A DNA stretch of 64,000 nt, taken from positions 966,393-1,030,392 of the forward strand of contig BPHV01000001.1 of assembly GCA_026003755.1 (NCBI GenBank), in the 5' to 3' direction. The position numbers and the translations under genes were made by a program. Shown here in pieces: positions 1 through 64,000 of the stretch (position 1 is the stretch's first letter; each line of letters starts with the position of its first letter). The DNA is from Candidatus Roseilinea sp. GTDB taxonomy: Bacteria; Chloroflexota; Anaerolineae; J036; Brachytrichaceae. The notes beneath the pieces are model-generated. The model searched no databases, was not told where the DNA came from, and worked only from the letters and a program-made list of their open reading frames with translations.

Positions 1-399
1 GTAACTGGTCGCGGGGAGATTGGCGACGAGTTCGCGGGTGCGCATCGGGCCGCCGGCGCGTCGCACGATCTCGTCGCACTGCGCCGCGGTGCGCTGATCG
101 TTCCACAAGATGGCCGGCCGCAGCACGTTGCCCGCGCGGTCAAGCAGGGTCAGCCCGTGCATCTGGCCGCTCAGGCCGATGCTGCGCACATCATGCCCCG
201 AAGCGCCGGCCTTCGCCAGCACCTGGCGAATTGCCTCGCTCGTTCCGCGCCACCAGTCAGCGGGGTCTTGTTCACTCCACAGCGGTCGGGGGGTGTAAAG
301 CGGATATTCCACCGTCGCGCTGGCCAGCGTCTCGCCGTTTTCGTTGATGAGCAATGCTTTGACGGCAGTGGTGCCGAGGTCAATGCCAAGCAGTGTCAT
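1..399 (-). CDS. xylB: xylulokinase-type FGGY sugar kinase (N-terminal part, runs off window)
   Basis: The reading frame starts at an ATG at 399 and is open to base 1, giving the first 133 residues of a protein that continues outside the window. It opens with the FGGY/actin-fold phosphate-1 motif GIDLGTTAVKALLI. It then shows the xylulokinase-like stretches SGQMHGLTLLD (about residues 98-108) and LRPAILWNDQRT, which line the sugar site in XylB. Predicted role: ATP-dependent phosphorylation of D-xylulose or a similar ketose in the cytoplasm. It lies downstream of the E1/E2 dehydrogenase genes and the SorC-type regulator on the same strand, 148 bases after the E2 stop, so it may be co-regulated with them. 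FGGY specificity (xylulose or another ketose) cannot be fixed from the N-terminus alone. Confidence 0.85.
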   Translation of the reverse strand, partial: MTLLGIDLGTTAVKALLINENGETLASATVEYPLYTPRPLWSEQDPADWWRGTSEAIRQVLAKAGASGHDVRSIGLSGQMHGLTLLDRAGNVLRPAILWNDQRTAAQCDEIVRRAGGPMRTRELVANLPATSY

Positions 400-547
400 G
401 GTATGTCGCTCCCTGAGCGGGGATTCTAGCCCCGCTTTAACCTGGGCGAGACGCCAAAGCGAGAGCGCGCCAGGTCGCAGCGGGCAGGCGTGGTGTGCGC
501 CCCCTTGGGAGGTGCAACCGTGATTGCGCAATCGCCGGTTATTGCGC

Positions 548-1930
548 TCACAATAGCAAGCCGGGCCGCTCCAGCCCGCGCTGCAAGTCGCTCAGAAAGC
601 GACCGACCTGCGCGCCGTCCACGATGCGATGATCGGCGCTCACGGTCAGCGTGGCGACCGGCGCAACCCGCGGCTGATCATGTTCATCCACGATCATGCG
701 CTTGCCGGCGCGCCCCACGGCCAGGATGGCCGCCTGCGGCGGATTGACGATGGCCGTGAAGCGGTCCACGGCGAACATGCCCAGGTTGGACAGCGTGAAC
801 GTGCCGCCCTGCACATCGGCCAGTTGCAGTTGGCCGGCGCGCCCACGCGCCGTCAGCTCATTCAGTCGGGCGGCGATCTCGATCAGGCGCAGTCGGTCGG
901 CGTGATGGATCACCGGCACGATCAGCCCCTCGTCGAGCGCGACTGCGACGCCGATGTTCACATCGCCCCACTCGACGATGGACTCGTTCTCGAAGCCGGC
1001 GTTCAAGGCCGGGTTGCGCTGCAACGCCCAGGCGCACACCTTCACCAGCAGCGCGGTGAGGGTGAGCTTGGGTTGCCCCTCAGCTTGCGTCGCGCGCCAA
1101 TCCTCCACGACGGCCAGCGCGCGCGCCATGTTCACGTCGGCGCTCAAGTTGAATTGCGGCGCTTCGCGCGTGCTCTGGCTCATGCGCTGCGCGATCGTGC
1201 GACGCATCCCGGTCAGCGGTAGCACGCGGCGCACGGCCGGGCTGTGAGTTGCAGGTTGCGAGCTATGAGCTGTGAGCCGTACGTCATGAGCTACGAACTG
1301 CGCATCCGCACTGGCGCGTTGCATGCCTGATTCGCGTTGTGCCGCGGCAGCACGTTCCACATCAGACGACTGGATGCGACCGCTCGGCCCGCTTCCACTC
1401 ACCTGGCGCAGGTCCACGTTCAGTTCGCGCGCCAGCCGGCGCGCAGCAGGCACGGCAGCCGGCTTCGCCTCATCCACACCACGGCGCTCACGCTGGGCCA
1501 GAAACGTCTCCACGTCCTGCCGCGTGATTTGCCCATCGCGCCCTGTGCCGACGACTTGGCTGAGATCAATCCCGTGTTCCTCGGCCAACTTTTGCGCAAT
1601 CGGCGTCGCGCGGCGTTCACTTGGCGTTTTGCGCCCTATATCTTGCGTAGGATCGTGCACCACCGGCGTTGCAGACGAAGGCACGGCCTCTCCTTGGACG
1701 GCAATGTAGGCGATGGGCCGACCGATCGGCACGCTGGCACCGGCCTCAGCCAGGATAGAGTCAAGGATGCCATCGGCCGGCGACTCGACTTCCATCGTAA
1801 TCTTGTCGGTCTCCACTTCCAGCACAGCCTCGCCCTTAGCCACCGGCTCGCCGACGCGCTTCAGCCAGCGAGCGATGGTCCCGCTTTCCTGGGCCATCTC
1901 GAACTTGGGCATGATGATCGGCGTGGGCAT
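548..1930 (-). CDS. pdhC: dihydrolipoamide acyltransferase E2 of a 2-oxoacid/acetoin dehydrogenase complex
   Basis: 460 residues in classic E2 order. The lipoyl domain is residues 1-80 with the lipoyl-lysine motif ETDKITME (Lys43). Two peripheral-subunit-binding domains follow (about 105-145 and 160-200, each with a G-G/S-G-R/D-G-R/Q-I core), then the catalytic acyltransferase domain with DHRIVDGAQV near the C-terminus. Most bacterial E2s have one such binding domain, so the tandem pair is unusual. It transfers the acyl group from lipoamide to CoA. The ATG at 1930 has a GGAGG six bases upstream. It follows the fused E1 gene by 18 bases. No E3 (lipoamide dehydrogenase) is seen in the window. 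The linker before the catalytic domain (about residues 205-230) is encoded by a low-complexity repeat listed separately. Acetyl-, acetoin- or branched-chain specificity is not resolved. Confidence 0.88.
   Translation of the reverse strand: MPTPIIMPKFEMAQESGTIARWLKRVGEPVAKGEAVLEVETDKITMEVESPADGILDSILAEAGASVPIGRPIAYIAVQGEAVPSSATPVVHDPTQDIGRKTPSERRATPIAQKLAEEHGIDLSQVVGTGRDGQITRQDVETFLAQRERRGVDEAKPAAVPAARRLARELNVDLRQVSGSGPSGRIQSSDVERAAAAQRESGMQRASADAQFVAHDVRLTAHSSQPATHSPAVRRVLPLTGMRRTIAQRMSQSTREAPQFNLSADVNMARALAVVEDWRATQAEGQPKLTLTALLVKVCAWALQRNPALNAGFENESIVEWGDVNIGVAVALDEGLIVPVIHHADRLRLIEIAARLNELTARGRAGQLQLADVQGGTFTLSNLGMFAVDRFTAIVNPPQAAILAVGRAGKRMIVDEHDQPRVAPVATLTVSADHRIVDGAQVGRFLSDLQRGLERPGLLL
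1241..1312. repeat. degenerate short-word repeat inside the E2 linker
   Basis: Runs of near-identical words (tgagttgc, aggttgc, gagctatgagc, tgtgagc, catgagctac) follow each other in the interdomain linker of the E2 gene. They encode a Ser/His/Thr-rich linker without disrupting the frame. The same kind of word-repeat is seen between genes elsewhere in the window (near 6.5, 8.0, 25.1 and 46.2 kb), so this looks like an intergenic-type repeat that has expanded inside a gene at a tolerant position. Confidence 0.55.
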
Positions 1931-1948
1931 GCGGATCCTCCGGCGGGG

Positions 1949-4069
1949 TCAGACTTGGAGGCGCGCCAGCTTGCGGGCGTGCGCGACGATGTGCTCCGTC
2001 TGTGGCGTGGCGGCGCGCTCCATGGTGCGGTTGTAGGGTATGGGGGTATCAGCGCCGCCCAGGCGGATGATGGGCGCCTCCAAGTAGGCGAAGGCTTCGC
2101 TCTGTGCTACTGCTGCGGCGATCTCGGCGCCATAGCCGCCCAACAGCGGCGCTTCGTGCACGATCAACAGGCGGCCGGTCTTCTTCACCGATTGCACGAT
2201 GGTGTGCAGGTCGTACGGCTTGAGCGTGCGCAGGTCAATCACCTCGCAGTCAATGCCTTCGCCGGCCAATTGCTCGGCAGCCTCCAGGGCGCGATGGGCG
2301 GTCATGCCGGCGCTAACCAGGGTGAGGTGGCGCCCGACGCGCCGGACGGCGGCTTTGCCGATAGGCACAAGGTAAGGTGGTTCAGGCACCGGCCCTGTGA
2401 TCCGATAAGCCAGCTTGGGTTCCACGAAGATGATTGGGTTTTGGTCGGCGATGGACGCCAGCAACAGCCCCTTCATGTCGTAAGGGGTGCTGGGGATCAC
2501 TACCTTGAGGCCGGGCACATTGACGAACCATGACTCCAGGCTCTCGCTGTGTTGCGCGGCGGCGCCGGTGCCGCTGCCGGCCGGCAGGCGGATCACCATC
2601 TGGCACGTCGTGCGCCCGCCGAACATGTAGCGCACTTTGGCGGCCTGCAGCACGATCTGCTCCATGGCCAACGTGACGAAGTCTTGAAACTGGAATTCGG
2701 CGATGGGGATCAGGCCGGTCATGCCGGCGCCGAACGACACCCCGGCGATAGCGTTCTCGCTGATGGGTGTGTCGCGCACGCGATCCGGACCGAAACGGTC
2801 GTAGAGGCCGAGCGTGACGCCGAACGCCCCGCCATACTTGCCGATGTCCTCGCCGATCAAGATGACGTTCGGCGCAGCTTCCATCGCTTGGGTCATCGCC
2901 TCGCGCAACGCTTCGCTGCCGGTCAACTCGCGCGCGCCGGGCGGCGGCTCGCTGCCGGCGTGCCGCGGGAACGTGCGCGTGAACCACGTGGGCAACGGCC
3001 GACCGTCGCACGGCGCCGGCGACTGCAACGTGATGCCGCGGAGGGCGCGGTCGGTGCGGTTGGCCGGCTCTTCGTAATACACCTCATCCAGCAACGCCGC
3101 AGGATCAGGCTCGGGTGAGGCATCGGCGAAGGCCACCGCTTCCTCGATGGCGCGCAGGGCTTCTTGGCGGATGGCATCGGCCTGCTCGCGTCCCAGCAGC
3201 CCGTTCTCGATCAGCCATGCCTCGAAGCGCACGATGGGATCGCGCTCCTGCCACTCCTTGACCTCTTGTTTGGTGCGATACACCTGCTTGTCGCTGCGCG
3301 AGTGGCCCTTGTAGCGATAGGTGAGCACCTCGACGAGCGACGGCCCCTGGCCGGCGCGGGCGCGATCGACGGCGCGCTTCGCCTCGGCGTAGACCGCCAG
3401 CACATCCATGCCGTCCACGCGCACGCCGGGCATGGCATAGGCAGCCGCGCGGTCGGCCACGCGCACCGGAAGTGCCTCGCGCGCGGGCATGCTCATGGCG
3501 TACTGGTTGTTCTCGCACACGAACACCACCGGCAGCTTCCAAATCGAAGCCAGGTTGAGCGTCTCGTGGAAGTTGCCGTTGTTCGCCGCGCCGTCGCCGA
3601 AGAAACACATCACCACGCGACCGGTCTTGAGGAGATGCGCGCTGAGCGCCGCGCCCACCGCGCTGCCCATGCCGCCGGAGACGATGCCGTTGGCGCCCAA
3701 GTTGCCCAGCTCGACATCGGCCATGTGCATGCTGCCACCCAGCCCACGACACACGCCGGTGCGCTTGGCCAGCAGTTCGGCCATCATCTCGCGCACGTCC
3801 TGGCCTTTGGCAATCGCATGGCCATGGCCGCGGTGGGTGCTGGTGATCTGGTCGCGCGGCTCTAGGGCGGCGATGCAGCCCACGGCGGAGGCCTCTTCGC
3901 CGATGTAAAGGTGCATGGTGCCATGGACCTTGCCGGCAAAGTATTGCTGTTCAGCAGCTTCCTCAAAAGCGCGGATGAGGTGCATCTGCCGCAGCATGTC
4001 CAACAGTTTCTCGCGCGGCAAAGGGGCTGCCCCAGCAACCGAACTTCTCGCCGAGCTTGTCGAATGCAT
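1949..4069 (-). CDS. fused E1 alpha-beta subunit of a TPP-dependent 2-oxoacid/acetoin dehydrogenase
   Basis: About 706 residues. The N-terminal half is an E1-alpha/AcoA-type domain with the thiamine-diphosphate motif [12 protein letters not shown]...ENN (about residues 158-188) and an acetoin-dehydrogenase-like [11 protein letters not shown] segment. After a Pro/Gly-rich linker (about 340-375) the C-terminal half is an E1-beta/transketolase pyrimidine-binding domain ([21 protein letters not shown]) ending with a transketolase C-terminal domain. Alpha and beta are usually separate genes, so one polypeptide is a natural fusion. I prefer the ATG at 4069, which has GAGG five bases upstream; an in-frame GTG lies at 4084. 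It decarboxylates a 2-oxoacid (or cleaves acetoin) and acylates the E2 encoded 18 bases downstream. The SorC-type gene upstream suggests substrate-induced expression. Confidence 0.85.
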
Positions 4070-4122
4070 CACAGCCTCGCTCACCTGGCCATACGGAACG
4101 GATTTCAGCTAAAACGGCGCGC

Positions 4123-5100
4123 TCAGGCCGATTCGGCCAACCGCAGCACAGCCGCCGCAGTCGCCTCGTCGGTCACCCATGCGTTCACCAAGCCGCTGCG
4201 CAGCGCGCCGAGCACGGGGCGCGTCTTCGCCTGGCCACACGCCACACCCAACCGCACGGGAATGCGCATGAGCATCGCAGCATCCACGCTCATCACGCGC
4301 TTGCCGATCGGCAGGTTGAGGATGCGCCCCTGCGCATCGAAGGGAATTGCGCATACGTCGCCCACCGCGCCGGCATGACGCTGCATCTCCAACGATTGGC
4401 GCGGCTTGAGGAAGCCGGCGCGCACCAGCGCCGAGTGCTCAGGCTCCACCGAACCGATCCCGACCAGCGCGAGTTGCGCGCGCCGGATCTGGGCGAACAC
4501 TTCGCGAATGCGCTCGTCGCGCATCAGGCCGTTACGGGTTTGTTCGTCGCTGGTGAGCAGCGGCGCCGGCAGCGTGGCATAGGTGGCGTTGAAGGCGCGC
4601 GCGATCCGGCGGGCGAGATCGGCGCCGTCCAATTCGGGCATGCGCGTGCCTAGCGAGCCGATCATCTGTACGACATGAACCCGGCTTCTGGGTTGCGGAC
4701 GCAGCGCGTCCGTCACGGCCAGCAAGGCACTCCCCCACGATACGCCGATAGTCATGCCGTCTCGCACCAGATCGGCCAGCAGGCTGGCAGCCAACGCGCC
4801 GACCTTGCGCAGCGTCTCTGCCTCGTTGAGAGGGCGATCCTCCATCACGCGCACATGCACCAGATCGAACTGCGATTGAAGAGCGTACTCCAGTGGCGTC
4901 GAGCGGCGCAGCGGATGGTGGATGCGAATCTCGACCACGCCCTGGTCGCGCGCTTCGGTGAGCAGCCGCGAGATCATCGAGCGCGAGTAGCTCGTCCGCG
5001 CGGCGATCTGCGCCTGGTTCAGCCCGCGAATGAAATACAGCTCGGCGATCTGCGCGAGCATTTCGAGCCGCTCGTCAGAGACATGGTTCGTCGTGGCCAT
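4123..5100 (-). CDS. SorC/DeoR-family sugar-responsive transcriptional regulator
   Basis: 325 residues from the ATG at 5100; an in-frame start at 5127 exists but adds an unlikely tail. The N-terminal helix-turn-helix (about 10-55: LNQAQIAARTSYSRSMISRLLTEAR) is SorC-like. The rest is a sugar-phosphate-binding domain of the SorC C-terminal family, with GVSWGSALLAV in the NagB-like Rossmann fold. Such regulators bind phosphorylated sugars or related metabolites and normally repress adjacent catabolic operons. It sits between the E1-E2-xylulokinase genes (same strand, 53 bases upstream of the E1 start) and the divergent sugar-acid genes. A three-part inverted-repeat operator lies upstream at 5154-5184, so autoregulation and control of both arms is likely. 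The inducer is unknown. Confidence 0.82.
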   Translation of the reverse strand: MATTNHVSDERLEMLAQIAELYFIRGLNQAQIAARTSYSRSMISRLLTEARDQGVVEIRIHHPLRRSTPLEYALQSQFDLVHVRVMEDRPLNEAETLRKVGALAASLLADLVRDGMTIGVSWGSALLAVTDALRPQPRSRVHVVQMIGSLGTRMPELDGADLARRIARAFNATYATLPAPLLTSDEQTRNGLMRDERIREVFAQIRRAQLALVGIGSVEPEHSALVRAGFLKPRQSLEMQRHAGAVGDVCAIPFDAQGRILNLPIGKRVMSVDAAMLMRIPVRLGVACGQAKTRPVLGALRSGLVNAWVTDEATAAAVLRLAESA

Positions 5101-5153
5101 GGCGCTTGCTGAAGCCAAGAGGAGCATAGCGATGATCCCGGCCCTTTGTCAAG

Positions 5154-5184
5154 CAAATGTGAATAGGATTCACAAATGTGAATC
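5154..5184. promoter_or_regulatory. three-half-site operator between divergent SorC and dehydratase genes
   Basis: The words GTGAAT (5159-5164), ATTCAC (5168-5173) and GTGAAT (5178-5183) alternate, forming two overlapping perfect 6-bp inverted repeats with spacers of 3 and 4 bases. The 11-mer CAAATGTGAAT is also directly repeated 19 bases apart (5154 and 5173). It is about 54 bases upstream of the regulator start and 106 upstream of the divergent gene, which is the expected place for a tetrameric SorC-family repressor site. Confidence 0.65.
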
Positions 5185-5277
5185 GCGCACGGCGTTGTCA
5201 ACCGGATTTCTGAGGCGAGATCGAGCGAGGCGCGCGCCACACACGGAGCACCTTTCGCACACTTGCCCCACCGCTCA

Positions 5278-5283
5278 TATACT
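5278..5283 (+). promoter_or_regulatory. -10 element (TATACT), transcript probably leaderless
   Basis: TATACT ends six bases before the ATG at 5290, so transcription starting at the usual 6-7 bases downstream would begin on the start codon itself. No Shine-Dalgarno sequence is present. No good -35 box is visible, which fits activation or a weak promoter. Confidence 0.4.
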
Positions 5284-5289
5284 TTGCAC

Positions 5290-6456
5290 ATGCACATCGC
5301 AGACGTCACGGCGACCTGGCTGCATTGTCCGATTCCTCCGGAGCAGCAACATGTCTCCGACTTCGGACGCATCGCCTCATTCGACATGACGCTTGTCACC
5401 GTCGCCACCGATGACGGCCTGATCGGCTACGGCGAGGCCAAGGCCGGCGTGGGCAGCGCAGCAGTATGCGCCTCCCTGGTCACGTGCGTTCGCGAAGAGC
5501 TGCGCCCACTGCTCATCGGCCAGGACCCGCGCGAGATCAACCGGCTATGGGAGCGCATGTACAACGGGGTGCGCGATCACTACGCGCTGACGCGCGGGCG
5601 GGCTTTCCCCATCCTCGGCCGGCGCGGGCTGACCATCGCCGCCATGAGCGGCGTGGACATGGCGCTGTGGGACTTAAATGGGAAGCTGCTGAACTGCCCG
5701 GTTGTTCAGTTGCTCGGCGGCGCATGCCGCGACGCCCTGCCGGCCTATGCCAGCGGCGGCTGGGCCGCTGTGGACGGCATCGGCCAACAGTTGCTCGGCT
5801 ACGTGAACAAGGGCTTCCAGGCAGTGAAGATGCGCGTGGGCGTGATGGACGGCGACGTGGACACCAGCGTCGCGCGGGTGCAGGCCGCGCGCCGGGCGCT
5901 CGGCCCCAAGATCAAGCTGATGGCCGACGCGCACGGCACTTATAGCGTGCCGGAAGCAAAACGCTTTTGCGACGGCGTAGCCGATTGCGATTTGTTTTGG
6001 TTTGAGGAGCCGGTGAACGCCGACGACCGCGACGGCGCCGCCGAAGTGCGCGCGCACGCGCAGATGCCCATCGCTGCCGGCGAGAGCGAGTTCACCCGCT
6101 TCGACTTCCGCGATCTGATCCAGCGCCGCGCCGTGGACGTGCTGCAACCCGACCTGGCCATCTGCGGCGGCATCACCGAGGGCCGGCGCATTGCCGCGCT
6201 GGCCGAAGCACACCAACTCGCGCTCGCACCGCACTTGTGGGGGTCGGCGCTATCGTTCGCCGCCGGATTGCACTTGGCATTTGCCAGCCCGAGCGCCATC
6301 ATCCTTGAATATTCGCTCGGCGCAAATCCACTGTTGCGCGAGCTGCCGGAAGAGCAGATCGAGGTTCACGACGGCATGATCGCTGCACCGGTTCGGCCCG
6401 GCTTGGGTGTGACACCGCGCCAAGCATTTGTCGAGCGATATGCAGTGAAGGCGTAA
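5290..6456 (+). CDS. mandelate racemase/muconate lactonizing enzyme family protein (sugar-acid dehydratase-like)
   Basis: 388 residues of the enolase superfamily. An N-terminal alpha+beta capping domain (1-125) is followed by a modified TIM barrel. Visible catalytic elements are KMRVG on barrel strand 2 (a KxR variant of the KxK motif), the metal ligands Asp in LMADAHG, Glu in WFEEPV and Glu in AAGESE, and the barrel-strand-7 His in APHLWGS. Members abstract a proton alpha to a carboxylate and act as sugar-acid dehydratases or epimerases. It starts the plus-strand arm, divergent from the SorC-type regulator, with a VOC protein, a 2-hydroxyacid dehydrogenase and a TIM-barrel isomerase downstream. 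I chose the ATG at 5290 because the family starts here and a -10 box is placed for it. The exact substrate is not predictable. Confidence 0.82.
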   Translation: MHIADVTATWLHCPIPPEQQHVSDFGRIASFDMTLVTVATDDGLIGYGEAKAGVGSAAVCASLVTCVREELRPLLIGQDPREINRLWERMYNGVRDHYALTRGRAFPILGRRGLTIAAMSGVDMALWDLNGKLLNCPVVQLLGGACRDALPAYASGGWAAVDGIGQQLLGYVNKGFQAVKMRVGVMDGDVDTSVARVQAARRALGPKIKLMADAHGTYSVPEAKRFCDGVADCDLFWFEEPVNADDRDGAAEVRAHAQMPIAAGESEFTRFDFRDLIQRRAVDVLQPDLAICGGITEGRRIAALAEAHQLALAPHLWGSALSFAAGLHLAFASPSAIILEYSLGANPLLRELPEEQIEVHDGMIAAPVRPGLGVTPRQAFVERYAVKA

Positions 6457-6476
6457 CGGAGGAAGATCGGGGATTG

Positions 6477-6530
6477 CGCTTAGGCGTTGCGCCTTGCGTT
6501 TTACGTCCTACGTATTACAACTGTCAAAAC
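6477..6530. repeat. intergenic degenerate word repeat
   Basis: The spacer between the dehydratase and VOC genes is built from related words (ttgcgct, ttgcgcc, ttgcgttt, tacgtcc, tacgtatt). It resembles the ttacgttt-type low-complexity spacers I associate with Chloroflexota genomes. It has no coding pattern. Confidence 0.45.
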
Positions 6531-6563
6531 TCGTACTGGCACGCGCCACCCCACAGGAGCAAT

Positions 6564-7067
6564 ATGAAAGTCGAACAAATCCATCATGTGACGGTCATCG
6601 TGGACGACCTGGAGAAGGCCTGCGCCTTCTACGAAGAGGTGCTCGGGCTGGAGCCGGTCAACATGGTGCCGCTCGACTTCCCGGCGCAGTTCTACAAAAT
6701 CGGCGAACGCCAGCAGTTGCATGTGACCGAATGGGACGACGTGCACTCATTCCGCGGCCACGTGTGCCTGCAGGTGGACGAGTTCATGCCGATCTTTCGC
6801 AAGGCCAAGGCCCTGGGCATCATTGACACCGGCCCCTGGGGCAAGACGCGCATGCTGCCCGATGGCGCGATGCAGATGTTCCTGCGCGACCCCGCCGGCA
6901 ACCTGATCGAGATCTCATGCAAGCCGGGCACACCGGTGGACGCCGACGTGTTCGCCGATCCGCAGGTCGAGCCAGAGCGCGGCGTGTTCGTCAGCGGGCG
7001 CAATGACCCGCGCGGTCGCCGACGGGCCAAGACGTTCGCCGAGGCAGAAGAAGTGAATGCGAACTAG
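6564..7067 (+). CDS. VOC-superfamily (glyoxalase/dioxygenase-fold) protein
   Basis: 167 residues, the size of a single-module VOC protein with two beta-alpha-beta-beta-beta motifs. The first opens with IHHVTVIVDDLEKACAFYEEVLGL, giving the first metal-ligand His. The second carries FLRDPAGNLIEISC, with a Glu metal ligand. It is likely a metal-dependent isomerase, epimerase or lyase for a small oxygenated substrate made by the preceding enolase-superfamily enzyme. The ATG at 6564 has AGGAG four bases upstream; longer upstream starts would read through repeat sequence. It lies 107 bases after the dehydratase stop and 27 bases before the dehydrogenase start, so it is probably in the same operon. 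The C-terminal about 25 residues are basic and outside the fold. Confidence 0.75.
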   Translation: MKVEQIHHVTVIVDDLEKACAFYEEVLGLEPVNMVPLDFPAQFYKIGERQQLHVTEWDDVHSFRGHVCLQVDEFMPIFRKAKALGIIDTGPWGKTRMLPDGAMQMFLRDPAGNLIEISCKPGTPVDADVFADPQVEPERGVFVSGRNDPRGRRRAKTFAEAEEVNAN

Positions 7068-7094
7068 CCGGTCGCCGGCCGTTGATGCGCGGGC

Positions 7095-8030
7095 ATGTCC
7101 ATCCTACTCCTGGAGACGCTCCACCCCGATGCCGAGGCGCTGCTGGCGCAGCACGATCGGGTGATCCTGGCAGGCGACGAGGCGCACGCGTTGCAGGTTG
7201 CGCAGCAGGATGGGGTGACAGCCATCCTCACCCGCGGCAAGGGCCGGATCACCCGCGCGCTGATGCGGGCCTGCGGCGCGAGTCTGAAGGCCGTCTCGCG
7301 CGCCGGCGCCGGCTTGGACACGGTGGACCTCGGCGCGGCGAAGGAGCTGGGCGTCGCCGTGATTTTTGCGCCCGGCTTGAACGCCCAGACCACTGCCGAG
7401 CACGCGATCATGCTGATGCTGATGGCCGCGCGCAAGGCGGCATTTTTGGACGCACAAGTCAAGGCCGGCAATTGGGCCGTTCGCCACGACTACGTCGGCA
7501 TCGAGTTGAACGGCAAAACGCTGGGCGTGGTGGGGTTGGGCAACATCGGCGTGCGCGTCGCATTAATCGGGCAAGCGTTCGGGATGCAAGTGATCTATTG
7601 GAGCCGCCAGAAGCGCGACGCGCGCTTCGCCTATCGCGCGCTGGACGATCTGCTACGCGAAGCCGACGTGATCAGCCTTCACATCGCGCTGAGCGAGGAG
7701 ACGCGAGGCTTGATCGGCGCGCGTGAGCTGGCGCTGATGAAGCCCGGCGCGATTCTCGTCAACACCGCGCGCGGCGCGCTGATTGACCAGGGCGCGCTGA
7801 CCCAGGCGCTGTGCGAAGGCCGGCTCGGTGCATTCGCCGCCGACGTGCTGACGCAACAGCCGCCGGCATCCGACGATCCGCTGCTGCGCTGCGAGCGGGT
7901 CACGCTTACGCCGCACGTGGCCGGCCTGACCGACCGCACCTACCGCGAGGTATGCCTGTTCTGTGCACGGAATGTGCTGGCCGTGCTGCAGGGCCAGCCG
8001 CCCGATGCACGCAGTCTGTATTCAGGATGA
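7095..8030 (+). CDS. D-isomer-specific 2-hydroxyacid dehydrogenase (phosphoglycerate dehydrogenase-like)
   Basis: 311 residues. The NAD-binding Rossmann motif is GVVGLGNIGVRV (about 140-151). The conserved Arg region NTARGALIDQ and the catalytic His in TPHVAG near the C-terminus are present. It lacks the C-terminal ACT domain of serine-pathway SerA, so a catabolic 2-hydroxyacid or 2-ketoacid reductase role is more likely. The signature helix is short and compact, as in GyaR/hydroxypyruvate reductase-type members. It lies in the plus-strand arm after the VOC protein, so it probably reduces or oxidises an intermediate made by the dehydratase. Substrate uncertain. Confidence 0.82.
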   Translation: MSILLLETLHPDAEALLAQHDRVILAGDEAHALQVAQQDGVTAILTRGKGRITRALMRACGASLKAVSRAGAGLDTVDLGAAKELGVAVIFAPGLNAQTTAEHAIMLMLMAARKAAFLDAQVKAGNWAVRHDYVGIELNGKTLGVVGLGNIGVRVALIGQAFGMQVIYWSRQKRDARFAYRALDDLLREADVISLHIALSEETRGLIGARELALMKPGAILVNTARGALIDQGALTQALCEGRLGAFAADVLTQQPPASDDPLLRCERVTLTPHVAGLTDRTYREVCLFCARNVLAVLQGQPPDARSLYSG

Positions 8031-8033
8031 ACC

Positions 8034-8075
8034 GTGTCGCGTCTTGCGTGTCGCACGTGTGCTGGTGTCGTGTAC
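8034..8075. repeat. intergenic word repeat sharing a 13-mer with 46215-46227
   Basis: Related words (gtgtcgc, gtcttgc, gtgtcgc, acgtgtg, ggtgtcg) fill the spacer before the TIM-barrel isomerase gene. The 13-mer TGTCGCGTCTTGC at 8035-8047 recurs exactly at 46215-46227, also in a spacer. Confidence 0.45.
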
Positions 8076-8190
8076 CAATTGGCGCGTGATGAGCCGCGCA
8101 GGGGCGCTAGACATCGGGCGCGTGATACACGGCGCGATCACGCCATACGCGATGCGGAAACACAACAATCAAACCGGAGGATACACTACC

Positions 8191-9099
8191 ATGCTTATTT
8201 CAATGCACAACTGGATGCGGGCGGAGCCTGTGGAGCTCACCATTCGCCGGCTGGCCAAATATGGCTACGACGCCATTGAGATCAGCTACGATAGCGTCGA
8301 GCTTGCGCCCGGCGCGCCCGGCACGGCTGCCGTGCGAAAGATGCTGAAAGAGAACAAGATCAAGTGCTACGGCTCAATCAGCTTAATGTTCGCCGGGCGC
8401 GACTTGATTCACGCCGACCCCGCCGTGCGCGCCAGCTCGGTGGATTACCTGAAGAAATGCGTCACCATGGTGGACGAGCTGGGCGGGCGCGTCATGTCCA
8501 TCGTGCCTAGCGAGGTCGGCAAGGTCAAAGCCATGGCCTCGCCGGAGGAAGAATGGCAGTGGGCCATCGAAGGCTTGAAGGAGGTGTATGCCCACGCCAA
8601 AGCGCTCGGCGTGAAGATCGCCATCGAGCCGCTCAACCGCTTCGAGACGAACTTCCTCAATCGCCACGATCAGGCGTTGCTGCTCGCCAAGGCCGTCGCC
8701 CCGGATGTCGGCGTGTGCCTGGATGTGTATCACATGAACCAGGAAGAGGCCGACATGTTCAAGGCCATCGAGAACGCCGGAAAGAAGCTCTACGACCTAC
8801 ACGTGGCCGACAATAACCGCATGGCCTGCGGCATGGGCATGCTGAACTGGCGCAAACTGTTCAAGACGTTGGAGAAGATCGGCTACAAAGGCTCGCTCAC
8901 GGTCGAATTCGTGCCGCCGATTGACCGCACGCCGGCCAACCCCTACAAGAACGCGCTGGCCGCCGCAGATAAGACGCTCACGCCGGAGCAGCTCAAGTTC
9001 ATCGAAGATCACGGCAGCGGCGTGCTCAGCGAAGAGTTCTACTCTTGGCTGGTGGCCGAGTCCATCAAGACGCTGCGCAAGTATATGAAGAAGAAATAG
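8191..9099 (+). CDS. sugar phosphate isomerase/epimerase (xylose-isomerase-like TIM barrel)
   Basis: 302 residues of the AP-endonuclease-2/xylose-isomerase-like family. Metal-site elements visible are Glu in IEPLNRFET, Asp and His in CLDVYHMN, the DLHVADNNR segment, and the terminal barrel Glu in SLTVEFVPP. Such enzymes epimerise or isomerise ketoses, inososes or hydroxypyruvate, with a divalent metal. The ATG at 8191 has GGAGG ten bases upstream (8176-8180), which decides the start over longer in-frame possibilities. It is the last gene of the plus-strand sugar-acid arm, 160 bases after the dehydrogenase, and may have its own promoter. Confidence 0.8.
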   Translation: MLISMHNWMRAEPVELTIRRLAKYGYDAIEISYDSVELAPGAPGTAAVRKMLKENKIKCYGSISLMFAGRDLIHADPAVRASSVDYLKKCVTMVDELGGRVMSIVPSEVGKVKAMASPEEEWQWAIEGLKEVYAHAKALGVKIAIEPLNRFETNFLNRHDQALLLAKAVAPDVGVCLDVYHMNQEEADMFKAIENAGKKLYDLHVADNNRMACGMGMLNWRKLFKTLEKIGYKGSLTVEFVPPIDRTPANPYKNALAAADKTLTPEQLKFIEDHGSGVLSEEFYSWLVAESIKTLRKYMKKK

Positions 9100-9487
9100 G
9101 GCCTCACGTCGGCTCATCGGCATCGCCTCCGGCACAATCGTCGAGTCGCAGGCAGCTTTAACCCGCCTTGGCTACGACGCAGGACGCCGGCGCGCCTCGT
9201 AGAGGCAGCGGACGCGCTCCATGCAGGTCAACTCGCGACCGAGCAGCGGGCGCGTCCGCCCGATCCGAACATCCACGCGCGACGCATGCGCGCGCAGCAG
9301 GTCGTCGGCAGCGACAGCGGCCCCGACCCCGGCCCAGGCAAACCCATACCCCCCTTGGCTTAGGAGACGCGTTGCAGCATCGCTTCGCCGACGCCGCAAA
9401 AAACTCGGACGGGGTGCAGTCGCCCAACGAGGCGATGAGGCAGGCAAGACTAAAAAGCAGAGAGCAATCCCGGAGGACAGCCCAAAG
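9100..9487. other. gene-free stretch
   Basis: These 388 bases between the isomerase stop and tRNA-Arg carry several Arg-rich open frames in different phases, but none has a recognisable domain, ribosome binding site or start context. I see no hairpin terminator or clear promoter in it. It may be a decayed region. Confidence 0.5.
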
Positions 9488-9561
9488 CGCCCCCGGCGAG
9501 ACTCGAACTCACAACCTCGGCATTAGAAGTGCCCTGCTCTATCCAATTGAGCTACGGGGGC
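9488..9561 (-). tRNA. tRNA-Arg (anticodon TCT)
   Basis: The minus strand folds as a cloverleaf. The acceptor stem GCCCCCG/CGGGGGC is 7 bp, the D stem GCTC/GAGC, the anticodon loop CTTCTAA, and the T-arm loop TTCGAGT. The discriminator is G and no CCA is encoded. The anticodon stem GGGCA/TGCCG has one G-G mismatch at its outer pair. Its first base is the last base of the TAG stop of the upstream gene (9561), so the tRNA is probably processed out of that gene's transcript. Confidence 0.93.
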
Positions 9562-9998
9562 TAGTTCATAATCGGCCGTACGCCATTATAAACAGTGCGA
9601 CCGCCAAGCTGAGCGAGGATCTCAGAAGGCTTGCGCCCGATGCGCGCGGCCAGTTCAACCGGCGTCAGCGGCTGATTATCGTTGAGCAAGAAGACGCGAA
9701 AGACAGATTCGGCCAAAGGCAAACGGGGGCTGATGAACGTCGCGTCGTTGGCGCGCTCGGCACGAATCATCTGCATTGCGCGCGTCACGCGCCGCACTTC
9801 GCCGGTCGCTTCATCCACAAAGTCAAGCGCCTCATCCGCCGGCAAACCGGCCAGCCGTTCCTGTTGCTCAGGCGTCAGACACTTGTAGATCAACACATTG
9901 ACATCCTGGCCGTTCTTTTCAAACCAGGAATAGTCAATGTGAAACGGCGTGTTCTCGGTTGGTCGCAAAAGCTTCATCGCATCGCTCGTATGTTTCAA
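9561..9998 (-). CDS. conserved-looking hypothetical protein, C-terminal HTH-like segment
   Basis: 145 residues, not recognised. No signal peptide or membrane segment. The middle (about 35-75) is charged and helical. The C-terminal about 40 residues (LTPVELAARIGRKPSEILAQ) resemble a small winged-helix or helix-turn-helix module. The ATG overlaps the stop of the larger upstream gene by four bases, so the two are translationally coupled and probably form a functional pair. The TAG stop shares its G with the first base of tRNA-Arg. A DNA- or RNA-binding accessory role is only a guess. Confidence 0.6.
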   Translation of the reverse strand: MKHTSDAMKLLRPTENTPFHIDYSWFEKNGQDVNVLIYKCLTPEQQERLAGLPADEALDFVDEATGEVRRVTRAMQMIRAERANDATFISPRLPLAESVFRVFLLNDNQPLTPVELAARIGRKPSEILAQLGGRTVYNGVRPIMN

Positions 9999-11578
9999 CG
10001 CTCACCCAGATGCCAGTAGTTGTCTCCCACCGACACATACGCGCCACTTGTCATCAATGCCGCAAACACATTGGTGGGCGCGCTGCGCGTGATTGTGTTC
10101 ACCACCGCGTAAAGCGTGCGGGCGTGAACGTTGCCTTGTGGGCTCAGCTTAGCAATCTCGGGAAAGGCCTCGCGCACCGCCTGCATGGCGTCGCGCCGGC
10201 GCTCGGCGCGCAGCGCATCCAGCGCGCGCGGATCATCCACGAACACGGACATCAGCTCGTCGACTTCACAGGCGACCGCGCGCTGCGCCGTCTCCAAGCA
10301 CAGCCGGCCATCGCGCGCGCTGGCCACACGCACCCACTCCCGCTTGGGCCTGCGTCGGCGATAGTCTATCCACACGACGTTTTCGGCGTCGCTGCGCGTC
10401 AGTTCGATATAAGCGCCGGCGGGGAGGTCATTGGCCTTGAACCAATCCCCCAGCCCCCAAATGTAGCGCCCTTCGCGCACCAACCATACGGTCATCTCTT
10501 TCTGCGTCGAACGGTCTTTGAAGCGCATCGGGATGCGCGGCTTGCGCGATTGCGGCAAAACAGACGCTGCGGCGCGCGACCACCCCAGCGTGCCGGCGCG
10601 GCGATGCGGATAGGTTAGGATGAGCGTGGCGCTTTGCGCCGGCGACACCGGCGCGGCTTCGTCGAACTCCAACTCATCATCCAGCTCATAGGCCAACGCG
10701 GCCAGTTCAGGGCTTAGCGCGACGCGCTCCGACGGCCGTTCGGCGCGCAACACTTCCGGCATCTCTCGCGCTTCCACCGGCTCCAATCGCCGAAGGAACC
10801 AAGCCGGTGTGTCGTTCAAGCTGACTTCGTCGAAGCGCGGATCCGCAGCCAGCGCGTTGTTCAGCGAGACTTCCTGTACATGTGTGCCCACGTCGGGTGG
10901 CAAACCCAAATCGCGCAAGATCACGTCCGTGGTCAGCGGGCCACCGTTCGCCATATCGAGCACCGCTTCTGCCAAGTTCAGATGGCCGATGTTCACTTCG
11001 GCCATCAGGGCGCGCAGGAACCATTCATCACCGACGCGGATGAATTCGCGGTTGCTCTCGAGCGCCTTTTCGAGCGCGGCAACCAGGTGTTGGCCGTACG
11101 CCTCATACAACGCCTCAGGGGATTGAAGCGATGCCGTATCGAATAGCGCCGTCCCATCTTCATCGTTCAGGCGATGCGGGCGATGGTAGTTGGCCGCAAA
11201 TTCTCGACGACGGCCATCGTCGAACTGCACAGCGATGACCTCGAATTCACCTAGGTCCGGGTTGTTGCCTGGGCGCACCTCAACCACTTGGCCGGAAGCG
11301 AACTTGAGCGCAGGGAAGACAAGCCTCTCCCCAACCGCATAACGCTTCTTGGGTTGGTAGACGTTGTGGTCAGACCACTGGCGGCGCAGCGCAGCATTCT
11401 CTTGGTTCACACGATAGCCGATCAGTGCGCGCGCCAAATCAGCAAGGCGCTGAGGTTTGCCTGCCTCAAGAATAAAACCGTAAAGAAAATCGGCATCGTC
11501 CGCAGTCAGGGTGAGGGCGGACCAGTAATCTGCGGTTTGGGTTGGGCGATGTATCACGCGATCGAGGACCTTCTCCAC
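9995..11578 (-). CDS. conserved-looking hypothetical protein, partner of the downstream 145-residue protein
   Basis: 527 residues, soluble, not assigned to a named family. The N-terminal 70 residues are helical (DDADFLYGFILEAG, LADLARALIGYRV), like a small HTH/adaptor domain. A beta-rich segment follows (about 75-125: YAVGERLVFPALKFASGQVV, then EFEVIAVQFDDG) that looks like an SH3/KOW-type barrel. The rest alternates helical and basic beta segments (LVREGRYIWGLGDWFKAN; VWIDYRRRRPKREWVRV). I have an impression of similar proteins in other Anaerolineae but cannot name a family. It overlaps the following gene by four bases. It starts 106 bases from the convergent end of the polysaccharide genes and is not obviously part of that cluster. 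Confidence 0.65.
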   Translation of the reverse strand: MEKVLDRVIHRPTQTADYWSALTLTADDADFLYGFILEAGKPQRLADLARALIGYRVNQENAALRRQWSDHNVYQPKKRYAVGERLVFPALKFASGQVVEVRPGNNPDLGEFEVIAVQFDDGRRREFAANYHRPHRLNDEDGTALFDTASLQSPEALYEAYGQHLVAALEKALESNREFIRVGDEWFLRALMAEVNIGHLNLAEAVLDMANGGPLTTDVILRDLGLPPDVGTHVQEVSLNNALAADPRFDEVSLNDTPAWFLRRLEPVEAREMPEVLRAERPSERVALSPELAALAYELDDELEFDEAAPVSPAQSATLILTYPHRRAGTLGWSRAAASVLPQSRKPRIPMRFKDRSTQKEMTVWLVREGRYIWGLGDWFKANDLPAGAYIELTRSDAENVVWIDYRRRRPKREWVRVASARDGRLCLETAQRAVACEVDELMSVFVDDPRALDALRAERRRDAMQAVREAFPEIAKLSPQGNVHARTLYAVVNTITRSAPTNVFAALMTSGAYVSVGDNYWHLGER

Positions 11579-11684
11579 AAATTAGCGAAGCGATTATACC
11601 CGACGCGCCATCGGCATTGCGTGATGGGTTACGCATGCCCAGGGCCGGAAGTGCGTCCGGCACTTGCGCCGCGCGCCCGCCGCG

Positions 11685-12311
11685 TCACTTCGCCCCCAGC
11701 ATCACGGCGCCGATCACCCGCGCATGCGCACGAGCGAGGATATCTTTGGCTTGCTGCGCGCGATCGAGCCGCGTCTTGCCGGCTTCGATGACGAGCAACA
11801 CCGCATCGACGCGAGAAGCCAGCACAGCGGCATCGCTGACGCGGCCGAACGGCGGCACGTTGAACAAGACCAGGTCGGCCATGGCCGCCAGTCGCGCGAT
11901 GGCGCAGGTCATGCGATCCGAGCTGATCAGATCGGCAGGAATCGCCGGCAACGTCCCACTTGTCAACAGGCTGAGGTTGGGCAGCGCCGTTGCGCGCAAC
12001 GGCGGCTCGCCCAGGTCATTCGCGCCGCCTTCGAGCCAATCGGCCAAGCCGGTGGTGTTCGACACACTAAAGGCGAGGTGTAACGCCGGTTCACGCAGAT
12101 TGGCATCTACGGCGATGGTGCGCCTTCCGGCTTGCGCCAACGTGACGCTCAGGTTGGCCAGCACCGTCGCCGCGTTTGAGCCGGAATCCGGCGAGGCGAC
12201 GAGCAGCGTCCGGATGGGCGCATCCAGCATCGCGAAGTGCAGATTCGTGCGCAGCGTGCGGTATGCCTCGGCGGCGGGGGATTTCGGTTCGGTGAGCGTG
12301 ATGAGATTCAT
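11685..12311 (-). CDS. CpsD/BY-kinase-like P-loop protein with degenerate ATP site
   Basis: 208 residues aligned end-to-end with the cytoplasmic domain of CpsD/CapB tyrosine kinases: EAYRTLRTNLHFA, then the P-loop region, VDANLREP (Walker A-prime Asp about 69), and a Walker-B-like LVLFNVPPFG. The Walker A is LLVASPDSGSNAATVLAN, where functional members have PGEGKST; the Lys is replaced by Ala (about 47) and GEG by GSN. The Walker-B Asp is Asn. There is no C-terminal tyrosine cluster. ATP hydrolysis and autophosphorylation are therefore unlikely; a structural or regulatory partner of the two Wzz-like proteins encoded just upstream is more plausible. I chose the ATG at 12311, seven bases after the upstream stop. 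Confidence 0.75.
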   Translation of the reverse strand: MNLITLTEPKSPAAEAYRTLRTNLHFAMLDAPIRTLLVASPDSGSNAATVLANLSVTLAQAGRRTIAVDANLREPALHLAFSVSNTTGLADWLEGGANDLGEPPLRATALPNLSLLTSGTLPAIPADLISSDRMTCAIARLAAMADLVLFNVPPFGRVSDAAVLASRVDAVLLVIEAGKTRLDRAQQAKDILARAHARVIGAVMLGAK

Positions 12312-12318
12312 AGCGGAG

Positions 12319-12969
12319 TTAACGAGCGGGGATGTCGCCGACGACGGGCAGCGACAGACGGCGTTCGACATCCCTGGGCGCGCGGAGCAGCGCGGACTGC
12401 TGCCATTCGAGCAACGCCACGATCCCCGCACCGGCCGCCAGGCCCAGGAGCAAGCCCGCTGCCGTATTCACGCCGGTGCGTGGGTAATCCTGCACGTAGC
12501 GCGGGTCATCACCCAAGATCGCTTCGACGCGATCCTCGCGCCGCTGCTTGGCGTTGTCGCGGTTGCGAAACTCGACGAACAACTGCGCCCACTCGCGCGC
12601 AATGCGATTGGCCGTTTCGCCGTCGTAATCGCGCACTTCGATCTCCACCCCATAGCTGGCAGCATCATCGGCCATGCGCGTCTGACCGTAGATGTAGGCA
12701 GGCGAGTAATCCAACTGCAGGCGCTTGCCGACTTCCGCCGCGTTGCGCTCGGTGCGAATGATGCTAATGTAGGAGGATAGCAACTGCTTGGCGGCCTGGG
12801 TTTGGCCGAAATCGGTGCGCGCCGGCTGTATCGTCAGCTTCATGGACGATTTGTAGATGGGCGTCTGCAGCCGGCTGAAGACAAACGCGCCGGCCGCCGC
12901 AATCAGCGCCGTCAGCACGACGATCCACCAGCGCCGCTTGACGATTTGAATGTAATCTTGCAACTCCAT
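12319..12969 (-). CDS. Wzz/chain-length-determinant-like polysaccharide co-polymerase
   Basis: 216 residues. Two transmembrane helices at about 15-32 and 168-188 flank an extracytoplasmic domain, the standard Wzz topology. The N-terminus MELQDYIQIVKRRWW and the proline-bearing C-terminal helix match the family, although the periplasmic domain (about 135 residues) is short. It would regulate polymer length or export together with the adjacent CpsD-like protein (7-base gap) and the second Wzz-like protein upstream (16-base gap). The C-terminus LSLPVVGDIPAR is the usual lead-in to a fused kinase domain, so this gene and the next correspond to a split Wzc. Confidence 0.8.
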   Translation of the reverse strand: MELQDYIQIVKRRWWIVVLTALIAAAGAFVFSRLQTPIYKSSMKLTIQPARTDFGQTQAAKQLLSSYISIIRTERNAAEVGKRLQLDYSPAYIYGQTRMADDAASYGVEIEVRDYDGETANRIAREWAQLFVEFRNRDNAKQRREDRVEAILGDDPRYVQDYPRTGVNTAAGLLLGLAAGAGIVALLEWQQSALLRAPRDVERRLSLPVVGDIPAR

Positions 12970-12985
12970 CTTTTGCAGGCCAGTT

Positions 12986-13684
12986 CTAGAACCGCTCAGG
13001 GATTTCGCCGATGACGTTCAGACCCAGACGCTCAATTTCGCGGCGCTCCCTGATCACTGGGTCAAAATAATGCCACAATAGAACTAGAGCCATGCCGGCG
13101 AGCAAGCCGAGCGCGAGGCGCACCGGCAAATCAAAGCGGTCGCGCAGGGGCGCTGCGGTCGGCACAGGCACGATCGGATCCATCAGCCGCACCGGTGAGG
13201 CGCCGGCTCCCTTCAATTGCGGCCAGTAGGCTTCGTAGTTCTCGTCCAGTTCGTCCACCACGGCCTGGGCGATCTGCACCACCTGCTCAGGATCAGGCCA
13301 TGACACGTAGACGACCAGCACGCTGGAGCGATACTCGGAACGAATCGCGCCTGCAAGCGGCGCAGGCAGCGATATGCCGCGTCGCGCTAGCCGCTTGGCG
13401 ACGTTGTCGGCGAATGCGCCCTTGCCGATGATCAATGAGAAGCCCTGGGTCACGTATTCCGACGCCAACCAGTTGTAATGGCGGTCGTAGTTGTAAGCCT
13501 GATCGCGCAACGGCTCCGGCGGTAGGCCGACTGCGAACGACATCGTCACTACGTAGGTCGGCGGCGCCGGCCGCGTCGTCAGCAGGGTGGCCGCCGCGAT
13601 CAGCGCTGCCGGCAAGAGCACCAACCACCAACGCCGCAACAGGATTCGAGCGTAATCAGCAATCATGCGTTCAAAGCAGATCAT
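12986..13684 (-). CDS. second Wzz-like membrane protein
   Basis: 232 residues with the same topology as its neighbour: a first membrane helix at about 19-36, an extracytoplasmic domain, a second helix at about 192-208, and a cytoplasmic tail ending LGLNVIGEIPERF, which parallels the other copy. The ATG at 13684 has AGGA eight bases upstream and overlaps the end of manC by 14 bases; a second ATG at 13666 avoids the overlap. Sequence identity with the 12319-12969 protein is low outside the termini. Two non-identical co-polymerases next to one CpsD-like protein suggest a hetero-oligomeric export regulator. Confidence 0.75.
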   Translation of the reverse strand: MICFERMIADYARILLRRWWLVLLPAALIAAATLLTTRPAPPTYVVTMSFAVGLPPEPLRDQAYNYDRHYNWLASEYVTQGFSLIIGKGAFADNVAKRLARRGISLPAPLAGAIRSEYRSSVLVVYVSWPDPEQVVQIAQAVVDELDENYEAYWPQLKGAGASPVRLMDPIVPVPTAAPLRDRFDLPVRLALGLLAGMALVLLWHYFDPVIRERREIERLGLNVIGEIPERF

Positions 13685-14744
13685 CGCGCCGATCCTGGCG
13701 CAGCCGCTCTACGATCTGCTTAAGATCGGATGCGCGGTCCAGTGAGCATACCAGCAACACATCAGGCGTGTCCACGATGACGGCATCCTCGATGCCCATG
13801 ATGGCGACAAAGCGATCATCGGCGCGCACGAGGGTATTGCGGGTCTCGATCGCCAGAACCCGGTCGCCGAAAAAAGCGTTGCCGTGCGCATCTTTCGGCA
13901 GAATGCCCAGTAACGCAGCCCAACTGCCGATGTCGCTCCAATCCAGATCGACGGGGATGACGGCGATGCATTCGGCGCCTTCCATGATGGCATAGTCTAT
14001 GGACTTCTTCGGCGCGACATCCCAGGCAGCGCGCAGCGCGTCGTCGTAGGCCGGGCTGCCGATCGTTATTCCAAGCCGAGCCAGGGCCGCGGCAAACTCC
14101 GGTTGCTGGCGTTGAAACTCGCGCAGACCAATCTGACACCGCATGATGAACATGCCGCTGTTCCAGAAGTGGCATCCACCGGCCAAATAGGCCTCCGCGA
14201 CCTCTTGTTTGGGCTTCTCAGTAAAGCGGCGCGCGCGAAAGACGTCGAGGCCGTGCCGCGCGCCCAGCGCGTCGCCGCGCTCGATGTAACCGAAGCTGGT
14301 TGCGGGATACGTCGGCATGATGCCAAGGGTGACGATGTAGTCATCCTGGGCCACCTCATACGCCGCTTGAAGCGCCCGGTGGAATTCCGCCGTCTTGCCG
14401 ATATGATGGTCGGCGGTCAGGATTGCGACGGTGGCATCCGGGTCGGCGTGCGCGATGTGTGTGAGCGCCAGACCCACGGCCGGGCCGTTATCCTTTGCGC
14501 TGGGCTCAATGATGTAGTTATCATCCGGGATGCCCGGCACTTGCTCCTTGAAGATCGCAGCCATCTGGGCGTTGGTCACGACGTGCACACGCTCCAGCGG
14601 GATCAGCGGCTGTAACCGATAGGCCGTCACTTGAAACATCGTCCGTCCTTCGACGAGCGCCAGCGACTGCTTGGGGCGATCTTTGCGGCTGAGCGGCCAA
14701 AGTCGCGTGCCGCTCCCGCCGGCCATGATCAGTGCGTGGTACAT
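13671..14744 (-). CDS. manC: mannose-1-phosphate guanylyltransferase
   Basis: 357 residues starting at MYHALIMAGGSGTRLWPLSRK, the nucleotidyltransferase signature (GGxGTRLWP). FGYIERGD and FTEKP also match the GMP family. It makes GDP-mannose from mannose-1-phosphate and GTP. It is the single-domain form without the C-terminal cupin phosphomannose isomerase, so isomerase activity must come from elsewhere. I chose the ATG at 14744; upstream in-frame starts would add an unrelated 26 residues. It lies between the Wzz-like gene and dprA and feeds the surface polysaccharide cluster. Confidence 0.9.
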   Translation of the reverse strand: MYHALIMAGGSGTRLWPLSRKDRPKQSLALVEGRTMFQVTAYRLQPLIPLERVHVVTNAQMAAIFKEQVPGIPDDNYIIEPSAKDNGPAVGLALTHIAHADPDATVAILTADHHIGKTAEFHRALQAAYEVAQDDYIVTLGIMPTYPATSFGYIERGDALGARHGLDVFRARRFTEKPKQEVAEAYLAGGCHFWNSGMFIMRCQIGLREFQRQQPEFAAALARLGITIGSPAYDDALRAAWDVAPKKSIDYAIMEGAECIAVIPVDLDWSDIGSWAALLGILPKDAHGNAFFGDRVLAIETRNTLVRADDRFVAIMGIEDAVIVDTPDVLLVCSLDRASDLKQIVERLRQDRRDDLL

Positions 14745-14808
14745 GTCTTGATGGATGATAAACCGGCTGTTGGCGTCTGTAGGCGTCTTGCGCACATTCG
14801 CCCTTCGG

Positions 14809-15936
14809 CTAATAGTCTCCATCGCCTACCGCTGTATAGGCTGCGGGAGCTTCGTGGACCAGCACATAGCTTGTGCCGGTGGCTTGGCGCACCAGACCCT
14901 TCAATTCCATGAGCGCCAACGTGGCCGTCACATCGGCAGCGGGCATCGCTAAACTGCGCACAAGCTCATCTACAGATGTCGGCTCATGAGAGAGGCGCGC
15001 CACAATCGCTCGTTCCACATCAGTTTCCGGCATTGCCGCCCCGGCTTCCACGCGATCCGCCACCATGTTCAGATTCAGCTCCTCCAGAATGCTCTGCGCG
15101 TCAAGCGCGATATGCGCGCCCTGCTGAATTAAGCGGTTGGTTCCGCGGCTGGTGCGATTGAAGATGTTACCCGGCACCGCGAACACGTCGCGTCCCTGGT
15201 CGGCGGCAAACTCAGCGGTGATCAGCGCGCCGCTGTGCTCATCGGCCTCGACCACGACCACGCCCAGGCTCAGCCCGCTGATGATGCGATTGCGCGGCGG
15301 GAAGTTCAGCGCGTCCGGCGGCGTGCCGAGCGGATAGTCGCTGATCAGGGCGCCGTTCTCGGCGATCTGCTGCGCCAGCTTGCGATGTTCAGGCGGATAC
15401 ACCACATCCACGCCACAGCCCAGCACGGCGAGCGTGCGACCGCCGGCCTTCAGCGCCGCTGCATGGGCGACCGCATCAATGCCGCGCGCCATGCCGCTGA
15501 CGATGGTGATGCTGTGGCGCGCCAATTCGCCGGCCAACATCTCCGCCACCTCTCGACCATACACCGTCGGGCGGCGCGTGCCGACGATGCTCACCGCCCA
15601 CGCGTCGGCCTCGGCCAGTGCGCCCTTCACAAACAACACGGGGGGCGGGTCGGCCACTTCGCGCAGCAACCGAGGATAGCCGGCATCTTCCCAGGTGAGC
15701 GCCGTCGCACCGGCGCCTGCTAGGCGTTCGACCTCTTGTTCCGGGACGATGTGTCGGCGCGCCTGCGCCAGCGCTGCGATTGCTCTGGCATCGAGGCCGG
15801 ATGCGGCGAGATCGAATTCGCCGGCAACCCAAGCAGCCTGTAGCGAGCCAAAGTGCGCCTTCAGCTTTCGAATGCGCACGGCGCCGATGCCCTTCACGCG
15901 GGCGAAGGCCAGGTAATACGGCAGCTCAGCATTCAT
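14809..15936 (-). CDS. dprA: DNA-processing protein DprA
   Basis: 375 residues. An N-terminal helix-hairpin-helix/SAM-like region (ARVKGIGAVRIRKLKAHFGS) precedes the Rossmann-like DprA core with VGTRRPT, SGMARGIDAVAHAAAL, LGCGVDVVYPPEHRKL and FPPRNRIISGLS. A C-terminal winged helix of about 60 residues follows. The protein binds incoming single-stranded DNA and loads RecA during natural transformation. It is embedded between polysaccharide genes on the same strand, probably by chance of operon arrangement. No com genes accompany it. Confidence 0.93.
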   Translation of the reverse strand: MNAELPYYLAFARVKGIGAVRIRKLKAHFGSLQAAWVAGEFDLAASGLDARAIAALAQARRHIVPEQEVERLAGAGATALTWEDAGYPRLLREVADPPPVLFVKGALAEADAWAVSIVGTRRPTVYGREVAEMLAGELARHSITIVSGMARGIDAVAHAAALKAGGRTLAVLGCGVDVVYPPEHRKLAQQIAENGALISDYPLGTPPDALNFPPRNRIISGLSLGVVVVEADEHSGALITAEFAADQGRDVFAVPGNIFNRTSRGTNRLIQQGAHIALDAQSILEELNLNMVADRVEAGAAMPETDVERAIVARLSHEPTSVDELVRSLAMPAADVTATLALMELKGLVRQATGTSYVLVHEAPAAYTAVGDGDY

Positions 15937-16006
15937 CCGTCACCACAGGTCCATCGCAACAGGTCAAGCCCATCGGCCATGACTACGCATCCGAACAGCG
16001 ACGCGA

Positions 16007-17401
16007 TCAGCGCCCGACGCCCAAGCGCACCACGTGGCGCTTATCGCCGTCAACTGCCGCAGTCGCATTGCAGCAGTCGACGACTGCAGGCACGGTGCGC
16101 ACGACGAAACCATAGTCCACCGCGCGATGGCCGGTGACGATCACGGCGCAGTGCACCTTGTGCAAATTCGATTCGCTGAGTGGCTGCGACAGCAGCTCAA
16201 CGGACTTGCGATAGAAGACGCTGCCGCCGACGTGGAAGCGCGGCACGTAGGGATCATGATACATGACTTTGGCTCCTCGCTGCAGCAACAGCTCAATCAC
16301 GCGCTCGGCCGGAGAGTTACGCGGATCGTCCACATCGCGCTTAAAGGCCACCCCGAGCACCATCACCGTCGCATCGCACAAGGCGATGTGCACGCGGTCA
16401 AGCGCCTGCTCAATCAGGTCCAGGACATGGAACGGCATGCTTTGGTTCATCTCGGCAGCCAGCTCGATGAACCGGGTGTAGAAGTCATATTCGCGCGCCT
16501 TCCAGGACAGGTAGTACGGGTCCACACCGATGCAGTGCCCCCCCACCCCTGCGCCCGGCGTAAAGGGCATAAAACCAAAAGGCTTGGTCTTGGCTGCTTC
16601 GATCACCTCCCAAATGTCAATGCCCATGCGCTCGCTCAACAGCGCCAATTCGTTGACCAGCGCGATATTGACCGAGCGAAAGATGTTCTCCAACAGCTTG
16701 GTCATCTCGGCCACGCGCGGGGAAGATACGCAATGCACCGGCGCCCCCAGCGCGCCTAGCACAACGGCCGCGCGCTGCGTGCCCTCAGGCGTCACCCCGC
16801 CCACCACCCTAGGCGTGTTTGCCACAGTCCAATCGGTGCGGCCCGGATCAATGCGCTCAGGGCAGAATGCCAGATCAAAGTCCACACCAGCTTTCAGGCC
16901 GCTGCGCTCCAGGATGGGCTGGACGATCTCCTGTGTTGTGCCGGGGTAGGTCGTGCTTTGCAGGATGACCAATTGCCCCCGAGACAGGCGGGGTTGGATG
17001 CCCTCGACCGCGCTGACGACATACGAGAGGTCGGGGGCGCGCATCGCGTCGAAGGGGGTCGGTACGCAAATGAAGATCACGTCACGGTCGCGCAGCGCGT
17101 CGTAATTGACCGTAGCCGTAAACGCGCCGGCCCGCACGGCCTGCGCCACATCGGCGCTCGGCACATCGGCAATATGGCTGACGCCGGCGTTCAATTGCGC
17201 CACCTTGCGCGCGTCTATATCTACGCCGAGGACGCTCCGGCCGGCTTTAGCAAACGCAATCGCCAGCGGCAGACCGACGTAGCCCAGCCCTAGGACTGCG
17301 ATGCGCTGGTCGGTTCGGTGGTAGGCAGCGGAGCGGGTTGGCGCGCGCTGGGCGGCGCTCCCAAACCCGGACTTTCCCAGTCTATCGTTGTCAGCTTCCA
17401 C
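16007..17401 (-). CDS. UDP-sugar 6-dehydrogenase (WbpA/UDP-ManNAc or UDP-GlcNAc dehydrogenase type)
   Basis: About 464 residues. The NAD-binding motif is IAVLGLGYVGLPLAIAFAKAG, followed by FICVPTP, the substrate region ESTTYPG-like (QSTTYPGTT), and the catalytic-Cys motif GVGGHCIGVDPYYL. A C-terminal domain has GVAFKRDVDDPRNSPA. It oxidises the C6 hydroxyl of a UDP-hexose or UDP-HexNAc to a uronic acid for surface polysaccharide. No ATG exists near the Rossmann start. The GTG at 17401 has GGAG eight bases upstream and would overlap the upstream WecA-like gene by 112 bases. The last about 20 residues differ from the family and may be a local addition. Confidence 0.85.
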   Translation of the reverse strand: MEADNDRLGKSGFGSAAQRAPTRSAAYHRTDQRIAVLGLGYVGLPLAIAFAKAGRSVLGVDIDARKVAQLNAGVSHIADVPSADVAQAVRAGAFTATVNYDALRDRDVIFICVPTPFDAMRAPDLSYVVSAVEGIQPRLSRGQLVILQSTTYPGTTQEIVQPILERSGLKAGVDFDLAFCPERIDPGRTDWTVANTPRVVGGVTPEGTQRAAVVLGALGAPVHCVSSPRVAEMTKLLENIFRSVNIALVNELALLSERMGIDIWEVIEAAKTKPFGFMPFTPGAGVGGHCIGVDPYYLSWKAREYDFYTRFIELAAEMNQSMPFHVLDLIEQALDRVHIALCDATVMVLGVAFKRDVDDPRNSPAERVIELLLQRGAKVMYHDPYVPRFHVGGSVFYRKSVELLSQPLSESNLHKVHCAVIVTGHRAVDYGFVVRTVPAVVDCCNATAAVDGDKRHVVRLGVGR

Positions 17402-18390
17402 GGTCCAAACTCCATGAACCACAACATGTATCCCCCCGCAGTCAATAGCGCAACAGCGATGATAAGGCTGGCCCAGCGGTTGGCCATCGAGGCAATGATG
17501 GCCACAATGCCCAAGGCGCCACACACCAGATAGAGGATCATCACCGCTTCGCGCTGGCTGAAGCCGTGATTGGCTATGCGATGGGAAGTGTGGTCTTTGC
17601 CCGGCGACGTGAGCGGGTTCTTGCCACGTCGCAGCCGAGAAAGCGTCACCAGTGTCATGTCAAAGATCGGCAAGCCCATGAGGATCACCGGCACCATCCA
17701 CGAAACCAGCGGGCTTTGCCCCCAAAAGCGCAGCTTAACGGCGATGCACGCCAGCAGAAAGCCGAGAAACATGCTGCCCGAATCGCCCATGAACACGCTC
17801 GCCGGATTGAGGTTCCACACCAAAAACCCGATGCACGCGCCCAACACGGCTGCGCTGAGCAAGCCCACCAGGTACTGCCCGTTGATGATGGCCAGCACTA
17901 AAAAGAAGGATGAGATCACGGCGCTGACGCCAGCCAGTAGGCCATCCATGTTGTCCAGAAAGTTCATGGCGTTGGTCACGCCGACGATCCAGACTACGGT
18001 GAGAAGCGCATCCAGCGCCGGACTGCCGAACAGCGCGACGCGCACATCGAACAGATAGACCATCACTGCAGCGCACAATTGGATGACCAGTTTGATGTAG
18101 GCGTTGAGGCTGAAGCGATCATCCACTAATCCCATGAATGACATCAGGGTGGCGGCCACGACGATGGCCGCGAACTGCTGAAATTCCAGCCGGCGGCCCA
18201 AGATCAGCGCCACGATCAACACGCTGAGCAGGATGGCCAGCCCGCCCAACTTCGGCACCGGCCGGGCGTGAATATCCCGCGCGCGGGGATGAGCAACCAC
18301 GCCGACGCGGGGTGCTAGCCACTTGCTGAGCGGCGTGGCGGCGATCGCAATGGCTAGTGCGCCGAAGAAGAGCAGCAGGAGTTCGACCAT
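17290..18390 (-). CDS. WecA/TagO-like undecaprenyl-phosphate N-acetylhexosamine-1-phosphate transferase
   Basis: 366 residues, about eleven membrane helices. Family motifs in order: GLVDDRF (Asp90-Asp91), NAMNFLDNMDG (140-150), VFMGDSGSMFLGF (Asp203) and a C-terminal DHTSHRI loop in the position of the His-rich motif. It transfers HexNAc-1-phosphate from UDP-HexNAc to undecaprenyl phosphate, the first step of O-antigen, teichoic or capsule lipid-linked synthesis. Flanked by the UDP-sugar dehydrogenase and the O-antigen-ligase-like gene, it supplies the lipid-linked primer of the cluster. The C-terminal 50 residues are Pro/Ser-rich and cytoplasmic, and their coding sequence is overlapped by the next gene's start. 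Confidence 0.87.
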   Translation of the reverse strand: MVELLLLFFGALAIAIAATPLSKWLAPRVGVVAHPRARDIHARPVPKLGGLAILLSVLIVALILGRRLEFQQFAAIVVAATLMSFMGLVDDRFSLNAYIKLVIQLCAAVMVYLFDVRVALFGSPALDALLTVVWIVGVTNAMNFLDNMDGLLAGVSAVISSFFLVLAIINGQYLVGLLSAAVLGACIGFLVWNLNPASVFMGDSGSMFLGFLLACIAVKLRFWGQSPLVSWMVPVILMGLPIFDMTLVTLSRLRRGKNPLTSPGKDHTSHRIANHGFSQREAVMILYLVCGALGIVAIIASMANRWASLIIAVALLTAGGYMLWFMEFGPWKLTTIDWESPGLGAPPSARQPAPLPTTEPTSASQS

Positions 18391-18416
18391 CTTTTCTTTG
18401 ACTGCAAGCGGGCCGC

Positions 18417-21400
18417 CTAAGGTGAGCCGAGCTGTTGGATGAATGATTCGAGTATTGGCTGCTGGTCTGCCGGCGCCAGCATCAGCGCGCGACGGGCATA
18501 TTCAACCGCCAGCGTAATCTGGTTCGTGTCTCTGTAGAGCAAAGCGAGATTCCTGAGGGTGTTCCAATCATTCGAGTTGCGGGCCAACAAACTCTGCAGC
18601 GCGTTAATCGCCCCAGGCGCGTCGCCCAGGTCCAGCGCAATGCGCGCCAGTTCCTGATACGCCTGGATTGAGCCGGGGTCTACAGCGACTGCCTGAGTCA
18701 GCTCTTCGCGCGCGCGCTCTAACTGGGCGCGCCATTCGGCCGGGTTCGCCTGCCGATCGAACGCGCGCGCTTTCTCCAGATGCCACGCGGCGCGCAGCAG
18801 ATAGGTCTGGCCGAACTTCTTATCGAGCGCCAGCGAACGGTCGAGCCGGGCTTTTGCTGCCTCTAAATCGCCCAGGCGATAGAGATACAGGCTGGCCCAT
18901 TCGTTCCACAACTGCGCATTGTTCGGGCTGAGGCGGGTAGCCGTCGCATACTCTCGAGAGGCGTTCTCAAAGCGACGCCGCACATCGGCCTCCAGCTCGG
19001 CGATGCGCGCCGCATCGGCGCTCCCCTGCGCGCGCATGGCATCCAGCTCTGCCCGCGCAATATCGCCGGACTGCTGCCACATGCGGGCCAGGTTGGCGCT
19101 GTGGTCGGTGTTGAACGGGTTAATAACGCGCGCTTCCTCCAGGATGATGCGCGCCGCAGTGAGCAAGTCTTGGCGGCTCAATTTGGCCGAGGGCAGATCG
19201 TTCGAGCCGTAGGGACGATTCCAGTTCTGGGGCTCATTCCCGATGATGCGCATAAATGTTGCATCTTCGGGAATCGTTCGGTTAGGCGATTGATTCGGCG
19301 TGGACTTCGCCTTTTCCAACAGCGCCCGACCAAGCCAGAGGTAGTAGAAGTCCTCATTCGGCGCGAGCTGGATCGAACGGCGGTAATGTTCAATGGCCAT
19401 GTCCCAGCCTTGAACGCCGGTGCCCTGCACCAACTCGCCCGAGCCGCGTTGATCCCATGGGCTAGCTTGCTTGTAGATGATGTCCGCGGCAATCGGCTGC
19501 AAATTGCTGTAAGCAACGGCGATCGGCACGACAATGGCGCCGACGAACACTCCGGCCAGGCCGGCGTAGGAGGCGCTCTGCACCGGCAAGGCGGGCGCTT
19601 CGCCGCGCAACAAGAAGGCGCTGGCGACCATGACTGCGGCGATCAAGAGATAAACGTAGGCCGGGAAGGCGGCTAATTCTTCGGCGATGTTGAGGATGTT
19701 GCTGACAGAGTTCTGCTGCGAAGCGGAGAACGCCACTAGGCGACCCGCGATGAATGTGCCGAACAACACCCACACGAACGCTGCAATCGAAGCGAGGAGC
19801 GCGCCGGCGGTCGCGGTGTGCTCGTTGTTGCACAGCGCGCCGCTCGACCGCAGCTCAGCCAGGACGACAGCAACGCCGATGATGAGCGTGATGAGAAACA
19901 TCGCCAACACGCCGAGGCTGGGTTGACCCTTGACCAGGGTCATCGCGCCGATGAAGACCTGGCCGGCGGTCGCGCTGCGCTCGATGTTGTTGGTGAAGTC
20001 GAAGGCCATGATGCCCAAGATCAGGCCCAGAAAGGCGCCATAGACGGCGACCGCGGCAAACCATCCCGGCCGTGCAAAGCCACGCCGGACCGGGGCCGCA
20101 GCGCGGCGCGCGGCGGCAGCGCGCTGTTGTGCGGCGCGCTGCTGTCGGCGCGTGCCGCCCACATTCCGACGCCCTCCTCCTACTCCGCCGCCTATGGGCG
20201 AAACCGCTTCCGCCGCGCCAGCTTCGACCTCAAGCTTCCCGCCCTTCGCTTCCGGCGAGTCGCCCTGAAGCCAGCCCATGCCCACCACGACCATCACGCC
20301 GATCAAGGCCCAAAAATAGGTCCGGGTCGCTGCAATTGCGATGCCGGTGTGGATCTCCACGAAGTGCGCGATGACGGCGGCGACGATGGCGATGAGCAAC
20401 AACTGATCGCGCAGCAAAAGCTGAACAGGCAATGACTCATCGTCGCCGCGACGCGCATTGATAAGCGCGCTGACGAACAGGAATAGGGTCATGCCGAACA
20501 CCACGCCGGCGCCCACGCCGATGCCGAACAGCTCCCGACGTCCGAGCGCAATCGCCCCGGCTCCGAACAGCACTGCGCCGGCCATCCACATCGCAATGAA
20601 CAGCCCAGCTTCAAACCGCGACGCGATCAGCCCAATCCAGCGGAAGCCGTAAAAAAGCACGCTGCCGAAGAGGAACATGTAGGCCAGCAAGCCAAAGAGG
20701 CCGGTGATGACCAGCGCATCCCACGTCTCGTTGTGGCTACGATCCGGCGAGGCGTTGCGCGCTTCGAAGTTCGCCAACATCGGCGGGTAGAAGCGATTGT
20801 AGGCAACATACATGGATTCTGGCCCGTAACCGATCAGCGGCCGGATGGCGTTGAAAGCGTCGGGCGTGCCGTCCGGCCCCGTGATTGGGTCATGCGGTAG
20901 GACCAGGTTCGCTGCGCCCTCCCAAATCAACACGCGCACGGCATTGGTGCCCTCTTGCGTCGTAAACACGGTGCTCAAGCGACGCAACAGAGGGAATTGA
21001 CGCAGCCAGTCATAGTTCGGGTCATTGCGCGTCACGTTGATGAAATACAAGAAGGCCAGCCCAGCAATGCCGAGGCCAATCAACCCTACGGTAAGCTGCA
21101 CGCGCGCCTTTCGCCGACGGGCGAGCTGGGCCAGTAACAGCATGACAAACAGCACACCGACCAACCAACCAAGCTGCGGCCCGCGACTGCCCGCCAGAAT
21201 CAGCACAACAATTGCGTTCAACAGCGCGACGACTATGTAACACGCCGCGCGCGCAACATCTGACCATCGAGGCTGGTCGCTCTGCAGGATGGACGCGAAG
21301 CTATCAGCGATGCGGAAGATGGTGATAAAGAAGACGATGACCAGATAGGCCGCGATGAAGATCGAGTTGCCCATATTTCCGGCAACGCGCTCCACCGTAT

Positions 21401-21986
21401 CCCCGCCCCAAGGCAGCGGGTCAAGCTGCAAGCGCTGCAGGAGGCCATAGATCGCGATCGGCAGCGAAGTGACGATCATGAGCGTGAGCAGGCGATCTAG
21501 TTGCGCGCGCCGACGCATCCCCTGCAGAATCATGAGGAAGATCACGATGTAAGCAAAGGTGGTATAGGTGCCTTGCAGGCGCTGATACGATCCGAGGAGA
21601 CTGGTGCGCGGCGCGATCGAGAACGCGGTGCTGATCATATAAATCACAACGGTGATCAGCGTCGGCAACACGAGCGGCGTGCGCCAGGTCACGCTGCGGT
21701 CCCGTTGTGGGTTGCGGCGCTCCTCGATCCACTTCACCACCCAGGCCATCGCCATGACCAGGGCGATCGAGCGCAAGGTGGTCAACTTGTCGGGTTCAAA
21801 CACCCGGCTAGAGTAGATGTTAAAGAACAACGGCACAACAATAATCGCCGCCAACCATCCGGCCTCAATCAGCCGGTCGCACCAGATGCTCAGCCGGCTG
21901 GCGAAGGCAACGGGCGCAGCGGCTGTGGTCAGCCTATCATCTGTGATCACCCCAGAGGCCTGCCCCCCCGCAAGTGTGTTCGACAT
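18417..21986 (-). CDS. very large O-antigen-ligase-like membrane protein with C-terminal TPR domain
   Basis: 1189 residues. The N-terminal two thirds hold many hydrophobic helices with an O-antigen ligase (Wzy_C/WaaL)-like core, including the large extracytoplasmic loop near residues 330-420 (GYGPESMYVAYNRFYPP). A Gly/Arg/Ala-rich cytoplasmic insertion lies at about 590-640, followed by a second membrane block. From about 860 on, soluble TPR-like repeats appear (DFYYLWLGRALLEKAK, AQLWNEWASLYLYRLGD, NDWNTLRNLALLYRDT). The ATG at 21986 has AGGTGA upstream. Predicted role: polymerising or attaching polysaccharide at the cell surface, with the TPR portion as a protein-interaction arm. It heads the minus-strand polysaccharide run. 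Confidence 0.8.
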   Translation of the reverse strand: MSNTLAGGQASGVITDDRLTTAAAPVAFASRLSIWCDRLIEAGWLAAIIVVPLFFNIYSSRVFEPDKLTTLRSIALVMAMAWVVKWIEERRNPQRDRSVTWRTPLVLPTLITVVIYMISTAFSIAPRTSLLGSYQRLQGTYTTFAYIVIFLMILQGMRRRAQLDRLLTLMIVTSLPIAIYGLLQRLQLDPLPWGGDTVERVAGNMGNSIFIAAYLVIVFFITIFRIADSFASILQSDQPRWSDVARAACYIVVALLNAIVVLILAGSRGPQLGWLVGVLFVMLLLAQLARRRKARVQLTVGLIGLGIAGLAFLYFINVTRNDPNYDWLRQFPLLRRLSTVFTTQEGTNAVRVLIWEGAANLVLPHDPITGPDGTPDAFNAIRPLIGYGPESMYVAYNRFYPPMLANFEARNASPDRSHNETWDALVITGLFGLLAYMFLFGSVLFYGFRWIGLIASRFEAGLFIAMWMAGAVLFGAGAIALGRRELFGIGVGAGVVFGMTLFLFVSALINARRGDDESLPVQLLLRDQLLLIAIVAAVIAHFVEIHTGIAIAATRTYFWALIGVMVVVGMGWLQGDSPEAKGGKLEVEAGAAEAVSPIGGGVGGGRRNVGGTRRQQRAAQQRAAAARRAAAPVRRGFARPGWFAAVAVYGAFLGLILGIMAFDFTNNIERSATAGQVFIGAMTLVKGQPSLGVLAMFLITLIIGVAVVLAELRSSGALCNNEHTATAGALLASIAAFVWVLFGTFIAGRLVAFSASQQNSVSNILNIAEELAAFPAYVYLLIAAVMVASAFLLRGEAPALPVQSASYAGLAGVFVGAIVVPIAVAYSNLQPIAADIIYKQASPWDQRGSGELVQGTGVQGWDMAIEHYRRSIQLAPNEDFYYLWLGRALLEKAKSTPNQSPNRTIPEDATFMRIIGNEPQNWNRPYGSNDLPSAKLSRQDLLTAARIILEEARVINPFNTDHSANLARMWQQSGDIARAELDAMRAQGSADAARIAELEADVRRRFENASREYATATRLSPNNAQLWNEWASLYLYRLGDLEAAKARLDRSLALDKKFGQTYLLRAAWHLEKARAFDRQANPAEWRAQLERAREELTQAVAVDPGSIQAYQELARIALDLGDAPGAINALQSLLARNSNDWNTLRNLALLYRDTNQITLAVEYARRALMLAPADQQPILESFIQQLGSP

Positions 21987-22170
21987 GCGATGTCACCTCA
22001 GAAACGAAGCAAAGTGATAAACGGCCCCATCACCATACCGGGGCAGTATAGAACTCTAGCACAGTCATCGGCTTTGGTATTATTTGAGCGCGGCGAGCAT
22101 CATAGCACGCAGGCTCGTGCATCGCAGCGCCAAGCTAGACACAACTCCTCATGCACTGAGAAACGACAAC

Positions 22171-22566
22171 ATGGCATCCAAAATTGATCCGTCCGCGCGC
22201 TATCTAAAAACCCACGAGTGGGCGCGCATCGAAGGCGATGAGATCGTATGCGGCATCAGTGACCATGCGCAATCGGCGATGAACGATTTAGTCTATGTGG
22301 AACTGCCGCGCGTCGGCGCAACGTACCAAGCCGGCGAGGCATTCGGCGTGGTGGAATCCGTCAAAGCAGCCTCTGACGTTTATATGCCTGTCAGCGGCAC
22401 GATCACGGCGGTGAACACCCAGCTCGAAAGCAAGCCGGAGATCATCAACCAAGACCCGTATCAGCGCGGCTGGATGATCCGCATTAAGCCCGACGACATG
22501 GCCGAGTTCAACAACCTGCTCGACGCAGACGCTTACGCGCGACTGCTGAACGAGACCGAAAAATAG
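22171..22566 (+). CDS. gcvH: glycine cleavage system H protein
   Basis: 131 residues with a full lipoyl-domain fold. THEWARIEGDEIVCGISDHA opens the family signature, and the lipoylated Lys lies in VVESVKAASDVYMP (about residue 63). H protein shuttles the aminomethyl group between the P and T proteins. The ATG at 22171 is chosen because the family starts here; no strong Shine-Dalgarno is visible. It is followed after three bases by gcvPA, so the two are co-transcribed. I found no glycine-riboswitch-like fold in the 180 bases upstream. Confidence 0.94.
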   Translation: MASKIDPSARYLKTHEWARIEGDEIVCGISDHAQSAMNDLVYVELPRVGATYQAGEAFGVVESVKAASDVYMPVSGTITAVNTQLESKPEIINQDPYQRGWMIRIKPDDMAEFNNLLDADAYARLLNETEK

Positions 22567-22569
22567 AAC

Positions 22570-23892
22570 ATGCACTACATCCCGCACACCGACGACGAGC
22601 GGCGCGAGATGCTCGCGCGCATCGGCGTCGAGCGCATCGAAGACCTGTTCCAGGCGATCCCTGAGAAGTTCCGCTTTCCCCGGCTCGATCTGCCCGAGGC
22701 CGTGACTGAGATGGAGGTGATGTGGGAGCTGGGGGCGCTGGCCGATGCGAACGCCGACGTGAACCACCACGCCTGCTTCCTCGGCGCCGGCGCCTACAAC
22801 CACTACATCCCCAGCCTGGTGGACCACATCATCCGGCGCGGCGAGTTCTTCACCGCCTATACGCCTTACCAGCCAGAGGTCAGCCAGGGCACGCTACAGG
22901 CCATCTTCGAGTTCCAGAGCATGATGAGCGCGTTGACCGGCATGGAAATCAGCACGGCCTCCCATTACGACGGCGCGACGGCATTTGCCGAAGCCGTGTT
23001 GATGAGCATGGCCATCACCCAGCGTCACAAGGTGCTCATCTCGCGCGCCATTCACCCGCATTACCGCCGGGTGCTCCGCACCTACACCCAGTTTCACCCC
23101 AACATCGAAATTGCCGAGGGCGACCTGTCAACCCTGACCGCCTCGATGGACCTGAACACCGCTTGCGTGTGCATTCAGAATCCGAATTTCTTCGGTCAGT
23201 TCGAGCAGGTCGCCGGCCTGGCCGACCGCATCCACGCCGCCGGCGCACTGTTTGTCGTTGTGACCAATCCGATCTCCCTCGGCTTGTTCAAACCGCCGGC
23301 CGAGTATGGCGCAGATGTCGTCACCGGCGAGGGCCAGCCACTCGGCATTCCGCTGAGCTTTGGCGGGCCATATCTCGGCTTCTTCTGCACCCGCCGCGAA
23401 TTCATGCGCCGCATCCCCGGCCGGATCGTCGGCGAGACGGTAGACCGCGAAGGCCGGCGGGGGTATGTGCTCACGCTCAAGACGCGCGAGCAGGACATTC
23501 GCCGGGAGAAAGCCACGAGCAACATTTGCACCAACCAGGGGCTGATGGCGCTGGCCGCCTGCGTCTATATGAGCGTGATGGGCAAGCCAGGCTTGCGCCA
23601 GGTCGCGAATCTGTGCTACCAGAAAGCGCACTACGCCGCCGACCAAATCGGCAAGCTGGACGGCTGGCGCGTCTGGACGGACCAACCCTTCTTCAACGAG
23701 TTCGTCGTGACCTGTCCTGCGCCGGTGAAAGAGATCACCGACTACCTACTCGATGAGCACGACATCATCGGCGGCTACGACTTAGGCCAGGACTACCCTG
23801 AGCTACAAGATCACATGCTGCTGTGCTGCACCGAGACGAACACGCGCGAGGAGATAGACGCGCTGGTGGAAGCCCTGGCAGAATTGACTTGA
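22570..23892 (+). CDS. gcvPA: glycine dehydrogenase (decarboxylating) subunit 1
   Basis: 440 residues, the usual size of the N-terminal half of split P protein. MHYIPHTDDERREML, FLGAGAYNHYIPS, TPYQPEVSQGTLQA and EFQSMMSALTGMEISTASHYDG are typical. The C-terminal segment FFNEFVVTCP also fits. With subunit 2 (which carries the PLP lysine) it decarboxylates glycine and loads the H protein. Neither gcvPB nor gcvT is adjacent, so they must be elsewhere. It follows gcvH by three bases. Confidence 0.94.
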   Translation: MHYIPHTDDERREMLARIGVERIEDLFQAIPEKFRFPRLDLPEAVTEMEVMWELGALADANADVNHHACFLGAGAYNHYIPSLVDHIIRRGEFFTAYTPYQPEVSQGTLQAIFEFQSMMSALTGMEISTASHYDGATAFAEAVLMSMAITQRHKVLISRAIHPHYRRVLRTYTQFHPNIEIAEGDLSTLTASMDLNTACVCIQNPNFFGQFEQVAGLADRIHAAGALFVVVTNPISLGLFKPPAEYGADVVTGEGQPLGIPLSFGGPYLGFFCTRREFMRRIPGRIVGETVDREGRRGYVLTLKTREQDIRREKATSNICTNQGLMALAACVYMSVMGKPGLRQVANLCYQKAHYAADQIGKLDGWRVWTDQPFFNEFVVTCPAPVKEITDYLLDEHDIIGGYDLGQDYPELQDHMLLCCTETNTREEIDALVEALAELT

Positions 23893-23912
23893 GCCTAGAC
23901 GCACGCACGGAC

Positions 23913-23954
23913 TTCCCACTCCCGACTCCGGCTCGCAAAGTCGGGAGTGGGGAA
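23913..23954. repeat. perfect long hairpin after gcvPA
   Basis: CCCACTCCCGACT at 23915-23927 pairs with AGTCGGGAGTGGG at 23939-23951 (13 bp) around an 11-base loop, and the flanks extend it (TTCCC.../...GGGGAA). There is no T-run, so it is not a canonical intrinsic terminator. It lies 22 bases after the gcvPA stop and about 23 before the next start. Confidence 0.6.
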
Positions 23955-23976
23955 TCGGACACATCAATACACGACT

Positions 23977-25095
23977 ATGACGCCTTCATCAAAACTTCGC
24001 GCTGCAGTCATCGGCGTAGGCGTGGGTTGGAACCACATTGAGGGCTACCAGACCCACCCCAACTGTGAGCTGGCCGCGATCTGCGACATTAACCCGGCCG
24101 TCCTGAAGGAGCGCGGCGATCGGTTTAACGTCCCGGAGTCGCGCCGCTTCACCGACTATCGCCAGGTGTTGAATTCGAGCGAGATAGACGCCATCAGCAT
24201 CGCCCTGCCCAACTGGCTGCACGAGCCGGTCGCCCTGGAAGCGTTTGCCCACGGCAAGCATGTGCTGTGCGAGAAGCCGCTCGCCGTGTCGGTCGAGGCC
24301 GGCCGGCGCATGATCGAGGCCGCGCGCGCTGCGCACAAGACGCTGATGGTGTGCTACAACCATCGCTATCGCCCGGAGATCGTCTGGTTGAAAGGCGAGA
24401 TCCGCGCCGGCGACTTCGGCCACATCTACGCGGCCAAGGCGGGCTGGCTGCGCGAGGGTTGGATCCCGACGCACGGTCAATGGTTCACGCAGAAGGAGCA
24501 CGCCGGCGGCGGCGCGTTGATTGACCTGGGCGTGCACGTGCTCGACCTGGCGCTGTGGCTGATGGGCTATCCACGGCCGGTCGCGGTAAGCGGCGCCACA
24601 TTTGCCGAGTTCGGCCCGCGCGGGCAGAAGACCAAACCGCGCGATGTCAAGCCGGCCCACTTCGACGTGGACGACATGGGCCTCGGCTTCGTGCGCTTTG
24701 CCAACGGCGCCGTGCTGCAGTTCGAGTCGGCATGGGCATCACATCGCGAGCCACTCCAAGACGGCTTCTACGTGAGGCTGTTTGGCAGCGAGGCCGGCGC
24801 CAATTTCTACACCGGCGCACCGAACGGCGAGACCGTGGTGATGTATAAACTCGTCAACGATCAGCCGGCAACGATCGTGCCGCGCCTGCCGGTCGGCGTC
24901 AGCGGCCATCGCATCGCTGTGCATCACTTCGTGGATTGCGTGCTGAGCGGCGCTGAGCCGGAATCGCCCGGCGAGCACGGCCTGATTGGCTTGCAAATCA
25001 TTGACGCCATCTATCGCTCCTCGCAGGACGGGCGAGAGGTAAGAATTGAGAATTCAGAAGAGATGAGCGACCGGACACCAGCCGCTATCCACTAG
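23977..25095 (+). CDS. Gfo/Idh/MocA-family NAD(P)-dependent oxidoreductase
   Basis: 372 residues from the ATG at 23977. The N-terminal Rossmann domain opens with RAAVIGVGVGWNHIEGYQ. The signature EKPLAVSV, with the catalytic Lys, lies near residue 95-102. The C-terminal alpha/beta domain contains GGGALIDLGVHVLDLALWLMG, with the catalytic Asp and His. Members oxidise or reduce sugar or cyclitol hydroxyls. The last about 20 residues are encoded by repeat-like sequence and are probably not part of the fold. It precedes a cobalamin-binding-like protein and a tandem SDR on the same strand. Substrate unknown. Confidence 0.85.
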   Translation: MTPSSKLRAAVIGVGVGWNHIEGYQTHPNCELAAICDINPAVLKERGDRFNVPESRRFTDYRQVLNSSEIDAISIALPNWLHEPVALEAFAHGKHVLCEKPLAVSVEAGRRMIEAARAAHKTLMVCYNHRYRPEIVWLKGEIRAGDFGHIYAAKAGWLREGWIPTHGQWFTQKEHAGGGALIDLGVHVLDLALWLMGYPRPVAVSGATFAEFGPRGQKTKPRDVKPAHFDVDDMGLGFVRFANGAVLQFESAWASHREPLQDGFYVRLFGSEAGANFYTGAPNGETVVMYKLVNDQPATIVPRLPVGVSGHRIAVHHFVDCVLSGAEPESPGEHGLIGLQIIDAIYRSSQDGREVRIENSEEMSDRTPAAIH

Positions 25096-25109
25096 CCACT
25101 AGCCACTAT
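25089..25109. repeat. three tandem copies of ccacta(g/t)
   Basis: The 7-mer ccactag is repeated three times (last copy ccactat) across the stop codon of the oxidoreductase gene. The preceding 60 bases also contain word repeats (gaattgagaattcag). Confidence 0.6.
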
Positions 25110-25115
25110 CAGAAG

Positions 25116-26093
25116 ATGCGCATCGTCTCCCTGCTGCCCAGCGCAACGGAAATTGTGTGCCTGCTCGGCCTGCGCGATTCGCTGGTCGGCCGCAGCCACG
25201 AGTGCGACTACCCACCCGAAGTCGCCGATGTGCCGGTGATGACCTACAGCAGCATCGGCGTCACCGGCGATGATGGCGCGATCAACCCCGAGCTGACCAG
25301 CGCAGAGATAGATGCGCGCGTCTCGCAACACCTGCGCGACGGCCTCAGCCTCTACGGCCTACACCCCGATCGGCTCGACGCTGCCAAGCCCGACCTCATC
25401 CTGACCCAGGAGTTGTGCGATGTGTGCGCCGTGTCCTACGCCACGGTGCGCGCCGTCGTGCGCGACCTCGGCCACAAGTGGGAAGGCTCGGCGCAAGTCG
25501 TCTCGCTGGAGCCAACCGATATCGAGGGGATCTTCCAGACCATCCTCACCGTCGGCGAGCTGACGGGTACAAACGCCGTGGCCAAGGCGCGCGTGCGAGC
25601 GTTGCGCGACCGGCTGGATCGCGTGCGCGAGGCGCTGGCCGGCATAGCCCATCGCCCAACCGTCGCTGCTCTGGAATGGCTCGACCCGCCGTTCGCTCCC
25701 GGCCATTGGGTGCCGGAGCAGATCGAAATCGCCGGCGGCAATCCGGTGCTCGGCCGCAAAGGCAAGCCCAGCTTCCGCTGCACTTGGGAGGATGTGGCGC
25801 GCACGCAGGCCGAGTGCGTGATCGCCATGCCTTGCGGCTTCGACTTGGCCGGCAGCGTGCGCGAGTTTCAAAAAGCCGCCACGCACGAGGCCTGGCGCGA
25901 TCTACCGGCGACCTACCTGTGGCAGCTCTACGCTGTGGACGCCACGTCGTACTTCAGCCGGCCCGGCCCGCGCGTCGTGGACGGCGTGGAAATCCTGGCC
26001 GGCCTACTGCATCCCAACCGCTGGCCGACGCCTGGTCCGGATCGCGCGCTGCGCGTGAACGACTTCATTCTAAGCTGGCATCCGACGCGCTGA
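25116..26093 (+). CDS. cobalamin/iron-siderophore-binding-like protein (BtuF-type fold) without signal peptide
   Basis: 325 residues. MRIVSLLPSATEIVCLLGLRD is the opening of class III periplasmic binding proteins of the BtuF type; SHECDYPPEV and PDLILTQELCDVCAVSY also fit cobalamin-binding members. No signal peptide or lipobox precedes the fold, which begins at residue 2, so the protein is probably cytoplasmic. No ABC permease or ATPase is adjacent. A Trp/Pro-rich segment (EWLDPPFAPGHWVPEQI) lies at the hinge. Start chosen at ATG 25116. Possible role: intracellular corrinoid or metal-ligand carrier, but ligand binding is inferred only from the family. Confidence 0.7.
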   Translation: MRIVSLLPSATEIVCLLGLRDSLVGRSHECDYPPEVADVPVMTYSSIGVTGDDGAINPELTSAEIDARVSQHLRDGLSLYGLHPDRLDAAKPDLILTQELCDVCAVSYATVRAVVRDLGHKWEGSAQVVSLEPTDIEGIFQTILTVGELTGTNAVAKARVRALRDRLDRVREALAGIAHRPTVAALEWLDPPFAPGHWVPEQIEIAGGNPVLGRKGKPSFRCTWEDVARTQAECVIAMPCGFDLAGSVREFQKAATHEAWRDLPATYLWQLYAVDATSYFSRPGPRVVDGVEILAGLLHPNRWPTPGPDRALRVNDFILSWHPTR

Positions 26094-26148
26094 CGCTTAT
26101 CCCGCTGCGCTTGCCCTTTCCGGTCGTTGGCCTATCATTCCGCATCGG

Positions 26149-27717
26149 ATGAACGACCTGCTTTTGATCACCGGCGCCGACAGCCTCCTGGCGCATCACG
26201 CCATCGAAGCCCTGCGCCACACGCGACGCATCCGCGCAGTGGACCTAAGGCTCGATCGCGCGCTTCCCGAAGGAGTCGAGGGGCGCACCGGCGACCTGCG
26301 CGATTTGGCCTTCACGCAGGCCATTTGTGATGGCGTCGCCGACGTGATTCATCTTGCGCCGCTCTACACCCGGCTGGAGCGCGATGAGGCCTCGCTCGAC
26401 CATGCCACGCGCGGCACATTCCAATTGATGGACGCTGCGGCGAAGTCCGGCGCCAGGCGCGTTGTGCTGGGCAGCGCCCTGGCGCTGTTTGCCGATACGC
26501 CGGCTCAGTTTCGCGTAGACGAGGGATGGCGGCCGCGCCCTACACCGCGCCTCGACGACCTGTGCGCCTGGTTGGCTGAATTGGGCGTGCGCGAGATGAC
26601 CCGCTCCACGCGCATCTCAGCCGTCTGCCTGCGCCTCGGTCAGGTAGTGGACGACGACGCCGCCGGCCAACCGTTCGACCCGATGTGGGTACATGCTGAC
26701 GACGCCGTCGCAGCAATCCAGGCGGCATTAACACACCCGACGGACGGATGGTTCATCGTCCACGTGCCCTCTGCCGACCCCCGCGCGCGCTTTCAGTTCA
26801 CGCGGACCCCGGAGGAATTCGCTTTCGCCCCCCGGCGCAACTTCGCCGGACACGCTGCATCGCGCGCCAGCGCGCCGCCCACACGCCCATCACCGATCTC
26901 GCCGCGGCCGGCCATCCGCAAGGTGGCGCTGCTCGGCGCGGGCGGGCCGCTGGCCGCAGCAACGGCGCGCGAGCTGGCGCCCGACTACGTCCTGCGCCTT
27001 GCCGACCTCAAGCCGGTTGAGGAGATTTTGGCGACGGGCCAGCCACAGTCCCCCGGCGCACCAATGCCGGAAGCCCCTCAGCCTCCCCACACCTGGCGGG
27101 TGATGGATGTGCGCGATCCTGCTCAAGTCATGACCGCTTGCGAAGGCATGGATGCGATCATCAACTGCACCGTGCTGCGCAACGATCCGACGGATGCCTT
27201 CTTGGTGAACACCATCGGCGCGTACAACGTGATGCGCGCCGCTGTCGCACATGGCATCCCGCGCGTTGTGCACACCGGCCCGTTCATGCTCGGCGCGCGC
27301 GACCGCACCGGCTACGATTGGGATCACGACATCGTGGACGACGTGCCGCCGCGCCCCGGCAAGGACTGGGTCTACTTGATGAGCAAATACTTCGGCCAGG
27401 AGATCTGCCGCATCTTCGCGGAGCACTACGGGCTGGTCGTGCCGACGCTCACCTTCTGCCAGTTCGTTGAACCCACCACGCTCTATGGCTCACGGATTCA
27501 TCCGTTGGCCATTTCGTGGGGAGACGCCGCGCGGGCAATCCGCTGCGCGCTCGAAGTAGGCGAGCTGCCGGCGCCGTTTGAATATTTCCACATCGGCGCC
27601 GACCTCCCCCACGGCGTGTTCCGCAACGACAAGGCGAAACGGCTGTTGGGCTGGCGACCGCGCGACACGTTGGAAGCGCATTACGCCGCCGGGCGCAAGA
27701 CGGCATCACCTCAATAA
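26149..27717 (+). CDS. tandem NAD-dependent epimerase/dehydratase (two SDR-like domains)
   Basis: 522 residues containing two successive Rossmann domains of the extended-SDR type. The first (about 1-230) starts MNDLLLITGADSLLAHHAIEAL, with ADVIHLAPLYTRL. The second (about 258-522) starts KVALLGAGGPLAAATARELAP, with MDAIINCTVLRNDPTDAF and YLMSKYFGQE, the latter resembling the SDR catalytic YxxxK (Tyr-Leu-Met-Ser-Lys). In the first domain no clear YxxxK is visible, so it may be non-catalytic. An Ala/Pro-rich linker joins them. Substrate unknown; nucleotide-sugar or steroid/terpenoid-type substrates are possible. The 3' end overlaps the remnant on the opposite strand. Confidence 0.75.
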   Translation: MNDLLLITGADSLLAHHAIEALRHTRRIRAVDLRLDRALPEGVEGRTGDLRDLAFTQAICDGVADVIHLAPLYTRLERDEASLDHATRGTFQLMDAAAKSGARRVVLGSALALFADTPAQFRVDEGWRPRPTPRLDDLCAWLAELGVREMTRSTRISAVCLRLGQVVDDDAAGQPFDPMWVHADDAVAAIQAALTHPTDGWFIVHVPSADPRARFQFTRTPEEFAFAPRRNFAGHAASRASAPPTRPSPISPRPAIRKVALLGAGGPLAAATARELAPDYVLRLADLKPVEEILATGQPQSPGAPMPEAPQPPHTWRVMDVRDPAQVMTACEGMDAIINCTVLRNDPTDAFLVNTIGAYNVMRAAVAHGIPRVVHTGPFMLGARDRTGYDWDHDIVDDVPPRPGKDWVYLMSKYFGQEICRIFAEHYGLVVPTLTFCQFVEPTTLYGSRIHPLAISWGDAARAIRCALEVGELPAPFEYFHIGADLPHGVFRNDKAKRLLGWRPRDTLEAHYAAGRKTASPQ

Positions 27718-27721
27718 AACT

Positions 27722-27893
27722 ACGCCCAGGTATTTCAGCGCCGAGCCGACCTCACTCAGCGCCGGCGCCGTCTCGGCCGGCTTGATGGCCGCGCCGCCCA
27801 GCGCCGGCAGCTCCCCATGGCGATGAAGATATCGCCGATCACCCGACTGGGCAGGATTTGCCTGCGCAGGAAGCGATAGGCCGAATCAATGCC
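27722..27893 (-). pseudogene. remnant of an unidentified gene, 5'-truncated and frameshifted
   Basis: The minus strand reads as protein-like sequence in two phases. The first part includes SAYRFLRRQILPSRVIGDIF; after a one-base loss near the ATGGGGAG at about 27816 it continues in the next phase as ELPALGGAAIKPAETAPAL followed by SEVGSALKYLGVVLLR and a TGA overlapping the SDR gene's end. The 5' side is cut off at the end of the neighbouring membrane-protein gene. Both pieces look like real coding sequence by composition, but I do not recognise the family. Confidence 0.45.
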
Positions 27894-27894
27894 G

Positions 27895-28929
27895 CTATCG
27901 CAGCGCCGATGCGGCGGTGGCGTAGATCACCAAACCCACGACAGCAATCGTCACTACCAGCAAGCCGATGATCACCGCCGGCACAATGGCCCGATACTCA
28001 AACGTCTGCGGCACGCGCGCCACCGGCGGACGCTTTGCCGACGGCGCGCTCGATGGCCGGCTCGCGGGTTGGGGCTGCGCGGCAACGCGCTGCGGGCGTC
28101 GCTCGGCGACAAGGCCGCGACCGAATATCGCGATCAGGAAGAGGCCTATGACGGTGATGGGCGCAAAGCCAAGCATGATGACGAAGCGCTCGTCCGCCGT
28201 TGTTGCACCAAGCGTAAACGGCGCCAGCATGCCCAGCAACGCGAACGCCGCGCCGAGGGCGATTCCCCATCCGGCTTTCAGCGGCGTCCGGCGCTTAGCC
28301 GATAGGCGAAGCCGCGCAACCGCGGCCTCCCCTTTCATCGCCGGCGATGCAGACAGCCTGGGCGCCGGCGCCGCATCCGCAAGCACCGCTTGCCGCCCTG
28401 GACCAGGCAGCATGGCCGTGAACAACAACAGTGCGCCCGTCAACCCAAACAGGATGGTCATAATCAGCACCTCGCGACGCTGATCGGGCGGGACAACCGC
28501 CGGCACCAGCACGGCCAGCGCGAGCAACAATCCACCCATGCCGAGGTTGATCTGCGCGCGGTAGCGTTGCATTTGGCCCACGAGCAGCGACGGACTTGAG
28601 GCATCGGCACGCGGCGCGCGCGTCGCATCGGCGGTCTCGTTCTGGGAAGCGTCGGCGATGGCAGCGGACGCCGGCGCCTCCGGCGGGGCTTGCGCGGCTA
28701 ACCCCACGACGGGCTGCGCCAAGCGGGATGCCGCGTCGCCCGTGGGCGCAGGGGGGGAGTTGGTCGGCTGATGCGCTGCAGCCAGCGCGGCGGCAATCAC
28801 CGCCGATAGCTCGGCCGCAGTGCGACGCGCACGTTCCCCTTCCCCTTGCACCTGCACGTTGACGACCAGCGGTTGATCGTTGACCTCGATGCGAAGTTCT
28901 ACCTTCAGAACGTCGGGCAACGGCGACAT
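27895..28929 (-). CDS. hypothetical multi-pass membrane protein
   Basis: 344 residues, not recognised. A short N-terminal beta-like segment (VLKVELRIEVNDQPLVVNVQVQG, about 8-31) is followed by an Ala/Pro-rich linker. About five hydrophobic helices follow: LGMGGLLLALAVLVPAVV, VLIMTILFGLTGALLLF, ALGAAFALLGMLAPF, FVIMLGFAPITVIGLFLI and the C-terminal AVIIGLLVVTIAVVGLVIY. Basic, Pro-rich linkers lie in the cytoplasm. I chose the ATG at 28929. It is separated from the ALDH gene upstream by a strong hairpin and is probably its own transcript. Confidence 0.65.
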   Translation of the reverse strand: MSPLPDVLKVELRIEVNDQPLVVNVQVQGEGERARRTAAELSAVIAAALAAAHQPTNSPPAPTGDAASRLAQPVVGLAAQAPPEAPASAAIADASQNETADATRAPRADASSPSLLVGQMQRYRAQINLGMGGLLLALAVLVPAVVPPDQRREVLIMTILFGLTGALLLFTAMLPGPGRQAVLADAAPAPRLSASPAMKGEAAVARLRLSAKRRTPLKAGWGIALGAAFALLGMLAPFTLGATTADERFVIMLGFAPITVIGLFLIAIFGRGLVAERRPQRVAAQPQPASRPSSAPSAKRPPVARVPQTFEYRAIVPAVIIGLLVVTIAVVGLVIYATAASALR

Positions 28930-29046
28930 GCGAAGAATATAGCACCGCCCTGACGCGCGGCGCAGTGTAAGATGATACGGTTCAACAACGTGGAATGACA
29001 CTGCCGGCCGCCTTACGGAGGGCATTTCGCTGCAGGGGCGAGGCAA

Positions 29047-29077
29047 GGGGAGGCGCAGGAATAGCCTGCGCCTCCCC
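29047..29077. terminator. 13-bp hairpin at the end of the 19-gene minus-strand run
   Basis: GGGGAGGCGCAGG (29047-29059) and CCTGCGCCTCCCC (29065-29077) form a perfect 13-bp stem with loop AATAG. Outer GGGGCGAGGC/GCCCGCCCC halves can extend it with bulges. It sits 42 bases downstream of the ALDH stop. No T-run follows on either strand, so termination would need a factor or be weak. Confidence 0.5.
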
Positions 29078-29118
29078 TGCGCGTTGCGCCCGCCCCTCGT
29101 CAGAAATACACCCCCCGC

Positions 29119-30558
29119 CTACCCTTCTGCGCCCACCACGCGCGTGCCGCAGAAGAAGCGGAAGGTCTCGATCGTGCCTTCTTCGGCGAAGCCACTCCAG
29201 CCCCAAGCCGGCCGCGGAGCAAACAGGTTTAGGCTGAGCATGCTGCTGCCGTTCACCTTCACCCCGCCGGCATGGATGCGCCGCCCCAAGGCCAACCCGC
29301 GCGCCTCGTCGCGGGTGAACACATAGGCTTCCAGGCCGTAGGGCGTACCGTTCGCCAGCCGCAGCGCTTCGTCTTCGGTGGCGAAAGTGTGGACGGTGGC
29401 GACCGGGCCAAAGATCTCCTCGGTCGCGTCCTCGGCGCGCACACCGGTCACCAGCGTCGGCGCCAGGAAGTGGCCGGAGAGGTCGGGCAGCGGTGTGCTG
29501 TGATGGGCCTGCCCACCCCGCTCAATTAGCGCTTGGAGCTGCGCCTCGACCTTCGCCTTGTGACGCGAGTGAATCAGCGGCCCCATGTCGCTTTCCGGCG
29601 AGAGCGAATCGCCCAAGCGGACGCGGCGGAGTCGGTCGAGCGCCCGGGCCAGCAGATCGTTGACGATGCGCTCGTGGACAATCAAGCGCCCCAGCGCGCG
29701 GCACCACTGGCCATTCAGCGAGATGAGCAGATTCACGACGCCCTGAGCAGCCAAGTCCAAATCGGCGTCTTCCAACACCACCATCGGGTTGTTCCCGCCC
29801 AGCTCAAGTTGCGCGGGCTTAAAGTCCTCGGCGCAAGCGTGCGCGATGGCTCGCCCGCCGGCGACGCCGCCGGTGTAGCTCACCGCACGGATGCGCCGGT
29901 CCTTGACCAAGGTGCCGCCCACGGCCGGCCCGCCATGCACCACCTGGAATACGCCAGGCGGCAACCGGGCGGCCTGGGCCGCCTCAACGAACACGTCGCA
30001 GCCATGCGGCGCCCATTCGCTTGGCTTGAGGATGGTTGGGCATCCGGCGGCAAGCGCGTTGGCGACTTTGTGCGCAGCCATCGGCGCAGGCGCGTTCCAC
30101 GGCACCAACGCCAGCGCCGGCCCCCATGGCAAACGGTGGATCTCGACTGTATGCCCGTTCGGGCCCTCCATGAAGCCGGTCGCGCCCGTGGTTTTCATCT
30201 GTTCGATGGCCAGCAGCCACGCGCCGGTCGTAATGACGCCGAGCATGGTGGTCAGGCGAATCACGGCACCGGTGGTGAGCGCCTCAAGCTCGGCGATGCG
30301 CGCTTTGCGCTTTTCCAGCTCGGCGCTCATCGCGGCCAGATAGCCGGCGCGCTCATCGGCCGGCAAGCGCGCCCAACTGCCCGCCTGATGCACACGCCAC
30401 GCAGCAGCCAGCGCGCGCTCAAGCTGAGCCGCGCTGGTCGCCATCTGCGCTTGCAGGCGTTCGCCGGTGTTGGGATCTTCGAGCCAGGCGCCCAGCGTCA
30501 CTTCCGGCGCGCTGGTCTGGCCATCAATCAGATCAACCAGGGGTGGAAGTTGTCTCAT
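29119..30558 (-). CDS. NAD(P)-dependent aldehyde dehydrogenase (last gene of the catabolic run)
   Basis: 479 residues from the ATG at 30558, which overlaps the preceding stop by four bases. The cofactor/substrate elements PWNAPAP, KPSEWAPHG and SYTGGVAGG, the general-base Glu in LELGGNNPMVV and the catalytic Cys in LNGQWCRALGR are all present. The Asn-Gln-Trp before Cys differs from the usual xGQxC but keeps the Cys. It would oxidise an aldehyde to an acid. As the last gene of the 19-gene run, it and the acyl-CoA-dehydrogenase-like protein upstream could process an aldehyde or acid released by the upper pathway, for example from phytol, but this is inference. Confidence 0.88.
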   Translation of the reverse strand: MRQLPPLVDLIDGQTSAPEVTLGAWLEDPNTGERLQAQMATSAAQLERALAAAWRVHQAGSWARLPADERAGYLAAMSAELEKRKARIAELEALTTGAVIRLTTMLGVITTGAWLLAIEQMKTTGATGFMEGPNGHTVEIHRLPWGPALALVPWNAPAPMAAHKVANALAAGCPTILKPSEWAPHGCDVFVEAAQAARLPPGVFQVVHGGPAVGGTLVKDRRIRAVSYTGGVAGGRAIAHACAEDFKPAQLELGGNNPMVVLEDADLDLAAQGVVNLLISLNGQWCRALGRLIVHERIVNDLLARALDRLRRVRLGDSLSPESDMGPLIHSRHKAKVEAQLQALIERGGQAHHSTPLPDLSGHFLAPTLVTGVRAEDATEEIFGPVATVHTFATEDEALRLANGTPYGLEAYVFTRDEARGLALGRRIHAGGVKVNGSSMLSLNLFAPRPAWGWSGFAEEGTIETFRFFCGTRVVGAEG

Positions 30559-31838
30559 CGCTTCACGTCCAGTCCGCGGTACCCGCTTCCCTCGACGATC
30601 ATCCGGGCCACTTCCAAGCGGCCGCGCTCGGCGGGAAAGGCCTGCACCAGCCCCATACTCAAGTCGCGCAACGCCCGGGCCACCACGCCGCTGTTGGCGC
30701 TGCCGCTGGTGCCGCTCGCTTTGAAGGCGTTTACGGCCACGCGGAAAGCCGCCTCGCACACTTGCCCCTTGCACATGCGCCACTGCCTGGCGACTTCGGC
30801 TTTCGGCTTGAGCGGCGGTTCGGCTGTCTCCAGCTCCAACTGCCGGCGCAACCATAGGTAGCCGGTCTCGAGGTCCACCGCCATGTGGCTGATGAGTTCC
30901 TGGTGCATCGGGCTGGTGGCGATGCTGCGGCCGGTGTCCTGGAATTTGAAGTCAAGCAACGCCTGGATAGTGTGGTCGTAGCAAGCCTGTGCAATCCCCA
31001 GATAGACCGCCGCGATGGCGACTTGGTTGCCCACCCAAGTGCCGCGCGACATCTGCGTAGCGCGGGCAAACGCGCCAGGGATGGTCAACGCCTCATCCGA
31101 CGGCACGAACACCTCCTTGAGGACGATGCCATCGGTGGCGGTGGCGCGCATGCCGATGGGCTGCCACGGCGCGCGCGGCGACACGCCCTCGGCGTCGCGC
31201 GGGACGAAGAACAGCGCCAAGCCGTCCACGTCGGCGCTGCCGGCCAACTTCGCCGTGACCAGGTATTCGTCGGCCACGCCGGTGGCGCAACCGAACGACT
31301 TGACGCCGTTCAGCCGCCAGCCGCCCGCTACCGGCGTCGCCTCGGTCGAAATGGTGACGTTGGCGCCTTCGGTCTTGCCGCTCTCGCTAGCGAAATTGGC
31401 CAGCCACATGCGCTGCTCGCCCATCTTGCGCAGCAGCTTTTCGGCAAACGCGCGCACCACCGGCACCTCTTCAGGCGTGTATAGGCCGGCTTCGATGGCC
31501 TCCAGCGGCAACAACCCGCGCGAGGCGCTGGTGCAGTGAAAGAAATAGGCCAGCGCGGTCGAGGGGCAGGCCGTGCCCATGGCGAAGGTAGCGGCGCACA
31601 GGTCGCGCAGCGTGCCGCCCAACCCGCCGTAACGCTCCGGCACGATCAGGCCGAGCAAGCCGGCGTCGCGAATCGCGCGCAGGTTATCCATTTGGAAGCG
31701 CGCCTCGCGGTCGGCCTGCTCGGCATTGGCGCGCAGCACCGGCAACACCTGCTCCACGCGGCGCGCGTGCTCGCGTTCGCGTTCGGTCATGCGCTCGACC
31801 AACCGCGCACCGGTCAAGCGATCCGATGTGTCAGCCAT
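30555..31838 (-). CDS. acyl-CoA dehydrogenase-family flavoprotein
   Basis: 427 residues with the three-domain ACAD fold: an N-terminal helical domain with GLLGLIVPERYGGLGG, a middle beta domain with MRATATDGIVLKEVFVP, and a C-terminal helical bundle. The C-terminal region RALRDLSMGLVQAFPAERG lacks an obvious catalytic Glu of fatty-acid dehydrogenases and looks more like the flavin monooxygenase-type branch (DszC/HpaB-like). Either alpha,beta-desaturation of an acyl-CoA or flavin-dependent oxygenation is possible. It overlaps the downstream ALDH gene by four bases and follows a membrane-protein gene by 11 bases. Confidence 0.78.
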   Translation of the reverse strand: MADTSDRLTGARLVERMTEREREHARRVEQVLPVLRANAEQADREARFQMDNLRAIRDAGLLGLIVPERYGGLGGTLRDLCAATFAMGTACPSTALAYFFHCTSASRGLLPLEAIEAGLYTPEEVPVVRAFAEKLLRKMGEQRMWLANFASESGKTEGANVTISTEATPVAGGWRLNGVKSFGCATGVADEYLVTAKLAGSADVDGLALFFVPRDAEGVSPRAPWQPIGMRATATDGIVLKEVFVPSDEALTIPGAFARATQMSRGTWVGNQVAIAAVYLGIAQACYDHTIQALLDFKFQDTGRSIATSPMHQELISHMAVDLETGYLWLRRQLELETAEPPLKPKAEVARQWRMCKGQVCEAAFRVAVNAFKASGTSGSANSGVVARALRDLSMGLVQAFPAERGRLEVARMIVEGSGYRGLDVKR

Positions 31839-31849
31839 AGGCGGAATGG

Positions 31850-32542
31850 CTATGCAGTCGCAGCGGTCGAAGCGCGCAGGCGAGCCGCCTGGGGAATGCG
31901 GCCATCCATAGCGATCAACGTCGCGACGAGCGCCGCGCTTAAGAACACCTCACCCAGGTTAGCCACCGTGATCGCGCGCGCGCCGGCGCCGGCCAAGACG
32001 AGCACAGCCAACGCGCCTACAAACAGCCAGGGCCAGCGCGCGCGAACCCACACCATCACACCCACCCCCACCAGCACGATCATCGCGGTGAACGACGGCA
32101 GGGGCGGGCCTTTCAGCAGCGAGAAGGCGTTGGAGTAGCGCAGCGTGTCCTGAAAGCGCGCCGGCTCCAGCCGTAGGTTGATCACATCCACATACGCGCT
32201 ATAGGCCACCAGCGCTGTAGCCAGGATGCAAAACGCCGCATGCATCCCCCTGCCCTGCGACCAGCGCAGGTCGGCGCGCCGCGCCACGCCGCAAGCAAAG
32301 ATGATCAGCAGCGGCGTGAGCAGAGAGTGAAAGATGTAGCGCGGGATGTTGACCCCCTTCAACCCTTCGCCCTCGCCCAGCCAGGCCCCGGCGGCGATGG
32401 CGAAATTGTCGTACACCAGCGCAGCGACCACCGAGATAGCGATCAGACCGTACGACGAACGATGGGCCAGCCAATGCCGCGCGCCAACGACGGCCAGCGC
32501 AAGTTGCGCCGCGCCAAACACGATGTGGATGAGTGTGAACAT
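31850..32542 (-). CDS. hypothetical membrane protein of the catabolic run
   Basis: 230 residues, about seven hydrophobic helices, no family recognised. The ATG at 32542 has a clear AGGAGG upstream, which decides against longer starts. Notable features are LVYDNFAIAAGAWLGEGEG near residue 45-63 and a helix pair rich in Val and Ala near the C-terminus. Its position between the amidohydrolase and acyl-CoA-dehydrogenase-like genes (gaps 13 and 11 bases) suggests a job in the same pathway, perhaps substrate uptake or a membrane-bound step, but nothing in the sequence shows this. Confidence 0.65.
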   Translation of the reverse strand: MFTLIHIVFGAAQLALAVVGARHWLAHRSSYGLIAISVVAALVYDNFAIAAGAWLGEGEGLKGVNIPRYIFHSLLTPLLIIFACGVARRADLRWSQGRGMHAAFCILATALVAYSAYVDVINLRLEPARFQDTLRYSNAFSLLKGPPLPSFTAMIVLVGVGVMVWVRARWPWLFVGALAVLVLAGAGARAITVANLGEVFLSAALVATLIAMDGRIPQAARLRASTAATA

Positions 32543-32555
32543 GTTTTCCTCCTGT

Positions 32556-34028
32556 TTACATGGGCCGCCGGACATACCGACCAACCGGCTGCCCGACGAT
32601 CCGACCCTCACTGAACACATGCTGGCCGCGCACGAAGGTATGCTTCACGCGGCCCCGCACCCGAATCCCCTCGAACGGCGTATAACCCTGCGCCGAGAAC
32701 GAATCGGCGGCACGAATCGTCCATGCCTCATTTGGATCGAGCAGCGCAATATCCGCATCAAAGCCCGCGGCGACGTCGCCCTTGCGCAATAGGCCGAAGC
32801 GACGCGATGGATTCCAACTCACCAACGCAGCCACGCGGTTCGGCGAGAGGCCGCGTTTCGTCCCCTCGCTGAAGATGCCCGGCAGCAAGTATTCGGTGCC
32901 GCCGAAACCGGCTTTGGCCTTCCAGACGTCGTCGGGATCGGCCGGGTCCACCTTCATCGCGCACGGGCAGTTGGCGTGATCGGTCACCAGCCAGTGGATG
33001 GCGCCGTTCAGCACGTGCGCCCACAGACACTCCACATCTTCGCGCGAGCGCAGGGGCGGGTTGACCTTGCCCCACACGCCGCATGGCGCGCAATCGTCTA
33101 GGAGCAGATGGCCGGCGGTCGCCTCCAGGCCAAACGTCACCTCGGGATAGCTATCGCGGACGCGCAGCGCGGCCTCCATGGCCTGACGCGACGTGATGTG
33201 CAAAATGTTGACCTGGCTCAAGCCGGCGGCGTGGGCCAGGGCGCCCACGATGCCGATGGCGACGGCCTCACTGTGCGGCGGCCGGGCGGCGCTGTATTGC
33301 TGCAGAGGGGGGCGACGCCGCATATCGGCGTCGCGTTGGACGCGGGCCTCATACGCGCGCAGCAGCTCCGGCGTCTCGCAGTGAAAGCTGACCTGGATGT
33401 AAGGCGCCCATTGAGGATACGCACGCTGCAAGCGGGCCGCCTCGCGACAAATGAAATCGAAATGGGCCAGGTCGTAATGGTCGCCTTCGCCGAGCATGAG
33501 CCACTGGGCCTGCGCATCGCTGCGGCCGTGTAGGCCATGCAGGCCATAGAACATGAACACCTCGCCGAAGTTGGGCGCGCCGCCCTCGCACAGCATATAT
33601 TCCATCTCGGCGATCTGCCGCCCCTCGATGGGCGACATGTGATAGCCATAGTCGGTGTAGTAGCGTCCTTCGCTTTGGCGCAGCAGCTCCGGGTAAAACT
33701 CGCGCCACGACCCGCCGCGATTCAGGTAGAGGCTGCCGGTGCGCGCATAGGTGATCAACGTGGTCACGCCGCCGCTGACGGCGGCCGCCGATTCGGTGAG
33801 CGCGTCCTCGTGGGGCGGGACATAGATGCCGATGTGGGTATGCGCGTCAATGGCCCCAGGGAAGGCCAGCAAACCGGCCGCGTCGAAGGTCTGCGCAGCC
33901 TCCGCGGCAAGGGTCGGCGCCAGCGCGGCGATCCGGCCGTCGGCGATGCCGATGTCCATGGGCTGGATGTCGGTCGCGTTGGGGCGAACCACGCGCGCAT
34001 TCTTGATGATCAAATCGAGCTGTGCCAT
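32556..34028 (-). CDS. dihydropyrimidinase/cyclic-amidase-like amidohydrolase
   Basis: 490 residues, amidohydrolase superfamily. Metal-site elements: DAHTH (His63, His65), His216 in SFHCE, His277 in LHITS and Asp350 in LVTDHAN. The position of the carbamylated lysine of dihydropyrimidinases (SFKVFMAY) reads FGEVFMFY, placing Glu156 where the Lys should be. This could bridge the metals directly or mean altered activity. Relatives hydrolyse cyclic amides: dihydropyrimidines, hydantoins, imides, allantoin. The ATG at 34028 has GGAG nine bases upstream; an ATG at 34061 would overlap the preceding gene by eight bases. In this operon an imide ring-opening role (for example on maleimides from tetrapyrrole oxidation) is attractive but unproven. 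Confidence 0.8.
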   Translation of the reverse strand: MAQLDLIIKNARVVRPNATDIQPMDIGIADGRIAALAPTLAAEAAQTFDAAGLLAFPGAIDAHTHIGIYVPPHEDALTESAAAVSGGVTTLITYARTGSLYLNRGGSWREFYPELLRQSEGRYYTDYGYHMSPIEGRQIAEMEYMLCEGGAPNFGEVFMFYGLHGLHGRSDAQAQWLMLGEGDHYDLAHFDFICREAARLQRAYPQWAPYIQVSFHCETPELLRAYEARVQRDADMRRRPPLQQYSAARPPHSEAVAIGIVGALAHAAGLSQVNILHITSRQAMEAALRVRDSYPEVTFGLEATAGHLLLDDCAPCGVWGKVNPPLRSREDVECLWAHVLNGAIHWLVTDHANCPCAMKVDPADPDDVWKAKAGFGGTEYLLPGIFSEGTKRGLSPNRVAALVSWNPSRRFGLLRKGDVAAGFDADIALLDPNEAWTIRAADSFSAQGYTPFEGIRVRGRVKHTFVRGQHVFSEGRIVGQPVGRYVRRPM

Positions 34029-34053
34029 GCTGCTTTGCTCCATGCGGCCGTGA

Positions 34054-35238
34054 TCATTCACAACCGCCTATCACGCCCGCGCGTTTCAATTGCGCGATCT
34101 CGGCATCGGTATATCCCAGCGCACGCAGCACCTCGGCGCTGTGTTCGCCGACCCTGGGCGGTTGCCGGCGCAGCTCCAGCCGGCCACTGCTGAAAGCCAG
34201 CGGCAGCGCCGGCAGGTTGCAGCTCACCGCTTCGCCGACCTGCACGCGCCACAATGCGCCGGCCGCCAGCAGATGCGGGTCTTCGAGCAAATCTTCGGGG
34301 CGTGCGACCGGCGCGAACGGGATCTCCGCGCGCTCACAGCCAGCCAGCACCTCGGATGTGCTCATCTGCTTGAACATGGCGGTCAGATCGGCGGTCAAGC
34401 GCTCGAAGGCGTGATAACGCTGGTTGTTGGTAGCCAGCGATTCGTCGGCCAGCAGGTCGGGGCGGTTGAAGACTTCGCAGAAGCGCTGCCAGTGCTTGTC
34501 GCTGGTGACGCCGACGAAGACGAGGTCGCCATCGCGCGTCTCGAAGGGTTGGTAGATGGCCCACGAGCGGGGCTTGCCCGGCATGGGCGGGATGGGCTCG
34601 CCGAGGAGGGGCTGATACACCATGTGCTGACCGACAAGATAAGCCGCCGACTCGAACAGGCCGCCGCGCACGAGTTGCCCGCGTCCGGTGCGGTCGCGCT
34701 CGCGCAATGCGGCCAACACCCCTAACGCGCTGAACGCGCCGGCCAGGACATCCACCACCGAGACGCCCGCCCGCAGGGGTTGGCCCACCGGCCCGGTCAT
34801 GTAGGCGATGCCGCTCTGCATCTGCACCACCTCGTCCAACGCCACGCGCTTCTCGTAGGGGCCGGGCAAATAGCCCTTGAGCGCGCAGTAAATCAGGCGC
34901 GGGTTAAGCTGCGATAGCGTCTCGTAGCCCAGCCCCAGGCGGTCCATCGTCCCCGGGGCGTAGTTCTCCAGCAACACGTCGGCCTGCTCGGCCAATTTCA
35001 GCACAATCGCCCGGCCGGCGTCGCTCTTCAGGTTCAACGCCAGGCTCTTCTTGTTGCGATTGAACATGGGGAAGTAACCCACCCCAAAGCCTTTGAGCGC
35101 GCGCGTCGGATCGCCCTCGACCGGCTCGATTTTGAGCACGTCCATGCCGAGGTCCGCCAGGATCAGGCCGCAGGACGGGCCGAGGATGGCATGGCTGAAT
35201 TCGATGACCTTGAGATTTGCGAAGGATAAGAGAGACAT
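34054..35238 (-). CDS. CaiB/BaiF class III CoA-transferase
   Basis: 394 residues from the ATG at 35238; an upstream GTG at 35262 would give a four-base overlap with leuD and eight extra residues. Signature elements: KVIEFSHAILGPSCGLILADLGMD, DVLKIEPVEGDPTR, FNRNKKSLALNLK and DVLLENYAPG. The position of formyl-CoA transferase's catalytic Asp appears to read GGLFESAAY, a Glu. Family members move CoA between carboxylic acids. Next to LeuCD-type hydratase and an HMG-CoA-lyase-family enzyme, the closest pathway analogy is the succinyl-CoA:D-citramalate CoA-transferase of Chloroflexus, but other acids are possible. Confidence 0.85.
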   Translation of the reverse strand: MSLLSFANLKVIEFSHAILGPSCGLILADLGMDVLKIEPVEGDPTRALKGFGVGYFPMFNRNKKSLALNLKSDAGRAIVLKLAEQADVLLENYAPGTMDRLGLGYETLSQLNPRLIYCALKGYLPGPYEKRVALDEVVQMQSGIAYMTGPVGQPLRAGVSVVDVLAGAFSALGVLAALRERDRTGRGQLVRGGLFESAAYLVGQHMVYQPLLGEPIPPMPGKPRSWAIYQPFETRDGDLVFVGVTSDKHWQRFCEVFNRPDLLADESLATNNQRYHAFERLTADLTAMFKQMSTSEVLAGCERAEIPFAPVARPEDLLEDPHLLAAGALWRVQVGEAVSCNLPALPLAFSSGRLELRRQPPRVGEHSAEVLRALGYTDAEIAQLKRAGVIGGCE

Positions 35239-35258
35239 AGTGCGTATTGAGTCTTCGG

Positions 35259-35771
35259 TCACACTTCACGGATCACGTAGTCCCCATGCTGCTTGAGGTA
35301 GTTGACCAGCCCGCCGGCGCGCAGGATGTCCACCATCACCGCCGGCATGGGCGCGGCGCGGAAGACGCGGCCGGTCGCGCAGTTGGTCACTTCGCCGCAT
35401 TCCAGCGCGATGCGCACCATGTGGCCATTGGCGATGTCATGCGCCTCGGCCAGCTCAATCAGCGGCAGGCCGATGTTGATGGCGTTGCGATAGAAGATGC
35501 GCGCAAACGAACGGGCGACGACGCAGGCGACGCCGGCGGCCTTGATCGCCGCCGGCGCCTGCTCGCGCGAGGAACCGCAGCCGAAATTGTTGCCGAAAAC
35601 CAGCACATCGCCAGGGCGCACGCGGCCGGCGAACGTCGGGTCGAGGTCTTCCAAGACGTGTCCGGCCAGTTCGCGCACGTCCAGCGTCTTGGTGTATTTG
35701 CCGGGGATGATCCGGTCGGTGTCTACGTCGTCCACGTCATAGACGTGGGCCAAGCCGAGTATCACATTCAT
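35259..35771 (-). CDS. leuD: 3-isopropylmalate dehydratase/homoaconitase-family small subunit
   Basis: 170 residues, full length for the archaeal/Chloroflexi-type small subunit. DVDTDRIIPGKYTKT, FGNNFGCGSSREQAP and SFARIFYRNAINIGLPL form the swivel domain of the aconitase superfamily. With the large subunit encoded immediately upstream (four-base overlap) it forms a [4Fe-4S] hydro-lyase. No leuA or leuB is nearby and the neighbours are catabolic, so hydration of a methyl-branched unsaturated diacid such as citraconate, or a related acid, is at least as likely as leucine synthesis. Confidence 0.9.
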   Translation of the reverse strand: MNVILGLAHVYDVDDVDTDRIIPGKYTKTLDVRELAGHVLEDLDPTFAGRVRPGDVLVFGNNFGCGSSREQAPAAIKAAGVACVVARSFARIFYRNAINIGLPLIELAEAHDIANGHMVRIALECGEVTNCATGRVFRAAPMPAVMVDILRAGGLVNYLKQHGDYVIREV

Positions 35772-37082
35772 AGGGTCGGCATTGCGTCAGTCGGCGCCGG
35801 AGCCGTCGGCGTCTCTGACATCAGCGGGAGACCGTTTGAGGCGTCGGGAACGACATCGGCGGGTTCGCAGATTTCGCCGGCCAGCACGCTGGCGGCCACT
35901 ACAGCCGGCGAGGCGAGATAAATCTGCGCGCGCGGGTTGCCCATGCGCCCCTGAAAGTTGCGGTTGGTCGAGGAGATGACCACCTCGCCGTTGCCCGGCA
36001 CGCCCTCGTGGGTGCCGACGCACGGGCCGCAGCCGGCGCCGATGAACGTCGCGCCGGCCTCGCTCAGCGCAGCGATTGTGCCATCGCGCAGCGCCGCATT
36101 GAAGACCGCGCGCGACGCCGGCGCAATTAGCAAACGCACGCCCGGCGCCAGCTTGCGGCCGCCCAGCACAGCCGCGGCCTGTTGGAGATCGTCCAGGCGC
36201 GCGTTGGTGCAACTGCCGATGAAGCCGGCGTTGATCTTGACGCCCTTAACCCGCGCAATCGGCACGACGTTGTCGGGCGAGTGCGGCAGCGCCACGTGCG
36301 GCGTCAGGCGCGACACATCGAAGCGCAGCGCGCGCGCGTAGGCCGCGCCGGGGTCGGCGTTGACCGGCGCGAAGTCGTACGGCAAGCGCAAGCCCGCCGG
36401 CACGGACGATGCCGGCCTTGGCGCCCATCTCGCTGGTCATGTTCGCCAGCGTCATGCGCTGGCTCAAGCGCAGCGGCTCAATCGCCTCGCCGGTGAACTC
36501 GACGCAGTGGTAGTTCGCGCCCTCCAGGCCGACGCGCCCGACCAGGAAGAGCGCCAGGTCTTTGGCGGTCACGCCGAGCGGCCATGCGCCGACCAGCTCG
36601 ATGCGGATGCTGTGAGGCACCCGGAGCCAGGTCTTGCCGGTGAGCAAGATGCCCGCCAGATCGGTGGAGCCGACGCCGGCGCCGAATGCATTGAGCGCGC
36701 CGCAGGTCGGCGTGTGCGAGTCTGCGCCGAGGAACAGGTCGCCAGGTCGCACATGGCCGCGCTCGACCATGAGCTGATGGCAAATGCCCTCGCCGACATC
36801 GTAGCAATGGCAACCTTGGTCGCGCGCGAATTGACGCATCATCGCGTGCAGATTGGCGATGCGCTCATTGGGCGCGGGCGCAGCATGGTCGAGGACGAAC
36901 GCCACACGACGCGCGTCCCACACGCGCCGCCCGCCCATCTCATGGAAAGCCTGAATGGCCAGCGGGGCGGTCGCATCGGTCGCCATCGCGCCGTCCACAT
37001 GCACAATGGCGATCTCGCCGGCGCGCACGCGCTTCCGCGCCGCGCGCGAAAGGATCTTCTCGGCAATCGTTTGTTGGGTCAT
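35768..37082 (-). pseudogene. leuC: 3-isopropylmalate dehydratase-family large subunit, interrupted by one frameshift
   Basis: The protein reads as a normal large subunit in two phases. Residues 1 to about 226 (MTQQTIAEKILSRA, LFLGADSHTPTCGALNAFG, ANMTSEMGAKAGIV) run to about 36405. The remainder (PYDFAPVNADPGAAY, INAGFIGSCTNARLDD, GCGPCVGTHEG, SSTNRNFQGRMGNP) is in the next phase. Removing one C in the GTCC at 36404-36405 (coding strand) joins them seamlessly as AGIVVPAGLRLPYDF. All cluster-binding cysteines are retained. A genuine recent mutation or a sequencing/assembly error are both possible; given the intact small subunit and operon I favour the latter. The ATG at 37082 is the family start. 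Confidence 0.85.
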
Positions 37083-37154
37083 GGATCTGGGTCTCATAAC
37101 ATGCGTCCGCTTAGCGAGCGAGACGCGCGCGATGCACGAATCAACACGGCCGAC

Positions 37155-38078
37155 TTACACCGATGAACAACTGAACAACATGCGGCGCGTGCCGGCAGCC
37201 GGGACATGGCTGGGCAGCGGCCGGCCAAGGAACTCCTGCATACGACGCGAGGCCTCGCGGACGATCTCAACATCCACGCCGGTCTCGATGCCCATCTCGT
37301 CGCACAGGTTCACCAAGTCCTCGGTGCTGATGTTGCCAGTGGCCACCTGAGTCGTCGGGCACCCCCCTAATCCGCCGAGCGACGACTCAAAGGTGGTCAC
37401 ACCGATGTCCATCGCCGCCAGCACGTTGGCCAACCCCAGGCCGCGCGTATCGTGCAGATGTAATGCAAAGGCGCAATCCGGCAGACGCGCGCGCAGCTCG
37501 CCCAGCAGTCGGCGGACGGTGCGCGGATTGGCCAAGCCCACCGTGTCGGCAATACAAATGTCGCGCAGGCCCAAGGTTGCATACGCCTCGGCCAGGGCGA
37601 TGACGCGCGCTTCTGGCACTTCGCCCTCAAAGGGGCAGCCGAACGCCACGGAGACGGCCGGCTCGACGTGGATGCCGATCGGCGCGCACATCGCAACCAC
37701 TTCGCGCAGCGCAGCCAGGGATTGGGCCACGCTCATGTTCATGTTCTTTTGGTTGTAGGTCTCGCTGGCACAAACCACGAAGCGCACCGCATCCACACCG
37801 GCAGCGACCGCGCGCTGCGCGCCCTTCACGTTTAGGATCAGCGCGCAGTAGCGCACGCCGGGGCGCCGCCGGATGCGCTGCATCACGGCGTCGCTGTCGG
37901 CCATCTGCGGAATGACTTTGGGATTGACGAAGGACGTGGCTTCGATAGCCGGCAAACCGGATGACGAGAGCAAATCAATGATCTCAACTTTGAGGTCGGT
38001 CGGGATGAACTCCCGCTCCATCTGAAACCCGTCGCGGGGGCCGACTTCCACTACGGTGACGCGCGTTGGGACGTTCAT
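37155..38078 (-). CDS. HMG-CoA lyase-family enzyme (possible (R)-citramalyl-CoA lyase)
   Basis: 307 residues, DRE-TIM metallolyase. VEVGPRDGFQMERE opens the barrel with the catalytic Arg and metal Asp. HLHDTRG gives the metal His pair. ESSLGGLGGCPTTQVATGNISTED contains the signature Cys loop (GGCP). HMG-CoA lyases cleave HMG-CoA to acetoacetate and acetyl-CoA; relatives in Chloroflexus cleave (R)-citramalyl-CoA to pyruvate and acetyl-CoA. Adjacency to LeuCD-type hydratase and a class III CoA-transferase favours the citramalyl-CoA reaction, while phytol/leucine-type degradation would favour HMG-CoA. It follows the second ALDH by four bases. Confidence 0.83.
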   Translation of the reverse strand: MNVPTRVTVVEVGPRDGFQMEREFIPTDLKVEIIDLLSSSGLPAIEATSFVNPKVIPQMADSDAVMQRIRRRPGVRYCALILNVKGAQRAVAAGVDAVRFVVCASETYNQKNMNMSVAQSLAALREVVAMCAPIGIHVEPAVSVAFGCPFEGEVPEARVIALAEAYATLGLRDICIADTVGLANPRTVRRLLGELRARLPDCAFALHLHDTRGLGLANVLAAMDIGVTTFESSLGGLGGCPTTQVATGNISTEDLVNLCDEMGIETGVDVEIVREASRRMQEFLGRPLPSHVPAAGTRRMLFSCSSV

Positions 38079-38082
38079 GGGA

Positions 38083-39528
38083 TTAAAACGGTCGGGGCGT
38101 CTCGCCCAGCTCGATGCTCATCCATTTCAGCTCGGTGAAATGCTCGACGGAGTATTTGCCGCCGCTGCGCCCAATGCCGCTCATGCCGTAGCCGCCAATC
38201 GGCGCGAGCGCATCGCTCCAAAACGAGTGCGTGCCGACGTGAACCGAACCGGCGCGAATGCGCCGCGCTGCCGTGAGGCCGCGCTGCAGGTCGTTCGTGA
38301 GCACGCCGGCGCTCAAGCCGTATGCGCTGTCGTTGGCGAGGGCGATCGCCTCGTCCAGATCGGCAGCGCCGACGACGCTCACCACCGGCCCAAACGTCTC
38401 CTCGCACCAGGCCGGGCCAAGGCGGGGCGGCTCGAAGAGCACAGTCGGACGGTAGGTGTTGCCGTGATGGATGCTCCCGCCACACAGCAGCGTCGCGCCG
38501 CGCGCCAGGGCGTCTTGCACGTGCGCATGCACCTTTTGAACAGCGCGCGCATGGATCAGCGGGCCGTAGGCCGTGCGCGCGTCGCGCAGGTCGCCCAAGT
38601 GCAACTTTTCGGCCTTGCGCGCCAATGCCTCGGCGAACGACCGGGCGATGGGTTGCTCGACGATCACGCGCGCGCTGCTCATACAAATCTGGCCGGCGTG
38701 ATAGAACGCGCCCACGGCGGCGACCTCAGCAGCCTGCGTCACATCCACATCGCGCAGCACCACCAGGGGATTTTTGCCGCCCAGTTCGAGCTGCAGGCGC
38801 TTCATATGCGGCGCCGCCAGCGCGGCGATGCGCGCGCCGACGGCGGTGGAGCCGGTGAAGGCAACGCCGCGCACGGCGGGGTGTTTCACCAACGGCGCGC
38901 CGCATTCTTCGCCATAGCCGGTGATCACGTTGAAGACACCCGCCGGCAGGCCGGCCTCGTGCAACACGCGCGCCAGCTCGATCGCCACCAGCGGCGTCTC
39001 CTCGCTGGGCTTGGCGACGACCGTGTTGCCGGCGGCCAGCGGGAAGGCGATCATCTTCACCAGCAGCGCCAACGGCGCGTTGAACGGGGAGATGACGGCC
39101 ACGACGCCCAGCGGTTCGCGCACCACCAACGACAGACGATGCGGGCGATCGTTGGGGAAGGTGTCGCCGTAGAGGCGGCGCGCTTCGCCGGCGGCGGCGC
39201 GCAGCAAAGCCACGCTGTATTGCACTTCGTAACGCGCCTTGGTGATCGTCGAGCCGCCCTCATCAATCACCAGGTCGAGCCAGCGCGGCGCAGCCATCTC
39301 GACGGCATCGGCGCAGCGCAGCAGGATGCGCTCGCGCTCGCCGGGAGGCAACCCGGCCCAAGCTGCGAACGCCGCGCGCGCGGCCTCAACCGCCGCGTTC
39401 ACATCGTCCAAGCCGGCGCGGGCGGCATAGCCCAGCACGTCGCCGCTCTCCGGCGCGACGCTGGGGAATGCCTCGCCCGTCCTTGCGGCGACTTCGCAGC
39501 CGCCGATGAACAGCCCGTAGCGACTCAT
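38083..39528 (-). CDS. NAD(P)-dependent aldehyde dehydrogenase (second copy in the run)
   Basis: 481 residues with complete ALDH signatures: ISPFNAPLALLVKM, AKPSEETPL, AFTGSTAVGARIA, the general base Glu in LELGGKNPLVV, the catalytic Cys in HAGQICMSSARV, and EETFGPVVSV. The HAGQICMS loop is typical of aromatic/benzaldehyde- and vanillin-type dehydrogenases. It is not closely similar to the ALDH at 29119-30558, so the two likely act on different aldehydes. It lies six bases after the beta-barrel gene and four before the lyase, in the middle of the operon. Confidence 0.88.
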   Translation of the reverse strand: MSRYGLFIGGCEVAARTGEAFPSVAPESGDVLGYAARAGLDDVNAAVEAARAAFAAWAGLPPGERERILLRCADAVEMAAPRWLDLVIDEGGSTITKARYEVQYSVALLRAAAGEARRLYGDTFPNDRPHRLSLVVREPLGVVAVISPFNAPLALLVKMIAFPLAAGNTVVAKPSEETPLVAIELARVLHEAGLPAGVFNVITGYGEECGAPLVKHPAVRGVAFTGSTAVGARIAALAAPHMKRLQLELGGKNPLVVLRDVDVTQAAEVAAVGAFYHAGQICMSSARVIVEQPIARSFAEALARKAEKLHLGDLRDARTAYGPLIHARAVQKVHAHVQDALARGATLLCGGSIHHGNTYRPTVLFEPPRLGPAWCEETFGPVVSVVGAADLDEAIALANDSAYGLSAGVLTNDLQRGLTAARRIRAGSVHVGTHSFWSDALAPIGGYGMSGIGRSGGKYSVEHFTELKWMSIELGETPRPF

Positions 39529-39534
39529 GGGGGA

Positions 39535-40488
39535 CTACTGCTCCGTCCAATGCAAGACGCCAAACATGACGTAGGCCAGCCGATTGCTCTGATGCACCAT
39601 CCACACGTTAGCCAACGTGTAACGCTCATCCACCAGAAACTCGCGCCCCTCAATCCGCAGCGGCGCGCCGGCGAAATGCTGCGAGATGAAAAGCGCGCGC
39701 CCATAAGCCAGCCCGCTGCCGAACACGTCGGGGCCGTGAAAGGTGTGCCGGTTGACCTCGCGGGCGCGATGGAAGGTATAACGCCGGCTCAGGCCGGTCT
39801 CGACCGGCGCCTCGACCTCGACCGTCTGCGCGGCCGTCAGCAGGCTGGTGGGCGCGTATGCGATGCGCACGTGGGCCTCGCCGGCGCGCGTCTGATCGGC
39901 GCGATAGACGTGCATGTTCCCCTCAAACGTGCCGCTGCGCTTGGCGGGCAGCACATGCGGTTGCGGGCCGTTGATGCGCTCGCGCTCGCAAAATGCGTCT
40001 ATCTCGGCGCGCGTGGCCGGGTTGGTGTGGTAATCATGCGCCACCCGATACAGCCCGTTGAAGACGTATTTGAGCGTCGGCCCTTCGTAGAGCAACGAGG
40101 AATACACTTGTGTCTGCCCATCGTCCAGCACCCAGTTCAGCGTATTCAGGTCGCAGCACCAAAATGGGGAGTAGTAGCGCGAGTTGACCAAGCCGCCATA
40201 CGGCTGGCCGCTGCCGTAGAAATCCGGCCCCAGGTAAACGCGATCCCGGTCGCCGTCGCTCACGCCGAACTTGAAGCCGTCGGGCGTCGCCAGGCGATGG
40301 AAGTCCACCGACGGCAAATCGTGGAAGCGCGTGTGCATGATGTAAGTCGTCGCGCCGGTCGCCGGATCGAAGATGCTTTGGCGATCCACCTTGTTGTAAC
40401 CCAGATGATTGCCTTCGCGGTCGAACGTGCTCGGATAACCGTGCCACTCACCGCTGATGCGCTTTTGGAACTCGCTGGGCTGAGACAT
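39535..40488 (-). CDS. two-lobed beta-barrel-like protein (operon paralogue 1)
   Basis: 317 residues, no named family. It has no signal peptide, and alternating hydrophobic patterning suggests beta-rich structure. The N-terminus ISGEWHGYPSTFDREGNHLG resembles the opening strand of calycin/lipocalin-like proteins. Two internal copies of a motif Y/H-x-G-P-D-x-x-G-S-G (YLGPDFYGSGQPYGG, about 85-100; FHGPDVFGSGLAYGR, about 248-262) show an internal duplication. The same GPDxxG motif occurs in the proteins at 44446-45294 and 45298-46179. The ATG at 40488 lies 17 bases after the bilin-reductase-like gene. Such barrels often bind hydrophobic cofactors, so a tetrapyrrole-binding role is a hypothesis. 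Confidence 0.65.
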   Translation of the reverse strand: MSQPSEFQKRISGEWHGYPSTFDREGNHLGYNKVDRQSIFDPATGATTYIMHTRFHDLPSVDFHRLATPDGFKFGVSDGDRDRVYLGPDFYGSGQPYGGLVNSRYYSPFWCCDLNTLNWVLDDGQTQVYSSLLYEGPTLKYVFNGLYRVAHDYHTNPATRAEIDAFCERERINGPQPHVLPAKRSGTFEGNMHVYRADQTRAGEAHVRIAYAPTSLLTAAQTVEVEAPVETGLSRRYTFHRAREVNRHTFHGPDVFGSGLAYGRALFISQHFAGAPLRIEGREFLVDERYTLANVWMVHQSNRLAYVMFGVLHWTEQ

Positions 40489-40505
40489 GGGCAGCAATGG
40501 CGTCG

Positions 40506-41255
40506 TCAGGATTCGACTTGTGGGTTGCGCAGCACTTCGATGAGCCGCAGGTTCATCGCTCTGCCGAGCAACCGTTCGATCTGGCTCCATACCGGATCCA
40601 CTTCGTAGCTGAAGATGGCGTGACGATTTGCGCGGTCACGTTCGGCCAACTGCGCCGGCGTCATGGCGATCGGCGCGCGAATGCCGTTTTCGACCAAGCG
40701 AAACCAGTGGCGCAGGTACGCCTCGATGTGCGGCGCGCATTGGGCGTAGGCTTCCTCCGTCGCGCGGTAGGCCAACATCCACGGCGACATCAGGGCATAC
40801 TGCCGCGGCGAGAGGCTGGCCGGCATCAACCCTGCGATTTGCTTCGCCTGATCGAAGCTCGCCGTCAGCGGCATGAAGACTTCATTCATATAAGCCAGAT
40901 TCGCCCCCAAGTCCACGCGGGGGACCAGGTCCAGATGAAAGGCGAAGCTCGGCCCGGCCAGCACGCTATCCAGCGTGAAATGCGGCACGGCGCTTTCCGG
41001 CGGCGTGAAGGCGAAGAACATGTGCGAGTCCAGCCCGATAGGCGGCACGGTGATGCCGATGTAGACCACCTTGCGCACGCGCTCCGAACCAGCGGCGGCG
41101 ATTTCCGGCGGCGAGGCAAACAGTCGGCACGCGCCGACCGGCTGCGGCGCCATCGGGCTGGTCAGCGCGATGAACGGATCGCCGATCTCGCGCAGGGCGA
41201 ACCGCCGGACGATCTTGTCCAGCGTCTCATGGCTTAGTCGTTGGGCGAGTGACAT
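40506..41255 (-). CDS. red chlorophyll catabolite reductase/bilin reductase-like protein
   Basis: 249 residues from the ATG at 41255. The central stretch PHFTLDSVLAG...FAFHLDLVPRVDLGANLAYM parallels plant RCC reductase (PNFVVEL...LILDLPHRKDLVLNPDYL, from memory) in order, spacing and residue type. The later SPRQYALMSP, the paired helices and FSYEVDPVW match the C-terminal half. Asp96 and Asp220 fall where the plant enzyme has its two acidic active-site residues (reported as Glu154 and Asp291 in Arabidopsis, from memory). Family members are ferredoxin-dependent and reduce open-chain tetrapyrroles without metal or flavin. Neighbouring a chlorophyllase-like hydrolase and Rieske oxygenase proteins, it suggests tetrapyrrole breakdown. 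A different ligand cannot be excluded without a profile search. Confidence 0.55.
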   Translation of the reverse strand: MSLAQRLSHETLDKIVRRFALREIGDPFIALTSPMAPQPVGACRLFASPPEIAAAGSERVRKVVYIGITVPPIGLDSHMFFAFTPPESAVPHFTLDSVLAGPSFAFHLDLVPRVDLGANLAYMNEVFMPLTASFDQAKQIAGLMPASLSPRQYALMSPWMLAYRATEEAYAQCAPHIEAYLRHWFRLVENGIRAPIAMTPAQLAERDRANRHAIFSYEVDPVWSQIERLLGRAMNLRLIEVLRNPQVES

Positions 41256-41278
41256 CGGTGTTTGCACGTTCGTCGGTG

Positions 41279-42340
41279 TTAGGCGTCGCGCGGCTGGATG
41301 GTGGGCGCTTCCTTCATCACCCACGCCGCGGCCAGTTCGGGCACCTCGCGCCGCGCCGGCGAGGGAATGACGACTGCTTTGATGTTGGCGTATTCCGCCT
41401 GAATGAGGTGCGCGTCTATGCCCCAGCCGCGGGCGATGGCTTCATCGCGCAGTCGGCGGAAGGTACAAAAGAGGAGCGTTTCCGGCGCAGGCTGACCTTC
41501 CACCTCAGGGCGCAGCCGCTCCAGTGCCGCCATCACGCGCCGGCGCGCGACTTCAGCGTTGGTCTGACTTGACCGCCGCGCCACCATCCAACGGGTGGTG
41601 GTCGTCTCAGGGTTCACCGGAACATGCGCCATCATCATGTGATCGTCGCCGGCGCGGCAGAGCGTGATGCAGGGCATGTGAAAGGCCACCGAGACCTCGC
41701 AGGATAAGGCGGGCACGCGCCGCCGCGTTAAGCCAAGCCAGCCGCGCACAAGGTAAGGCGGCGGCGTCAACATGGCCGTCAGGCGCGCCCCCCAGGGCGT
41801 TTCAGCGGCGTGCAGCGCGCTGAACTGTGGCGCTTCAGGCGCAAATTCGCCATCCAGCGCCAGCATAGCGATAGGCAGTTGGACCAGATGAGCGATCACG
41901 CGCTCGTAGGGCGCACGCCAAGTGATCGCCCCGCTCAAAATCATCGCCGCGCCGGCGTCTTGGAGCGTTGGCATCGGCGGACGCTCGGCGGCGGGGATGT
42001 CGCCGAGGAAAGCCCACACCCATCCCATCTGCTCGACCGTCGGATAGGCGTCCACGCGCGCCTTGCGCGGCACCGGCGCATCGGGCGGATTGGCGGGGAT
42101 GCGCACACAAGCACCATCGGCGCGAAACTCCCATCCATGATAAGGACACACGATGCGATCCCCTTGCGTCCAACCGTCGCTCAACGCGCCGCCGCGATGC
42201 ACACACAGGTCGCTCAGCACATTCGCGCGTCCATCCGGCAATCGGTATGCGACGAACTCCTCTTGCAGGGCCGTGACGCGAATCGGCTTGCGACTCACTT
42301 CGGAGCTGAAGGCCAGCGGCCACCAAAAGTTCTTGAGCAT
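41279..42340 (-). CDS. Rieske-oxygenase-family protein A: iron-sulfur domain intact, catalytic-iron site lost
   Basis: 353 residues. Opening MLKNFWWPLAF and fold match the PaO/CAO/VanA-type Rieske monooxygenases. The Rieske ligands are perfect: Cys46-x-His48 in DLCVHRGG and Cys65-x-x-His68 in VCPYHGWEF. In the catalytic domain the segment after ITWRAPYERVI should carry the D-x-x-H-x4-H triad. It reads AHLVQLPIAMLAL, with Gln154, Ile157 and Leu162 where protein B has Asp, His and His. The protein should therefore carry a [2Fe-2S] cluster but not catalyse oxygen activation alone. The ATG at 42340 has AGGTGA upstream. It probably serves as electron-transfer subunit for protein B encoded two genes upstream. 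Confidence 0.82.
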   Translation of the reverse strand: MLKNFWWPLAFSSEVSRKPIRVTALQEEFVAYRLPDGRANVLSDLCVHRGGALSDGWTQGDRIVCPYHGWEFRADGACVRIPANPPDAPVPRKARVDAYPTVEQMGWVWAFLGDIPAAERPPMPTLQDAGAAMILSGAITWRAPYERVIAHLVQLPIAMLALDGEFAPEAPQFSALHAAETPWGARLTAMLTPPPYLVRGWLGLTRRRVPALSCEVSVAFHMPCITLCRAGDDHMMMAHVPVNPETTTTRWMVARRSSQTNAEVARRRVMAALERLRPEVEGQPAPETLLFCTFRRLRDEAIARGWGIDAHLIQAEYANIKAVVIPSPARREVPELAAAWVMKEAPTIQPRDA

Positions 42341-42355
42341 TTCATCTCACCTCGC

Positions 42356-43324
42356 TTATTTCGTGCGCCATTCCAAGGACGCATCGTTGGATAACGCGCG
42401 CAGACGCGCAGACGCGGCAGCATCGCCGCAGGCCGCCGACAGGATGAACGCGCCGATCACCTCGGCCATGCGCGCGCGCATGGCCGACTCATCGCCCTCC
42501 GGCGACCAGTCGAGGAAGCTGCGTCCGGCCGTCTCGTCGAGCGGGTGTGCCAGGGTGAAATGATTGGCGCCGCGCCAGATCACCAGATGGCGATCGCCGC
42601 GCGCGCCGGCGACGCCCTCGTCAAACGTGCGGCGCACAGGCGCAACCGGATCACCCGCCTGGCCGTAACGCGCCCCGCTGGCGGCTATCACGCCATCGCG
42701 CCCGCCGCACATCAGCAACAACGGCAGGTCGGACGCGCAGGCCAGCACCGTCCCCGGCGCAAAGCCCAGCATCGTCGCCGCCATGGTGTGGCCGGCGTAG
42801 CTGAAGCCGGCGACCACGTGGGGGAAGTAGCGCGGGTTAGCGTTGTGCAGCGCGAGCGTGCCGCCGGCTGAATGGCCGCCCAGCACCACGCGATCCAGCG
42901 CCAACCCACCCTGCAACGGCCCGGAGCGATCCAGTCGTTCCAACTCGTCCAGCATCGGCGCGATGGCCGGCGCCGTCGGCGCGCTGCCGTAGGTTTGCGG
43001 CGTCACCCGCGCCAGGTCTAGCCCGTTGGTCAGGCCGATCACGCCGGGCAGGGTCTCGCCCACCCAGTTGAACAACACGACGACGATGCCCTGCCGCGCC
43101 AGCGCGATCGCCAACCAGGCATACGACTCGGCTCCCACGTTAATGCCGTTGAAGAAGATCAACACCGGCATCCGCCCACGCGTTAGGTCGGCCGGGATGA
43201 CGCCGGTCATGCGCTCCGCTGCGCTGCCGGTCGGCGCAGCCGGATAGAACACCTTGAGGTGCAAGGTGTCGAACGGCGCCGGCGCGCCTTCAGCTTTGAC
43301 GGCTGTGTAGAGCGAGCGGATCAT
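42356..43324 (-). CDS. alpha/beta hydrolase resembling chlorophyllase
   Basis: 322 residues from the ATG at 43324. The fold opens with PVLIFFNGINVGAESYAWLA, as in chlorophyllase/PAF-acetylhydrolase-type hydrolases (oxyanion region, then a strand ending VVLFNW). The nucleophile elbow is LGGHSAGG (Ser152). CGGRDG gives Asp210 and ANHF gives His255 as the rest of the triad. No signal peptide. Chlorophyllases cleave the phytyl ester of chlorophylls; other ester or lactone hydrolases share these motifs, so the name rests on context. It lies between the two complementary Rieske proteins, 15 bases upstream of A. Confidence 0.65.
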   Translation of the reverse strand: MIRSLYTAVKAEGAPAPFDTLHLKVFYPAAPTGSAAERMTGVIPADLTRGRMPVLIFFNGINVGAESYAWLAIALARQGIVVVLFNWVGETLPGVIGLTNGLDLARVTPQTYGSAPTAPAIAPMLDELERLDRSGPLQGGLALDRVVLGGHSAGGTLALHNANPRYFPHVVAGFSYAGHTMAATMLGFAPGTVLACASDLPLLLMCGGRDGVIAASGARYGQAGDPVAPVRRTFDEGVAGARGDRHLVIWRGANHFTLAHPLDETAGRSFLDWSPEGDESAMRARMAEVIGAFILSAACGDAAASARLRALSNDASLEWRTK

Positions 43325-43351
43325 CGGCGCGACATTCCTCAGATAAGTCAA

Positions 43352-43376
43352 TGGGCGAAGGCGGCGCCTTCGCCCA
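43352..43376. repeat. hairpin, copy 1 of a TGGGCGAAGG...CCTTCGCCCA family
   Basis: TGGGCGAAGGC pairs with GCCTTCGCCCA around a 3-base loop (11 bp). A second copy with the same stem words is at 63778-63806. This one lies inside the operon between protein B and the hydrolase (73-base gap), so it may modulate relative expression or RNA stability rather than end transcription. Confidence 0.6.
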
Positions 43377-43397
43377 CCCCCTGCCTTGGCCTCCCTC

Positions 43398-44444
43398 TCA
43401 AGCAGCCATGCCTTCCAAACGCGCAGCATCCTGGCGCAACGCCGGCCGATAGGGCGACGGGATTTCGATGTCGTCCTGCGCTTTGCCGCGCGGATACAGC
43501 CCCCAGCCTCGGTCGAAGAAGCGCTGCCGGGTCTTGCGGAACGCGATCTGAATCGCGTCGCTGCGCACGTGGAGTTCAGCGCCCAAGTCATAGGGTAGAA
43601 TCTCCGGGCGCTGCGCCTCGACCACTTTCTGGTCTTGCTTAAAAATCTTGATCACGCGCTGGTGCATGTTGCCATCGGCCCAACGGCCCTTGAAGAAGGT
43701 GCGCAGGCCGATATATTTGCTCACCGTCTTCATGTCATCCACCGGCACGTGGGCGTTGTAGATCATCAGCGTGCCCAGCGGCAGATGCACTTCCAGGATG
43801 GAGATATTCGGCATCCACCAGCCGACGACGGTCCTCACCACCGTATCGCGCTGCTTGCTGGTGTAGATGCGGCTCCACAGACCTTTGGCCGGCGTGGGCT
43901 TGAGATGGATCGTCGCCATGGCGCTGGTCTCGGTAGATTCGACTTGGTAATCCTCAATTTCTGGTTCGTCCGGGTTGCCGAACGCGCCGCCGTGCACAAA
44001 CGGCGTGTGGGCGGCATCCACGCCGTTCTCCAACGCGCGGGCGTAATGCACGTTCCACTCGAAGTTGCCATGCACGACCTTGTAAGTGGCGGTGTCCTCG
44101 ATGTAAGGCAAGTGGGGAATCGGGATGCGTTCAGACTCCGGCAGGTCGCCGAAGAAGACGAAGCACCAGCCGTAGCGGTCCTGCGTCGGATAGGCCAGCG
44201 CATACGTCTCGCCCGCCGAACCATCGGATGCGTAGCGCCGGCCGTTCTGGGCGACCAGGTCGTCGCCTTCGACGCGCACCGCGCCCAACGGCCGGCGCGT
44301 GGCCATATCCAAGTCGCGCATGATCACCGCTTGACCATTCGTTTGGCGATAGGCCCAAAACGCTTTGCCCATCACGCGCAACGGCTTCGGTTCGCGCGTG
44401 ATGGCTTCGCTGAATTCGATCGGCCACCAAAAGTTTTTCAGCAT
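43398..44444 (-). CDS. Rieske-oxygenase-family protein B: iron-sulfur ligands lost, catalytic-iron site intact
   Basis: 348 residues, clearly homologous to protein A from the first residues (MLKNFWWPIEF). At the gap-free aligned Rieske positions all four ligands are gone: Asp46, Ala48, Ala65 and Gly68 replace Cys, His, Cys and His. The mononuclear-iron motif is perfect: ENGVDAAHTPFVHGG with Asp143, His146 and His151. The C-terminal VVEAQRPEILPYDLGAEL is typical of VanA/PaO-type oxygenases. It should bind catalytic iron but needs electrons from another subunit. Protein A, with the opposite loss, is the obvious donor, since Rieske oxygenases pass electrons across subunit interfaces. The ATG at 44444 has GGAGGG upstream within the end of the preceding gene. 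Confidence 0.82.
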   Translation of the reverse strand: MLKNFWWPIEFSEAITREPKPLRVMGKAFWAYRQTNGQAVIMRDLDMATRRPLGAVRVEGDDLVAQNGRRYASDGSAGETYALAYPTQDRYGWCFVFFGDLPESERIPIPHLPYIEDTATYKVVHGNFEWNVHYARALENGVDAAHTPFVHGGAFGNPDEPEIEDYQVESTETSAMATIHLKPTPAKGLWSRIYTSKQRDTVVRTVVGWWMPNISILEVHLPLGTLMIYNAHVPVDDMKTVSKYIGLRTFFKGRWADGNMHQRVIKIFKQDQKVVEAQRPEILPYDLGAELHVRSDAIQIAFRKTRQRFFDRGWGLYPRGKAQDDIEIPSPYRPALRQDAARLEGMAA

Positions 44445-44445
44445 G

Positions 44446-45294
44446 TCACCCTCCCTCCACCACAGCGCTGAACCGGATCACCGCCACGCGCTGCAAGCGC
44501 TCCGCTTCGATCACGCGATGGATGCCGGTCAGCGTCTGCGTCGTCGCATCCACGACCTCGAGCATGGAGACCTGGGCGCCGCCGGCCAGCGCGCCTTCCA
44601 ACTCGAACGACGGCCCCACCCGCCGGGCCACGGCATCCAGGCCAAACCCAGCGACGCGCAGATCATCGCCGCAGGCCGTCCACTCCACCGGCCAATCGTC
44701 TTCGCGCCAACCGTTCGCGTGATAGCAGCGCGCGAGCGGTTCCTCGCCCAGGCAATCACCATCGGCATCAAAGCGCGTCCGCGCGCCGCGCCATTTGTGC
44801 GCCAACGATTCCGGACGGGCCGCGAGATCGAGCGAGGGATAACCCGCCGGCTCGTCTGTGGGCGTCAGCGCCTGCCCGACGCCGATGATGTGCGCGACGC
44901 ACGCGCCGGCGCGGAAGAATCGCCCACCGGTCAACTGCCGTCGCGGGGTCACCATCACGGACCACGAAACGAAGTTGTGGCCGAAGCGCGGCCAAACGCC
45001 GCGGCCGGTCATCACGTCGCTGCCCCAGCGCACCGCGGCGCCCACCACGTCCGGCCCCAGATAGCGACGCACCCGGCCTTCGAGTGCGAGATCAAAGACC
45101 CATTCGCCGGCGAAGGCCGCCATGGGATGCTGCGCCAACATGGCTTCTGGCTGACAGCGCTGCGTCACGCGGATGCGCGATTCATCGAGGCGCTCCAGCT
45201 CGCGCTGCTGATAATTCACGCCGACGAGCGCGCCGAGGTCGTCAAAGACGTACTCGGTCACCCGCCAGCGGCCAAGAAAAGCGTCGCCTGCCAT
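44446..45294 (-). CDS. beta-barrel-like protein (operon paralogue 2)
   Basis: 282 residues, no named family. The start FLGRWRVTEYVFDDLGALVG parallels paralogue 1 (SGEWHGYPSTFDREGNHLG). The segment RRYLGPDVVGAAVRWGSDVMTG aligns with the YLGPDFYGSGQPYGG motif of paralogue 1, and the following strands also align by pattern. The second half is beta-rich without the motif. No signal peptide or membrane helix. It is one base upstream of Rieske protein B and three downstream of paralogue 3. A ligand-binding or scaffold role in the same pathway is inferred only from position. Confidence 0.65.
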   Translation of the reverse strand: MAGDAFLGRWRVTEYVFDDLGALVGVNYQQRELERLDESRIRVTQRCQPEAMLAQHPMAAFAGEWVFDLALEGRVRRYLGPDVVGAAVRWGSDVMTGRGVWPRFGHNFVSWSVMVTPRRQLTGGRFFRAGACVAHIIGVGQALTPTDEPAGYPSLDLAARPESLAHKWRGARTRFDADGDCLGEEPLARCYHANGWREDDWPVEWTACGDDLRVAGFGLDAVARRVGPSFELEGALAGGAQVSMLEVVDATTQTLTGIHRVIEAERLQRVAVIRFSAVVEGG

Positions 45295-45297
45295 CGC

Positions 45298-46179
45298 TCA
45301 TCCTTCAGCGCTGAACGCGAGCACGCCGAACTCGCTGCCGATGCGCTCCTCGCCGCGATACCAATGCCGCAGCAACACCTTGCGCGTCCCGTCGAGCGTG
45401 ACGACTTCGCGACGCCAGACGCGCAACTGAACCGGCAGATGATGGAAATAGCCATGAGAAGCGCGTCCGCCGGCCAGGCCGCAACTGCCGGCGACCTCAC
45501 CATCAGGCATCGTCCAGGCCTGCCAGCCGTTGGTTTTCAAGCAGAACTCACGACGCGCCGGGTCAAAATACCCGCCCTCCATCGCGAAGCGGCCGTCGGC
45601 GGAGAACGATTCACAATAGGTCGCCCGTCCGATGAGGCGACGCTGCGCATCCAACGTCACCAGCTCTCCCTGCCAGGTGCCTTGGCGATGCAGGAGCATC
45701 ACCGAGCGGCCGGCCGTGGGGTCATCGGCCAGGTCAAGCGACGTGCCGCACACCAGCTCCGGCAATCCTGGCTCGCCGACCACGCGCCGGTTCTGGCCGA
45801 CCACGACATAGACCAATTGGTCGCCGCGCGACATCAGGGCAAGGGATGCCTGGGTATCGCCATCGGGCAACACGGCCAGCAGGAAGCGCTGGCTCAGACC
45901 CAGCGCCGGCCAGTAGGCATGCGCATCCACCACGCCCTCGCCCAGCGTCTCGGCATAGCCGACGTTGACCGGCCCCTCGTAAATGCGATGGTCGCCGCAG
46001 TCGCGGATGAAGTAGTGGCCGCTGACTTTGAACGGGCCGATGAACGCGACATCAATGCGCGTGCGACAATCGTCCACCCGCTGGACGCAGCGCATGTCCA
46101 TGCCGTTCCCAACGAAGTGGCCGTCGCCGGCGAACACCTCAGCGTTGCCGATCCACTGGCCGAAGAGTGAAAGCGTCAT
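45298..46179 (-). CDS. beta-barrel-like protein (operon paralogue 3)
   Basis: 293 residues, no named family. It begins FGQWIGNAEVFAGDGHFVGNG, again the G-x-W-x-G...F...D/G opening. IYEGPVNVGYAETLGEGVVDA matches the GPDxxG motif region of paralogues 1 and 2 with Asp replaced by Val. The second half repeats a barrel-like pattern (GRATYCESFSADGRFAMEGGYFDP). No targeting signal. It is spaced three bases from paralogue 2 and 49 bases (a repeat-bearing spacer) from the DUF3891 gene. Confidence 0.65.
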   Translation of the reverse strand: MTLSLFGQWIGNAEVFAGDGHFVGNGMDMRCVQRVDDCRTRIDVAFIGPFKVSGHYFIRDCGDHRIYEGPVNVGYAETLGEGVVDAHAYWPALGLSQRFLLAVLPDGDTQASLALMSRGDQLVYVVVGQNRRVVGEPGLPELVCGTSLDLADDPTAGRSVMLLHRQGTWQGELVTLDAQRRLIGRATYCESFSADGRFAMEGGYFDPARREFCLKTNGWQAWTMPDGEVAGSCGLAGGRASHGYFHHLPVQLRVWRREVVTLDGTRKVLLRHWYRGEERIGSEFGVLAFSAEG

Positions 46180-46182
46180 CGG

Positions 46183-46228
46183 TTCGAGCGTCTCATTGCG
46201 CTTCCTGCTTCGCTTGTCGCGTCTTGCT
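46183..46228. repeat. intergenic word repeat with shared 13-mer
   Basis: The spacer between the DUF3891 gene and paralogue 3 contains related words (ttgcgcttcc, tgcttcgc, ttgtcgcg, tcttgcttc). The 13-mer TGTCGCGTCTTGC (46215-46227) is identical to 8035-8047. Confidence 0.45.
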
Positions 46229-47041
46229 TCACTGCGCGATCAATTTCACCGTTTCGCGCTCACATGGCGTCTCGCGCATCACAGCGCCCCAATCGGTCTC
46301 TTCGGCGCGCGGGCTGAGATAGCGCCCCTCGCACCAGAAGGTCATGCCGCTCTCGGCGAACGGAAAAGGCGAGAGCGCGTAGGCGTCGCCGACGGGCGTG
46401 ATCGTGATGGCGATGTCTTCATCCGGTCCGGCCGGCACATGCGTCAGCGTCACCGACGACCGCTGGGTGGTATGGGTCGTGTTGAAGTAGAGGGCGAGCA
46501 TGTCGAAGAACTGCAGCAGCTTGTAGCAACGGAACAGGAAGGCGTCGCTCGCCCACTCGGCCGTCTCGGGATTGCTGCGCAGTTGCGCCTTCAGCGACGC
46601 TTGGCGCTCCAGCTCGCCCTGCAACATGCGCCGCGCGTCCGCTTGGTATTCCGGCGGTATCCGGTTGATGACGATCGTGTCGCTCAGGCCGTATCGGCCG
46701 TGATATAGGCCGTAGGTGTGCATCGAGGAGAGCAGCCCACAGAAGGGATGGTGACGCTGGTTGAAGTCGGGCGAGCCGGCGCCGGTGCGCAGCAGGTCGG
46801 GCATGGGCGTTTGCGTCAGGTGATAAGGCAGACCTGTGCGCGGGTCGTGCTTCGGCGCAGCATCCACCGCAGCCCACCCCTCGTCGTGATGCGCCGTCAC
46901 ATATGTCATCAGTTCGTGCGGCTGCGGCGCAGCAAACTGCCGATTGCCAAATGCGCGCGCAAATTGCCCGCTGAATCGCGCGTGATCTACCTGGGTGATC
47001 ACGAAGTGCGGCGCACCGGGGGGAGCAGATTGGACGATCAT
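46229..47041 (-). CDS. DUF3891 family protein
   Basis: 270 residues matching the DUF3891 layout: MIVQSAP...FVITQVDHARFSGQFA at the start, then TAHHDEGWAAVDAAPKHDPRTGLPYH, then CGLLSSMHTYGLYHGRYG. The conserved His and Asp residues (HHDEGW; SSMHTYG) resemble an HD-domain-like metal site, but the function of the family is not known to me. It is 23 bases downstream of the small barrel gene and upstream of paralogue 3, in the same run. A hydrolase role in the pathway is possible but speculative. Confidence 0.78.
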   Translation of the reverse strand: MIVQSAPPGAPHFVITQVDHARFSGQFARAFGNRQFAAPQPHELMTYVTAHHDEGWAAVDAAPKHDPRTGLPYHLTQTPMPDLLRTGAGSPDFNQRHHPFCGLLSSMHTYGLYHGRYGLSDTIVINRIPPEYQADARRMLQGELERQASLKAQLRSNPETAEWASDAFLFRCYKLLQFFDMLALYFNTTHTTQRSSVTLTHVPAGPDEDIAITITPVGDAYALSPFPFAESGMTFWCEGRYLSPRAEETDWGAVMRETPCERETVKLIAQ

Positions 47042-47064
47042 GGCTTGCGTGGACAGACTTGGGC

Positions 47065-47544
47065 CTAGCCGACTCGGACGAAGTCCTGTATCTGAAAGAT
47101 GGTTGTCTTGCCGTCGCGCATTTTGTGCGTGATGATCCGACGCGTGTTGGGGTCGAGGAAGTAATGGTTGTTAAAGACGATGGACTGGGTGACGGCGCTG
47201 TCAATGATGAAGTTGTAGTTGTAGGGCGTAAGTTCGGTGCCGACGACTTTGATCAGCGCGTTCTCCGCATAGCAGTTCTTGCCCACGACGCGGAAGTCGC
47301 TGTCATACACCTGCCGGCCGACGCCATAGAGGTTCTCAAAGTCCTCGTGCAGATGCCATGTGTCCTCGGCTGTCCAGTACACGTCCATGTGTACGGCCGT
47401 GGACTCGATGAATACGCCGTCTGGGCCGAAGGTCTTGCATAAGCCTTCCCAACGCCCCATGAAGCACTGATAGGGCTTGAGTTGCGGCGTGCCGTAGTCT
47501 CGCATGGTCGCGTTTACAAGCTGCGCATGGGTGATCCGATTCAT
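47065..47544 (-). CDS. small beta-barrel/lipocalin-like protein
   Basis: 159 residues from the ATG at 47544, which overlaps the GntR gene stop by four bases. CFMGRWEGLCKTFGPDGVFIES is a calycin-like first strand, with the same G-x-W-x-G...F...DG pattern as the larger paralogues. WHLHEDFENLYGVGRQVYD and later beta strands complete one barrel. It has the size of a single lipocalin domain and may be a distant single-lobe relative of the two-lobed proteins. It is the first gene after the regulator, which suggests a high expression level. Ligand unknown. Confidence 0.65.
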   Translation of the reverse strand: MNRITHAQLVNATMRDYGTPQLKPYQCFMGRWEGLCKTFGPDGVFIESTAVHMDVYWTAEDTWHLHEDFENLYGVGRQVYDSDFRVVGKNCYAENALIKVVGTELTPYNYNFIIDSAVTQSIVFNNHYFLDPNTRRIITHKMRDGKTTIFQIQDFVRVG

Positions 47545-48266
47545 GAGCAATGGATTTGGTATTTCATGCGGTCACCGCGATAGCGCGCCCTCAAAAATTC
47601 GATCGGCGTGCCGTCGCGCGCCACGATCAGCCGCTCGATGGACAGCATCGGCGTGCCGCGCTTGACGCGCAGCAGCTTGGCCTCTGGCTCGCCCGCCGCG
47701 ACGGCTTCGATGGAGCGCTCAATGCAGTGATCGCCCATCTGCGGCAGACGCTTGAGGTAGTCGGTCGAGCCGCCCTTGTCCAGCGCGCTGCGGTCAATCG
47801 CCTCGGCCAGCACCTCGGGCACATACGAGACCAGGTAGCCGATCGGCTCTTCGCTGGCCAAGCGTAAGCGCTGCAAGCAGTACACGCGCGCGTTGCGCGG
47901 CAGATGAAGCCGGGCGGCAATTTCGGCCGGCGCGACGATGTGACGTTCGTCAAGCACCTTCCAGCCGGGCATCAGCCCCTGCTCCAGCAAATACTGCCCA
48001 ATCCCGCGATGACGCAGCGGGTCGTGTTGGAACTTGGGCTGGGCGACGAAGGTGCCCCGCCCACGCTGGCGGGTCAGCCGGCCCTCCATCACCATCTCGG
48101 CCAGCGCCTGGCGCACGGTCGTCCGGCTGAGTTTGTAGCTCTGCTGTAGCTCTTGCTCGGTCGGCACGCTGTCGCCGGGCTTCCATTCGCCCTTCTCGAT
48201 CTTCTCCAGCATCTGCTGCTTGAGCTGGTAATAGAGCGGAACGGGGGAATTGCGATCAATCACCAT
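47541..48266 (-). CDS. GntR-family regulator with UTRA domain (HutC subfamily)
   Basis: 241 residues from the ATG at 48266. The N-terminal winged helix is standard GntR (VPLYYQLKQQMLEKIEKGEW, VPTEQELQQSYKLSRTTVRQAL, RQRGRGTFVAQP). The C-terminal UTRA effector domain has LQRLRLASEEPIGYLVSYVP and SIERLIVARDGTPIEF. Such proteins usually repress a catabolic operon until a pathway metabolite binds. It is the promoter-proximal gene of the 19-gene run and a palindrome covers its start, so autoregulation of the whole operon is likely. An alternative ATG at 48287 would put the palindrome in the coding region. Confidence 0.85.
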   Translation of the reverse strand: MVIDRNSPVPLYYQLKQQMLEKIEKGEWKPGDSVPTEQELQQSYKLSRTTVRQALAEMVMEGRLTRQRGRGTFVAQPKFQHDPLRHRGIGQYLLEQGLMPGWKVLDERHIVAPAEIAARLHLPRNARVYCLQRLRLASEEPIGYLVSYVPEVLAEAIDRSALDKGGSTDYLKRLPQMGDHCIERSIEAVAAGEPEAKLLRVKRGTPMLSIERLIVARDGTPIEFLRARYRGDRMKYQIHCS

Positions 48267-48275
48267 GTCGCTTTG

Positions 48276-48300
48276 TTGTAATGTCATGACAATACTACAA
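48276..48300. promoter_or_regulatory. candidate GntR operator at the head of the 19-gene run
   Basis: The core TGTCATGACA (48282-48291) is a perfect 10-bp palindrome, flanked by TTGTA (48276-48280) and TACAA (48296-48300) as outer inverted arms. It lies ten bases before the chosen GntR start, where binding would block transcription. Confidence 0.55.
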
Positions 48301-48496
48301 TAGGTGGCTTGCCCTGTCAAGCACCCGGGCATGGCGCTGCGGCGTCTGTCACATCAGCGATTAGCGAGTTGCTCAGGTAGCGCTCGCCAGGCACCGCGAT
48401 GCTGCGATTGCGTTGGTCATGCGCAGGCTGACGCGCGCCGCCCAATGCCGGGGACGTAGGCGCGCCAGAGGGGCGTCGGCGGGGGCCATGTAACAG

Positions 48497-49306
48497 TCAG
48501 GTGTTGGCCTGCTGCAAAGCATCGGCCACCGCGCCGATGTCTTGGAAGATGTAGTCAGGACGAATCGCGCTGTCGCGCGCTTCATCGAGCGAAGTCACGC
48601 CGGTGAGCACCAGTATCGTCGTCAGCCCGGCATTCCGGCCGCCCAGGATGTCAGTGTCCAGCCGGTCGCCGACGACGGCCGTGTTTTCCGGCGAGCCGCC
48701 CATGCGCGCCATCGCCTGGCGCATCATCTCCGGCTGCGGCTTGCCGATGATGAGCGGCTCAACGCCTGTTGAGACGCGCAGCGCGGCGAGCGTGGCGCCG
48801 TTGCCGGGCACGATGCCGCGTTCGCTCGGGTAAGTCACATCGGGGTTGGTGCCGATGAACACCGCGCCACGCCGGATCAGCAAGCATGCCTCGGCGAGCT
48901 TATCGTAGGTTAGCGCGCGGTCCCAGCCAACGACCACATGCGTAGCCTGCTCCGGTTGCTCGTTCACCACCTGCAATCCTTTCGCGCGCAATTCGGCGAC
49001 TAGGCCAGGCTCTCCGATGACAAACACGCGCGCTTCGGGCGCATGCCGGGCTAAGTAGGCCGCCGTCGCCTGCGGGGCGGTGAGCACTTCGTCGAGCGTC
49101 ACCGACACACCCAACCCACGCAGCTTGGCGAGATACTCCGCGCCGCTCTTGCTGGCGTTGTTGGTTGCCAGGATCAACCGGATCCCCAACCTGCGCACTG
49201 TCTCAAAAAATCGCGGCATACCCGGCAGCGCTTGACTGCCGCGCCAGAGCACGCCATCCATGTCAACGATGAGATGTCGAATCGCAGCGAGCGAAATCGG
49301 CCTCAC
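48497..49306 (-). CDS. HAD-superfamily IIA (NagD/phosphoglycolate phosphatase-like) hydrolase
   Basis: 269 residues with all HAD motifs: DMDGVLW (nucleophile Asp), ATNNASKSG, GKPQPEM with the conserved Lys, and VVGDRLDTDILGG. The large cap between motifs places it in subclass IIA with NagD and PLP/phosphoglycolate phosphatases. Starts at a GTG (49306) preceded by GAGGT six bases upstream. It is a cytoplasmic phosphatase of sugar phosphates or similar small metabolites. It lies 210 bases from the GntR regulator, in a stretch without recognisable genes, and is not obviously part of either neighbour cluster. Confidence 0.85.
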   Translation of the reverse strand: MRPISLAAIRHLIVDMDGVLWRGSQALPGMPRFFETVRRLGIRLILATNNASKSGAEYLAKLRGLGVSVTLDEVLTAPQATAAYLARHAPEARVFVIGEPGLVAELRAKGLQVVNEQPEQATHVVVGWDRALTYDKLAEACLLIRRGAVFIGTNPDVTYPSERGIVPGNGATLAALRVSTGVEPLIIGKPQPEMMRQAMARMGGSPENTAVVGDRLDTDILGGRNAGLTTILVLTGVTSLDEARDSAIRPDYIFQDIGAVADALQQANT

Positions 49307-49351
49307 GCATCACCTCAATCTTTAACGCGCAATTTCGCGGGCCAGCGCGCC

Positions 49352-50149
49352 TCACACTTCTTCACCAAACCGAGGGCTGAAGCGCCGGAAGACCAGGTAG
49401 CCGATGAACAACACGGCGATCGCTGTGGCTACCGTGCGCAGGACGAAGTACGGATCGGTCGGCCTGCCCCAGTACATCAAATCCTGGTAAATGTTGACCA
49501 AAGACGCTACTGGGTTCAGTCGGCGCACCCACAGGCCGACTTCAGGCTGCGGCGCGTTATCTATGTCATACCAGATCGGCGTGAGGAAGAACAGCGCCAG
49601 CATGCCCAGCTCCAGGATGAATTGCGTATCGCGATAGAACACATTGAGCGTGGACAACAAGAACGATACGCCGATGTTGAACAGAACCTGAATGATGATC
49701 ACCAGGGGCAGCATCAGCAACGTCAAAGAGATGGGGTGGCCGGAGAGGGCCGTCACCAACAGCCACATCGGCAACGCCAGCAGAAAATTCACCAGGTTGG
49801 AGATCACCACCGACACCGGCAAAATCGCGCGCGGGAAGTACACCTTTTTAACCAGCGCGGCGTTTGCCACGACGCTGCCGGCGGCGCCGGTCACCGCTGC
49901 GGAGAAGAAATTCCAGGCCAACAACCCCGAGAGGATGAATACATTGTAGTGTTGAATCGTCGGCGGCGCGCGATTGATGATGCCAAAAGCAAATGTCATC
50001 ACCAACATCATCCCCAGCGGTTGCAGGAATGACCACGCGACGCCGAGCAGAGAGCCGCGGTAGCGCGTCTTCAGGTCGCGCACAACGAGCATCCGCAGCA
50101 ACGCCCGATACTTCCAAATCTCAGCCAGTTCAGAGAGGAGATGCTTCAT
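49352..50149 (-). CDS. ABC-2 type polysaccharide/polyol-phosphate export permease
   Basis: 265 residues, about six membrane helices. YRALLRMLVVRDLKTRYRGSLLGVAWSFLQPL is the amphipathic entry of TagG/Wzm-type permeases. LNPVASLVNIYQDLMYW is the typical C-terminal feature. It would export lipid-linked polysaccharide with an ATP-binding partner, but no ABC ATPase is adjacent in the window, so the partner is encoded elsewhere. The ATG at 50149 overlaps the upstream glycosyltransferase stop by four bases. Confidence 0.87.
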   Translation of the reverse strand: MKHLLSELAEIWKYRALLRMLVVRDLKTRYRGSLLGVAWSFLQPLGMMLVMTFAFGIINRAPPTIQHYNVFILSGLLAWNFFSAAVTGAAGSVVANAALVKKVYFPRAILPVSVVISNLVNFLLALPMWLLVTALSGHPISLTLLMLPLVIIIQVLFNIGVSFLLSTLNVFYRDTQFILELGMLALFFLTPIWYDIDNAPQPEVGLWVRRLNPVASLVNIYQDLMYWGRPTDPYFVLRTVATAIAVLFIGYLVFRRFSPRFGEEV

Positions 50150-51378
50150 AGGATCGTCTCGTCTTGTTGATGCCTTCGAGCACGCACCGGTTGCGTCTTC
50201 GAGCGGGCCAGCAATTGCTCGTAGAGCGATGTTATGACCGAGGCGGCATGCTCCCACCCGAATCGTTGAACCGCCATATGGCGCAACTGCTCGCCCAACA
50301 TTCGCCGACGCTGTGGGTGGTCGAGCAAATCGGCCACACGGCGCGCCAGCGCCTCGCTATCGCCGGGCGGCGCGTATACGCCCAACGCGCCGAGGTATTC
50401 GCGCTGCGCCGGCGTATCGAAGGCCACCGTCGGCAACGCCATCGCCATGTAGTTGAGGATTTTGCCGCTGCCCTCGGTCAGCGACAGCTTAGGGGCAACG
50501 GCCAAATCGCCAAGCGCCAGCATGCGCGGCGCCTCAAGATACGGCACGCGCCCGGTAAAGATGACGTCGGGCAGCGCGCCGGCCTCTGCGGCCACCCGCT
50601 GCCACATCTCCACGCCAGGATATCCCATCACCAGCCAACGCAGGCGCCGCCCTTCAGCCTTCAGGCGCGCAGCAGCCTCGATCAGGTTCCGAATGCCCTG
50701 GTGCGCCGCCAGCAGGCCAATAAAGACGACCACCGGTTCATCTGGCGCAATTCCCCATCGCGCGCGCAAGTGCGCGCGAGCTTCGGCAGAGAGCACGTTG
50801 GGGCGAAAGACTTGCGAATTGACGCCGTCGGGCAGCGCCTGCACCGGAACCCGATCCCCCAATTTCGCCCGCAGTGCGCTCGCCGCATGACGTGTGCTGG
50901 TTAAGACGGCATGGGGGATGCGATCGGCCACCTGTTCGACGCGCCGAAAGATCGCATGAGCCATAGAGTTCGCCTTGATGAAGCGGTGTTGCAGCAACTC
51001 ATCGGTCAGGCTGCCCTGATAATCGAAGACGACCGGGATGCGCCATGGTCGGGCCAGCACGCCGGCGATCAGCGCGCCCTCGTGCAAGTGGGCATGGATC
51101 ACGTCAAATCGGTTGCGGCTCAGGACGCGCACTAATCGGATGCTGAGCAACGCGTCAAAGGCAAATTTGTGACGCGACGATCCAACCTCGTAGTCGCGAT
51201 GCCAGGGCGTCGGCATGGTGCGCACGATGCGAATGCCGGGGACATCGCTGCCCTTGTAGTAGGTGAGGATGGTGACTTGATGGCCGAGCGCCTGCAAGGC
51301 GCGCGCTTCCTCCAGGATGCGCACATGACAACCGTAGTCGCTAAAAAAGGATGTGGGGGCGAGGCTGAGGATGTGCAT
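50146..51378 (-). CDS. glycosyltransferase family 4 protein
   Basis: 410 residues, GT-B fold. The N-terminal domain begins MHILSLAPTSFFSDYGCHVRILEEARALQALG and includes DVIHAHLHEGAL. The C-terminal GT4 domain has PDGVNSQVFRP, VVVFIGLLAAHQGIRNLIEAA, and the donor-site EGSGKILNYMAMALP (an E-x7-E-like variant with only the first Glu clear). It adds a sugar from an activated donor to a lipid-linked glycan. Start at ATG 51378 (a TTG nine bases earlier is possible). Coupled to the export permease by a four-base overlap. Confidence 0.87.
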   Translation of the reverse strand: MHILSLAPTSFFSDYGCHVRILEEARALQALGHQVTILTYYKGSDVPGIRIVRTMPTPWHRDYEVGSSRHKFAFDALLSIRLVRVLSRNRFDVIHAHLHEGALIAGVLARPWRIPVVFDYQGSLTDELLQHRFIKANSMAHAIFRRVEQVADRIPHAVLTSTRHAASALRAKLGDRVPVQALPDGVNSQVFRPNVLSAEARAHLRARWGIAPDEPVVVFIGLLAAHQGIRNLIEAAARLKAEGRRLRWLVMGYPGVEMWQRVAAEAGALPDVIFTGRVPYLEAPRMLALGDLAVAPKLSLTEGSGKILNYMAMALPTVAFDTPAQREYLGALGVYAPPGDSEALARRVADLLDHPQRRRMLGEQLRHMAVQRFGWEHAASVITSLYEQLLARSKTQPVRARRHQQDETIL

Positions 51379-51462
51379 GGTGTGCAATGATTCTCGCGAC
51401 GTGGCGGCGCCGGCTATCGCTGAGCCAGCGCCGCGCTGTTTGATATTGATGGGCGCGTGACG

Positions 51463-52440
51463 CTAGCGCCTCTTGTTGCCGGTGAGTCGGCTTGCCATAC
51501 CCTCACCCAGGAACATCTTGAGCAACCCGCCGGAGTCTCGCTCGATGGGAATATGCCCTTCGACCCGGCCTCGACGCCAGTTGGCCAGCCACTCCCGGCG
51601 GCGCTCCTCAGCTTGCGTCAGCATGTGTGTAACCGCCTCTGTGTTATGCGCGGCGATGGCGTCGCGCAGCGCCATGCATTGCAGCATCACCTGGTTCAGC
51701 CAATGTATAACGACATCCGGCTGCGCCTCCAGGGCGGCGGAGAAGCTCGGCGCGCGTTCAGCGCCTTTGACCGCCTGGCCAAACGCGGCGCCGGCCATCC
51801 ACATCCGATCCCACCAGGCAGCATCGCTGCTCACAGCCAGCATCAACAAGCTGCTTAGGATTGCCGGCATCGCATCCACCGCCACCGCCATGCCGTCGCG
51901 TTCGGCCGGATCCACGAAGATAGGCTTAGCGCCCATCTGATTCGCCAAGGCGACGAGTGTGTCCACCGTCTGGGTGCGGGCGCCGCGGCTCGGCACGATC
52001 GCCCAGATCGCATCGCGCATGCTGTCGGCGCTGGGCAGTTCGCCATCGCCACTCACTCGGTCAGGATGATAGACCAGCGACGTGCTGAAGAAAGGCACAT
52101 CACCGCCCAGCAAGCCTTCGGCCACTCGCAACGCGGCGACATTGGGTCCGCCGACTGTTGCAACGATGGTGTCCGGGCCGAGGTCGGGCGCGATGGCACG
52201 CAGGATGACTTCCAACTCTTCGTGGGGTGCGCAGATGAACACAGCCGCCGCATTCTCACACGCGCGCGGCAGATTCCATTCACTGCGATCAATCGCTTTG
52301 GCAAGCTCGGCCCGGCGCATCGCATCGCGGTCCTTGTCATGGCCCACCACCTCGACCTCTTTGAGCGCCTGCTTGACGGCCATGCCCAGCGACATGCTGA
52401 CAAAATCGCAACCGACCAAGGCAATTTTGGCTTTGTTCAT
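51463..52440 (-). CDS. prephenate dehydrogenase (TyrA)-like NAD(P)-binding protein
   Basis: 325 residues from the ATG at 52440. The Rossmann N-terminus ALVGCDFVSMSLGMAVKQ has a GxxxxxxG variation instead of the usual GxGxxG. VEVVGHDKDRDAMRRA and FICAPHEELEVIL follow the TyrA pattern, and the C-terminal part is helical. No chorismate-mutase or ACT domain. TyrA-like proteins outside tyrosine synthesis include 6-phosphogluconate- and imine-reductase-like enzymes. Genomic context (glycosyltransferase, site-2 protease) gives no help. A real prephenate dehydrogenase would need the catalytic His in the SHPM/GTHP segment; here the region reads YHPDRVSGD, so activity is uncertain. Confidence 0.65.
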   Translation of the reverse strand: MNKAKIALVGCDFVSMSLGMAVKQALKEVEVVGHDKDRDAMRRAELAKAIDRSEWNLPRACENAAAVFICAPHEELEVILRAIAPDLGPDTIVATVGGPNVAALRVAEGLLGGDVPFFSTSLVYHPDRVSGDGELPSADSMRDAIWAIVPSRGARTQTVDTLVALANQMGAKPIFVDPAERDGMAVAVDAMPAILSSLLMLAVSSDAAWWDRMWMAGAAFGQAVKGAERAPSFSAALEAQPDVVIHWLNQVMLQCMALRDAIAAHNTEAVTHMLTQAEERRREWLANWRRGRVEGHIPIERDSGGLLKMFLGEGMASRLTGNKRR

Positions 52441-52477
52441 CGTGCAGTTCCCTGTGTGTTCTGCTCCAACCAATCGC

Positions 52478-53146
52478 TCACAGCCCGAGCAACGTGCGAC
52501 TCAACAGCGTCGCCGGTCGCACAATTAACTGACCCAAAACGCCCGTCGCCGAAAGCGCGATTAAGATGATAAACCCATAACGCTCCAACTGATCCATCCA
52601 TACCTGACCTTGATTCGGCAGCAGCGCCGCGAGCAGTCGCGAGCCGTCCAGCGGCGGGATCGGGATCAAATTGAAAAGGGCCAGAAGAATATTGAGCTGC
52701 ACGGCGACGGAGAAGGCAAAACGCAGCACGTTCGTTGACCACGAGCTGTGATCGAAAAACAATAAGGTCAGACGAAAGAGCAACGCAAACAGCGCAGCTA
52801 ACAGGAGATTAGAGAGCGGCCCAGCCAACGCAACGACCGCGAACGATGTCCGCATGTCGCCGCGCAACTGATAGGGGTTCACCGGAACGGGCTTCGCCCA
52901 GCCAAATCCGGTTAACACAAACAGCAGGCTGCCGAATGGATCGAGGTGCGCAAGCGGGTTGAGCGTGATCCGCCCGAAGCGTTCGCCGGTGTCATCTCCG
53001 AGTTGGCGAGCGGTGAGCGCATGCGCCAACTCATGGATGGGAAATGCGACGCCGAGCAGCAGCGCTAAGACTATCAGTTGCGAGAAGACTAGGGCGACAT
53101 CTCCACTGGCCAAGCCGTTGAAGACGCCGACGAGGGGACCGTTCAT
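52478..53146 (-). CDS. site-2 protease family (M50) intramembrane zinc metalloprotease
   Basis: About 222 residues and five to six membrane helices. The zinc motif HELAHA is in the first helix (about residue 39-44). The NPLAHLDPFGS segment and the second motif NLIPIPPLDGSRLL near residue 165-178 are diagnostic of the FtsH-interacting/SpoIVFB-like short M50 branch. No PDZ domain. It cleaves membrane-embedded substrates; target unknown. It is divergent from the DUF951 gene, with -10 boxes back to back. Confidence 0.87.
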   Translation of the reverse strand: MNGPLVGVFNGLASGDVALVFSQLIVLALLLGVAFPIHELAHALTARQLGDDTGERFGRITLNPLAHLDPFGSLLFVLTGFGWAKPVPVNPYQLRGDMRTSFAVVALAGPLSNLLLAALFALLFRLTLLFFDHSSWSTNVLRFAFSVAVQLNILLALFNLIPIPPLDGSRLLAALLPNQGQVWMDQLERYGFIILIALSATGVLGQLIVRPATLLSRTLLGL

Positions 53147-53156
53147 CAACGCCGAG

Positions 53157-53185
53157 ATTATAGCCGGGATGACACATCCTATAAT
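53157..53185. promoter_or_regulatory. back-to-back TATAAT boxes for M50 and DUF951 genes
   Basis: A TATAAT on the minus strand (about 53157-53162) ends roughly ten bases before the M50 start, and a TATAAT on the plus strand (53180-53185) ends eight bases before the DUF951 ATG at 53194. No Shine-Dalgarno is present on the plus side. Both transcripts therefore appear leaderless or nearly so. Confidence 0.5.
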
Positions 53186-53193
53186 CGCCGTAT

Positions 53194-53406
53194 ATGGCGT
53201 TTATCCACGTGACGCCCATCCAAATCGGTGATGTGGTGCGGTTGCGCAAACCCCATCCATGCGGCAGCTACGATTGGACCGTAGTGCGCATCGGCGCCGA
53301 TATCGGGCTGAAATGTCACACATGCGGCCGCCGCGTCCTGCTCACCCGCAGGGAGTTTGAAAGACGGCTGGAGCGAGTCGTCTCTGCCGCGCAACCAACC
53401 GGGTGA
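53194..53406 (+). CDS. DUF951 family small protein
   Basis: 70 residues matching DUF951: IGDVVRLRKPHPCGSYDWTVVRIGADIGLKCHTCGRRVLLTRREFERRL. The family has an SH3-like beta barrel and, here, a CHTC zinc-like pair plus an N-terminal-side Cys (PCG). Nucleic-acid or ribosome association is often suggested for such proteins but is not shown by the sequence. The ATG at 53194 has a TATAAT eight bases upstream. It is followed after about 100 bases by the glycosyltransferase gene. Confidence 0.88.
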   Translation: MAFIHVTPIQIGDVVRLRKPHPCGSYDWTVVRIGADIGLKCHTCGRRVLLTRREFERRLERVVSAAQPTG

Positions 53407-53509
53407 ATGGTGCGCCGCGCGGTGTAATGCATCCGGGGATCAGGTATAGCGAGCCTCGTGTCCGCGCGTCATCGCGAGACGACGGCCGCAACGCGTCTAT
53501 CGAAATTCC

Positions 53510-54652
53510 ATGAAAAAGAGAATCGTCCTGCTCTACGGCAATACCGGCGGTGGCCATCGCAGCGCTGCACAGGCCATCGCTCAAGGCATCGAAATCCTCT
53601 ATCCTGGCGCGTATGACGTCCAACTGGTGGATGGACTGCGCAACGTGCCATTTCTGATCAACGCTTTCACCGAAACTTACCCGTTGTGGGTCAACCACGC
53701 GCGCATATTGTATGCGCTTGGCTTTCACGCCAGCAACAACCGCCGGCGGATCATTGCGCTGCGCAACGCCCTCGAACCGCTCAGCGAAAAGACCGCAGAC
53801 GCCATCGTGAAAGACCATCCGGCGGATGTGTATGTCTCGTGCCATTTGCTATTCAATCAGAGCATTCCGATGGCGCTGCGCCGGCGTAACATGCAGACGC
53901 CGTTCATCCACGTCGTCACCGATCTGGTCTCAGGGCATGTGGCGCACTACGTGACCGATGCCGACCATCTGATCGTGCCGACGGAAGAGGCGCGCGCGGA
54001 GGCGATCAAGAACCTCGTGCCCGAAGAGAAAATCAGCGTGACCGGCCAGCCGATCGCGCCGGACTTTGCCCAGCGCGTCACCCAGGGCGCTGCCACGCGG
54101 CGCGAACTAAATCTGGACGAGCGGATGACCGTACTGCTCATCGGCGGCGGCGATGGCATGGGCCGCTTGGAGGTGACAGCGCGTCAGATCGCCCTGAGCG
54201 GGCTGCCGTTGCAGCTCATCGTCGTATGCGGGCGAAACCAAACTGTAAAGGAGAATCTGGAGTTCCTGAACCCCCGTGTGCCCATGCGCGTCTTTGGCTT
54301 TGTCAACAACATCCCGGAGCTGATGGGCGCTGCGGACGTCATCGTCACCAAAGCCGGCCCTGGGACGATCTGCGAGGCGTTCGTCGCCCGCCTGCCGATC
54401 ATCCTCTACGATGCGGTGCCGGGGCAGGAGGAAGGCAACGTGGATTACGTGGTCAACAGCGGCGCCGGCGTCTGGTGCCCAACGCCATGGGCGGTGCTCA
54501 AGCAGTTGAAGGAATGGCTGGCCGATCCGTTTGCGATGGAACTGGCCCGTCAGGCTTCCGCGCGCTTGGCGCGGCCGGATTCCGCGCTGCAGATTGCGCG
54601 AATCGTCCACCGCTTCGCGCAGCTTGTGCCGGACCAACCGATGAGCCGCTAG
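53510..54652 (+). CDS. MGDG synthase/UgtP-type glycosyltransferase
   Basis: 380 residues, GT28-type GT-B fold. The N-terminal glycine-rich loop LLYGNTGGGHRSAAQAI and NFA-like segment (TETYPLWVNHAR) are typical of monogalactosyl-diacylglycerol synthases and UgtP. The C-terminal domain has LLIGGGDGMGRLE, VFGFVNNIPELMGAADVIVTKAGPGTICEA and LPGQEEGN-like VPGQEEGNVDYV. It transfers a hexose from UDP-sugar to diacylglycerol to make membrane glycolipids. The upstream 100-base spacer has no obvious promoter. Convergent with the acidic-protein gene, 29 bases apart. Confidence 0.85.
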   Translation: MKKRIVLLYGNTGGGHRSAAQAIAQGIEILYPGAYDVQLVDGLRNVPFLINAFTETYPLWVNHARILYALGFHASNNRRRIIALRNALEPLSEKTADAIVKDHPADVYVSCHLLFNQSIPMALRRRNMQTPFIHVVTDLVSGHVAHYVTDADHLIVPTEEARAEAIKNLVPEEKISVTGQPIAPDFAQRVTQGAATRRELNLDERMTVLLIGGGDGMGRLEVTARQIALSGLPLQLIVVCGRNQTVKENLEFLNPRVPMRVFGFVNNIPELMGAADVIVTKAGPGTICEAFVARLPIILYDAVPGQEEGNVDYVVNSGAGVWCPTPWAVLKQLKEWLADPFAMELARQASARLARPDSALQIARIVHRFAQLVPDQPMSR

Positions 54653-54681
54653 TTGCAGGCTAACAGCTCCATCCACCGCAG

Positions 54682-55101
54682 TCACTCTTCGTCGAAGTCG
54701 TCTTCATCGTCTTCGTCATCATCCCAGAGGAGTTCGTCTTCATCTTCGTCGTCGAAGTCCTCAAAGTCGAAATCGTCTTCGTCTTCGTCTTCCTCGTCGA
54801 AGTCTTCATCTTCATCTTCCTCGTCGAAGTCTTCCTCTTCGCCGAGTTCTTCGAGGGAAATTTCATCCTCCTCTTCGCCCTCGTCCAGAATATCGTCTTC
54901 GATATCGTCGAGGTCATCCGCGAAATCGTCATCATCCAGGTCAACGTCGAGGTCTTCATCGTCGAAGTCCTCTTCGTCGTCGTCGAGCGGAGCATAGTTG
55001 ATCGGCGCAGGGGCGCTGCCCAAATGCGCAGCCATGGGGAATGCTTGTATCGCTGCTAAATGAACCGTAGCCATCAGCGTAGCGTCAAGTGATGTAGTCA
55101 T
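54682..55101 (-). CDS. extremely acidic low-complexity protein
   Basis: 139 residues. The first 38 are mixed and hydrophobic (IQAFPMAAHLGSAPAPINYAP); from about residue 39 nearly every residue is Asp or Glu, punctuated by Phe, Leu, Trp and Ile in a pattern (EDFDEEDEDE). The DNA is built of gac/gaa/gat trinucleotides, yet the opposite strand's Ser-rich reading (with no start context) is an artefact. No domain is recognised. Such tails occur in DNA-mimic, histone-chaperone-like and RNA-polymerase-delta proteins. The ATG at 55101 lies downstream of a 207-base spacer. Confidence 0.55.
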   Translation of the reverse strand: MTTSLDATLMATVHLAAIQAFPMAAHLGSAPAPINYAPLDDDEEDFDDEDLDVDLDDDDFADDLDDIEDDILDEGEEEDEISLEELGEEEDFDEEDEDEDFDEEDEDEDDFDFEDFDDEDEDELLWDDDEDDEDDFDEE

Positions 55102-55308
55102 TGGATTCTCACGGTATTGGCGGTCTTGGACTTCGTGCGCGATTATAAAGATGGGTCAGGGGTTGTCAACGACTTCGCTGAGATTCGGACGTGCCTGACG
55201 TGTCTGTGACGCCGGGGCTGGCACATGACGTCATCGAACGCCAACGATAGCTAAAGCGCGCCTGAAAAGTTCCGGCGCAGCCCCGAGCAGGAGTTACGCG
55301 CCAAGCGT

Positions 55309-56475
55309 CTAACTCGGTGCACCATCTTCAGAGGCGCCCTGAGCGCGCGATCGAACGGCCTGGATGAACTGATCGAACAGATAGCCCGCGTCGTGTGGGC
55401 CTGGCGAGGCTTCAGGGTGATATTGCACGCTGAAAGCATGGCACGCTGGCACTCGCAGCCCCTCGACACAGCCGTCGTTCAGGTTCACGTGCGTGATCTC
55501 CACCCCCGGCGGCAGGCTATCGGCGTGAACGGCGAAGCCGTGGTTATGGCTGCTGATCTCGACGCGGCCGTTGGCCAGCACCGGCTGATTGCCGCCGCGA
55601 TGGCCGAACTTCATCTTGTAGGTGCGACCGCCCAACGCCAGGCCGAGGATCTGATGGCCGAGACAAATGCCAAAGATCGGCGTCCGTCCAAGCAGCCGAC
55701 GCGTAGTCTCAATGGCATAGGTGCATGCCGCCGGATCGCCGGGGCCGTTCGAGAGGAACACGCCGTCCGGCTGCATGGCCAGCACCTCTTCGGCCGTCGT
55801 CGTCGCGGGGACAACGGTGATCCGGCAGCCGCGCGAGGCCAATAGGCGCAGAATGTTGCGCTTGACGCCAAAGTCGAAAGCGACAATGTGAGGCTGCGCT
55901 GCGGATGGCTCGTCGGGCTTGCGAGCGGCCGGCTCGACATACCACTGCGCGTCTACCCCCTCCACCCAGCGATAAGGTTCGTCACAGGTGACCTCGCGGG
56001 CCAGGTCGGCGCCGTTCATATCGCGGCTGGCGCGCGCCATCGCGATCAAGCGTGCCGGGTCGGTGTTGACCGAGGAGATTGCGCCGCGCATGGCGCCTTG
56101 CTCTCGGATGTGCCTGACCAGCGCGCGGGTGCTCAGCCCCATAATGCCCACCACGCCATGATCTTTTAAGTACTCGTCAAGCGGCTTCCGGCTGCGGTAG
56201 TTGCTGGCGATCGGGCTCAGCTCGCGCACGGCAAAGCCGGCCACCCAGGCGCGATGCGATTCGTCATCGTCGGGGTTTGTGCCCACATTGCCGATCTGCG
56301 GCGCAGTCATCACCACGATTTGACCGTAGTACGAAGGATCGGTGATGATTTCCTGATAGCCGGTCATCGAGGTGTTGAAGACCACCTCGCCGGTCGTCTC
56401 ACCGATTTTGCCGAAGCCGGCACCTGGCCAGCAGGTGCCGTCTTCAAGCGCCAGTAAGGCAGGAGGAGATGTCAT
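55309..56475 (-). CDS. carA: carbamoyl-phosphate synthase small (glutaminase) subunit
   Basis: 388 residues from the ATG at 56475. The N-terminal CPSase small-chain domain ([34 protein letters not shown]) precedes a class I glutamine amidotransferase with the nucleophile Cys in [16 protein letters not shown] and the His-Glu pair in [12 protein letters not shown]. It delivers ammonia to CarB for carbamoyl phosphate (arginine/pyrimidine). carB is not adjacent. The gene follows the thioesterase gene by seven bases. Confidence 0.94.
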
Positions 56476-56482
56476 CGCGCTT

Positions 56483-56899
56483 CTATGCCACATGGGATTC
56501 TGCTTGCGCCCTGTCGCGCAACAATGCCCGCCACGCTTCGGGCAGCCGCGTCGGCGCGTTCAGCACGAAGTTGAAGCATACCTGAACCGTCTTGCCCGTC
56601 GCGATCAGTGCGCCATCGGCCGGGCGCGTGATGCGGTAGTGCAACGCGTACGAAGTATTGCGGATCTCGCCCGCGCTCACCGCGATGTCGAGCCGATCGC
56701 CGAGCCGCGCCGGCGCGCGATAGTCAATCTCCGCATGCGCGATGACCGTGCCGCGTTCGGGGGAGAACAGGCTGCGCATGCCGATGGCAGTGATGAAAGC
56801 GATGCGCGCCTCCTCAAAATAGGTCAGATACACCGCGTTATTGACGTGATTGTAGGCGTCCAGGTCGCGGAAGCGCACTTGCAGCGTATGCACAAACAT
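56483..56899 (-). CDS. acyl-CoA thioesterase (4HBT/YbgC-like hotdog)
   Basis: 138 residues, single hotdog domain. [24 protein letters not shown] contains the YbgC/4HBT catalytic Asp and the NHV motif. [17 protein letters not shown] and the C-terminal strands complete the fold. It hydrolyses an acyl-CoA thioester of undefined chain. It is just upstream of carA and 26 bases downstream of the lipoprotein gene, but no functional link is visible. Confidence 0.87.
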
Positions 56900-56925
56900 G
56901 AGGCGTCAGGATCTCAGCAGCATCG

Positions 56926-58773
56926 TTACCGCTTCGGTTCTACGATCACAGACTGGATCACGTCGGCCTTAGCGTCGCCCTGAGCCGCCGTGAGCGACTT
57001 GACCACCTCCAAGCCGGAGATGACTTGGCCGATCACCGAGAAACGGCCGTCCAGCTCCAGGGTTGGCGAGTAAGTCAAGATGAACTGCGCGCTGCTGGTG
57101 TTCCCGTTGCCGAACAGCGCGACGATGCCCGGCTTGGACATCGCGCCCGGCGTCAGCTCGACGCCGCACTCGAAGCCGGGATTGCCGGCGGCCGTGGGAT
57201 TGCCGAACAGGATCGCGCCGATCTGTGGGTCGTTCAAGACGACCGGCGCGCCATCGAAGTAGCCTTGTTGGGCCAGGAACACCGTCGCGTTGACGTTGAC
57301 CGGCGCAAGCGCCGGATCGAGTTCGGCCACAATGTCGCCGCGATTGGTCTTGACCGTCATCACGTATTTGGCGTCCTTGCGCGTGACTTGCTCTGGCTTG
57401 GCGAAGTTGAACGTCTTCGTGCTGAGCCCGGCGATGTCCTTTGCGCGGCGATCGGCATAGCCGCGAAGCTGCGCTGCTGTGTCTGGTTGCTGGAACGCTT
57501 GCAGCGGGATGTCACGGCCGTCCAGGAAGAGCGACGGCGTGCCGCCAACGTTAGCGGCCCGGCCCGAAGCCACGTCGCGCTGCACGCGCGCAGCGACAGC
57601 GTCGCTGACCAGGTCGCGCTCAAATTGCGCAACGTCCAGTTTCAACGCCTCAGCGTAGGCCTTGAGCGTCGCCGTGATCTCGGCCAACGGTTGGTTCGAC
57701 CACTCCCCCTGCTTCTCATAAAGCAAGTCATGCATCTCCCAGAACTTGCCTTGCAGCGCAGCCGCTTCGGCGGCGCGCGCAGTGGGGATCGCCTTATCAT
57801 GCTGCGGGAGCGGGAAATGGCGGAAGACCAATCGCACGGTATCGCTCACCGTTCCCATGAGCGTCTTCATTTGGGGATGGAAGGCTGCGCAGGCCGGGCA
57901 CTGGAAGTCGCCGTACTCAATGATCGTGGTCGCAGCCTGCGGGTTGCCCAGTATGTGGTCGTCGGCATTGACGTTGAGCGGGAAAGCCTCGCACGTCACC
58001 GGCTTGGGCAGGGGCGTAGGCGCTGGGATGGCGGTTGCCTGCGGCGGCGCCACGGCGACGGCGCTCCCATCCGCAGTCGCGATGTCTATCCGTTGGATCA
58101 CGTCGCCGACCCGGATGGCGCGCACCACGTCCTGGCCACGAATCGTTACCCCAAAGACGGTGTAGTTGTTGTCGAGGTTAGGCTGCGCGCCGATGGTGAT
58201 GTAGAACTGGCTACCGCTGCTCGGTGTGCTTTCAGGCGGGCCGCCCCGACGCGCCATAGCGATTGCCCCATCCACATGCGGCAACTTGATCTCCGGCGGA
58301 ATGTCATAGCCGGGCCCACCGGTGCCGTTGCCGAGCGGATCGCCGCCCTGAATGACGAAGCCCGGCTCGACCCGATGGAACGTCAGGCCGTCGTAGAACC
58401 CATTTTGCGCCAGATAAATGAAATTGTTGACCGTTTGCGGGGCCGCCTGCGCGTTCAGCTCTACCACGATGTCGCCCCTGGCAGTCTTGATCGTGGCGAG
58501 GTATTTCTGGGATGGGTCTATGGTGAGCGGCGGCGGCGCGCTGCCCACGCGCGCGCGCTCGGCAGGGGAAAGTTGCGCAAACGGTCGCGTCGCGCTATGA
58601 GCAGCGGGCGATGGCGTCGTGGCTGCTTTTGGTTGACCGACCACATTGCCAGGCGTCGGTGTCGCCGAGTGGGGCGTCGAGGTGGGTAAATTCGCCGGCT
58701 GGGCATCGCAGGCGGAGAGGATGAACGCCGCAGCGATGCCCAGAGCTACAGCGACGCTTGTATGTCTATTCAC
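56926..58773 (-). CDS. lipoprotein with cyclophilin, DsbA-like and second cyclophilin-like domains
   Basis: 615 residues. Lipoprotein signal ILSAC with lipid Cys22. A Pro/Thr linker precedes cyclophilin domain 1 (about 88-225: [25 protein letters not shown]). A thioredoxin-fold DsbA-like domain (about 255-430) has the active site [12 protein letters not shown] and the cis-Pro loop [11 protein letters not shown] second cyclophilin-like domain (about 450-615) has lost the catalytic FHR and QGGD motifs (reads [16 protein letters not shown]) but keeps AQFILTYSP. It is anchored outside the cytoplasmic membrane and likely combines prolyl isomerase and thiol oxidoreductase action on exported proteins. 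Confidence 0.87.
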
Positions 58774-58844
58774 GAAAGGCCTCCTGGGGAAAGCAATCTA
58801 GCGTTTGCGCGATCTTGAAAGTGATATAAAGTCAACTCGCTTTG

Positions 58845-58865
58845 ATATCCACAAGTTTATCCACA
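58845..58865 (+). promoter_or_regulatory. two DnaA-box-like sites
   Basis: ATATCCACA (58845-58853, one mismatch) and TTATCCACA (58857-58865, perfect consensus) are in tandem, 12 bases start to start. They lie in the AT-richer spacer between the lipoprotein and LysM genes. No DnaA/DnaN genes or further boxes accompany them here. Confidence 0.4.
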
Positions 58866-59008
58866 AATGGGGTGGTCCATGCACGTGCGGGCGGCAAAGA
58901 TACTTGAAGTTTGGGCGAGACACGGCATTATACCCACCCTGCCCGGCTCGCCTTCCCATCGTGCGCATCGTTGCTACAATCCTTTTTACAAGTGACGAGG
59001 TAAGAAGC

Positions 59009-60181
59009 ATGAGTCAACAAGTGAACCACATCAAGCGGCTACGCTCACGGCGTATCTGGGCGCTGTGTGCAAGCATCGTGATCGGTCTCTTCGCCCTCGG
59101 TGCTGCTATGCCGGTGGAGCGCGCTGAAGCCAGTGCTTACACCTGCCTATGGTATACCGTTCGCCGGGGCGACACGCTGGGCGAGCTGGCCATTCGCTAC
59201 AACACGACGGTGCTCACCTTGCGCCGCGTGAACGGCTTGAAGACCACGCGCATCTACGTTGGCCAGCGCCTGTGCATCCCGCGCTACGCACCGCCGGCTT
59301 CGCCACAACCTCCGGCTGGGCCATGGCTCAGCGAATACTGGAACAACACCATCCAGTCTGGCCCGCCGACTCTCACACGCAATGAATCCGCGCTCAACTT
59401 CAATTGGGGGTTTGGGTCGCCGGACTTGATGCGCGTGCAGCCCGATTATTTCTCTGCGCGCTGGACGCGTAAGATCAACCTCTCGGCCGGCGTATGGCGC
59501 TTCGCCGCCGATGTGGATGATGGGATTCGCATCTGGGTAGACGGGCAGGTTGTGCTCGACGCGCTCAACTTCGTCGGCCGGCAGACGCCGAGCATAGACC
59601 TCCCCCTCACGCAAGGCACACACGAAATCCGCGTGGACTATGTCGAACAGACGCAACGGGCGTTCATCAAGCTCAACATCACCCGCGTCGGATCACTGCC
59701 ACCACAACCGACCCCGCCCTCGCCGCCTGGCGCCGGGTTCAACAACGGGCCATGGACGATTGACTTCTTCGCCAACACGAATTTCGCAGGCCCGGCTGCG
59801 TCCAGGACCGTCGTATGCTGCTTGCGCTTCGACTGGAATGGCGCGCCTCCGGCGCCGGGCGTGCCGGGCACATTCTTCAGTGCGCGCTTCAGCCAAGTGC
59901 GCTACTTCCCCTCCGGCATCTATCAGCTCGTGGCTCGTGTGGATGACGGCATCCGCATCTATCTGGACGGCAACTTGATCATGGATGAATTCCGCGAGCA
60001 ATCGGTGCGCACCTTCACGGCAAACGTGAACTTGGGCGCCGGCAATCACTCGATCGTCGTCGAATATGTCCAGTATGGCGGCACCTCGAACGTGTCACTC
60101 TACTGGGACTTCCTCGGCGATCCCAGCACCCCGCGCGCAGCGGCAGTCAGTCCAGCGCCGTACTTCCCTCCCTTGCCATGA
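59009..60181 (+). CDS. secreted LysM and double PA14-domain protein
   Basis: 390 residues from the ATG at 59009. A signal peptide (about 15-42: IWALCASIVIGLFALGAAM, then RAEASA) is followed by a LysM domain (about 48-91: WYTVRRGDTLGELAIRYNTTV, RIYVGQRLCIP). Two PA14-like lectin domains (about 106-235 and 250-375) carry repeated WTRKINL...GVWRFAADVDDGIRIWVDG and FSQVRYF...GIYQLVARVDDGIRIYLDG stretches. LysM binds peptidoglycan or chitin, and PA14 binds glycans. Likely a surface-attached carbohydrate-binding protein. A bidirectional terminator follows the stop. Confidence 0.88.
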   Translation: MSQQVNHIKRLRSRRIWALCASIVIGLFALGAAMPVERAEASAYTCLWYTVRRGDTLGELAIRYNTTVLTLRRVNGLKTTRIYVGQRLCIPRYAPPASPQPPAGPWLSEYWNNTIQSGPPTLTRNESALNFNWGFGSPDLMRVQPDYFSARWTRKINLSAGVWRFAADVDDGIRIWVDGQVVLDALNFVGRQTPSIDLPLTQGTHEIRVDYVEQTQRAFIKLNITRVGSLPPQPTPPSPPGAGFNNGPWTIDFFANTNFAGPAASRTVVCCLRFDWNGAPPAPGVPGTFFSARFSQVRYFPSGIYQLVARVDDGIRIYLDGNLIMDEFREQSVRTFTANVNLGAGNHSIVVEYVQYGGTSNVSLYWDFLGDPSTPRAAAVSPAPYFPPLP

Positions 60182-60190
60182 TGGCGACCG

Positions 60191-60226
60191 AAAATGCACG
60201 GCGGGCGATTTGCCCGCCGTGCTTTT
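60191..60226. terminator. bidirectional intrinsic terminator
   Basis: GCACGGCGGGC (60196-60206) and GCCCGCCGTGC (60212-60222) form an 11-bp perfect stem with loop GATTT, flanked by AAAA (60191-60194) and TTTT (60223-60226). It lies between the convergent LysM/PA14 gene and the TPR/propeller gene and serves both. Confidence 0.88.
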
Positions 60227-60229
60227 GTA

Positions 60230-61894
60230 TCAGCGCAGCCAGAGCAACTGCTCGGCTTGCCAATACGGATGCTGGCTGCCCAGCTCGATCAGCCGGACGA
60301 GGTTGCTGCCGTCGGCGTTCATGACCCAAATCGCCCAGTTGCCGCCGTCGCGGTTGGAGATGAAGGCGATGCGCGTGCCATCCGGCGAAAATGTCGGCGC
60401 GCCGCTATTCGCCCCAAAACCGGTCAGTTGCTGGAACATCCCCGAAAGCGACACGGTGAAGATCTCCCAAGAGCCGGGAAAGTTCGACATATAGACCAGC
60501 TTATCGCCGCTGGGCGACCATTGCATGTTGATATCGCTGCTTGAAGTGGTGAGCCGTCGCACATTGCTCGGCTGATCGGGGTTGATCAAGTGGATGCCGC
60601 ACTGATCCGTGCACGCTTGGTAGGCGATCAGGCCATTTGGCCCCCACACCGGATAGCTCCCGCTCGTGAGAACGGTAAGCGCACCGGATCCGTCGGTGGG
60701 GCTGATCACCACCTTCCATCCGTCCTGGTAAATCGAATACACCATGCGCGCGCGATCCGGCGAGAGGCTTGCGCGATAGCTGGGCTGCGGCCCTGATCCA
60801 ATTTGATAGGCTTGCGCAGCCGCGCCGTCGTAAACGTTGTAGCGATATTGATAAGTGGCAGGATCAAACTGGCTGTAAAACAGGCGCCCGGTAATACCGG
60901 CGGTGTTGGGGATGGCCGTGGCGGACCCGACATTCGCTCCGCTGCCACCGGCTGAAGCCATCAAGCAGCGTGCATCGGCATCGCGCTGCTTTTCAGCCAA
61001 TGAGGGGTTCGGGCTGAATTGAGCGGCGCGCTCATACTTTTTTGCGGCCGCACACCAGTCGCCGGCGCCGGCATAGGCATCTGCGGCGCGGAGATAGGCT
61101 TCGCGCAGTTTAGCGCCGACGTCGCGATAGCTTGGCGCACTCTGATACAGGCGTTCCAGTTGGGTGATGCTCTTCTCCCAATCAGCGCCGTAGTAATACA
61201 TGGCGCTCTGGTAAGCCGCTGCAAGGCGCCGCTCGCCTTCAACGCGGTCGCTCAACGGGTGAATCGCCGCAGCCAGATCGAGATCGTATAGTCCCGGCTC
61301 GATCTGGCCGGCGCGCAGCCGGCTCAACCCGCGCTCCACCAGCGCGCGATAGCGCAGGTCGCCCACAATCGCCGCCTCAAAGTCGCGGTCCAGAGCAATG
61401 AGTTGATCGGCCAGGCGAATGACCGAATCCCAGTCTCTCTGCTCGCCGGCCGCAACCAGCTCCTGAAAGATGCGGGACTTGTCCACAACCACGGGGAGCG
61501 GTGTAGGCGTCGGCGGCAGCGGCGTAGGCGTTTGGGCCGCGATCGCCGTCGCGATCAAGCTGCGCACGCCGTAGTTCTCGGGTTGGTACTGCAAGATGTA
61601 GGCATAGTTCGCCTCGGCCAAGGCATACTTGCCCTCGCGCATGAGGTCGTTCCCCTTCTGGAGTCGGTCGAGCAACGAAGCTGCAACCGTCGCTGTAGCG
61701 CGCACGGCCGCCTCGCGCTGCCCCGCTTGCGCGCCGGCCAGGCCGGCGACCGCCACCATGCTGAGCAAGCCACACGCATAGAGCGCCACGAGCGCGGCGA
61801 GTGGCACCACACGAACCACGCGACGCTGCTGCCCAGCCGACGTGATGACGTCTGTCTGAGACGGCGATGCAGTGTTGGCGGAGCGATTAGTCAT
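60230..61894 (-). CDS. membrane-anchored TPR and TolB-like beta-propeller protein
   Basis: 554 residues from the ATG at 61894. A membrane anchor (VRVVPLAALVALYACGLLSMVAVAGLAG, about 25-52) is followed by an extracellular TPR-like region (GNDLMREGKYALAEANYAYIL, then later repeats with AADAYAGAGDWCAAAKKYERA), broken by a Pro/Thr linker (TPTPLPPTPTPLP). The C-terminal half is a TolB-type propeller (WSPSGDKLVYMSNFPGSWEIF, FSPDGTRIAFISNRDGGNWAIWVMNADGS). Role unknown; such proteins bind partners at the surface. Convergent with the LysM/PA14 gene. Confidence 0.8.
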   Translation of the reverse strand: MTNRSANTASPSQTDVITSAGQQRRVVRVVPLAALVALYACGLLSMVAVAGLAGAQAGQREAAVRATATVAASLLDRLQKGNDLMREGKYALAEANYAYILQYQPENYGVRSLIATAIAAQTPTPLPPTPTPLPVVVDKSRIFQELVAAGEQRDWDSVIRLADQLIALDRDFEAAIVGDLRYRALVERGLSRLRAGQIEPGLYDLDLAAAIHPLSDRVEGERRLAAAYQSAMYYYGADWEKSITQLERLYQSAPSYRDVGAKLREAYLRAADAYAGAGDWCAAAKKYERAAQFSPNPSLAEKQRDADARCLMASAGGSGANVGSATAIPNTAGITGRLFYSQFDPATYQYRYNVYDGAAAQAYQIGSGPQPSYRASLSPDRARMVYSIYQDGWKVVISPTDGSGALTVLTSGSYPVWGPNGLIAYQACTDQCGIHLINPDQPSNVRRLTTSSSDINMQWSPSGDKLVYMSNFPGSWEIFTVSLSGMFQQLTGFGANSGAPTFSPDGTRIAFISNRDGGNWAIWVMNADGSNLVRLIELGSQHPYWQAEQLLWLR

Positions 61895-62004
61895 GATCCA
61901 CAAGCCGCGCAGTTCGCGCCGTGAGATTATAGGCAACATCCCCCGCCTTGCGCCCACAGGTGAAGTGCGCGCACCCTGCACCAGGGCGGACCGGCGGTTT
62001 TGTG

Positions 62005-62010
62005 TATAAT
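62005..62010 (+). promoter_or_regulatory. -10 element of tRNA-Asn
   Basis: TATAAT, perfect consensus, ends ten bases before the first tRNA base. The -35 region has no strong match. Confidence 0.65.
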
Positions 62011-62020
62011 AGCAGTGCTA

Positions 62021-62093
62021 TCCTCGATAGCTCAATGGGTAGAGCAACCGGCTGTTAACCGGTAGGTTACAGGTTCGAGCCCTGTTCGAGGAG
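62021..62093 (+). tRNA. tRNA-Asn (anticodon GTT)
   Basis: Cloverleaf with acceptor TCCTCGA/TCGAGGA, D stem GCTC/GAGC, anticodon stem ACCGG/CCGGT with loop CTGTTAA, and T loop TTCGAGC. The discriminator is G and no CCA is encoded. Preceded by a TATAAT and followed by an intrinsic terminator, so it is its own transcript. Confidence 0.96.
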
Positions 62094-62101
62094 CTGCGCC
62101 G

Positions 62102-62140
62102 AGCTTCCGTAGCCATACGGCTACGGAAGCTTGCTTTTTA
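62102..62140 (+). terminator. intrinsic terminator of tRNA-Asn
   Basis: AGCTTCCGTAGCC (62102-62114) and GGCTACGGAAGCT (62119-62131) form a 13-bp perfect stem with loop ATAC, followed by TGCTTTTTA. It overlaps the last bases of the convergent folD gene and may serve it too. Confidence 0.88.
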
Positions 62141-63025
62141 TCCCACCGCGCCCGTCACGCGCCGCTGAGCCGCGATCAGCGTGTTCCTCAGCAACATCGC
62201 AATCGTCATCGGCCCAACGCCGCCGGGCACCGGAGTAATGGCCGACGCCTCCTCGCGGACCTCATCGAAGTCCACATCGCCCACCAGACGCACGCCGCGC
62301 GGATTGCTTGCGTCTGGGACGCGGTTGATGCCCACATCAATCACCACGACGCCGGCCTTAACCATGTCACCGGTGACGAAGCGCGGCTTGCCGATGGCAG
62401 CGACGAGGATGTCGGCGGTGCGCGTGATGCTGGCGATGTTGGGCGTGCGGCTGTGGCAAACCGTCACCGTCGCATCGCGCGCCAGCAGCATCAGTGCGAC
62501 GGGCAAGCCGACGATCGCGCTGCGCCCCAAGACCACAGCGCGCCGGCCGGCGATGCGGATGTCGCTACGCTCGAGCAGCTCGATGCAGGCCTGGGGCGTG
62601 CATGGCGCAAAAGGAGCCTGCCGACCTTTCACACCCAGCAGTCCCAGATTGACCGGGTTAAAGCCGTCCACATCTTTGTGCAGCGGCACCGCGGCCAGGA
62701 TCGCTTGCTCATCCAGATGCGCCGGCAGGGGCAACTGCACCAGGATGCCATGCACGTCTTCACGCGCACTCAAGTCGCGCATCAGGTGCATCAGCTCGTC
62801 TTGCGTCGTGGACGCAGAAAGCTCATACCCGAACGACGCGATGCCTACTTCAGAACACGCTTTGCGCTTGTTGCGCACGTAGGTCGCCGAGGCGGGGTCG
62901 TCCCCGACCAGCACCGTCGCCAAGCCAGGCGTCACGCCATGTTCTGCTTTCAGGCGCGCCACGGCTTCCTTGATCTCGGCCCGAATTGTCGCAGCGATCG
63001 CCGCGCCGTCAATGATCTTTGCCAT
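62138..63025 (-). CDS. folD: bifunctional methylenetetrahydrofolate dehydrogenase/cyclohydrolase
   Basis: 295 residues from the ATG at 63025. Motifs: VGDDPASATYVRNKRKACSEVGI (substrate Lys), GILVQLPLPAHLDE, VVLGRSAIVGLPVALML and DVGINR...PGGVGPMTIAMLL. It interconverts methylene-, methenyl- and formyl-THF using NADP. Single cytoplasmic protein. It converges on the tRNA-Asn terminator. Confidence 0.95.
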   Translation of the reverse strand: MAKIIDGAAIAATIRAEIKEAVARLKAEHGVTPGLATVLVGDDPASATYVRNKRKACSEVGIASFGYELSASTTQDELMHLMRDLSAREDVHGILVQLPLPAHLDEQAILAAVPLHKDVDGFNPVNLGLLGVKGRQAPFAPCTPQACIELLERSDIRIAGRRAVVLGRSAIVGLPVALMLLARDATVTVCHSRTPNIASITRTADILVAAIGKPRFVTGDMVKAGVVVIDVGINRVPDASNPRGVRLVGDVDFDEVREEASAITPVPGGVGPMTIAMLLRNTLIAAQRRVTGAVG

Positions 63026-63102
63026 GGGGATGGAGCGATGATTGCAGATGATACTGCAGGATTGGGCTGCTCCGCAGCTATGCCACCAGCATCCGAACGG
63101 CG

Positions 63103-63309
63103 CTAGCCACAAGCCGGGCTGCCGACCGATCGGCAATATGCCTCCTCTATCCGGAAGCGCGGGCTGTCATGCGGCTCGTTCGTGCCTTTCGCCTTGTTGC
63201 CTGCGCCGATGTGTTCATCGGCGCAGATGCGGGTGGAGATCGCGGCGCATAGCGACCAGCCGGTCGCGCATCGCATCGGCTCCTTCACGTAGTTGGGTGG
63301 GTTGACCAT
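63103..63309 (-). CDS. small Cys-containing protein, uncertain
   Basis: 68 residues. The start is supported by AGGAG five bases upstream of the ATG at 63309. It reads MVNPPNYVKEPMRCATGWSL and then CAAISTRICADEHIG, with five Cys in total and a Pro-rich head. No signal peptide or known domain. It sits in a 415-base spacer between folD and the fibronectin fragment. It could be a small metal-binding or precursor-type peptide, or a chance frame. The rest of the spacer holds nothing recognisable. Confidence 0.35.
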   Translation of the reverse strand: MVNPPNYVKEPMRCATGWSLCAAISTRICADEHIGAGNKAKGTNEPHDSPRFRIEEAYCRSVGSPACG

Positions 63310-63440
63310 GTTTACTCCTGACGAGACTCAAACAAATGAACGAGCAATTTCGACACTTCCAAAGCGCTTCATCGCTCGGGACGCGCTCGAACCGGGACTA
63401 TACGCGAAAGTTGACCATGCACATCGCATAGCGACTGCAA

Positions 63441-63761
63441 ATGGCGTTGCATAGCGCTCAACGCGCGATACAAATGGCCTTGTCGCTAAGCTGGAGCGCC
63501 GCCGGCGGCGCGACGGGCTACAAGGTGTGCGTCGGCATCACGCCGGCGGACTGCTCGGCCACCGGCGGCCGGTGGGTGCACACAACGACCACTTCCTACG
63601 CGCTGAGTGGGCTGCGCTACGGCGTCACCTACTTCTGGCAGGTGCACGCCGTTAACAACGCCGGCGATGTAACACCCGCCGACGATGGCGCATGGTGGTC
63701 CTTCTCCACGGTGAGTTCGCCTTACCGCGCTTTCATCCCCATCGTGCGCCGCACGCCATAG
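63441..63761 (+). pseudogene. fibronectin type III-like C-terminal fragment of a surface protein
   Basis: 106 residues. ALSLSWSAAGGATGYKVCVG, YALSGLRYGVTYFWQVHAVNNAG and WWSFST match a bacterial fibronectin-III-like module (cell-surface glycoprotein type). The tail YRAFIPIVRR resembles the F-x-P-x-V-x-R end that many secreted Chloroflexota proteins carry. There is no signal peptide or other domain upstream. It looks like the 3' end of a larger gene that lost its 5' part, although a small protein cannot be excluded. Confidence 0.5.
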
Positions 63762-63777
63762 CCCGGCGCGCCTGTTG

Positions 63778-63806
63778 ATGGGCGAAGGTCTTCGGCCTTC
63801 GCCCAT
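63778..63806 (+). terminator. hairpin after fibronectin fragment, copy 2 of the TGGGCGAAGG family
   Basis: ATGGGCGAAGG (63778-63788) and CCTTCGCCCAT (63796-63806) form an 11-bp stem with loop TCTTCGG, followed by CTTCCCTTTTCTCTT. It shares the stem words of 43352-43376. The T-rich flank makes termination likely. The remaining 194 bases to the window end hold nothing I can support. Confidence 0.65.
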
Positions 63807-64000
63807 CTTCCCTTTTCTCTTGCCCACAGGGCGGCGAGGGATTCGCCGGTCGCATCGCTGAGGCGACAGCGAGCCATCGCCTCGGCCCGCGGCGGAGCAC
63901 ATGGAATCTACCCTGCGCCCGGTCCGGCGCGCGTCCACTCACCAGTCAGCCGGGGGAACCGTTGATCGGGGACGCACCACTGCGCCTACGCCGCGAGCAT

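Follow-up and report, generated by a model that had tools for sequence, protein, structure and literature searches.

Complementary loss of cofactor sites in two neighbouring Rieske oxygenase homologues of Candidatus Roseilinea points to a bacterial two-chain enzyme

Two paralogous proteins, A and B, with complementary metal sites

The genome of Candidatus Roseilinea sp. encodes two neighbouring homologues of VanA-type Rieske oxygenases, here termed A and B, that are very likely (we put the probability at roughly 0.8) complementary subunits of a single enzyme in which electrons would pass from the cluster of A to the iron of B. The case for this split, read from sequence, is made by the reciprocal loss of cofactor sites, its conservation, the existence of a ligand-complete single-chain counterpart, synteny and reciprocal constraint. 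From this pattern we infer a physical association of A with B, the path of the electrons and the stoichiometry. All positions refer to the window, i.e. the whole stretch of 64,000 nucleotides that was analyzed, and are collected in Table 1.

In the window, protein A has kept all four Rieske ligands and has lost the bridging aspartate together with all three ligands of the catalytic iron, while in protein B the bridging aspartate and the three iron ligands are all retained. The residues had been read correctly in the initial annotation: A carries Cys46, His48, Cys65 and His68 and has Gln154, Ile157 and Leu162 in place of Asp/His/His, and B has Asp46, Ala48, Ala65 and Gly68 at the same gap-free positions (after alignment, Asn67 faces the last Rieske histidine) and keeps Asp143, His146 and His151. 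Asp143 had been misassigned as a ligand of the catalytic iron. In this family, the aspartate of the D-x2-H-x4-H motif is the residue bridging two subunits and not an iron ligand; the iron triad of B consists of His146, His151 and Asp271, the third ligand being a later carboxylate. At the corresponding position the ligand alignment has Leu276 in A of the window and Met in most other species. The coordinates given originally for the two reading frames are correct, and the strand, which had been left out, is the minus strand. The two genes, which had been called adjacent, are neighbours but do not directly follow one another, because a conserved gene for an alpha/beta-hydrolase (42356-43324) intervenes.

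Pfam finds only the Rieske domain in A (E 9e-20) and only VanA_C in B (E 4e-26), and both in the single-chain homologues described below, which we term F. Chain by chain, the motif C-x-H-x(15-17)-C-x2-H is present in A and F and lost in B, and the 2-His-1-carboxylate site with its bridging aspartate is present in B and F and lost in A. A Rieske domain followed by the catalytic domain of Rieske oxygenases (ROs) is nevertheless predicted for both proteins by AlphaFold2, with a pLDDT of 85 for A and of only 72 for B. Full-length matches in Foldseek are 7QWT, SxtT and DMO for the A model and SxtT, GxtA and DMO for the B model. The N-terminal domain of B is modelled with confidence as a Rieske-like beta fold despite the absent ligands; an exception to the two-domain fold is B of genomes G004 and G001, where the cluster subdomain is deleted.

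Table 1. Positions of the genes and diagnostic residues within the window
Feature	Position	Strand	Basis
GntR/UTRA regulator, operon head	47541..48332	-	PF00392 + PF07702
Conserved operon protein	47065..47550	-	syntenic
DUF3891 protein	46229..47041	-	PF13030; syntenic
Conserved operon protein	45298..46179	-	syntenic
Conserved operon protein upstream of B	44446..45294	-	syntenic
Protein B, 348 aa, putative catalytic-iron-only subunit	43398..44444	-	Pfam VanA_C only; D143, H146, H151, D271 retained; no Rieske ligands
B residues 46-68, Rieske motif without its ligands (D46, A48, A65, N67/G68)	44241..44309	-	ligand alignment; stretch deleted in B of G004 and G001
B residues 143-151, bridging Asp and both iron-ligand His retained	43992..44018	-	ligand alignment
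B Asp271, third iron ligand	43632..43634	-	aligns with D287 of single-chain F
Alpha/beta-hydrolase of 322 aa, separating B from A	42356..43324	-	ortholog directly upstream of F elsewhere
Protein A, 353 aa, putative Rieske-only subunit and electron donor	41279..42340	-	Pfam Rieske only; C46, H48, C65, H68 intact; iron-site D/H/H/D lost
A residues 46-68, intact C-x-H-x16-C-x2-H [2Fe-2S] motif	42137..42205	-	ligand alignment
A residues 154-162, degenerate D-x2-H-x4-H (Q154, I157, L162)	41855..41881	-	ligand alignment
A Leu276 at the position of the third iron ligand Asp	41513..41515	-	F-invariant D287 replaced by L/M in all A
RCC-reductase/bilin-reductase-like protein of 249 aa, next gene downstream of A	40506..41255	-	sub-threshold PF06405, hhalign
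Conserved operon protein, no Pfam match	39535..40590	-	syntenic
Aldehyde dehydrogenase	38083..39528	-	PF00171
HMG-CoA-lyase-like protein	37155..38078	-	PF00682
LeuC/aconitase-type large subunit, two overlapping frames (apparent frameshift)	35768..37097	-	PF00330 in part; one 510-aa ORF in L066
LeuD/aconitase-type small subunit	35259..35771	-	PF00694
Family III CoA-transferase	34054..35262	-	PF02515
Amidohydrolase	32556..34061	-	PF01979
Acyl-CoA dehydrogenase	30555..31838	-	PF02771/PF00441

Conservation of the pair and its single-chain counterpart

Synteny of A and B holds across five species of a single genus (Ca. Roseilinea, Thermoflexales, Anaerolineae). Within this genus, five of nine genomes contain both genes and four contain neither, and the gene order in the five is constant, with the alpha/beta-hydrolase gene between B and A. 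In the sister genus g2, A and B are both present in G004, and G001 shows B alone because the contig stops where A should be. In B of both these genomes the whole cluster-binding stretch is deleted and the iron site is intact, which indicates that the loss of the cluster from B is old and has gone further in this genus. Our ligand table comprises 6 full-length A, 7 B and 19 F proteins. No residue of the D/H/H/D set occurs in any A save for one bridging Asp in G004, no Rieske ligand is found in any B, and every ligand is present in every F. Recurrence of the same pattern in five species and a second genus excludes chance or sequencing error; sequencing error and misassembly are likewise ruled out by its presence in 5-7 genomes, among them the single-contig 4.7-Mb assembly G022. 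Homologues with restored ligands had been named in the initial annotation as the mark of a sequence error, and none with a working site lies inside the A or the B clade.

A scan of genome contigs identified the 19 F proteins, single chains with all ligands intact, in Anaerolineae and three Actinomycetota. They share about 44-51% identity with A and B in Anaerolineae and 37-41% in Actinomycetota; identity between A and B themselves is only about 28%. F genes reside in an operon of about 15 genes with the order GntR, 47065-like, DUF3891, 45298-like, 44446-like, hydrolase, F, RCCR-like in most genomes, followed by 39535-like, HMGL, LeuC, LeuD, CoA-transferase, amidohydrolase and acyl-CoA dehydrogenase genes (numbers as in Table 1); in G006 (Thermoflexales), F sits outside the operon. 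The slot that reads hydrolase, F, RCC-reductase-like in F-type operons reads B, hydrolase, A, RCC-reductase-like in Roseilinea. The sole ligand-complete homologue thus takes the place of both genes in the same operon, which supports the earlier proposal of one split enzyme with reciprocal loss. None of 396 genomes of the class contains F alongside A/B (F is present in 11, A and/or B in 7), and a wider phylum-wide sample yielded no other splits. Locus L104, which had the appearance of an A without B, is really an F cut by the contig end, with the hydrolase and an RCCR relative upstream and no B.

In phylogenetic analysis, A (support 100/99) and B (100/100) form one clade each inside the F family. 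Grouping of A and B as a single duplication clade, with or without F of G006, gave AU p values of 0.14 and 0.29, which neither favour nor reject it. A single-chain ancestor of the F type would have been duplicated, with subsequent reciprocal loss of cofactor sites giving rise to A and B. This duplication predates the split of the two genera and may lie before or after the radiation of F.

Selection on the two proteins and alternative readings

The reciprocal pattern extends over the entire halves of the two window proteins. Mean identity to F amounts to 71% in the Rieske half and about 26-27% in the catalytic half of A, and to 38% and 52%, respectively, in B; in its Rieske half, A resembles F about as closely as F proteins resemble one another. 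Among the F-invariant residues, A keeps 42 of 48 in the Rieske half, 15 of 65 in the catalytic half and 19 of 22 in the tail, and the respective counts for B are 13, 54 and 3 (Rieske versus catalytic retention, Fisher 4e-12 for A and 2e-9 for B). Within the genus, dN/dS is 0.02-0.11 for the Rieske and 0.16-0.42 for the catalytic half of A, and 0.05-0.23 (mostly >0.14) and 0.04-0.13, respectively, for B. When replacement and silent differences are compared between the halves, Fisher values of 2e-6 (A) and 0.004 (B) are obtained from two nearly independent pairs that share one short branch. As all dN/dS values are below 1, neither A nor B is a relic. The dead halves presumably remain constrained as a scaffold and, being under purifying selection, may have further roles.

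Different explanations for the pair have to be weighed against these data. Pseudogene decay as such is ruled out by dN/dS in combination with the complementary pattern. Further Rieske proteins do exist in the genome, but the idea that one or both proteins are decaying pseudoenzymes, with the function gone or taken over by one of these other proteins, is hardly credible: reading frames are open and intact in 5-7 species, every domain has a dN/dS well below 1, and the losses are complementary, with each retained half strongly conserved. It is conceivable, though unlikely, that A serves B in the manner of a dissociable Rieske ferredoxin, docking transiently and never forming a stable heteromer. 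Such a role would be in line with a fully retained Rieske domain and a catalytic half that has drifted most (26% identity to F); what A retains, however, exceeds the needs of a carrier, as its catalytic scaffold is full-length and subject to purifying selection (dN/dS 0.16-0.42) and its C-terminal tail is strongly conserved, with 19/22 F-invariant residues. Quite improbable is a scenario in which B is fed by another Rieske donor and A has an unrelated, e.g. regulatory, role. It has a model in NdmC, a protein devoid of a Rieske cluster that depends on the Rieske domain of NdmD (PMC10380055); NdmC had been named as a partial precedent in the initial annotation. Yet the operon yielded no NdmD-like reductase, gains and losses of A and B coincide, and the Rieske half of A has remained about as similar to F as F proteins are mutually.

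Electron transfer and assembly

The view that electrons cross from one subunit to another in Rieske oxygenases is based mostly on distances within homo-oligomers. If A and B are complementary subunits, cluster and iron are fixed in separate chains and each productive transfer must be intermolecular. The [2Fe-2S] cluster of A would be reduced by a general ferredoxin or reductase (a search of the operon revealed no reductase gene); the electrons would then cross an interface that is normally formed by two identical subunits and reach the mononuclear iron of B via Asp143, and O2 activation and substrate oxidation would take place at this iron. A and B would each be inactive alone and probably have to work jointly as one enzyme. 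In the related NdmA, cluster and iron are 44.7 Å apart within the chain and 12.1 Å apart between neighbours (PMC10380055), and CntA is a head-to-tail alpha3 trimer (PMC7948474). Should A and B have kept this geometry, the cluster of A would serve the iron of B.

This arrangement creates a parity puzzle. A closed ring of three, be it A2B or AB2, has one productive A-to-B contact, so that at most one of the three sites works. With an odd number of members, a ring has no way of alternating A with B, and efficient use of both chains would therefore call for another assembly, either hexameric or a trimer of heterodimers, of the kind suggested for MpCAO, the two-chain chlorophyllide a oxygenase from Micromonas pusilla (PMC9615114). 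The puzzle of placing A and B in a three-membered ring makes the true assembly directly testable.

Genomic context and possible substrate

Genes for the hydrolase, CoA-transferase, amidohydrolase, aconitase-type proteins, HMGL and acyl-CoA dehydrogenase give the operon a catabolic appearance. The gene following A, or F elsewhere, belongs to an RCCR-like family, 17 of 20 members of which match PF06405 (RCC_reductase) below threshold. The best match of the family profile in the PDB is phytochromobilin synthase (E 0.23), and the RCCR-like gene is related to a true PF06405 protein that this genome also encodes (hhalign 90.6%, E 1.3e-6; BLAST E about 1e-8). Relatives of this true PF06405 protein are located beside F in seven loci (L089, L091, L092, L093, L095, L101 and L104) and also beside A/B in G004 (L070/L085). 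RCCR and bilin reductases act downstream of an oxygen-dependent enzyme that opens the macrocycle (PMC10151467). The RCCR homologues next door suggest a tetrapyrrole substrate. We lean slightly towards a tetrapyrrole macrocycle that is opened by F or by A plus B, the product being handed to the adjacent RCCR-like protein. Ring opening would be followed by reduction and then by breakdown of the pyrrole-derived fragments. Speaking against this idea, Pfam matches VanA_C and not the PaO domain in F and B. Chlorophyll breakdown via the Staygreen Mg-dechelatase is unsupported, as none of the 11 SGR genomes in our sample is among those with F or A/B. Taken as a whole, the notion of an obligate two-gene bacterial Rieske oxygenase with a non-trimer assembly, operating in a new chlorophyll/heme-type macrocycle-opening pathway with RCC-reductase homologues, is tentative and in our estimate falls just short of even odds. 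The operon context nonetheless points to bacterial tetrapyrrole catabolism, a field with few known genes.

Relation to known systems

For the chlorophyllide a oxygenase (CAO) of Micromonas, Kunugi et al. in 2013 reportedly located the Rieske motif in one chain and the mononuclear-iron motif in the other, both being needed for activity. Reciprocal loss had been called undescribed in the initial annotation, a statement that is too strong in view of this eukaryotic precedent with its two polypeptide chains, MpCAO1 and MpCAO2 (PMC9615114). A resembles the chain with the Rieske motif and B that with the mononuclear-iron motif. MpCAO, however, is a eukaryotic enzyme of the CAO family and functions in chlorophyll b biosynthesis, whereas A and B are bacterial, of the VanA type according to Pfam and encoded in an apparently catabolic operon; unlike MpCAO, they are matched in related genera by single-chain orthologs that occupy this operon slot. 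We infer that A/B and MpCAO originated independently, and A/B would be the first bacterial case of metal sites split over two chains as far as our literature searches reach. The pair can be viewed as a separation-of-function experiment done by evolution, for which the single-chain orthologs in the same operon provide the natural control, with a before/after series leading from F with both sites via A/B with dead motifs to B with its Rieske core deleted.

The 7-methylxanthine demethylase NdmC/NdmD/NdmE is a one-sided case, similar in that a cluster-less alpha subunit relies on a Rieske domain carried by a second protein (PMC10380055), but NdmD is a reductase of the FNR type that has acquired a Rieske domain, whereas A is a paralogue that lacks the iron site and has no reductase domain. 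Two paralogous alpha subunits also occur in one hetero-oligomer in the NdmA/NdmB alpha3-alpha'3 heterohexamer (PMC10380055); unlike A and B, each of these keeps both cofactor sites. As with plant pheophorbide a oxygenase and RCCR, a Rieske oxygenase is linked to a protein of the RCCR/bilin-reductase family, here within an operon; the plant enzyme, however, is one chain with a PaO domain, F and B match VanA_C, and the similarity of A's neighbour to RCCR is remote. The closest named relatives according to NCBIfam, PDB sequence and Foldseek comparisons are SdmA 4beta-methylsterol monooxygenase, SxtT/GxtA, dicamba monooxygenase and the guaiacol O-demethylase 7QWT, all of them single chains with both sites; sequence identity in the structural comparisons is only about 13-23%.

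Possible further genes of the pathway

The genome that carries the window also contains a second cluster (L136) encoding a true RCC reductase (PF06405, 53 bits), an isochorismatase-type amidohydrolase, a maleate-isomerase-like protein of the Amdase family, a PEP-mutase/ICL-type lyase, an FAD monooxygenase and a further Rieske dioxygenase. Several of these gene types adjoin the operon of F, the single-chain homologue with both metal sites, in other Anaerolineae and in Actinomycetota. The cluster may represent the remainder of the A/B-operon pathway and act on maleimide-like fragments. In several genomes, a short-chain dehydrogenase is encoded after F or elsewhere in the F operon; its Pfam assignment is adh_short, and it may be similar to chlorophyll b reductase (NYC1/NOL). 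No family was found for four conserved operon proteins (44446, 45298, 47065 and 39535), which may be pigment-binding proteins; against the PDB, the profile built for 39535 gave a single match, to a lipocalin (E 1). A Staygreen gene (Mg-dechelatase) occurs in G032, an Anaerolineae genome that lacks F. It lies about 1.4 kb from another Rieske oxygenase, also of the single-chain type, and the two may form a separate chlorophyll-breakdown cluster.

Mosaic and split genes

Gene A is a mosaic among Roseilinea species. In G000, the genome of the window, its Rieske half has its nearest counterpart in G023 (dS 0.22), whereas for the catalytic half this is G017 (dS 0.08). The pattern suggests that recombination took place close to the border between the two domains. 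The LeuC/aconitase-type gene of the operon occupies two overlapping frames in the window but a single ORF of 510 aa in the nearest relative; the split is apparently a frameshift or a base-calling error.

Coordinates of the features discussed
Feature	Location	Strand	Remark
Gene A	window 41279-42340	-	homologues in L066, L069
Conserved operon proteins	window 44446-47550, 39535-40590	-	
LeuC/aconitase-type gene	window 35768-37097	-	
LeuC/aconitase-type gene, nearest relative	L066 11216-12745		
Short-chain dehydrogenase	L088 12892-13674; L102 5868-6674; L105 12993-13808		
Second cluster	L136 8786-16019 (G000:C1:406785-414018)		
Staygreen gene	L139 (G032:C133:24709-25155)		
Rieske oxygenase	G032:C133:26562
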